Below are positions 1 through 35,199 of a stretch of 35,199 nucleotides of DNA, in pieces. Each line of letters begins with the position of its first letter. The first letter of the stretch is position 1. The stretch is taken from the NCBI GenBank assembly GCA_021205225.1, contig JAJPXX010000025.1:1-35199 (forward strand), written 5' to 3'. The stretch comes from Lachnospiraceae bacterium (lineage in GTDB: Bacteria > Bacillota > Clostridia > Lachnospirales > Lachnospiraceae). The notes beneath the pieces were generated by a model. That model was not told the DNA's origin. It saw only the letters and a list, made by a program, of their open reading frames with translations, and ran no database searches. A program made the translations under genes and the position numbers.

Positions 1-109
1 TCTGTTTAAAAACAGCAGGCCGCAGGTCTACGCTACTCTTCTGAACTGTTACAAAAAAAAAAGGATATAAATAACAAAAAATAAAAATGGAAAGAAGATT
101 TGACAAACT

Positions 110-1387
110 ATGGATACGATGTATGAATCCCTCGGCGTCAGCCGGGAAGTATCTGATTTTGCTGAGACAATTTTAGCGGGATTGGAAGAGCGCTTCCATG
201 AAATTGATGAGACTGCAGAGTACAATCAGCTGAAGGTGATCAAAGCGATGCAGGACGCCCGTGTGAGCGCGGAATGCTTTGAGACCTCCAGCGGATACGG
301 TTATAATGACCGGGGGCGCGATACCCTGGAAGAGGTTTACGCGAATGTGTTTCGGACAGAGGCGGCTCTGGTGCGCCCGCAGATTACCTGCGGCACACAC
401 GCGCTTGCCATCGCGCTGTCCGCAAATCTCCGGCCGGGGGATGAAATGCTCTCTATCTCCGGCAAGCCTTATGATACCCTGGAGGAAGTGATCGGTATCC
501 GTCCTTCGCGAGGTTCCCTCGCGGAGTATGGTGTGACATACGCGCAGGTAGATCTGCTCCCGGATGGAAGCTTTGATTATGAGGGAATCCGCCAGGCGAT
601 CCGTCCGCAGACGAAGCTGGTGGAAATTCAGCGCTCGAAAGGCTATCAGACCCGGCCGACGCTTTCTGTTGCTCAGATCGGGGAAGCGATCGCCTTTGTT
701 AAACAGCTCCGCCCGGATATCATCTGCATGGTGGATAACTGTTACGGCGAGTTTGTAGAGCGTATCGAGCCGGGAGAGATGGGAGCGGACATGGTGGTAG
801 GTTCCCTGATTAAAAACCCCGGCGGCGGTCTTGCTCCGGCCGGCGGCTACATCGCGGGTACGCTTGCCTGTGTAGAACAGTGCGCGTTCCGTCTGACTTC
901 ACCGGGCCTTGGCCGGGAGGTCGGCGCCAATTTTGGCGTGATGCAGTCCTTCTATCAGGGGCTTTTCCTTGCCCCGACCGTGACAGCGGCTGCTTTGAAA
1001 GGCGCGATTTTTGCCGCAAATGTCTATGAAAAGCTGGGCTTTTCCGTCGTTCCAAATGGGACGGAGGAGCGGCATGACATTATTCAGGCTGTGGAATTCG
1101 GTTTCCCGGAAGGTGTGATCGCGTTCTGTGAGGGGATTCAGTCGGCGGCTCCCGTAGACAGCTATGTGACGCCGGAGCCCTGGGCGATGCCTGGTTATGA
1201 CAGCGACGTGATCATGGCGGCCGGTGCGTTCGTACAGGGCTCCTCGATCGAACTGAGTGCAGACGGACCGATCAAGCCACCCTATGCGGTTTATTTCCAG
1301 GGAGGACTGACCTGGCCGCATGCGAAGCTGGGAATCCTGAAATCCCTGCAAAGACTGGTGGAAAAAGGGCTCGTGCGGTTACCTTAA
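110..1387 (+). CDS. Aluminium-resistance / methionine gamma-lyase family PLP-dependent protein
   Basis: 425-aa ORF; PLP-Lys-like motif GSLIKNPGGG, CGTHALAIAL and GYGYNDRGRDTLE typical of the Met_gamma_lyase (aluminium resistance) family. Confidence 0.88.
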   Translation: MDTMYESLGVSREVSDFAETILAGLEERFHEIDETAEYNQLKVIKAMQDARVSAECFETSSGYGYNDRGRDTLEEVYANVFRTEAALVRPQITCGTHALAIALSANLRPGDEMLSISGKPYDTLEEVIGIRPSRGSLAEYGVTYAQVDLLPDGSFDYEGIRQAIRPQTKLVEIQRSKGYQTRPTLSVAQIGEAIAFVKQLRPDIICMVDNCYGEFVERIEPGEMGADMVVGSLIKNPGGGLAPAGGYIAGTLACVEQCAFRLTSPGLGREVGANFGVMQSFYQGLFLAPTVTAAALKGAIFAANVYEKLGFSVVPNGTEERHDIIQAVEFGFPEGVIAFCEGIQSAAPVDSYVTPEPWAMPGYDSDVIMAAGAFVQGSSIELSADGPIKPPYAVYFQGGLTWPHAKLGILKSLQRLVEKGLVRLP

Positions 1388-1437
1388 TGTTTAGTAACAA
1401 CTTGCTAAAGGCTGTATTTTTTTATAGCAGAGAGGAA

Positions 1438-2817
1438 ATGCAGATGGGAAAAACAGTGATCGTGATCGGTGCCGGTGCGGCTGGCCTTATGGCGGGTATC
1501 TCTGCCGCCCGCTGCGGCGCAAAGGTTACCATACTGGAAGCTCAGCAGCTTCCGGGCCGCAAGATTCTTGTCCCAGGCAAAGGCCGCTGCAATCTGACCA
1601 CTACAGCGAAAAATCTTCCCGGAAAGTATCATGGAACCGGCGCTGCACTTGCCAAAAAGCTGACGGAAGCATTTGGTTCCGATGATACGCTGCGTCTTTT
1701 TGGGGAGCTGGGGCTGCTCACGCAAAACAAAGAAGGACTGATTTATCCATATTCATCGCAGGCGTCCTCGGTTCTGGATGTCCTGCTCGCAGAGCTCCGC
1801 CGCTGGAACTGCAAGCTGAAGTTTTCCCAAAAGATCGAGCGAATCATCGATCATCAAACAGAAAAAAATAATGCAAATCGGACAACCGCCGCAAACAGCA
1901 CCCGTTTTTCTGTCATTACACCGACCTGGACCTATTCCGCAGACGCGCTGGTCCTGGCCTGCGGTTCAAAAGCAGCGCCCCAGGCAGGGGCGAGTGACAG
2001 CGGATATTCTCTCGCAAAAAGTCTTGGGCATACCATTATCCCCCTGCGGCCGGCGCTGGTGCCTTTCGTTTGCTCCAGATATTTTACGGAACAGGAGTTT
2101 GCGGGGGTACGCTGTCGCGCTAAGGTTACACTGCTGCACAGCGAGAGCGGATTATGGACGGATACGACTGAAAAAGTCCTTGCCTCCGATACCGGGGAAC
2201 TGCAGTGGACGCAATACGGGGTTTCTGGGATTGTGATCTTCCAGCTTTCCCGTTATTTCACAGATGCGCCGGAGTTAGATTCAAAAAAGGCATCTAATGA
2301 TTCAAAACAGGCCAGAAAACGATGCAATCATACAGATCCGGTTAATTATGTCCTGCGCATTGATTTTTTACCGGAGTACACAAGAAAAAGGCTGAAAGAA
2401 ATCCTTCTTCGAAGAGCAGCAGAGCTGTCAAAAGAAGCGCCTTCCGTCCTTTTGCGGGGTTTTCTGAATGGAAAGATGATTCCGCGCATTCTCTCCCGTG
2501 CCGGGCAGGGAAGGGTTCCTAAAACCTGCGGGGAATTAGAGGAAACATTTATCGACGCGCTCATTCAGACCATAAAAGAGTATATGCTGCCTGTCACTGG
2601 TACAAAATCCTTTGACCAGGCGCAGATCTGCGCGGGCGGGGTGGATTGCCGGGAGCTTTCCAGCCGGTTAGAATCAAAACTTCATAAGGGGCTTTATTTT
2701 GCCGGAGAAATGCTGGACGTAGACGGCCCGTGCGGCGGATACAATCTGCAATGGGCGTGGACGAGCGGATACCTGGCGGGTAAATATGCGGCAGAGGAAA
2801 TGCCAATTGAAAATTGA
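1438..2817 (+). CDS. NAD(P)/FAD-dependent oxidoreductase, HI0933/BaiN-like family
   Basis: N-terminal dinucleotide-binding VIGAGAAGLMAGISAA, PGRKILVPGKGRCNLTT, C-terminal GLYFAGEMLDVDGPCGGYNLQWAWTSG; RBS agagagg before ATG 1438/1444. Confidence 0.9.
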   Translation: MQMGKTVIVIGAGAAGLMAGISAARCGAKVTILEAQQLPGRKILVPGKGRCNLTTTAKNLPGKYHGTGAALAKKLTEAFGSDDTLRLFGELGLLTQNKEGLIYPYSSQASSVLDVLLAELRRWNCKLKFSQKIERIIDHQTEKNNANRTTAANSTRFSVITPTWTYSADALVLACGSKAAPQAGASDSGYSLAKSLGHTIIPLRPALVPFVCSRYFTEQEFAGVRCRAKVTLLHSESGLWTDTTEKVLASDTGELQWTQYGVSGIVIFQLSRYFTDAPELDSKKASNDSKQARKRCNHTDPVNYVLRIDFLPEYTRKRLKEILLRRAAELSKEAPSVLLRGFLNGKMIPRILSRAGQGRVPKTCGELEETFIDALIQTIKEYMLPVTGTKSFDQAQICAGGVDCRELSSRLESKLHKGLYFAGEMLDVDGPCGGYNLQWAWTSGYLAGKYAAEEMPIEN

Positions 2818-2986
2818 TCGGACGGCTGGATTTCAAGTTACTATTCACAACTGCGCCGTGAATGTAACGATTTCCATTCATTTTAAGAAAAAAAGCCATT
2901 ATTGATATGGTGAAACAATAACAGCCTGAAAATATCTGTTGTGCGCTGGCATAATTGCAGCACGAAATATAGTGAGGATAATCGGC

Positions 2987-3547
2987 ATGAAAAGAAAAGA
3001 ATTAATCGAAACGATTCTTCTGAATCATCCCATCTGTGAATATTACTTTGGGACAAAAGAGGAGATGATATTTTCAGATAAGGCCTGGGCGATCTGTGCG
3101 CGGGACTGTGCGCGTTATGGCCATTGCTGGACCTGCCCGCCCTACTGCGGGACGATTGAAGAAAAAATCGCCAAATGCCGGCAATATGATTCTTTTTGCC
3201 TTTACTCGACCGTCACAGAGACTCCGAATGCCTGGGAAAAGGCAACGAATCTGCGGGTGAAGCGCCAGCATGATGACCTGACTTTGACGATCCGGGATGA
3301 GTTAGTAAAAGAGTTTCAGGACTTCTATATCCTTTCGACCGGCTGTACCGAATGCCAGGTCTGTACCTGTCCGGACGCACCCTGCCGTTTCCCGGAGAAG
3401 CGATTCTTTTCCATGGAAAGCCACGGCGTTATCGTCATGGAAATGCTGGATAAAATTGGAATGTGTTCCAATTACGGCCAGGATACCGTTGTCTATTTCA
3501 CCATGATTTTATTTAATGAGGTTCAAGATGGCAGTCAGAATCAATGA
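2987..3547 (+). CDS. DUF2284 cysteine-rich putative metal-binding protein
   Basis: CWTCPPYCG and GCTECQVCTCPDAPCRFPEKRFFSMESHG motifs; ATG 2987 preceded by gtgagg. Confidence 0.85.
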   Translation: MKRKELIETILLNHPICEYYFGTKEEMIFSDKAWAICARDCARYGHCWTCPPYCGTIEEKIAKCRQYDSFCLYSTVTETPNAWEKATNLRVKRQHDDLTLTIRDELVKEFQDFYILSTGCTECQVCTCPDAPCRFPEKRFFSMESHGVIVMEMLDKIGMCSNYGQDTVVYFTMILFNEVQDGSQNQ

Positions 3548-5321
3548 ACTAAAGCTTCGTGTTGGCCACAGCTACGAAGAGCTGGAACAGGAAATATGCA
3601 AAACACTGCGTATTCAACGGGTTGAGCCAAGAGAATCTTCTCAGTGGATTCCCTCTATGCAGAAAAAGAAGGGCGAACAAGCGAATAGCGATCGGGCAAA
3701 GAATTTCAGAATACATGAAAAAAACAAAAAACCGGATTTCACTCCGGAATACGAAATCATCCGCCGCTCTCTGGATGCGCGAAAAAAGCCGGATTTGTTT
3801 TTTGTGTATACCATTGATGTAGATTTGCCGCATGCGCAGGCAGTCGTAAAAAAGCTGCGAAACCGCTACGTAACAGCCGTTGAACCAAAGAACTATGTCT
3901 TTCCTTACACAGTTCGAGCAGAGAGCGGCGATGCTCAGACATCTGATCGGCCAGTCATTGTCGGCAGTGGTCCGGCAGGCCTTTTCTGCGCACTGATGCT
4001 TGCCAGAGCCGGGCTGCGGCCAATCGTTCTGGAGCGGGGCGAGGCGGTTGAAAAGAGAACCAGAAGCGTACAGCATTTCTGGAAGACAGGGGAGTTGAAC
4101 CCGTCTTCCAACGTACAGTTCGGAGAAGGCGGTGCCGGCACTTTTTCGGATGGAAAGCTCAATACATTAATCAAAGATCCGGATGGCCGGATTCGCTTTG
4201 TACTTCATGAGTTTGTAAAGGCTGGCGCGGATGCTTCGATCCTTTGGGAACAGAAACCGCATATTGGCACGGATGTCCTCGCAAAAGTCGTCAGAGAGAT
4301 GCGGGAGGAGATTATCAGGCTTGGCGGAGAGGTACGGTTTGAAACGCAGCTGACCGATATTCGCATGGAATCGAACAGGCAAAATACAGTGTCCGGCAAA
4401 TATCTTCTTGAGTTGAATCACGGGGAAGCTTATCTCATGGCCAGTCAGGTGGTTCTTGCGATCGGCCACAGTGCGCGCGACACTTTCCGGATGCTGCAGG
4501 CCAAAGAGTTTTCCATGGAGGCAAAAGCATTCGCGGTTGGACTGCGCGTGGAACACAGCCAGAGCCAGATCAATCGAGCGATGTACGGCACAGAAAACGA
4601 AAACAGTCTGGGCGCCGCACCCTATAAGCTGACGCACAAATGTGAAAATGGACGGGGGGTCTATTCTTTCTGCATGTGTCCGGGCGGTTATGTCGTAAAT
4701 GCATCCTCCGCTCCTGGTATGACAGCGGTCAACGGTATGAGCTACAGCGGGCGGGATGGAAAAAATGCCAACAGCGCCATTGTCGTGACTGTAACACCAG
4801 AAGATTATCGGGCTTTTGCTGCTGATACAGGCTCCGAGAGCGATTATGGGGACGGAAATAACAGGAATCCCCTTGCGGGAATTCTTTTTCAGGAAAAGCT
4901 CGAACGAGCCGCCTGGAATTGCGCGAACGGGCAGATTCCCATCCAACGGTTCGAGGATTTCAGCAAGAAGCAGCCTTCGGCTGCACCGGGGAAGCTGCTC
5001 CCTGAAAATAAAGGACTGTGGAAGATGACGGATATCAGTTCCGTTTTTCCGGAAGAGTTAAATGCTTCCTTTATAGAGGGAATGCATGCATTCGGGCGCA
5101 CAATTCCGGGATTTGACGACCCTGATGTCCTGCTCTCTGGCGTGGAAAGCCGCACGTCCTCGCCTGTGCGCATTATACGGGGAGACGGCTGCCAGAGCAT
5201 TTCGCATCCGGGTATTTACCCCTGTGGGGAAGGCGCCGGATATGCGGGCGGAATTACATCCGCAGCGATTGACGGCATCCGTGTCGCAGAGGCGATCTGC
5301 CGGTCGAAGCTGGGGATTTGA
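3528..5321 (+). CDS. FAD-dependent dehydrogenase, COG2509-like
   Basis: VIVGSGPAGLFCALMLARAGLRPIVLERG, GEGGAGTFSDGKL, PCGEGAGYAGGITSAAIDG; overlaps upstream DUF2284 gene by 20 bp. Confidence 0.88.
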   Translation: MAVRINELKLRVGHSYEELEQEICKTLRIQRVEPRESSQWIPSMQKKKGEQANSDRAKNFRIHEKNKKPDFTPEYEIIRRSLDARKKPDLFFVYTIDVDLPHAQAVVKKLRNRYVTAVEPKNYVFPYTVRAESGDAQTSDRPVIVGSGPAGLFCALMLARAGLRPIVLERGEAVEKRTRSVQHFWKTGELNPSSNVQFGEGGAGTFSDGKLNTLIKDPDGRIRFVLHEFVKAGADASILWEQKPHIGTDVLAKVVREMREEIIRLGGEVRFETQLTDIRMESNRQNTVSGKYLLELNHGEAYLMASQVVLAIGHSARDTFRMLQAKEFSMEAKAFAVGLRVEHSQSQINRAMYGTENENSLGAAPYKLTHKCENGRGVYSFCMCPGGYVVNASSAPGMTAVNGMSYSGRDGKNANSAIVVTVTPEDYRAFAADTGSESDYGDGNNRNPLAGILFQEKLERAAWNCANGQIPIQRFEDFSKKQPSAAPGKLLPENKGLWKMTDISSVFPEELNASFIEGMHAFGRTIPGFDDPDVLLSGVESRTSSPVRIIRGDGCQSISHPGIYPCGEGAGYAGGITSAAIDGIRVAEAICRSKLGI

Positions 5322-5397
5322 CGAAATTAAAACAGAACAAGAATGTTCAAAATAGAGTCCATATTACGTATATAAAAGTTGAAAGGAGTAGCTACCG

Positions 5398-6327
5398 ATG
5401 GAATTTATAAAGGGAATTACTTTTGCCGCGTTTTCCCCGAAAGGCAGCCTGGAAACACCGGAAGCAGAGCAAAGCCTTCGCAATCTTGCGGAGCGGACAA
5501 ACGCCAATTTCATTATTCTCGTCCCGGTGGGACTGCAGGATACGCCCCAGTCGGAAACGATTGACTACCGCTCAGAAGCGACGGTAAGTGATAGGGAACT
5601 GGCCATGACCATTCGCAATGCCAAAGTGCTTGGGCTGCGGGTCGCACTGAAGCCGACTGTGAACTGCCGCAATGGTGTCTGGCGTGCGCACATTAATTTT
5701 TTCGACGAGGATGTACCCTGCGAGCCGAAGTGGAGCAACTGGTTCCCGGCTTACACGGATTTTCAGCTGCATTATGCAGAGATTGCGCAGCGGGAGGGCT
5801 GCGAGATGTTTCTTCCGGGCTGTGAAATGGTACAGAGTGAGCACCGGGAGCAGGAGTGGCGTCAGCTGATTGAGAAGATTCGCGGAGAATTTGGCGGCCT
5901 GGTTTCCTATAATACGGATAAGTATCAGGAGCACAATGTGAAATGGTGGGATGCGGTGGACGTGATTTCCTCGAGCGGCTATTACCCGATAAACGACTGG
6001 GAACGCCAGCTGGATCGGATTGAGACAGTTGTCCGGAAATTCAATAAGCCATTTTTCTTTGCAGAGTGCGGATGCATATCCACGGAAGGCTCCAAAATGG
6101 TGCCGAACGACTGGAATATGAAAGGAGCAGTAGACCTGGAAGGCCAGGCCGATTGGTACCGCACGATGTTTACCGCCGGCAGTAAGCGCGATTGGGTCGG
6201 CGGCTATGTGCTCTGGGACTGGAGCTGGAAGCAGTATCCCCTTACCGAGGCGGCAAAGGACAAAAAATACGATATCTATGGAAAACCTGCAGAGCAGGTT
6301 GTAGCGGAATTTTACGGCCATAAATAG
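5398..6327 (+). CDS. GH113-like glycoside hydrolase (TIM barrel)
   Basis: Overall layout of GH113; candidate catalytic Glu in LPGCEMVQSE and in FFFAECGCIS; YVLWDWSWKQYP near C-terminus; RBS gaaaggag. Confidence 0.7.
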   Translation: MEFIKGITFAAFSPKGSLETPEAEQSLRNLAERTNANFIILVPVGLQDTPQSETIDYRSEATVSDRELAMTIRNAKVLGLRVALKPTVNCRNGVWRAHINFFDEDVPCEPKWSNWFPAYTDFQLHYAEIAQREGCEMFLPGCEMVQSEHREQEWRQLIEKIRGEFGGLVSYNTDKYQEHNVKWWDAVDVISSSGYYPINDWERQLDRIETVVRKFNKPFFFAECGCISTEGSKMVPNDWNMKGAVDLEGQADWYRTMFTAGSKRDWVGGYVLWDWSWKQYPLTEAAKDKKYDIYGKPAEQVVAEFYGHK

Positions 6328-6375
6328 GAGAAAAAGCGGATTGCCTGGTTTGAAACAGGGAAAAGGAGGGGGATC

Positions 6376-8082
6376 ATGAGAAATAGAATGAGTTATCAAA
6401 ATTTTAATGTTGCGGTGTACTGCCCGGTGGGGGATGTTAACCGGATTACAGATTTTAAGGCATTCGAAGAGAAATTCCGCCTGCTTTCAGATCACGTGAA
6501 GATCGGACGGGTCTATCTGGAATGCTATCGGAGTGAAGAATGGTGTACGAAGGAACATCTGCTGGAAGTGAAAGACTATTTTGAAAGCAGAGGAATCGCC
6601 ACGTCTGGCGGGATTACGACCTGTGCCGACAGCAGCAAGGAAGGTTTTGCCTCTCTGTGTTATTCTACACCAAAAGACGAAGAAACTCTGCGGAAAGCTG
6701 TCGCTCTCAACGCGGAGATTTTTGACGAATTTATTTTTGACGATTTCTATTTTCTCAATTGCCGCTGTCCGGCATGCATTGAGAAGAAAGGGACCCGTAC
6801 CTGGTCCGAATTCCGCCTGGCAGAGAAAAAGAGAATCACGGAAGAGATTGTGATGAAGACCGCGAAAGCGATCAACCCGGCAGTCAATGTCATCGTAAAG
6901 TATCCGCAGTGGTATGACAGCTTCAATGAGGAAGGGTACGACCTGGAGATGGAACCGGCCATGGTTGACTCCATTTACACCGGAACAGAGACGCGCAACC
7001 CAGGATACACGCAGCAGCATATTCCGAAATATCTGAGCTATTTTATTATGCGTTATTTTGAAAACGCCGCGCCGGAGCGGAACCTGGGCGGCTGGTTCGA
7101 CCCCTACGAGTGTACCTATAACCTAACCTCCTATCTGGAACAGGGTTATCTGACACTGTTTGGAAAAGCGAAAGAGGTCACTTTATTCAGCCTAGGCTCC
7201 CTGTTAAATGATCCCGCTTATCGAACCTTCTGCGCCGCTCTGGAGCAGATGTTTGCAGACGCGGATGCTTTTTTAGGCAAGCTTGGGAACCCGGCTGGCG
7301 TAGCTGCCTACCGTCCGGCAAACGCGCATGGGGAGAACAATATCCACAATTACCTCGGTATGTGCGGCATCCCATTTGAGCCCTATCTTTGCTATCCGGA
7401 ACAGGCAGACGTGATTTTCTTAAGTGAGGGTGCCGCCGATGATAAAGATATCGTGAATAAGATGCAAAAAAGCCTTCTTGACGGTGCGCAGGTGATTGTG
7501 ACCAGCGGGTTTGTCCGCAAGCTTGGTTCTGCGTTTGGAGAATTCGTAAACGTAGCTTACAGCGCAAGGAAAGCACTTGTGACCAGATATGCGGACAGCA
7601 AAGATAATGGCATCAACATTTGCGGCTGTTACAGCGGGGACGCGCCGGTATTGATTCCGCAGATGGAATACTGCACGAACGATGTCTGGGAGCTGGCGGC
7701 AGGATACGGCACAGAGAGCGCTTTTCCGATTGTACTTCAGTGCAGCTACGGGAATGGAAAGATCAGCATTGTCACAATTCCGGATGATATGGGGGATCTG
7801 TATCACTATCCGGCGGAAGTATTGAATGTGATCCGGCGGACGGTATGTTCCAAAATGTCGGCGGTGCTGGAAGGACCGGCGGGAATTCAGATGTTTGTTT
7901 ACGATAACAACCACATCATCCTTCGCTCTGACCTGGATTATACCTCTGTAGTAATGCTCCGGCTGGCGGATAATATTCGAACTGTGCGGGAGCTTAGAAG
8001 CGGCCGGGAATTTCCTACTACAGACCATGCAGTAACCCTGCCTCTGAGATCAGCTGTAAATGTAATTCTGGAACTGGCTTAG
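6376..8082 (+). CDS. Putative glycosidase-like protein (TIM-barrel N-terminal, GATase-like middle domain), poorly characterised
   Basis: 568-aa ORF, RBS aaggaggggg; EFIFDDFYFLNCRCPACIEKKG; region QADVIFLSEGAADDKDIVNKMQKSLLDGAQVIVTSGF resembles the trimerisation/GATase-like domain of GH42-type proteins. Confidence 0.55.
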   Translation: MRNRMSYQNFNVAVYCPVGDVNRITDFKAFEEKFRLLSDHVKIGRVYLECYRSEEWCTKEHLLEVKDYFESRGIATSGGITTCADSSKEGFASLCYSTPKDEETLRKAVALNAEIFDEFIFDDFYFLNCRCPACIEKKGTRTWSEFRLAEKKRITEEIVMKTAKAINPAVNVIVKYPQWYDSFNEEGYDLEMEPAMVDSIYTGTETRNPGYTQQHIPKYLSYFIMRYFENAAPERNLGGWFDPYECTYNLTSYLEQGYLTLFGKAKEVTLFSLGSLLNDPAYRTFCAALEQMFADADAFLGKLGNPAGVAAYRPANAHGENNIHNYLGMCGIPFEPYLCYPEQADVIFLSEGAADDKDIVNKMQKSLLDGAQVIVTSGFVRKLGSAFGEFVNVAYSARKALVTRYADSKDNGINICGCYSGDAPVLIPQMEYCTNDVWELAAGYGTESAFPIVLQCSYGNGKISIVTIPDDMGDLYHYPAEVLNVIRRTVCSKMSAVLEGPAGIQMFVYDNNHIILRSDLDYTSVVMLRLADNIRTVRELRSGREFPTTDHAVTLPLRSAVNVILELA

Positions 8083-8176
8083 CACTGCCGGATAGCAATT
8101 CTATAAAAGCAGAAAAGATAGCCGAGAGTACGATCTGCGTCTGGCAATAGCCGGAAAACTTCTCTCGCAGTCCTGC

Positions 8177-8216
8177 GCATAAAAAACCCTGAGAACAATG
8201 CCTCAGGGTTTTTTTA
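8177..8216. terminator. Bidirectional intrinsic terminator
   Basis: aaaaaaccctgag aacaatgc ctcagggttttttt: perfect stem with A- and T-tracts on both sides between convergent genes. Confidence 0.88.
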
Positions 8217-8367
8217 TGCACAGAGCCGGATAAGGAATTTTGCGGCTATTGCCGCACCCGGCTCGCGCAGCGGATAGGGTGATAGGAGACTCCCCCTATC
8301 CGATTAAAGATACAACAGGAGCTTTTACACATGAGTCGCCAGCAAACGCTCCTGTCATAAAATTTCA

Positions 8368-10521
8368 TTACAGGTTACCAAGATACTCGCCCAGGCAGTA
8401 TCCGTGCGTCACAGCGGATCCAACCGAGTTTCCTGCCATCAGGGTGTGGTACTGAATCGCGTAGCGCCCGCCGCAGTCATTTCCGACCGCATACAGGCCG
8501 TTGATAATGGTATCGTCCGAACGGAGCACTTCGTTGTTGTCGGTGGTGAGTACGCCGGACATCTGCACCATGCCGGAGGATACACGTCCCTTGCTGGTCA
8601 CGGTGCTTACGCCGAAGAACGGACCGTCCTGAATCGGAAGCATCAGGGAAGCGTCGCGGCCGAAATCAGTATCCGCGCCTGCCTCGCACATTTCATTGTA
8701 ATGCGCGATCTCATCCAGAAGTCCCTGTTTCGCGTCGCCTTCGTAGCCCAGGTAATCTGCCAGCTCATCCAGCGTATCCGCTACATAGAGGTGAGAGCCT
8801 TTCTCCAGGCCGTATCCGGTAAAGCAGTAGGTGTCAAAGCCTTCCGGTCCTGCGGTTTCCGGATCGGCGTGATAAGCTTCTACGCCTTCTTCCATACTCT
8901 GTACGACAAGATCCCACTCACGCTCACAGGTGCAGGAAGAAACATTATGCTCATAACCCATGTAAGCCATATTTTCATTCCAATTGGAATCCATGATGGT
9001 GCAGAGACGTTCCCCTGCCGGACGGCGTGCGAAGAAGCCCTGGCCGCCGAACTGGAGCATTGCGTCATTGTAGAAACGCTTTCCGTCGCTGCCAAATACC
9101 GGGTAGTTGCCAAAGGCCGCAAGGCTCGGAGAACCAGCGCCATTGCCAAAATTCATCGCAGCGCGCGGACCTGGCTCCATGACAGCGCCAGCCCAGAGCA
9201 TCAGCTTGTGTCCCATACCATTCTGGCCCATGCCGCGGAAGTTATCCGGATTCAGCTCTACGCCGCAGGCCTCAGCCAGCTCACGCACCTCATCCATCAG
9301 ACCAAGCACCATTTCGCCGTTGCCGGAGAAATCACCTGCCGAGCAGACGGTCGCTGTCGCGTTTACTTTGATATAATTGCCGTCCGCATCCTTTCCGATT
9401 GCGCCGGTCACATCTCCTGCTTCGTTCTGGCAGAGCACCACCGCACTGGTTCCCCACAGCCACTCGGCGCCATTGTTCTGCGCATCCTCAATGCTGTACT
9501 GCATGATAGCTTTCCATGCCGGCTGGTTCTCGCCGCCGCCAAGCGTATTGTAGAAATCACGATAGGAGATCGTACCTGGGAAGGAAGTATATCCAGAGTG
9601 GTTTACCTGATAATGGTTTTCTCCGTCATAGTAACGACCGTTCGGGAAATTGTAATAAACACTGAATTCTTCCAGTTCTTCTTCCGGCGCTACCTCGCGC
9701 ATATAATCCTGCGCTTCTCCGCTCCGGGTAGCGTACAGGTACGCAAAATGCTGATTGGAACGGTCATAGGTACGGCGCATCCACTCATTATAAACCGCGA
9801 TTTCATCTACGGTATCGCCGTCACACAGATCCTGGAAAGCCTGGCTGTTGACGGTTCCGACGTCACATCCAAGCGGAGCCCACGCATCCTCACTTAGCAT
9901 TTCCATGACAATAACCTTTTTCCCAAGCTCCGCAGCCTTACGGGCGCAGGGAACACCGGAGTTTCCTCCGCCAATGACCAGGATGTCACAGTCATAGGTT
10001 TCAGCGATTTCACTGTCGTCAATCACAGGCGCCTCGCCAAGCCAGTTGTAATTAGAGCCATAAAGCGCCGCGTAATCAACAACCGCTTCCTCTACCGTTG
10101 TCCCGCTGGCCTGTGCAATACAGTTATCCAGGCAGGTCTTTACCGCATCGGAGGTCAGCGTAGCGCCGGAAACTCCGTCAATGTCACTGCTCTGTGCTTC
10201 CAGACACTGGCTGATCAGCTCGTCCGCCGCCGCCTGGCCAATGCTGTCCGTTTCCTGAGAAACATCCAGCTGGATATCAATGATGCTGGTCTCATCGAAC
10301 GTTGCTGTCATCGTCACTGTTCCCATTCCGGTCGCGGAAGCCGTGTAGGTACCCGGTGTATAGATCGCTGCACCAGAAGCCGCTTCTGTGACTGCTTCTG
10401 TTACCGCTTCCTCCGCGCCGACTACTTTGGTTCCAATCCCGGAAAGTGCGACTGCCGCCGCCGCGGCACTGACTGCGCTGCCTTTCAGAAATTCTCTTCT
10501 GGAAATTCCGCTTTTACTCAT
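8368..10521 (-). CDS. Tat-exported flavoprotein reductase: FMN_bind domain + FAD_binding_2 (fumarate/urocanate reductase-like)
   Basis: ATG at 10521 with RBS GAAAGGAG; Tat signal SGISRREFLKGSAVSAAAAAVALSG; FMN_bind SGATLTS motif; ILVIGGGNSGVPCARKAAELGKKVIVME; C-terminal GLYAVGNDCGGRYAIQYHTLMAGNSVGSAVTHG. Confidence 0.9.
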   Translation of the reverse strand: MSKSGISRREFLKGSAVSAAAAAVALSGIGTKVVGAEEAVTEAVTEAASGAAIYTPGTYTASATGMGTVTMTATFDETSIIDIQLDVSQETDSIGQAAADELISQCLEAQSSDIDGVSGATLTSDAVKTCLDNCIAQASGTTVEEAVVDYAALYGSNYNWLGEAPVIDDSEIAETYDCDILVIGGGNSGVPCARKAAELGKKVIVMEMLSEDAWAPLGCDVGTVNSQAFQDLCDGDTVDEIAVYNEWMRRTYDRSNQHFAYLYATRSGEAQDYMREVAPEEELEEFSVYYNFPNGRYYDGENHYQVNHSGYTSFPGTISYRDFYNTLGGGENQPAWKAIMQYSIEDAQNNGAEWLWGTSAVVLCQNEAGDVTGAIGKDADGNYIKVNATATVCSAGDFSGNGEMVLGLMDEVRELAEACGVELNPDNFRGMGQNGMGHKLMLWAGAVMEPGPRAAMNFGNGAGSPSLAAFGNYPVFGSDGKRFYNDAMLQFGGQGFFARRPAGERLCTIMDSNWNENMAYMGYEHNVSSCTCEREWDLVVQSMEEGVEAYHADPETAGPEGFDTYCFTGYGLEKGSHLYVADTLDELADYLGYEGDAKQGLLDEIAHYNEMCEAGADTDFGRDASLMLPIQDGPFFGVSTVTSKGRVSSGMVQMSGVLTTDNNEVLRSDDTIINGLYAVGNDCGGRYAIQYHTLMAGNSVGSAVTHGYCLGEYLGNL

Positions 10522-10540
10522 AGTATAAACTCCTTTCTGT

Positions 10541-10576
10541 CGGGAATACGTCAGCTTTCGCAAGTGACGCATCCCG
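10541..10576 (-). promoter_or_regulatory. 5'-UTR hairpin with GNRA-type tetraloop upstream of the reductase
   Basis: Minus strand CGGGATGCGTCA-CTT-GCGA-AAG-C-TGACGTATTCCCG, followed after 6 nt by the Shine-Dalgarno region. Confidence 0.6.
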
Positions 10577-10859
10577 TATCCTTTACTCTCATCAGGCGAT
10601 TTGTGTGACATACAGCAAACGCCTGATTCATCTTTATTATCTTAACAGATTCGGGGAAATTTTGCTTCTTGGCTTCTTACCGAATGAGGAGCTGAAATGT
10701 CACCTTTTTTCATGAGCCTTGTCAAAAAAACGCCAAAAAGTCAAATAATGAGAACGATCTTTGACCTTTATGGGGGAAAGGTCTGGAGAAAGGAGTGTTT
10801 TTTGTATTCCGTATTATGGTGGTCAAATCTGAGATAGTATGGTATGATAAGAAGTACGA

Positions 10860-12869
10860 ATGAAAAGAAAAGGAAGAAGACCCGTGGAAAACAGTGAAAA
10901 GGCTCTGAAAAACCGCATATTTCAGAAAGAAAACCGGAAAATTCCAGAAGCAGGAAAGAATGTTCAGATTGAGGAACGTCTGCGTCAGATTGACCATTAT
11001 ATCAGCGCCGGCTATACACAGCCGATCCGGCTGGAGGATCTCGCAGATAGACTTTACCTGTCTCCAGGGTATCTGGCTCGATTTTTTAAGAAATATTATG
11101 GGAAAAATTTTTCAGAATACCTGACCGAGGTGCGGCTGGAGCATGCAATCGGCGATCTGGCTGATACCGATAAATCGGTGATTCGGATTGCCTGTGACAA
11201 TGGTTTTACCAGCCTGGCTGCTTTTAACAGGGCGATGAAAGCTGTTTATGGGGAAACCCCAACCGTTTTCCGAAAAAAGAAAGAAGCGGAGAGAAAAAGT
11301 AAGATCACCGAAAAAGCAGGATTGCCTGAACGGGAGAGTCTGGATGTTTCGGAAAAAAGCAGGGTAAGCTGCGCTGCCACAGAAGCGAAAAAGCTTCAGA
11401 AATGCTGGCAGGATACGATCAACATTGGTTCGGCGGCGGATTTTCTTCATTCGGAAATACGGGACCATCTGCTGGAGCTTTCCGCTATGCTTGGCTTTCG
11501 CTACGTTCGCTTTCGTGATATTTTTTCGGAAGAACTGCTGGTTGATACGACAGAAGCTGCCGGAGTAATCAATTTTTCCAGGATAGATATGATATTTGAT
11601 TTTCTGCTGGAAAATCATCTGAAGCCGCATATTGAGCTTGGCAGAAAGCCGCGGCGTTTGTTCCGGACGGTTGGGAATTCTCTTCTGCAGGAAAAAGCAG
11701 CTCCTTCCGAATTTGAAAAAGAAGTGTATGAAAAGCTTTTACATACACTGATGCAGCATCTTTTGCGGCGATATCGGAAAAGAGAACTGAACACCTGGCG
11801 AATGGAGCTTTGGATGGATGATTCCACCTGGAAGCAGCCGGGAAGCTGGGAACAGTATTTTGAACAGTTTGAGCTTACTGCAGGCATTATAAAGCAATAT
11901 GCGGAAGGGATCGCCTTTGGAGGCTGCTGTCTGCGAAACGACTTTATGATTCAGGAAGACCCGCAGGAAGAATACTCCTGTATGCGATTCCTGCAAAAAT
12001 GGGCGTTAAGAAGCCGTCGGCCGGATTTTCTTTCCATGACTTTTTTCGGGTACGAGCGTGACCAGACGCAGAAAGACGGATTTTCCAGGCGAACAGAGGA
12101 CTCCTCTGCAATGCTGCACAATCTTCAGCGAATGAAAGAGCTTGTTCGAATGGCAGGTATGGATCCCGTGCCGATTTATGTGACAGAGTGGAACCTGACC
12201 GTCTCTGACCGGAATTACATGAACGACAGCTGTTTTAAGGGGGCATATATTGTAAAAAATCTGCTGGAGGTTTGCGGAGAATCGGAATGCCTGGCCTATT
12301 ATCCGGGCAGCGACCGTCTGTCTGAATACTATGACTCCGAAGGACCTTTTTACGGGGGCAGCGGTTTGATTTCAAAAGACAGTGTTGTGAAGCCTGCCGG
12401 TTATGCGTTTCTGTTTCTAAACCAGATGTACGAATGGTGCCTGGAGAAAGGGGAACATTTTCTGGTTTCGACCGACCGCATGGATTCCTACAGCGTCATT
12501 TGCCACAACCAGCAAAATCTGGGCGCAGCCTATTATCAGACGAAGGAAAATGAAATAGACCGAGACAGCATGGAGCATTACTTTGAAGACGTCAGGATGC
12601 TGCGGCTTTCGCTTGAACTGATCGATATGAAGAATGGCTGGTATCAGATAAAAACCTGGAGGCTGAACAGGCAATATGGCGATCCGCTGCAGAACTGGAA
12701 ACAGCTGGGATATGAGAATGAGCTGACACAAAGGGATTTTCAATATCTGCGGCACATCTGCGAGCCGAAGCTGACAATCGAAAAGCGGGAGATTCACGGG
12801 AATTTACTGACTGTGGAGCTTTGCCTGGAGCCGAACGAAATCTCTTTTATTCAGATTCTGAAATGTTAA
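10860..12869 (+). CDS. AraC-family regulator fused to GH39-like domain
   Basis: N-terminal AraC HTH (IRLEDLADRLYLSPGYLARFFKKYYGKNFSEYLTEVRLEHA...SVIRIACDNGFTSLAAFNRAMKAVYGETPTVFRK); C-terminal GH39-like region with YVTEWNLTVS and RYVRFRDIFS. Confidence 0.82.
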   Translation: MKRKGRRPVENSEKALKNRIFQKENRKIPEAGKNVQIEERLRQIDHYISAGYTQPIRLEDLADRLYLSPGYLARFFKKYYGKNFSEYLTEVRLEHAIGDLADTDKSVIRIACDNGFTSLAAFNRAMKAVYGETPTVFRKKKEAERKSKITEKAGLPERESLDVSEKSRVSCAATEAKKLQKCWQDTINIGSAADFLHSEIRDHLLELSAMLGFRYVRFRDIFSEELLVDTTEAAGVINFSRIDMIFDFLLENHLKPHIELGRKPRRLFRTVGNSLLQEKAAPSEFEKEVYEKLLHTLMQHLLRRYRKRELNTWRMELWMDDSTWKQPGSWEQYFEQFELTAGIIKQYAEGIAFGGCCLRNDFMIQEDPQEEYSCMRFLQKWALRSRRPDFLSMTFFGYERDQTQKDGFSRRTEDSSAMLHNLQRMKELVRMAGMDPVPIYVTEWNLTVSDRNYMNDSCFKGAYIVKNLLEVCGESECLAYYPGSDRLSEYYDSEGPFYGGSGLISKDSVVKPAGYAFLFLNQMYEWCLEKGEHFLVSTDRMDSYSVICHNQQNLGAAYYQTKENEIDRDSMEHYFEDVRMLRLSLELIDMKNGWYQIKTWRLNRQYGDPLQNWKQLGYENELTQRDFQYLRHICEPKLTIEKREIHGNLLTVELCLEPNEISFIQILKC

Positions 12870-12967
12870 AGACAGGCACAGATTTATCTGTAGAAGACTG
12901 TCCTGAATGATTACAAAAAATATAGTAAACGACGTAAGTCGTTTTACGAGATAAGAAAGGAAAAACA

Positions 12968-13822
12968 ATGGAACAGTTAGAATTGAAAATATCGTTTCCC
13001 TTTCGGCTGGATGGGAAACGCGAACAATGGCCGGAATGTATTTTTCACTATACCAGCCAGATGAAAGCACTTTACACGGAAGCGTTAAAGAAGGAACTGG
13101 CTGCTGCCTCTGCGGATGCGGAGGATGCGTGTGTTTGTGCGGTGACACTGGAGGGCTGTTTTTTCCTGATGGAATATGAGCAGCTCATGGATGTGGCACA
13201 AACAGTTCGGAAATATTTTACATTGGCAGAGGATGTCTTCTGGAGCGCGCACTGCGAGCCGGGACGGTTAAGCACCGGTATCCTGAATTTCTGTAAAAAT
13301 GTAAAAATGAAGGAGCTTTGCCTGGATTACCGAACCAGTTCCGTAGAAGAGGCAAAAAAACTGGGATATCCCCCTGCACACACAGAGATGCAGCACACAA
13401 AGCAGGTACTGGAGCATTCCGTATTTACGGATTTTACGATTGCTATCGGCGGTGCAGGATGCAATCAGACAGAGGAAATCTGGAGCGAGACACTCCGGGA
13501 CGTGGGAGGTTTTGCTCCAATGGCGATCCGTCTGGCAGCTGACACATCGGAACAAAATATAGAAATCGCGGCGAAAAAACTGGTCGGATTTGGGTATGAG
13601 CCCTATATTCCTGAAACAGATTCTTCTGAAAATGCACAGAATCCCTCAAAGGTATTTATACGCCAGGGAAGAACGCTTCTTGCACCGCTTCCGGATGGGA
13701 CGATTGGCTGCGGACTGGGGGCAATTACCCGCCTGGAGGGAATGGCCTGCCAGAATACCTTGGATTTTCCGCTTTATCTGGAAGCGTCTGATCAGATTGC
13801 GCGGATTGCGCATGCCATCTGA
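12968..13822 (+). CDS. HemW/HemN-like (coproporphyrinogen oxidase-like) protein lacking radical-SAM cysteines
   Basis: Co-linear with HemW: EYEQLMDVAQTVRKYFTLAEDVFWSAHCEPG, KKLGYPPAHTEMQHTKQVLE, GAGCNQTEEIWSETLRDV, GLGAITRLEGMACQNTLDFPLYLEA; no CxxxCxxC in the SFPFRLDGKREQWPECIFHY region; RBS aagaaagg. Confidence 0.7.
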   Translation: MEQLELKISFPFRLDGKREQWPECIFHYTSQMKALYTEALKKELAAASADAEDACVCAVTLEGCFFLMEYEQLMDVAQTVRKYFTLAEDVFWSAHCEPGRLSTGILNFCKNVKMKELCLDYRTSSVEEAKKLGYPPAHTEMQHTKQVLEHSVFTDFTIAIGGAGCNQTEEIWSETLRDVGGFAPMAIRLAADTSEQNIEIAAKKLVGFGYEPYIPETDSSENAQNPSKVFIRQGRTLLAPLPDGTIGCGLGAITRLEGMACQNTLDFPLYLEASDQIARIAHAI

Positions 13823-13956
13823 TTTTCCACGGCTGCGTCAGGCGGGTGCAGCGTTTCCCCGTTCGAAGAATGAACTGACTATGCGGTGAACACAAGCTGA
13901 ATATTTCTGCATAAATTATTGTCCGATGAGTAAGCCTGGAGAACCTTCCTGTTGGA

Positions 13957-14001
13957 TAAAAGCCCTGCGTCTGGCTTTCGCAAATCAGACACAGGGCTTT
14001 T
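13957..14001. terminator. Bidirectional intrinsic terminator
   Basis: AAAAGCCCTGCGTCTG gctttcgcaaat CAGACACAGGGCTTTT between convergent reading frames. Confidence 0.8.
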
Positions 14002-14029
14002 CACAGATAATAAAAAATACTGCAGATTG

Positions 14030-14556
14030 TTATCCCAGAATCACGACATTCCAGGACAGCGGCGGAAGCTCTACGCATTTTTCGCCAGATACTTTCACTT
14101 CCTTCATCGTTACATTATCCGGCTCTTCGACCGTATTTCTGATCTCATAATCTTCCCCGCAAAGAGTCAGATGCTTCTTTACTTTGAGATCGCCATAACC
14201 GGAAAGCTCTATATTCAGCTCTACCGTTTCCTTTTCCTCACAGTTCAGGACAAAGAGATGTACTTCGTTGCTCTCTTCCTGATAAACCACTGCGGGCTCT
14301 ACAATCTTCAGATCGCCATATACGCTGGAATAAACCGGAGCATCCACGACAGCCTTCATAGCCGTGCCGCGGCCATATTTGCTCAGCATATGGAAGGGAT
14401 GGTAAATAGCCTGTCTGAAAAGTCCCCCGTTCCGCACCGTTGTAATCGGAGCGATGACATTAATCAGCTGTGCGAGGCAGGCAATCTCTACCGTGTCCGC
14501 ATTATTCAAAAGGGTGATGAGAAGCAGAAGGCGCCCTGACAGATTTCTGCATTGCT
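14030..14556 (-). pseudogene. C-terminal fragment of GH51 alpha-L-arabinofuranosidase
   Basis: Minus-strand frame LLNNADTVEIACLAQLINVIAPITTVRNGGLFRQAIYHPFHMLSKYGRG...LPPLSWNVVIL matches the GH51 C-terminal domain; frame closes (TGA) just upstream and no catalytic domain is present in the window. Confidence 0.8.
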
Positions 14557-14846
14557 TTCAGCTGGTATCATTTTTAGAATACGCACAAAAACAGGGCAAA
14601 CAAAATTAAAAAAGGCTGCAGCGGCATCAGACACAATCATACTACAATTTGTAGGAAAAGAACACGGATTTTCCTCAGAATTAACACTGTTGAAAGAACT
14701 GTGCAAATGGTACAATAGACTTATCAAATTCGACTGTGCGGACGTCGTTTTGACTATAGCAAATCGAGAGCCGGCCTTTTTAATGAGAGCAAATGTACTA
14801 TACTTTCAAAAAGTGCTGGTTGTGCGAAAAAAGGAGGTATACGAAT

Positions 14847-15881
14847 ATGTTGACACCAAAACAAAATATGCTCGAGGTAATTCGCGGAGGAAATCCGGAT
14901 CGCATTGTAAACCAGTATGAAGCAGTCCAGCTTCTGATGCATCCGTTTATGTTTTCCAGTCCACTGCTCCAGCCCGGACAGGAAAATGTTGTGAATGCCT
15001 GGGGCGTCACAAATACGTTCCCGGAGGGCGTACCGGGCGCGTTTCCGGTACATACGCCGGATAAAATCGTGGTAAAGGACATCGAGGACTGGAAAGAGTA
15101 CGTCCATGCGCCGTCACTGAAATTTACACAGGATCAGTGGGATATGGTGAAAGCGACCTATGACGCAGTGGATGGCGAGCAGTCCTTTAAGGCTGCGTTT
15201 GTTGCACCGGGACTTTTTGAGCAGACGCATCATCTCTGCGAGATTTCAAATGCGCTGATGTATTATATTACGAATGAAGACGAGATGCATGACCTGATCA
15301 AGTATCTGACCGAATGGGAGCTGGAGCTGGCGGAAGGCATCTGCTCGAACCTGCATCCGGATGCGCTTTTCCATCACGACGACTGGGGCGGCCTGGACAG
15401 CACCTTTATGAGTCCTGCCATGTTTGAAGACTTCTTTGTAGAGCCATACAAACAGATTTATGGATATTACCACAGCCATGGGGTAGAGCTGGTGATTCAT
15501 CACTCCGATTCTTATGCGGCGACGCTGGTTCCGGATATGATCGAGATGGGAATCGATGTGTGGCAGGGCTGCATGGAGACGAATAACATCCCAGAGCTGA
15601 TTAAAAAGTACGGCGGAAAGATCAGCTTTATGGGCGGCATCGAGAACCGTGCGGTAGATTATGAAGGCTGGACGGATGAAAACTGTGAAGCAGTCGTTCG
15701 CCGTGTCTGCGAGGAGTGCGGCAACAAATACTTTATTCCGTGTATCGCACAGGGCGGCCCTGGATCGGTATATCCGGGCGTGTATATGTCTCTTTGCAAC
15801 GCGATCGATAAGCTGAATGCGGAAAAATATGGCATCGACGCGGCGCAATCCACCAGACTTCCATGGCAGATCATGTTTTAA
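14847..15881 (+). CDS. Uroporphyrinogen decarboxylase-family methyltransferase (candidate methyltransferase I of a corrinoid demethylase system)
   Basis: MLTPKQNMLEVIRGGNPDRI, HHDDWGGLDSTFMSPAMFEDFFVEPYKQIYGYYHSHGVELVIHHSD, CIAQGGPGSVYPGVY; RBS aaggagg before ATG 14847. Confidence 0.87.
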   Translation: MLTPKQNMLEVIRGGNPDRIVNQYEAVQLLMHPFMFSSPLLQPGQENVVNAWGVTNTFPEGVPGAFPVHTPDKIVVKDIEDWKEYVHAPSLKFTQDQWDMVKATYDAVDGEQSFKAAFVAPGLFEQTHHLCEISNALMYYITNEDEMHDLIKYLTEWELELAEGICSNLHPDALFHHDDWGGLDSTFMSPAMFEDFFVEPYKQIYGYYHSHGVELVIHHSDSYAATLVPDMIEMGIDVWQGCMETNNIPELIKKYGGKISFMGGIENRAVDYEGWTDENCEAVVRRVCEECGNKYFIPCIAQGGPGSVYPGVYMSLCNAIDKLNAEKYGIDAAQSTRLPWQIMF

Positions 15882-15896
15882 GGAGGAACAGGAAAA

Positions 15897-16712
15897 GTGA
15901 TTATTATTGGCGAAAAGATAAATGGCTCGATTCCTTCTGTTGCTGAGGCGATTGCGAAGCGTGACGCAGAGTTTATCAAAGCGCGGGCTATCGCACAGAC
16001 GGAAGCAGGCGCGACCTATATTGACTGCTGTGCGTCGGTTCCGGAGGCGCAGGAGGTTGAAACACTGCACTGGATGATCGACTGCATTCAGGAAGTGACC
16101 GATCTTCCGATTTCAGTGGACAGTCCGAGTCCGGCAGTACTGGCGGAAGCCTACAAGTTCTGCAAATGTCCCGGTATTTTTAACTCCGTATCCGGTGAGG
16201 GCAGTAAGATTGATACGATTTTCCCGATCATGGCGCAGCCGGAGAACAAAGGCTGGGAAGTGATTGCGCTGCTCAGTGATGATACCGGCATTCCGAAAAA
16301 TGCGGCGGATCGTCTGAAGGTTTTTGATAAGATTATGGCGAAGGCAAAGGAATATGGAATTTCTCCGAGCCGTCTTCATATTGATCCGCTCGTAGAGATG
16401 CTTTGCACCTCTGAGAACGGAATTGAAACCAATACCGAGGTCATCCGTTCGGTGAGAGAGCAGTACCCTTCCATACATATTACGGCAGCCATCAGCAACA
16501 TTTCCTTTAACCTTCCGGTGCGAAAGCTGATCAATTACGGATTCCTGGTGCTGGCAATGAATGCGGGACTTGACAGCGCGATCATGGATCCGACCAACCG
16601 GGATATGCTGGGACTGGTGTACTCGACCGAGGCGCTTCTCGGCCTGGACGATTACTGTATGGAATACATCGGAGCTTACCGGGAAGGGCTGATCGGACCG
16701 GTAAAAAAATAA
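15897..16712 (+). CDS. Methyltetrahydrofolate:corrinoid methyltransferase (pterin-binding / DHPS-like fold)
   Basis: IIIGEKINGSIPSVAEAI, AGATYIDCCAS, LPISVDSPSP, NSVSGEGSK, LGLDDYCMEYIGAYR; GTG start with RBS aaggagg. Confidence 0.9.
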   Translation: MIIIGEKINGSIPSVAEAIAKRDAEFIKARAIAQTEAGATYIDCCASVPEAQEVETLHWMIDCIQEVTDLPISVDSPSPAVLAEAYKFCKCPGIFNSVSGEGSKIDTIFPIMAQPENKGWEVIALLSDDTGIPKNAADRLKVFDKIMAKAKEYGISPSRLHIDPLVEMLCTSENGIETNTEVIRSVREQYPSIHITAAISNISFNLPVRKLINYGFLVLAMNAGLDSAIMDPTNRDMLGLVYSTEALLGLDDYCMEYIGAYREGLIGPVKK

Positions 16713-16891
16713 ACCGGCGTATGTGAAAAAAATTTTAAAGCAATGACAGATGATGTCCGAACAGTCAGACATCTGTGCAGGTAATAAGGAGGACGTTCAT
16801 TGATGGATTCCTTATGACTCTGGCCATTTGGCTCGTTGCTTCACGAAAAAAAGAAATAGAAAAGTCATATCAGGCAAGGAGGTATTTTATT

Positions 16892-17530
16892 ATGTCAAAG
16901 ATTACAGAAGTTGCGGAATTGGTAGAAAAAGGTAAGGCGAAGCTGGTAGGTCCGGCAGTCCAGGCGGCTCTTGACGAGGGCTGTGATCCGATGGATATCC
17001 TGAACCATGGAATGATCGACACCATGACCATCGTCGGTGAAAAATTTAAGAATGGCGAGATTTTCGTTCCGGAGATGCTTGTGGCGGCGCGCGCGATGAA
17101 AAAAGGTGTAGAGGTGCTCAAACCGCATCTCGCAAGCGGTTCCACCGGTGCGAACGGAAAAGTAATTATCGCTACGGTTTCTGGGGACTTACATGACATC
17201 GGCAAGAACCTGGTAGCCATGATGATTGAGAGCGCGGGCTTTGAAGTGGTTGACCTTGGCGTAGATGTTTCGACCGATAAGGTAATCGAAGCTTACAAAG
17301 AAAACCCCGATACAAAAATCATCTGCCTGTCCGCTCTTTTGACAACAACAATGCCGGCAATGAAAGCCACGGTGACAGCGCTCAATGAGTCTGACTTCCG
17401 AAGCAATATTAAGGTGATGGTAGGCGGCGCGCCGATCACGCAGGAATTTGCGGACGAAATTGGTGCGGACGGCTACTCAGAAGATGCGGCAAGCGCGGCG
17501 TCCCTTGCGAAGAGACTGGCAGCGGCATGA
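16892..17530 (+). CDS. Corrinoid (B12-binding) methyl-carrier protein
   Basis: B12 motif GDLHDIGKNLVAMMIESAGFEVVDLGVDVS, MVGGAPITQEFADEIGADGYSEDA; RBS caaggaggt, ATG 16892. Confidence 0.95.
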   Translation: MSKITEVAELVEKGKAKLVGPAVQAALDEGCDPMDILNHGMIDTMTIVGEKFKNGEIFVPEMLVAARAMKKGVEVLKPHLASGSTGANGKVIIATVSGDLHDIGKNLVAMMIESAGFEVVDLGVDVSTDKVIEAYKENPDTKIICLSALLTTTMPAMKATVTALNESDFRSNIKVMVGGAPITQEFADEIGADGYSEDAASAASLAKRLAAA

Positions 17531-17666
17531 TTTATTGTTGACCACATTTACAAAGACAGAAATAAAATGGCTTGAAGCGTAGCATGTAAACGATTCGGGG
17601 ATATGATATTTCTGTCATAATGTTGCTTATATGGTTGGTATGTTACCGGTAGTTTAAAGAATTGGA

Positions 17667-17715
17667 GAGCACCGTCCTGCTTTGTAAAAAGTGTATTGTA
17701 GGGCGGCGCTTTTTG
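17667..17715 (+). terminator. Probable intrinsic terminator between corrinoid protein gene and activase gene
   Basis: agcaccgtcct ... agggcggcgcttttt imperfect stem followed by T5. Confidence 0.5.
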
Positions 17716-17750
17716 TGTTACACTAAAATAGTAAAGAATTCGTGCAGTGA

Positions 17751-17789
17751 TTATAGAAAACGATGAATGATTCTTGTCGTTTTCTGTAA
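17751..17789 (+). promoter_or_regulatory. Inverted repeat upstream of activase gene
   Basis: TTATAGAAAACGA N13 TCGTTTTCTGTAA; 12/13 arm complementarity. Confidence 0.45.
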
Positions 17790-17830
17790 AATTCATGGCA
17801 ATTAAAGTTTCGTGAAAGAAGAGGGCTTCG

Positions 17831-19681
17831 ATGTGTAAGGTTGCTTTTATCAGGGAGGGAACGATTGTCAGCGTTCCGGAGGGCATGACAGTGCTGGAGG
17901 CGGAGATCCGGGCGGGATTGAAGCCGGACGCGCCCTGCGGGGGAACAGGAAAGTGTGGGAAATGTCTGGTGCGGATCGCGGATATGGTGTCTCACGGCGA
18001 TACAACTTTACCATGTGAGGATATTGATACAACAAAATCTGCTCACAAAAACAAAGTATTGCCGTATGAAATTCGTGATTCGGAAAAGACAATCGCAGCC
18101 GAAGCTTATGGCAATTCAGTGCGTGCCTGCCAGACCAAAGTGACGGCGGATATCTATGTAGACACACTCTCTTCGCTGACGAAAGAGTATGCAATACTGA
18201 CGGAAGGTTATCTGCGCCCGGTGACGTATCATCCGGGACTTTCGGTACATAAAATACAGCTTGAAAAGCCAGAGACCGGAGATAAACGCTCGGATTGGTA
18301 TCGAATGACAGAACAGCTTACACAGGATGAACCGTTCGAACAGATATACCCTGATCCCGCGTTGGCTTCTTCCCTGTATGACAGGCGCGCGGAATCCGCA
18401 GAATGGTATGCCATTCATACGGATGGAAGAGTTCTGGATCTGCGCCGTGAGCCGGGCCGGATTTGTTTCGCGGCCTTTGATATCGGGACAACCACAGTAG
18501 CGGGGTATCTTCTGGACGCGAAGGACGGCCGTACCCTGGCAGTCGAAAGCCGCCTGAATCCGCAGGTACAGTATGGAGCGGACGTGATCATGCGTGCAAA
18601 TTACGCATTGGAACATGGAACAGAGATTTTAAGCATGTGCATTCGTGAAGCAGTAAACGAGATGCTTCAGATCCTTGCGAAAAAAGCATCTGTATGTACA
18701 GAAGATATTTTTCAGGTAAGTGTTGTAGGGAATACCTGTATGCATCACCTGTTTCTCGGCATCTCACCGGCAAGTCTGGTTCACGCGCCATACACGCCCG
18801 CGATCAACGCGCGCCTGACGCTGTGTGCCGCTGATTACGGACTGTGCGTTCACTCAAACGCACAGCTTCTGATGCTGCCGGTGATTGCGGGGTATGTGGG
18901 AGCGGATACCTGTGCCTGCCTGATGGCGACACGCCCTGATCAGGAGGATAACATTACGCTCTTGCTGGACATTGGCACGAATGGCGAAATGGTGCTTGGA
19001 AACCGTAAAAGGCTAGTTGCCTGTTCGACGGCTGCGGGTCCCGCATTTGAGGGAGCGAAAATCACCTGCGGAATGCGCGGGGTAGCGGGAGCAGTGGATC
19101 ATGTCTTTTATGAGAAAGGAAACTGGAGATACACAACGATCGGTGATGAACCAGCCGTGGGGCTGTGCGGCTCCGGCCTGATTGACCTTGTCGCCTGCCT
19201 GCTTCGTGCGGGGCTGATCGATGAGAACGGCAGACTGGAAAGCGGACAGGCGGATTCCCATACGTTTGTGCTTGTCCCTCCGGAAGACTCCGGAAATGGA
19301 CAGGGGGTCTATCTGACTCGGAAGGATGTAGGAGAGGTACAGCTTGCGAAGGCCGCGATTGCAGCCGGAATCCAGCTTCTGATGGAAGAGCTTCAGATAA
19401 CAGAGGACGATATCACAGAAGTGCGCGTTGCCGGTGCGTTTGGCAATTATATGAATCCGGCAAGTGTCGGTGAGATTGGGATGTTTCCACATTCTCTGGC
19501 GGGTCGGGTACGGTCGATTGGGAATGCGGCTGGAGAAGGAGCAAAGCTGGCGCTTCTTAGCCTGGAGGAACTGAAAATGTCTGAGACACTTGCGCGCAGT
19601 ACAGATTTTATTGAATTGGCGGCGCTTCCAGAATTTCAGGATTGTTTTGTGGAGCAGCTGGGATTTGAAGAAGCGTTATGA
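17831..19681 (+). CDS. RACE-type reductive activator of corrinoid proteins (2Fe-2S ferredoxin domain + ASKHA ATPase, DUF4445)
   Basis: 2Fe-2S PCGGTGKCGKCLVRI...VRACQTKV; ASKHA motifs AFDIGTTTVAGYLLD, LLLDIGTNGEMVLG, CGSGLIDLVACLL. Confidence 0.93.
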   Translation: MCKVAFIREGTIVSVPEGMTVLEAEIRAGLKPDAPCGGTGKCGKCLVRIADMVSHGDTTLPCEDIDTTKSAHKNKVLPYEIRDSEKTIAAEAYGNSVRACQTKVTADIYVDTLSSLTKEYAILTEGYLRPVTYHPGLSVHKIQLEKPETGDKRSDWYRMTEQLTQDEPFEQIYPDPALASSLYDRRAESAEWYAIHTDGRVLDLRREPGRICFAAFDIGTTTVAGYLLDAKDGRTLAVESRLNPQVQYGADVIMRANYALEHGTEILSMCIREAVNEMLQILAKKASVCTEDIFQVSVVGNTCMHHLFLGISPASLVHAPYTPAINARLTLCAADYGLCVHSNAQLLMLPVIAGYVGADTCACLMATRPDQEDNITLLLDIGTNGEMVLGNRKRLVACSTAAGPAFEGAKITCGMRGVAGAVDHVFYEKGNWRYTTIGDEPAVGLCGSGLIDLVACLLRAGLIDENGRLESGQADSHTFVLVPPEDSGNGQGVYLTRKDVGEVQLAKAAIAAGIQLLMEELQITEDDITEVRVAGAFGNYMNPASVGEIGMFPHSLAGRVRSIGNAAGEGAKLALLSLEELKMSETLARSTDFIELAALPEFQDCFVEQLGFEEAL

Positions 19682-19729
19682 CTTAAGAGTTACAAGACTG
19701 AAAAATCAAATAAGCAGGAGTGATTTGAA

Positions 19730-20269
19730 TTGATTGATATAGATAAGCTAAAGAGACAGGGGAAAGCCCAGGGCTTTACCCACGTTGCGTTTCTGGACTG
19801 CGGCACATTAGAGCTGCGCGAGGAAGTACGCCAGATGTGTGAGGCGAATACCTGTCATATGTACGGAAAATGCTGGAGCTGCCCGCCTGGATGCGGATCC
19901 CTGGAACAGTGCCGTGAAAAGATCGGACGGTACCATGAGGGAATCATCGTACAGACTGTCGGAGAGCTGGAGGACGAGCTAGACGGGGAAGCTATGATGG
20001 AAACAGAGCAGCGTCACAAGGAGACCTTTTACGCTTTTGAGAAAACGCTGCGGGAACAGTATCCGGGAATGCTTGCGATTGGTGCGGGCTGCTGCACGAA
20101 GTGCAAAACATGCACCTACCCGGATCAGCCCTGCCGTTTTCCAAATGAAGCCTTCTCTTCGATGGAAGCGTATGGTATGCTGGTCACACAGGTCTGTCAG
20201 GCCAATCATCTGGACTATTATTACGGTTCCTGTACGATTGCCTACACAAGCTGTTATTTATTAACATAA
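19730..20269 (+). CDS. DUF2284 cysteine-rich putative metal-binding protein (second copy type)
   Basis: CWSCPPGCGSLEQC, GAGCCTKCKTCTYPDQPCRFPNEAFSSMEAYGMLV; TTG start with RBS aggag. Confidence 0.85.
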   Translation: MIDIDKLKRQGKAQGFTHVAFLDCGTLELREEVRQMCEANTCHMYGKCWSCPPGCGSLEQCREKIGRYHEGIIVQTVGELEDELDGEAMMETEQRHKETFYAFEKTLREQYPGMLAIGAGCCTKCKTCTYPDQPCRFPNEAFSSMEAYGMLVTQVCQANHLDYYYGSCTIAYTSCYLLT

Positions 20270-20284
20270 GAATATTATGTTAAT
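20260..20284. promoter_or_regulatory. AT-rich palindrome overlapping end of the DUF2284 gene
   Basis: ATTAACATAA gaata TTATGTTAAT: perfect 10-nt arms. Confidence 0.5.
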
Positions 20285-20358
20285 CTGAGAAATGGTGAAG
20301 ACGGAACAATCAGAAGCGAAAGATTCTGTTGCTGACATATTGGTATTGGGGGATATTT

Positions 20359-20994
20359 ATGACAGTATTAGAAGAATTGCGGCAATCCATAGAAGCCGGA
20401 CATCCAAAAGAGACGGAAAAGCTGGTATCGGTAGCCCTGGAACAGCAGGTTGACTCCATGCGTATTGTGGAGGAAGCCATGATGTCGGCGATGCGCACGA
20501 TGGGAGAGCGCTATAAGGAGCAGGAGGCAGATATTCCCTCCATTCTCGCGGCAGCCCGCTGCGTCCGTTCCGGTTTCACGCTGATTGAAAAAAATGACGC
20601 TTCATTTGAGGAGCAAAACATCGGCACCGTGATTGTTGGCACCGTCGAAGGCGACCTCCATGACATCGGGAAAAACCTGGTTGCGCTGATGTTCCGCAGT
20701 GCGGGATTCAAAGTCATAGACCTTGGCGTGGATATCTCAGAAAAACAGTTCCTGAAAGCCGTCCGTGAAAATCCGGATGTGCAGATCGTGTGCATCTCTT
20801 CTCTGCTAAGCACTTCTTTGCCGGAAATGGAACAGGTGATAAAGGTGTTGCGGCGCAACGATCCGGAAAAAAAGTATAAGATCATGGTGGGCGGCGGCGC
20901 GGTGACAAAGCAGCTTGCCGAGGACATGGGTGCGGACGCGTACACGGAAAACTGTGTAGAGGCAGCGGAGGTCGCGAAGACATTTATTGTCTAA
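20359..20994 (+). CDS. Second corrinoid (B12-binding) methyl-carrier protein
   Basis: GDLHDIGKNLVALMFRSAGFKVIDLGVDIS, MVGGGAVTKQLAEDMGADAYTENC; ATG 20359. Confidence 0.95.
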   Translation: MTVLEELRQSIEAGHPKETEKLVSVALEQQVDSMRIVEEAMMSAMRTMGERYKEQEADIPSILAAARCVRSGFTLIEKNDASFEEQNIGTVIVGTVEGDLHDIGKNLVALMFRSAGFKVIDLGVDISEKQFLKAVRENPDVQIVCISSLLSTSLPEMEQVIKVLRRNDPEKKYKIMVGGGAVTKQLAEDMGADAYTENCVEAAEVAKTFIV

Positions 20995-21013
20995 ACCGCA
21001 TTGGCCAAATTTG

Positions 21014-21042
21014 TTGATGTCAGACAAGAAAAGGCTTATACT
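21014..21042 (+). promoter_or_regulatory. Candidate sigma-A promoter for hsdM
   Basis: TTGATG - 17 nt - TATACT upstream of the RM operon. Confidence 0.5.
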
Positions 21043-21148
21043 ATGGCAATGAATGATTTGACAGAGATTGGAGTTGCAAGGCTTCTGAATTTGATACGCG
21101 ATCAATGCGTACTGTTAGATGGCTGACAAACCATCAGGAGATGAGAAA

Positions 21149-22681
21149 ATGATTACAGGAATAATCAAAAATAAAATTGACAAAATATGGACAGACATTT
21201 GGGCGGGAGGGATTACGAATCCACTGACAGTGATTGAACAGCTGACATACCTGATGTTTATACGTTCTCTTGATGAAAAGGAACTGGAGACTGAGGAATT
21301 TGAGAATATGACCGGAGAAAAAATGGCTAAAATTTTCCCGCAGTCCGCGATTGGTCAATCCATGCGCTGGAGCAAATTCAAAAACAATGATCCGAGACAG
21401 ATTTACGATGTAATTTCACAGCGTGTATTTCCTGCAATCAAAAACCTGAAATATGGACGTCTGCCAGATTTTACCGAGCAGGGAGAGCTGATTGAAACTG
21501 AGGATGACCCGAACAGTACGAACAGCAATAATACGGCATTTGCGCGATACATGAGTGATGCTATGTTCCTGATTCCGACACCACAGATTTTGCAGAAGAT
21601 CATTACCGGACTGGATGACCTGTATGAACATGATATTGCAGATCTGGATATGCAGGGCGATTTATATGAATATATGCTGGGAAAACTGGCAACAGCCGGC
21701 CAGAACGGTCAGTTCCGGACTCCAAAGCATATTCGGGATATGATGGTAGAATTGATTCAGCCAACCCCTGATGATATTATTTGTGATCCGGCTTGCGGCA
21801 CCGCCGGGTTCCTCGTTTCTGCTGCGGAATATATACGAAAAAATTATGAGGATACCATGACTGCGGAACAGTGGGAACATTTTTCAGGAGAATTATTTAC
21901 TGGATATGATATAGATCGAACCATGCTCCGCATTTCGGCAATGAATTTGATGCTGCATTCCATCAGCAATCCGGATGTGGACTATAAAGACAGCGTATCA
22001 AAACAGAATCAGATTTCTGATAAGTTTACCGTTTGCCTTGCCAATCCTCCATTCAAAGGAACTATTGATGCCGAAAGCATTCATGACAATCTGAAAGCAG
22101 TCACAAATACAAAGAAAACGGAACTGCTGTTTCTGGCGCTGTTCCTCCGTATTATGAAGAAAGGCGGCCGCTGTGCCTGCATCGTTCCGGACGGCGTCCT
22201 GTTTGGATCATCAGCAGCGCATAAAGCGATCCGAAAAGAGCTGATTGAGAATCATCAGCTTCGTGCGGTAATTTCCATGCCATCCGGCGTTTTCAAACCC
22301 TATGCGGGTGTATCCACGGCAGTTCTTGTATTTACCAAAACTGGAGCAGGCGGAACGGATCAGATCTGGTTCTATGATATGAAAGCCGATGGATTCAGTC
22401 TGGATGATAAGCGTTCAGAGATTTCGGATAATGATATTCCAGACATCATTCAGCGGTTTCATAATCTGGAAACGGAAAAGAACAGAGAACGAACTGAACA
22501 AAGCTTCTTTGTACCGAAACAGGAGATTGTGGATAATGGATATGATCTGTCCATCAATAAGTATAAGAAGACAGAGTATGTACCGGTAGAATATCCGCCT
22601 ACCTCTGAAATTCTGGATAAGCTGGATGAATTGGAAAAAGAGATCACAAAAGGGCTTAATGAGTTAAGAGGGATGCTGTGA
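21149..22681 (+). CDS. hsdM: Type I restriction-modification methyltransferase subunit
   Basis: HsdM N-terminal domain; CDPACGTAGFLVSAAEYI; LANPPFKG; RBS caggag before ATG 21149. Confidence 0.95.
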   Translation: MITGIIKNKIDKIWTDIWAGGITNPLTVIEQLTYLMFIRSLDEKELETEEFENMTGEKMAKIFPQSAIGQSMRWSKFKNNDPRQIYDVISQRVFPAIKNLKYGRLPDFTEQGELIETEDDPNSTNSNNTAFARYMSDAMFLIPTPQILQKIITGLDDLYEHDIADLDMQGDLYEYMLGKLATAGQNGQFRTPKHIRDMMVELIQPTPDDIICDPACGTAGFLVSAAEYIRKNYEDTMTAEQWEHFSGELFTGYDIDRTMLRISAMNLMLHSISNPDVDYKDSVSKQNQISDKFTVCLANPPFKGTIDAESIHDNLKAVTNTKKTELLFLALFLRIMKKGGRCACIVPDGVLFGSSAAHKAIRKELIENHQLRAVISMPSGVFKPYAGVSTAVLVFTKTGAGGTDQIWFYDMKADGFSLDDKRSEISDNDIPDIIQRFHNLETEKNRERTEQSFFVPKQEIVDNGYDLSINKYKKTEYVPVEYPPTSEILDKLDELEKEITKGLNELRGML

Positions 22682-22771
22682 CTTAGAATCATTTGTATTT
22701 AAAACCGGGAAATTATGAGTTAGGTGAGTTATTGCAAACTGCTGATTCATAGACATTGAGGAGATAAAACA

Positions 22772-23098
22772 ATGGCACAGGATGGAATTACCAAACGAGA
22801 CTGGGCGCTTTTCAGAGAAAAAGTTCCAGAATGGCAGGAAGCCTACATGGAAAAGCTTGTAAAAGAATACGTGGAGATGCTATCAGGAGATGGAGCCGCA
22901 TCCGATAAATTCTGGGAACTGGATAAGCGGATCAAAGCGGACAAACGCCGCAAAAGTGTGGTTATGGAAATGTGCCGCTCTGAGATGCTTTACAATATTC
23001 TTGATCTGATGCGGGAAGGTACTATTACGGTGGATGATCTGGATGATTTCAGCGAACATCTGAGGGGGACGGTAAAGCTGCTGATGGAGGGATGGTGA
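22772..23098 (+). CDS. Small conserved protein within the type I RM operon
   Basis: 108-aa ORF between hsdM and hsdS; MAQDGITKRDWALFREKVPEWQEAYMEKLVKEYVEML. Confidence 0.7.
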   Translation: MAQDGITKRDWALFREKVPEWQEAYMEKLVKEYVEMLSGDGAASDKFWELDKRIKADKRRKSVVMEMCRSEMLYNILDLMREGTITVDDLDDFSEHLRGTVKLLMEGW

Positions 23099-23149
23099 TA
23101 TGGGGATCTGGTTATGTACTGATCAAGTATACTCCGAGGAGGTGGCAAC

Positions 23150-24262
23150 ATGATTAATACAGGGAAATTTGCCGAGTTTTATGTTGATGTCACAAAAGAA
23201 GGGACGAAAATACCGCAAGATCAGTATCTTGAAGAAGGAAAATATCCTGTTATTGATCAGGGAAGACAAAATATTGCCGGCAGATGGGATAACGATGAAG
23301 GACTGTTTACGAACGTTCCAGCGATAATCTTTGGAGATCACACTCGTGCGGTTAAATACATTACGGAACCATTTTTTATTGGAGCGGATGGAGTAAAAAT
23401 ACTACGTCCGGCAAAAGCAGAAGACAATCCAAAATATCTTTATTATGCGTTGCAGGCTGCAAGAATTCCAAATCTGGGGTATAGCAGGCATTTCAAAGTA
23501 GTAAAGGACTTAGAGATAAGAACATATTCGAGAGCAGTACAAGACAAAATAGTTGTGCTTTTAGAGAAAATCGACCTGTTAATTGAGCAATACAATACTG
23601 AAATGTCCTGGATAGATCAACTCGTCAGATCCCGGTTTATCGAGATGTTTGGAGATTCAGTAAATAATCCGTTAGGACTTCCTACTGTATTGCTTTCAGA
23701 TGTTTCAGATATTGTTTCCGGAATAACAAAGGGCAGGAAGACGAATGGTGCAGAGCTATTTGAGGTTCCCTATATGGCTGTTTCAAATGTGAAGGCAGGA
23801 TATATTGATTGGAGTACCGTTAAAACAATCAGAGCAACTAAGGATGAGATCGAACAGTATTGCTTGCAACCTTTGGATGTTCTTATGACAGAAGGTGGTG
23901 ATCCAGATAAGTTGGGACGGGGTGCAATTATAAGCGCACCACCAGAAAATTGTATTCATCAGAATCACATTTTTCGTGTTCGCGTGAATAGAAATCGTCT
24001 TCTTCCACAGTATTTGGAGGAATATTTACAACATCAAAAAGCGAAGCAGTATTTCCTTGGATGTGCGAAACAGACAACAGGCATAGCAAGCATTAACATG
24101 AAACAACTTCGCGTTATGCCAGTTCTACTGCCAGAAATAAAGTTGCAGAATCAGTTCGCCGCTTTCGTGCAGGCGACCGACAAATCGAAACTGGCAATAC
24201 AGAAAAGCCTTAATGAACTGGAAATTCTGAAAAAATCATTGATGCAACAATATTTTGGATGA
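23150..24262 (+). CDS. hsdS: Type I RM specificity subunit (copy 1, intact C-terminus)
   Basis: Two TRD-type halves, central VRSRFIEMFGD, conserved tail LNELEILKKSLMQQYFG; RBS gaggagg. Confidence 0.93.
   Translation: MINTGKFAEFYVDVTKEGTKIPQDQYLEEGKYPVIDQGRQNIAGRWDNDEGLFTNVPAIIFGDHTRAVKYITEPFFIGADGVKILRPAKAEDNPKYLYYALQAARIPNLGYSRHFKVVKDLEIRTYSRAVQDKIVVLLEKIDLLIEQYNTEMSWIDQLVRSRFIEMFGDSVNNPLGLPTVLLSDVSDIVSGITKGRKTNGAELFEVPYMAVSNVKAGYIDWSTVKTIRATKDEIEQYCLQPLDVLMTEGGDPDKLGRGAIISAPPENCIHQNHIFRVRVNRNRLLPQYLEEYLQHQKAKQYFLGCAKQTTGIASINMKQLRVMPVLLPEIKLQNQFAAFVQATDKSKLAIQKSLNELEILKKSLMQQYFG
23630..24190 (+). repeat. 561-bp direct repeat, copy A (TRD2 of hsdS 1)
   Basis: Read as identical to 26858-27418 (offset 3228) from tcccggtttatcgag to gacaaatcgaaa. 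Confidence 0.93.
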
Positions 24263-24269
24263 AAGGACA

Positions 24270-24731
24270 ATGAAACATATGAAATTATATCACGGAAGTC
24301 ATATGTGCGTAGAACGGCCGGAGATTTTAACGAATGGTCACTATAAAGATTTCGGCTATGGTTTTTACTGCACGAGTCTAGAGCGGCAGGCTCGCAGATG
24401 GGCTCTGGCCAAAAAGAAAAACCATGTAGTGAATATCTATGATTACACAGAAAATAACGATCTTGAGATAATACAATTTTCGGAAATGACGGAAAAATGG
24501 CTGGACTTCATTGTTGATTGCAGGCGTGGAATTGAGCATTCCTTTGATATTGTAGAAGGACCAATGGCTGATGATACGATCTGGGATTATATCGAAGATT
24601 TTATGAATGGGAATATCAGCAGAGAGGCTTTTTGGGTCCTGGTAAAATTCAAGTATCCCACTCATCAGATCGTTTTTTGTACAAAAAAAGCGTTGCAGAC
24701 TCTGACGTATGAAAGGAGTTATCTTCTATGA
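24270..24731 (+). CDS. DUF3990 protein (ADP-ribosyltransferase-like fold expected)
   Basis: MKLYHGSHMCVERPEIL...NGHYKDFGYGFYCTSLERQARRWA: typical DUF3990 N-terminal motif. Confidence 0.82.
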   Translation: MKHMKLYHGSHMCVERPEILTNGHYKDFGYGFYCTSLERQARRWALAKKKNHVVNIYDYTENNDLEIIQFSEMTEKWLDFIVDCRRGIEHSFDIVEGPMADDTIWDYIEDFMNGNISREAFWVLVKFKYPTHQIVFCTKKALQTLTYERSYLL

Positions 24732-25198
24732 CAAATATATATTTCGAAGATGAAGAGGTAACTGAGGACGACCTGTATTTTTTATGTTATATGATAGAAA
24801 GAGTTGCGCGCAGGCTTCATCAGAGGGATCGTTACGTTGTAAACGGGATTGACCGGTTGGAATGGATGCGGCTGATCAGTGTGGCGAATGTTCTGCATTG
24901 TGAGAATCCGCTGGAAATTGAAGATGAATGGATAGAGGAATATGAGTTACAATCTGGGAACTTTGATGCTCTTGACGTAGATGGAGAACTGGCTAAAATT
25001 ATCCCAACGCCCACACAAATGGGAAAGGTTTATCAGCGGCTGATCTTACAGACATTAGGGTCAGAAGAGAACTATGTGGATGGCCTCATTCGGGTGTATA
25101 ATGATGAATTATGTGAAACCCTGGATAACTATACATGCGGAGCATTCTATGAACCATCCTATTATATTACGAGAGCGTATTATAACGGTGGATTCTGA
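24728..25198 (+). CDS. Hypothetical partner of DUF3990 protein, N-terminus resembling DUF3791
   Basis: Overlaps the DUF3990 gene by 4 bp; LYFLCYMIERVARRLHQRDRYVVNGIDRLEWMRLISVANVLHCENP resembles the DUF3791 pattern. Confidence 0.6.
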   Translation: MTNIYFEDEEVTEDDLYFLCYMIERVARRLHQRDRYVVNGIDRLEWMRLISVANVLHCENPLEIEDEWIEEYELQSGNFDALDVDGELAKIIPTPTQMGKVYQRLILQTLGSEENYVDGLIRVYNDELCETLDNYTCGAFYEPSYYITRAYYNGGF

Positions 25199-25201
25199 AA
25201 A

Positions 25202-25305
25202 TTGAAGCAGATTGAGGTGTATATTCCTGATGATAAACGTTAAAACTGTTTCGTTGCTTTCGTGTATGCCATCGAAAAACGCTGATGCAGAAATATTTTG
25301 GATAA
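25202..25305 (+). pseudogene. Vestigial hsdS 3' end
   Basis: LKQIEVYIPDDKR*NCFVAFVYAIEK then, after a frame change, LMQKYFG*; parallels MKQLRVMPVLLPEIKLQNQFAAFVQATDK...LMQQYFG* of the intact HsdS. Confidence 0.75.
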
Positions 25306-25350
25306 TGAATGGGGCGCAGGATGATACGGTACAGAAAGGACTGTACTATC

Positions 25351-26343
25351 ATGAACGAAGAAATCATCACAGAAATTACCAGAAAAATGCTCCCTTATCT
25401 TGACAATGCGCAACTGGAGCAGTTGCAGGATGTTCTCCATCATTATTTATGGAATGTTACAATTGTTGAGTCTGAAGAAAAATATGAAATTGCAGAAAAA
25501 TCTAATAATGAATTGCTTGAATTATTCTTGTCGGCAAAATGCGTAGAAGGCTGTAGCGAGAAGACAATGCATTATTACGAGACTACGATTGCCAAGATGT
25601 TTCTGACGATAGATATTCATGTGACCCATATGCAGACAGATGATCTTCGCAATTATCTTTCTGAATATCAGAAGAATAGACAGTGTAGCAAAAGCAACAT
25701 TGATAATATACGCCGGGTCTTGTCCAGCTTTTTCTCGTGGTTGGAAGAAGAAAATTATATTTTAAAGAGTCCAATGAGACGTATTCATAAGATTCGTACA
25801 GCTAAAACAGTTAAAGAAACGTACAGTGATGAATCGCTAGAAATTATGCGTGATCAATGCAGTAATATTCGTGATTTGGCAATCATTGATATGCTGGCTT
25901 CAACAGGTATGCGTGTGGGAGAATTAGTAAAGCTGAATATTGTAGACATTGATTTTGAAAACAGGGAATGCGTGGTTTTCGGAAAAGGGAGCAAAGAACG
26001 CCCGGTGTACTTTGATGCACGAACGAAGATTCATCTTAAGAATTATCTTGAAAGCCGGTCAGACAATAATCCGGCACTTTTCGTGTCGCTACAGAAACCG
26101 TATGCGAGACTGGAAATAAGTGGTGTTGAAATTCGGCTGAGACAGCTTGGAAGAAAACTTGGGATACCGAAGGTACATCCTCACAAGTTCCGCAGAACAT
26201 TGGCAACAAGGGCAATTGATAAGGGAATGCCTGTTGAACAGGTACAAAAGCTCCTCGGACACGCTAAAATTGATACTACGATGCAATATGCTATGGTGGA
26301 TCAGAATAATGTAAAGAATAGCCACAAAAAATATATAGCTTAA
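25351..26343 (+). CDS. Tyrosine recombinase (XerC/D-like integrase)
   Basis: Catalytic motifs STGMRVGELVKL, HPHKFRRTLATRAIDKG, LLGHAKIDTTMQY; RBS aaagga before ATG 25351. Confidence 0.95.
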   Translation: MNEEIITEITRKMLPYLDNAQLEQLQDVLHHYLWNVTIVESEEKYEIAEKSNNELLELFLSAKCVEGCSEKTMHYYETTIAKMFLTIDIHVTHMQTDDLRNYLSEYQKNRQCSKSNIDNIRRVLSSFFSWLEEENYILKSPMRRIHKIRTAKTVKETYSDESLEIMRDQCSNIRDLAIIDMLASTGMRVGELVKLNIVDIDFENRECVVFGKGSKERPVYFDARTKIHLKNYLESRSDNNPALFVSLQKPYARLEISGVEIRLRQLGRKLGIPKVHPHKFRRTLATRAIDKGMPVEQVQKLLGHAKIDTTMQYAMVDQNNVKNSHKKYIA

Positions 26344-26347
26344 TAAT

Positions 26348-26370
26348 CCTCTCCCGGTTTCTAGGGGAGG
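26348..26370 (+). promoter_or_regulatory. Hairpin sequestering the Shine-Dalgarno of hsdS copy 2
   Basis: CCTCTCC cggtttcta GGGGAGG directly before tgatggtATG. Confidence 0.5.
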
Positions 26371-26377
26371 TGATGGT

Positions 26378-27508
26378 ATGAGAAAGATACATCTCGGCGA
26401 TGTTTGTAAACGTGGCTCATCAAATATTGCACTGAAAGATTTAGACGGTAACGATGGCTGTTATCCAATTTATGGCGCTAGTGGTTTTATCAAGAATATA
26501 GATTTTTATCATCAGGAACGGGAGTATATAGCTGTTGTTAAAGATGGAGCAGGGATAGGACGTACAATGCTTCTTCCGGCGAAGTCATCAGTGATAGGCA
26601 CTTTGCAATATTTAATACCGAATTCCGACTCCGAAATTTCAACGAGATATTTATACTATGCAATAACGGCAATGAATTTGTCAAAGTATTTTAGCGGTGC
26701 TACTATTCCGCATATATACTTTAAAGATTATCAGAAGGAGTTAGTAAAAGTACCAGACCTAGTAGAACAGGATAGGATTGCAGGGATTTTTGAGAAAATT
26801 GATGCTACTATAGCACTTAGAAAGGAACAACAGGTTGAACTTGATAAACTCGTCCGGTCCCGGTTTATCGAGATGTTTGGAGATTCAGTAAATAATCCGT
26901 TAGGACTTCCTACTGTATTGCTTTCAGATGTTTCAGATATTGTTTCCGGAATAACAAAGGGCAGGAAGACGAATGGTGCAGAGCTATTTGAGGTTCCCTA
27001 TATGGCTGTTTCAAATGTGAAGGCAGGATATATTGATTGGAGTACCGTTAAAACAATCAGAGCAACTAAGGATGAGATCGAACAGTATTGCTTGCAACCT
27101 TTGGATGTTCTTATGACAGAAGGTGGTGATCCAGATAAGTTGGGACGGGGTGCAATTATAAGCGCACCACCAGAAAATTGTATTCATCAGAATCACATTT
27201 TTCGTGTTCGCGTGAATAGAAATCGTCTTCTTCCACAGTATTTGGAGGAATATTTACAACATCAAAAAGCGAAGCAGTATTTCCTTGGATGTGCGAAACA
27301 GACAACAGGCATAGCAAGCATTAACATGAAACAACTTCGCGTTATGCCAGTTCTACTGCCAGAAATAAAGTTGCAGAATCAGTTCGCCGCTTTCGTGCAG
27401 GCGACCGACAAATCGAAATATCTTAGCCATTTGTGTATCGACATCTGCTGTATGACAGCAAATAAATATAGACAGGAGAGGATGCTATGTCAAACTTTGA
27501 ATTTCTAA
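26378..27508 (+). CDS. hsdS: Type I RM specificity subunit (copy 2, altered C-terminus)
   Basis: Distinct N-terminal TRD followed by the 561-bp repeat; ends with unrelated KYLSHLCIDICCMTANKYRQERMLCQTLNF and overlaps the hsdR start. Confidence 0.85.
   Translation: MRKIHLGDVCKRGSSNIALKDLDGNDGCYPIYGASGFIKNIDFYHQEREYIAVVKDGAGIGRTMLLPAKSSVIGTLQYLIPNSDSEISTRYLYYAITAMNLSKYFSGATIPHIYFKDYQKELVKVPDLVEQDRIAGIFEKIDATIALRKEQQVELDKLVRSRFIEMFGDSVNNPLGLPTVLLSDVSDIVSGITKGRKTNGAELFEVPYMAVSNVKAGYIDWSTVKTIRATKDEIEQYCLQPLDVLMTEGGDPDKLGRGAIISAPPENCIHQNHIFRVRVNRNRLLPQYLEEYLQHQKAKQYFLGCAKQTTGIASINMKQLRVMPVLLPEIKLQNQFAAFVQATDKSKYLSHLCIDICCMTANKYRQERMLCQTLNF
26858..27418 (+). repeat. 561-bp direct repeat, copy B
   Basis: Read as identical to 23630-24190. 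Confidence 0.93.
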
Positions 27509-29748
27509 AAGAGAAAAAAGAATACGTACTTTTTGCGTCCGCTGCGATTGAAGCGGAAAAGGTATACGTCACATCTCCTGCTATGTGCGCGGTCGGATGC
27601 AGAAAGGCGCTTGAATTGGCTGTGAAGTGGGTATATTCTGCGGATAATACAATGCAGATGCCCTATAAAGATAACCTCCAGTCTCTGATTCATGAGCAGA
27701 CATTCCGCTTTGCAGTGGACTATAACACCTGGGGAAAACTTCCCTATATTATCAAGCTTGGGAACCTGGCGGTGCATACAGAGCGAAATGTGCAGGCAAC
27801 GGATGCTCTGGCTTCTTTACGTGCATTGTTTGAGTTTATTCAATGGGTGGATTATTGCTATGGCAGTGACTACATAGAGCGCAAATTTGATGAGTTGCAG
27901 GTTCCGAAAGAACAAGTTGTAGTTGACACGAAGAAAATCAAGGAACAAGAGAGTCTGCTTGATGAAAAGGAAGCGGAAATTGAAAAATTACGTAGGCAGA
28001 TCGAGAAAATGTCAGAGCAGTATACAAGTGCCAAAGAACAGCATAAGCAGGATCGTACATTTACTGCAGAGGATTTGTCGGAATTTAAAACCAGAAAAAT
28101 ATATATTGATGTGGACATGAAGCAGATGGGGTGGAAGTTTGCTGGTACCGACGCAGATGTGCAGGAGGAATATCCGGTTGACGATATGGCTGGTGTTATC
28201 GGACAGAAAGGGTATGCTGATTATGTGTTATTTGGGAAAGATGGCTTACCTTTAGCTGTGGTAGAAGCAAAGCGAACCAGTAAAGACCCGAACACCGGAC
28301 GGAAACAGGCAATGTTATATGCGGATTGCCTGGAAAAGAAATTCGGCAGGCGCCCGGTTATGTTTACGACCAATGGTTTTGACACTTATTATTGGGATGA
28401 TCAGACCAGTATACAGCGAAAAGTAAGTTGTATTTTTAGCAGGGATGGTTTGCAGAAACTGATTAATCGGCGGATGGAGCATAGAGATTTGATGTCGATT
28501 CCGATTGATGATCGGATTACAGACCGCTATTACCAGAAAGAAGCGATTCGAGCGGTATGTGAGCAGATTGAGTCTGGCTTTCGCAAACACTTGCTGGTAA
28601 TGGCTACTGGAACAGGAAAAACTAGGACGGCGGCGAGCCTTACGGATGTTTTGAGCCGTGCTGGTTATGTTACGAATATTCTGTTTCTTGCGGATCGTAC
28701 TGCGCTAGTGAAGCAGGCAAAAGATGATTTTAAAAATTATCTGCCGGAGATGTCCCTGTGCAATCTGTGTTCCAATAAAGATGATAGTAATGCCCGCATT
28801 GTGTTTTCTACTTATCCAACTATGCTGAACGCGATTGACCAGACGAAAACGGCAGACGGTATCCCGCAGTTTACGCCAGAACATTTTGATTTGATCATAA
28901 TAGATGAAAGCCATAGGAGTATTTTCAAAAAATATCGTGCGATTTTTGAATATTTTGACGCAATTATGGTTGGACTGACAGCAACCCCGAAAACAGATGT
29001 AGACCGTAACACATATGACTTTTTCGAAATGGAACATGGTGTGCCGACTTATGCGTATGATTATGAAACTGCGGTAGAAAAGGATCATGTGCTGGTTCCG
29101 TATTATAACTATGAGGTCAAAACTAAATTCCTTGATGACGGCATTACCTATGATGATTTGTCAGAAGAAGATAAAGAGCGTTATGAGGATGACTTTATTG
29201 AAGATGGAATGATGCCGGATTTCATTCCATCTGCGCAGTTAAATAAATTTGTATTCAATGAAACTACTGTTGATATTGTTCTGCAGGATTTGATGGAAAG
29301 AGGAATTAAAGTTGCCGGCGGTGAACGAATTGGCAAGACCATTATATTCGCTCAAAACAAGCGTCATGCGGAGTTCATTCTGGAACGCTTCAATAAGCTT
29401 TACCCCAAGTATAAGGGTAAGTTTGCGCAGAGAGTGATTTGTGACGACACATATGCACAGACGATCATTGACGATTTCAAGGTCGCTGATAAAGAACCGC
29501 ATATTGTCGTTTCAGTTGATATGATGGATACTGGCATTGATGTGCCGGAGTGTGTGAACCTTGTATTCTTCAAAAAGGTTCGGTCGAAGGCAAAATTCTG
29601 GCAGATGATTGGCCGAGGAACCCGTCTGTGTAAAGAATTGACGTGTCTGGACCAGATGGATGGCGAGTACATAGACAAAAGACGATTTCTTATTTTTGAC
29701 TACTGTGGGAATTTTGAATATTTCCGGGAGTATAAGGAAGGGTACTAG
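27487..29748 (+). CDS. hsdR: Type I RM restriction subunit, N-terminal and helicase part
   Basis: DUF4145-like N-terminus, PD-ExK-like LAVVEAKRT, Walker A MATGTGKTRT, DESH box, QMIGRGTRLC; ends at TAG 29746-29748. Confidence 0.93.
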   Translation: MSNFEFLKEKKEYVLFASAAIEAEKVYVTSPAMCAVGCRKALELAVKWVYSADNTMQMPYKDNLQSLIHEQTFRFAVDYNTWGKLPYIIKLGNLAVHTERNVQATDALASLRALFEFIQWVDYCYGSDYIERKFDELQVPKEQVVVDTKKIKEQESLLDEKEAEIEKLRRQIEKMSEQYTSAKEQHKQDRTFTAEDLSEFKTRKIYIDVDMKQMGWKFAGTDADVQEEYPVDDMAGVIGQKGYADYVLFGKDGLPLAVVEAKRTSKDPNTGRKQAMLYADCLEKKFGRRPVMFTTNGFDTYYWDDQTSIQRKVSCIFSRDGLQKLINRRMEHRDLMSIPIDDRITDRYYQKEAIRAVCEQIESGFRKHLLVMATGTGKTRTAASLTDVLSRAGYVTNILFLADRTALVKQAKDDFKNYLPEMSLCNLCSNKDDSNARIVFSTYPTMLNAIDQTKTADGIPQFTPEHFDLIIIDESHRSIFKKYRAIFEYFDAIMVGLTATPKTDVDRNTYDFFEMEHGVPTYAYDYETAVEKDHVLVPYYNYEVKTKFLDDGITYDDLSEEDKERYEDDFIEDGMMPDFIPSAQLNKFVFNETTVDIVLQDLMERGIKVAGGERIGKTIIFAQNKRHAEFILERFNKLYPKYKGKFAQRVICDDTYAQTIIDDFKVADKEPHIVVSVDMMDTGIDVPECVNLVFFKKVRSKAKFWQMIGRGTRLCKELTCLDQMDGEYIDKRRFLIFDYCGNFEYFREYKEGY

Positions 29749-29766
29749 ACAAGAGAGACTAAATAC

Positions 29767-30858
29767 TTGTCAGAGGCGATTTTAGGAAAACAAATCAAAC
29801 TGGCGTCAGCTTTACAGGAGGCTGCATTTTCCGATCTGGAGTTTCAGGGCTGGAGAGGTGAAATCGTATCCGAATGTCAGAATCAGGTACGGCAACTATC
29901 AGAGGATCTGGTAGAGGTACGCCTGCGGCGGGAATATGTAGAAAAGTATAAAAAAACAATAGCGTTCGATTGCATCAGCGAAAATGACAAAGGCGAATTA
30001 CTACAGCATATTGCTCCAGTGATTCATTTGGACGATAATGATGAACTGGCGTTGCGCTTTGATAATTTTATGTATGGATTGATGCTTGCCTCTGTTGAAC
30101 AGATGCCGTCCTTGAAACATGCGAGAAACCAGCTCTGTGACATTGCTGCTTTGCTGGAACACAAATCCACAATTCCGCAGGTGAAAGTGAAGCTTTCGGT
30201 TCTAAAAGAAGTGCAGACAGATGCTTTTTGGGATGCAAATGATCTGCTGCAGTTTGAAAAAGCTCGGAAAGAACTGCGTGACCTGATAAAGTTCCTGGAC
30301 AATAATGACCCGCACAATCCGATTATAACAAGGCTCACTGATCCAGTGATTGACCAGCAGGAAGGGAATCCTCTCGAAGCAGCCTATGATTTTGAGGATT
30401 ACAGGAAAAAGGTTAACCGTTACGTCATGGAACATGGCAATACAATGGCTATCTATAAGCTGACACATAATATCCGGCTCTCCGACGGCGATTATCAGGA
30501 GTTACAGCGTGTACTTACAAGCGAATTGGGAAGCAGAGAGGATTATCAGCGGGAATATGGAGACACACCTTTTGGTCTGCTGATCCGTAAAATTGCGAAA
30601 ATGGATCATGATGCAGCCATGCAGGCGTTTTCTGCTTTCATCAACGATGAATCTTTGAACCAAAGGCAGATTGCTTTTGTATATAAGATTATTAATCATA
30701 TTGAGCAGAACGGATATATGGAAAACGTTGCCGAGCTGACAAAGCCACCGTTTGACAAGCCGTTGAGCTTCACAAAGCTTTTTGATGCGAAAACCAGAAC
30801 TGCGCTGGTAGCTACAATCAATCAGATAAAAGAGAATGCGGTGGCTGTTGTCGCTTAA
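29767..30858 (+). CDS. HsdR C-terminal part, same frame as 27487-29748, separated by a single TAG
   Basis: LSEAILGKQIKLASALQ directly continues the HsdR C-terminal domain; 27487-30858 is 3372 bp, one continuous frame apart from the amber codon. Confidence 0.88.
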   Translation: MSEAILGKQIKLASALQEAAFSDLEFQGWRGEIVSECQNQVRQLSEDLVEVRLRREYVEKYKKTIAFDCISENDKGELLQHIAPVIHLDDNDELALRFDNFMYGLMLASVEQMPSLKHARNQLCDIAALLEHKSTIPQVKVKLSVLKEVQTDAFWDANDLLQFEKARKELRDLIKFLDNNDPHNPIITRLTDPVIDQQEGNPLEAAYDFEDYRKKVNRYVMEHGNTMAIYKLTHNIRLSDGDYQELQRVLTSELGSREDYQREYGDTPFGLLIRKIAKMDHDAAMQAFSAFINDESLNQRQIAFVYKIINHIEQNGYMENVAELTKPPFDKPLSFTKLFDAKTRTALVATINQIKENAVAVVA

Positions 30859-30925
30859 TTCTTTTAACAGTTGGCGTTTTATCATCCATGGTATCGGGAC
30901 GGTTTACTTGTGTGAGGAAAAGCAA

Positions 30926-32518
30926 GTGAAAATTTCATCGGTATGGCTTTATGAACAAATTTTAAAGAAATATAGAATGATCGGATATGTGGGTTTGTCT
31001 GGCAGGGACAGTTATCTGCGTCCTTATCTTTGTCTGGACACTGATGGCAATAAGTGGCCGGGGCACGTGTGTGTGATGCCGGTTACGTCAGAGCAGGAAG
31101 CAAAGGATATCGCAAACGCAGCTTTAACGGATAAAATGTTTTTGATATTTTGTCTGAGGGAAACTGCGAATAATAATAGCAAAGCAGAGAATCATTCTGC
31201 TGATAATTTCATGTGGACCGCGGAAGAGAACAGACCGGGTGACGCGTATGTATGCATAGCAGCAAACGACACAGCTGCTGTCCTGAACGATATTCAAGCG
31301 GTGTTTGACCTTTGCGATGAATGGGAAGACTCTATCATCAGCCTGCTGGCCGGAGATGACGCAATTGAAAAGGTTCTGGAAGTAAGCGTCGGATTCCTTG
31401 GAAATCCGCTGATGGTTATGGGCGCTGATTTTTCTTTGATCGCAGAAGCTGCCATGGAGAAGCTGCCTGAGCGCGCGAGACTGTTTGCAGAGGATGGGGT
31501 CAATGTAGAGTATATGAATGCCCTGCTGCAGGACGCGGCATACCAGAAGATCGCACAGGCGAAGCACACAGAATTGTATCCGGGTTATATCAGCGGTTAT
31601 CGTACCGTGAACCGAAACCTGTTTGTAAATGGCCGACCAACCCACCGTCTGGTGCTGACAGAATGCGATAATCCGGTCACGCCGGGATGTATCTGTATTC
31701 TGGAAACGCTGGCCGGGCATCTCGAATATCAGCTTTCCCGTGAAATGCCTGCTTCTATGAAAGGAACCCTGGAAACGATCTTCCAGAGCATCCTGACGGA
31801 TCGAACTGCAGATTATGTACAGATCGGCCGCAGGCTCACCGCGGCCGGATGGAGCAGTGGAGACGAGTACCTTTGTCTTATTTTGCAGATCACTTATCTG
31901 AATCAAAAACAGCTTTCAACGGGAGCGATCTGTCATTATATTCAAAAGCTGTTCAGGGATTCCGTAAGCTTTCTGTATCGTGATGAGGTGGTCAGTTTTT
32001 TTGATTTGACACGACTTGGCATGGATGAGGAGGAAGTGGCCGCAAAGCTGGTTTATTTTATTCGCGACAGCTATCTGAAAGCCGGGTACAGCAGAACCAT
32101 GCAGGGACATATGAATCTGCGGCGCCAGTATGTGCAGGCGCGTACGGCTTTGGATGTGGGCAGCCGCAAAAAGCCCTATCTGTGGATTCATTATTTCGAT
32201 CAGGTAGCGCTGCCTTATATCATCGAGCAGGCGACCAAAAGACTCCCGGCAAACATGATCTGCCATAAAGGACTTTTACGCCTGAAAGAGCAGGATGAAA
32301 AAAATCACACCGAATATATGCTGACACTGAGGACTTACCTCGACCAGCACCTGAATGCGACACAGACGGCAAAGGAGCTGTTTATCCACAGAAGCACCTT
32401 CCTGTACCGTCTGGATAAGATAAAAGAAATCCTGCATTCAGATCTGGAGGATGCGGAAGAGGTTTTTTATCTGGAGCTTTCCTTTCGGCTGCTGGAGCAG
32501 GATGAAGAGAAGAAATAA
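30926..32518 (+). CDS. PucR-type helix-turn-helix transcriptional regulator
   Basis: C-terminal LRTYLDQHLNATQTAKELFIHRSTFLYRLDKIKEIL (PucR HTH); candidate GTG start 30926 with RBS gtgagg. Confidence 0.85.
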   Translation: MKISSVWLYEQILKKYRMIGYVGLSGRDSYLRPYLCLDTDGNKWPGHVCVMPVTSEQEAKDIANAALTDKMFLIFCLRETANNNSKAENHSADNFMWTAEENRPGDAYVCIAANDTAAVLNDIQAVFDLCDEWEDSIISLLAGDDAIEKVLEVSVGFLGNPLMVMGADFSLIAEAAMEKLPERARLFAEDGVNVEYMNALLQDAAYQKIAQAKHTELYPGYISGYRTVNRNLFVNGRPTHRLVLTECDNPVTPGCICILETLAGHLEYQLSREMPASMKGTLETIFQSILTDRTADYVQIGRRLTAAGWSSGDEYLCLILQITYLNQKQLSTGAICHYIQKLFRDSVSFLYRDEVVSFFDLTRLGMDEEEVAAKLVYFIRDSYLKAGYSRTMQGHMNLRRQYVQARTALDVGSRKKPYLWIHYFDQVALPYIIEQATKRLPANMICHKGLLRLKEQDEKNHTEYMLTLRTYLDQHLNATQTAKELFIHRSTFLYRLDKIKEILHSDLEDAEEVFYLELSFRLLEQDEEKK

Positions 32519-32536
32519 AAGCATCAACCGGGTCTT

Positions 32537-34126
32537 TCAGTTTAAACCTGTAAGAAACTCTTTCAGCGCTTTTTCCCTTGCTGAGAAATCCAGCCGCTCC
32601 CAATACGGTGTACAGGAATTATCCGGATATCGTTTGAAAAAAATTCCGGCAGCCGGGTTCTGCTGAAGCGAGGATAAAAAGAGAACGAGGGCAGCGTTTT
32701 TCCCCGTATGATTCGGGATTTTTTCAAGGTGGTTTGATGATTGTTCATCCACAGAATTTCCGGTAAACACCGGTCTGATAAGTTCCGAATCCATGGTCCG
32801 GATTGCACATTCCAGCATTTTTAAAATATCATTCGCGGCTTCCTCACAGGCAGCTTCCTTTTGCTGCAGAACCTCTACAGCGGCCTGGCACAGACAGCTT
32901 TTTCCTTCCGTTTCACGCAGATGATATCCCATTTTCTGCACCTCAAGAAGCGCCTGCCGCATTTCTTCCAGCTCGGAGTCAGGTGAGAGCCCATGATCCC
33001 GGCGTACTTTCAGGATGCCACGCTCTTTTTCAAGAAAAGCATGGACGACAGATGCTGTAGTCTGAAACTGATGATTCTGTTTTTGAAAACGTACCAGCCG
33101 ATCGACTGCATCTGAAAAACGCGTCATCTGCTGACAGCTTTTTTTCCATTCGTTCAGCTTTCCGTTGATGCAGGAGAGTATCAGATGAACCAGATAGAGC
33201 TGTTCCTCAAAAGAATCTTCGCGGAACAGAGTCTGGCAGGCTGACATAGCCGCCTTTTCTCCGGCAAGCATCTGCGCTACAGGCAGATGCTGTTCTCTGG
33301 AATAATATAAACGATAGAAGAGTGCAAATTCTCCCGCGAGTTCTGTATCCTGCAGATACTGGATGATCAATTCTGCCTCAACCGGATAATTCAGCTCTTC
33401 ATATTCTTTCAGCATACAGGAAAGATCCTCCCAGCCGCGGGCAGTGGCAAAAGCGCGGCTGGCGTAAGTCTGCTTCAAAAGATAGAACTGATCCGGGTGT
33501 GTATCCAGATAAGCAAGGATCGCGCCGTGAATTGCTTCCCCAATCGCATAGGAACGCCAGGCGCTATAATCTGCCTCTACCGAAATGTATTTCAGACGGT
33601 CCAGCGTCGCGATATCAAATTCATGAACCGATTTGTTGTATTCCGGCGGATTCCCCGCGGCAGCCAGAATCCATCCATCGGGCAGGCGATGGCTTCCAAA
33701 AGTTTTGTTCTGCAAAAACTGTAGGATTGCGGGAGCAAGCGTCTCTGAGACGCAGTTGATTTCATCAAGAAACAGGAGTCCGTTATGGACGCCGGTCTCC
33801 TCCATACAGCGGTATACGCTGGCAATGATTTCACTCATCGTATATTCTGTTACTGCGTATTCCTCCCCGCCAAAGCTGCGGTGTTCGATATAAGGAAGCC
33901 CAAGAGCGCTCTGCCGGGTGTGGTGTGTCATCGTATAGGAAACAAAGCCGACCTGGCATATCCGGGCCGCCTGCTCCATAACCGCGGTTTTCCCGATACC
34001 GGGAGGCCCAATCAAAAGCAGCGGGCGCTGCCGCAGAGATGGAATCATGTACGTTCCGTCTTCCTTCTGTGCTGTGTAAGCATGTATTGTTCGAATGATT
34101 TCCTCTCGTGCTTTTTGGATATTCAA
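32537..34126 (-). CDS. MoxR-type AAA ATPase
   Basis: Walker A GPPGIGKT, Walker B GLLFLDEIN, AAAGNPPEYNKS sensor region; TTG start with RBS GGGAGG. Confidence 0.9.
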   Translation of the reverse strand: MNIQKAREEIIRTIHAYTAQKEDGTYMIPSLRQRPLLLIGPPGIGKTAVMEQAARICQVGFVSYTMTHHTRQSALGLPYIEHRSFGGEEYAVTEYTMSEIIASVYRCMEETGVHNGLLFLDEINCVSETLAPAILQFLQNKTFGSHRLPDGWILAAAGNPPEYNKSVHEFDIATLDRLKYISVEADYSAWRSYAIGEAIHGAILAYLDTHPDQFYLLKQTYASRAFATARGWEDLSCMLKEYEELNYPVEAELIIQYLQDTELAGEFALFYRLYYSREQHLPVAQMLAGEKAAMSACQTLFREDSFEEQLYLVHLILSCINGKLNEWKKSCQQMTRFSDAVDRLVRFQKQNHQFQTTASVVHAFLEKERGILKVRRDHGLSPDSELEEMRQALLEVQKMGYHLRETEGKSCLCQAAVEVLQQKEAACEEAANDILKMLECAIRTMDSELIRPVFTGNSVDEQSSNHLEKIPNHTGKNAALVLFLSSLQQNPAAGIFFKRYPDNSCTPYWERLDFSAREKALKEFLTGLN

Positions 34127-34147
34127 AGCGATACCTCCCTGTGGTTT

Positions 34148-35146
34148 TCAGTCAAGTATGATTTGCTGTGCCCATGCAGGCACCTTTCCCTTTACCGATT
34201 CCTGATTCACAAAAACGAAAGCCGTTTCATATGCCGGTACTTTCTGAGGATAAATACCGTCCCCATCGGTAAAATATAAAAGTGCCCGCAGCGTGCGGAT
34301 TTCCTTTTTCGCTATCAGATCATCCAACAGCTCAAAAACAGGGCGAAAGTCCGTATTCCCGTTGCCCTGGATTTTAAGAGTTCCGAGTGATGATTCCCAT
34401 TCCTCAACACTTGTAAAAAGCCGATACTCCTGAATCATTGAATCACACTGGATCAGGTGGAGCCTCATCCGGGAGAAGAAGTTTTCTCTTTGCCTCAAAA
34501 TACTCCACGTTTCCTCCAGAAAATGCGTAACAAGTTCCCCGGAACAGGAGCCGGAGGTGTCGATCGCAATCGCCAGCTCATCCAGCCGGTTCACTTCACT
34601 GTATTCTAATGGATCGATCAGGCACAGTCTGGAAGACATATTTTGCCCATACATATAAGGAATGTAATCAAAGGAATCCAGATCCGCAACCACTTCTTCG
34701 CGCGGTACACAATACCTGCGCAGAAGCCGACGGTAATCCGTTCCATCCCGGCGGGAGAGTGCGACATCGGAAGAATCCGTTCCTGCATCCTTGCCGCGGC
34801 CTGCACCGGGTCCGCCGCCAAAGGAACATATTCCAGCTTTGGAACTGCTTGCCCCATATTTCCGTGAAAATGTCTCCAGGCAAAGCTGACGAAACCTTTT
34901 CTGCAGCGCGTCTGAATCCACTGTAAAGCATAAAGCAAGGGCTTCTGCGCAATAGAATAAACCGTCTTCATATTCCCAAAGAGCATGGTCAGAATCATGT
35001 GGCAGCACGACATTACAAGACGCTTCTTTAAAATGAGAAAGATCATATGCCCCCGCGTGCTCCGGATCGGATGCGATGGCCTTTTCCTGCAAGAATCCGA
35101 GAATTATCGGCGCTGCCTGCTCTGCTTTTTTCTCAAAGGGTATCAT
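34148..35146 (-). CDS. VWA-like domain protein (DUF2201-like) paired with the MoxR ATPase
   Basis: MIDAS-like AIDTSGSCSG, GNGNTDFRPVFELL, LLYFTDGDGIYP; ATG 35146 with RBS GGAGG; immediately upstream of the MoxR gene. Confidence 0.85.
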   Translation of the reverse strand: MIPFEKKAEQAAPIILGFLQEKAIASDPEHAGAYDLSHFKEASCNVVLPHDSDHALWEYEDGLFYCAEALALCFTVDSDALQKRFRQLCLETFSRKYGASSSKAGICSFGGGPGAGRGKDAGTDSSDVALSRRDGTDYRRLLRRYCVPREEVVADLDSFDYIPYMYGQNMSSRLCLIDPLEYSEVNRLDELAIAIDTSGSCSGELVTHFLEETWSILRQRENFFSRMRLHLIQCDSMIQEYRLFTSVEEWESSLGTLKIQGNGNTDFRPVFELLDDLIAKKEIRTLRALLYFTDGDGIYPQKVPAYETAFVFVNQESVKGKVPAWAQQIILD

Positions 35147-35199
35147 CCTTATCCTCCGTGTCTGTGGCTGTCTCATTTTATCGAATCATAGTATAATGA

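Follow-up and report, generated by a model that had tools for sequence, protein, structure and literature searches.

The window analysed here is a stretch of 35,199 nucleotides that corresponds to contig C16 of a Lachnospiraceae genome of 3.46 Mb, which is 98.6% complete. The gene P0001, located at positions 12968..13822 of the forward strand, was delineated from its open reading frame, its predicted fold and its dN/dS, and encodes a HemN/HemW-fold protein of 284 amino acids without the radical-SAM cluster. Its ATG start codon is preceded by the motif AAAGGA (12956..12961, forward strand), the likely ribosome-binding site as read from the sequence. Residue 1 of the protein already aligns with HemW, so that no part of the coding sequence has been left out upstream. 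The preceding gene (10860..12869, forward strand) encodes a regulator in which an AraC-type part is joined to a GH39 domain (Pfam HTH_18 and Glyco_hydro_39), and an orthologue occupies the same place in the genomes G019 and G009. It ends 98 nt upstream of P0001 and both genes possibly belong to one transcript. This fusion of an AraC-type DNA-binding domain with a GH39 glycosidase is an unusual regulator beside a reductase. On the other side of the regulator, a Tat-exported reductase (8368..10611, reverse strand) was identified by its Pfam domains FMN_bind and FAD_binding_2, by its twin-arginine sequence SRREFLKG and by its pairing with P0001; a heme-motif check revealed no CxxCH. The reductase diverges from the regulator, which is followed by P0001, and the distance from reductase to P0001 is therefore 2.36 kb, the longest reductase-partner distance encountered save that of its orthologue.

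Downstream of P0001, a corrinoid cluster on the forward strand (14793-20994) is composed of a UroD-like protein, a pterin-binding methyltransferase, two corrinoid proteins, a RACo-like activator and a DUF2284 protein. A second DUF2284 gene is present at 2939-3547, beside FAD proteins. The region 21119-29748 (forward strand) contains the type I restriction-modification genes HsdM, a two-part specificity region and HsdR. A phage-type integrase (25309-26343) is located amid these genes; such an arrangement could allow inversion or shuffling of the specificity gene.

The alignment of P0001 with its cluster-bearing homologues reveals that the sequence FPF-C-FKHCSYC is changed into FPF-R-LDGKREQW, P0001 having FPFRLDGKREQW where the homologues have FPFCxxxCxxC. 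The loop that replaces the CxxxCxxC motif (RLDGKREQWPECIFHY) is encoded by codons 13-28 (13004..13051, forward strand). Ten cysteines are present in the protein and none occupies a cluster position; the replaced loop has a single one, C24, which lies further on. The sequence EGGSP/GGGTP becomes EG-CFF and GLPGQT becomes GAGCNQT. The motif HNxxYW, which binds heme in HemW (PMC11834973), is absent. P0001 also lacks HemN_C and, internally, some 30 amino acids, both present in HemW. The first-pass annotation had described a cluster segment replaced by a sequence with one Cys, and a pseudo-radical-SAM protein; both descriptions agree with the loss of all three cluster cysteines and of the SAM-binding motifs from a retained fold. 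Its overlay on HemW almost from end to end holds for the fold and for the N-terminus, and fails at the missing HemN_C domain and internal stretch.

A model of P0001 obtained by AlphaFold2 with 26 homologues displayed a pLDDT of 89.7 and a pTM of 0.87. When compared with solved structures by Foldseek, HemN from Escherichia coli (1OLT) was the best match (E 5.9e-14, TM 0.76), nine orders of magnitude ahead of the next one in E-value. A control model, built from the four cluster-less orthologues only in order to exclude a fold imposed by the HemW sequences, was weaker (pLDDT 71) and again had 1OLT as top match (E 2.5e-9). Cys-bearing homologues were detected in the same genome with E-values of 4e-11 and 2e-8, and with the two models they show that the resemblance does not arise by chance. 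No Pfam family, PF04055 included, matched P0001, and all its NCBIfam matches were below threshold, which indicates that the protein is too diverged for the family models; the search of solved-structure sequences with P0001 or with the profile of its four orthologues retrieved nothing. That the protein has this fold and has lost the cluster is practically certain, and the HemN barrel of the predicted model places it by descent in the HemN/HemW superfamily. Assignment as a radical SAM superfamily enzyme was rejected, the three cluster Cys and a PF04055 match both being absent. These results caution against the names HemW, HemN and coproporphyrinogen oxidase in the annotation of P0001-type genes.

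Within the genus, the orthologue of G019 is open and shares 92% identity with P0001, the orthologue of G009 (91% identity) is interrupted by one TGA, and in G015 only the last 63 amino acids remain, the reductase and the AraC regulator being gone. At least two of the orthologue genomes are MAGs, so that the TGA of G009 may be an error. Open orthologues with 58-59% identity and the same cluster replacement were found in G416 and G446, which belong to a different genus within the family. The dN/dS of P0001, calculated from the three copies of full length, is 0.10-0.16, a value below that of the AraC gene (0.21), similar to that of RACo (0.14-0.18) and above those of the reductase (0.03) and UroD (0.01-0.03). 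Across the orthologues of both genera, 13 of the 16 residues of the replaced loop are invariant versus 130 of 268 elsewhere (p 0.01). The dN/dS, the conservation of the loop and the broken relatives together indicate that P0001 is kept under selection without its cluster and is dispensable in some strains. The stop codon of G009, the remnant of G015 and the lost catalytic motifs could suggest that P0001 is what remains of a HemN-like gene and now decays without a function, but the dN/dS, the open orthologues of the other genus and the loop more conserved than the remainder of the protein make this very improbable. A simple pseudogene is disfavoured by the dN/dS and the cross-genus orthologues, notwithstanding the two broken relatives, and we have little doubt that P0001 is a real, selected protein. 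Other genes of the locus decay too, as indicated by a remnant of 159 amino acids (14030-14509, reverse strand) of an alpha-L-arabinofuranosidase-like gene, whose counterpart at this position of G019 (L024:6303-7829) has 508 amino acids.

Relatives were searched with P0001 and derived profiles in 47 genomes of its own genus and in 7 genomes of the genus of G416. These searches returned ordinary HemW, HemZ and a set of non-canonical HemN-like relatives. Counting distinct proteins, a FAD_binding_2-type reductase is encoded within 2.4 kb of 26 of the 27 non-canonical genes versus none of the 81 HemW/HemZ genes, a count that, like its Fisher p-value, is inflated by close copies (at least eight distinct subtypes are represented) and that includes some HemW/HemZ loci of which no more than about 1.5 kb of flanking sequence was viewed in either direction. 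Circularity is avoided, because the relatives were found by similarity to P0001 and not by neighbourhood. The sole unpaired gene (L043:3896-4513, on contig C47 of the same genome) is an orphan copy of the L042-type partner that has its middle deleted, encodes 205 amino acids and has no adjacent reductase. The reductase and its partner are the only genes common to all 14 subtype loci examined; they are arranged in tandem with short gaps, overlapping or convergent, and many of the gaps are of 0-140 nt or negative. All the paired reductases with a complete N-terminus carry a twin-arginine signal, none contains CxxCH, and each has either the FMN_bind motif or a Cys after the signal. The design differs between the genera: FMN_bind is present in the genus of the window, whereas the reductases of the other genus (L056, L057, L093, L094, L151, L153, L159, L160) have no FMN_bind and display a Cys a short distance past the Tat signal (LGGC, LGAC), a trait of Tat lipoproteins, which they may be by this sequence feature. 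At L093:5492-10517 (G416), a cluster-bearing partner gene is flanked on either side by a different Tat reductase and may serve both. Most Tat reductases of the genome that contains the window are devoid of such a HemN-like partner. In the open-access literature searched, no paper on the HemN-like/reductase pairing was found, and the candidate papers on gut flavin biology did not mention HemN or radical SAM. From this pairing, P0001 is very probably a dedicated partner of the adjacent flavin reductase.

Phylogenetic trees showed that the reductase-linked proteins form one clade, separate from HemW, with supports of 100/98, also when the motif columns were removed; HemN, HutW and STM4012 proteins were left out of the tree, which bears on the exact parent family. 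The cluster-bearing siblings score best with the HutW, STM4012 or HemW models, always below the cut-off. The HemN_C domain is missing in several lines of the clade. The trees of the reductases and of their partners are correlated (Mantel p 0.0015, and 0.04 with one row per subclade) and agree in most subclades, the one mismatch being the L146 type, which groups differently. Three to four changes of cluster state were counted on the full trees and two after removal of the two longest rows, the pairing being retained. The AU test speaks only weakly against one single loss of the cluster (p 0.04, and 0.08 without the two longest rows), and for this reason we give a range: judging from these sequences, the clade probably underwent two to four losses of the radical-SAM cluster. 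Several losses are also favoured by the five quite different replacements observed (RLDGKREQW, SWYREEDRF, CLRTPAY, CIQPENF and a deletion). No column of the reductase alignment separates the reductases of cluster-bearing partners from those of cluster-less partners, and thus there is no sign of a modified residue vanishing with the cluster. A search of 397 genomes of the family detected members of the P0001 family in two genera only, and samples of the order (295) and of the class (338), partly redundant with the family set, gave no further members at E 1e-70, a cut-off that would miss diverged subtypes. The clade constitutes a natural series from a full cluster to one Cys and to none in a single genomic context, which makes the role of a radical-SAM fold after the loss of its chemistry testable.

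The first-pass annotation had taken the replaced cluster to suggest a protein that may bind heme, porphyrin or corrinoid without catalysis, and the position of P0001 to make a role in corrinoid handling plausible. Members of the HemN/HemW superfamily act on tetrapyrroles, and in the genus of the window the corrinoid methyltransferase cluster starts about 1 kb downstream of P0001. However, no corrinoid genes are found near the orthologues of the other genus or at any other locus of the family, where the consistent neighbour is the flavin reductase, to which the first-pass annotation had drawn no link. The cluster is intact in G015 beside the 63-aa remnant, and UroD relatives (E<=1e-100) are present in 20 of the 47 genomes of the genus versus four for P0001, one of them the remnant. 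The corrinoid association thus failed every test applied to it and was rejected. Heme or porphyrin binding is opposed by the motif HNxxYW, found in 0 of 21 reductase-linked members tested versus 12 of 13 ordinary HemW, and by the absence of CxxCH from the paired reductases. A carrier of heme, porphyrin or corrinoid is accordingly very improbable, the least credible of the readings considered, and P0001 probably assists the reductase as a dedicated helper and is not a protein of heme or vitamin B12.

Of the rivals, the strongest is a metal or redox site that was remodelled, in which dispersed cysteines near the mouth of the barrel (C24, C64, C96, C165, C248 and others) would replace CxxxCxxC and P0001 would act on the reductase or on its substrate as an enzyme or a cofactor donor. 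Eight of the ten cysteines are invariant in the four orthologues (58-92% identity), most of them where the relatives have no Cys, and several are placed at the end of a predicted strand or immediately behind it. Against such a site, this invariance rests on few sequences (n=4), and L057, another sibling without the cluster, contains a single Cys in its whole sequence, so that the cluster-less members do not generally share a cysteine site; we regard this rival as rather unlikely. A sensor of substrate or redox state, controlling the expression or activity of the reductase, for instance in concert with neighbouring regulators of the AraC, LysR or two-component type, would account for the recurrence of regulators (AraC in the window, LysR in 5 and a GHKL kinase with a LytTR regulator in 4 of the 14 subtype loci), but the types of regulators vary while the partner is constant, and P0001 has no DNA-binding domain. 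Such a sensor is less likely still.

The reading that we prefer, tentatively and at somewhat less than even probability, is that of a cytosolic accessory protein for the adjacent exported reductase alone: P0001 would be a chaperone of its maturation or export. A clade of the HemN/HemW superfamily would have become tied to Tat-exported FAD_binding_2 reductases, diversified with them and then discarded the [4Fe-4S]/SAM site in several branches. The partial TIM barrel of P0001 would bind the reductase precursor, by its signal peptide or an apo-domain, and retain it until FAD loading and folding of the reductase are complete, since the Tat system takes folded cargo; a role in FAD loading or in proofreading is conceivable. 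In the model, P0001 starts directly at the first barrel strand and has no signal sequence, and thus it should stay in the cytosol. A chaperone needs no radical chemistry, so the cluster could be lost, and we infer from the losses of the cluster and of HemN_C and from the absence of HNxxYW that a scaffold fits better than catalysis or heme transfer. The decay of P0001 in G015, where the reductase is gone, and the internal deletion of the orphan copy fit the partnership. Against this reading, an intact reductase stands beside a broken partner at two loci (G009 with its TGA, and G019:C73 with a split frame), so that the partner is non-essential there or the MAG sequences are wrong, and most Tat reductases of the genome do without such a partner. 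The existence of cluster-bearing siblings also points to a catalytic ancestor, and these siblings may still be catalytic; the predicted fold of P0001 is unlike that of TorD/DmsD. The wider proposal of a HemN-derived chaperone family for Tat flavin reductases, with two to four independent losses of the cluster and a new cysteine-lined site in the line of P0001, is speculative and on the whole unlikely. If true, a catalytic barrel would have become a protein-folding or cofactor-loading device. The genome encodes 12 FAD_binding_2 proteins, most with twin-arginine signals, and a conserved private partner offers a handle on the maturation and the substrates of such proteins.

Among the known systems, P0001 shares with the radical-SAM heme chaperone HemW the barrel fold, the order of the segments and the superfamily. 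It was rejected as a HemW, since it lacks CxxxCxxC, GGGTP, HNxxYW and HemN_C and has no match with TIGR00539 at E<=10, a model for which the cut-off is 205 and the score of ordinary HemW from the genus 293 bits. The coproporphyrinogen III dehydrogenase HemN (1OLT, TIGR00538) is the closest solved structure; unlike HemN, P0001 has no cluster, and it scores 11 bits for a cut-off of 325. The radical-SAM models ChuW/HutW and STM4012 are the best-scoring for several reductase-linked siblings, with at most 146 bits for cut-offs of 380-400, and P0001 obtains 13.9 bits or nothing. PsgB (TIGR04419), a HemN-related non-iron pseudo-SAM protein judged by its family name, is likewise cluster-less and a precedent for this kind of protein. 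P0001 was rejected as a PsgB, being unmatched at E<=10, and the linked siblings score 18-40 bits for a cut-off of 300; nothing on the biology of PsgB was found in the open-access literature searched. The paired reductases share FAD_binding_2, and in the genus of the window FMN_bind, with the flavocytochrome c, urocanate-type and vinyl phenol reductases, but they have no CxxCH and their best subfamily model, VprA, gives 92 of the 600 bits needed. The sequence NRLGGNA of flavocytochrome c3 aligns with YHTLMAGN of the partner reductase, so that the substrate is probably different.

Tat maturation proteins are described in PMC3316669 and PMC8428690 as binding one specific precursor, and such maturation chaperones are the well-known precedent (PMC3316669, PMC8428690, PMC6708511) for a cytosolic protein encoded tightly with a Tat-exported cofactor enzyme. 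The fold of these redox-enzyme maturation proteins (TorD, DmsD, NapD) is unrelated to that of P0001, and no TorD/DmsD or NapD fold appears among the structural matches listed for it (HemN and other barrels). Their classic clients carry complex cofactors such as molybdopterin, whereas the reductase of P0001 would carry FAD/FMN. Like them, P0001 is presumed to be cytosolic and its gene is tied to one Tat-exported redox enzyme.
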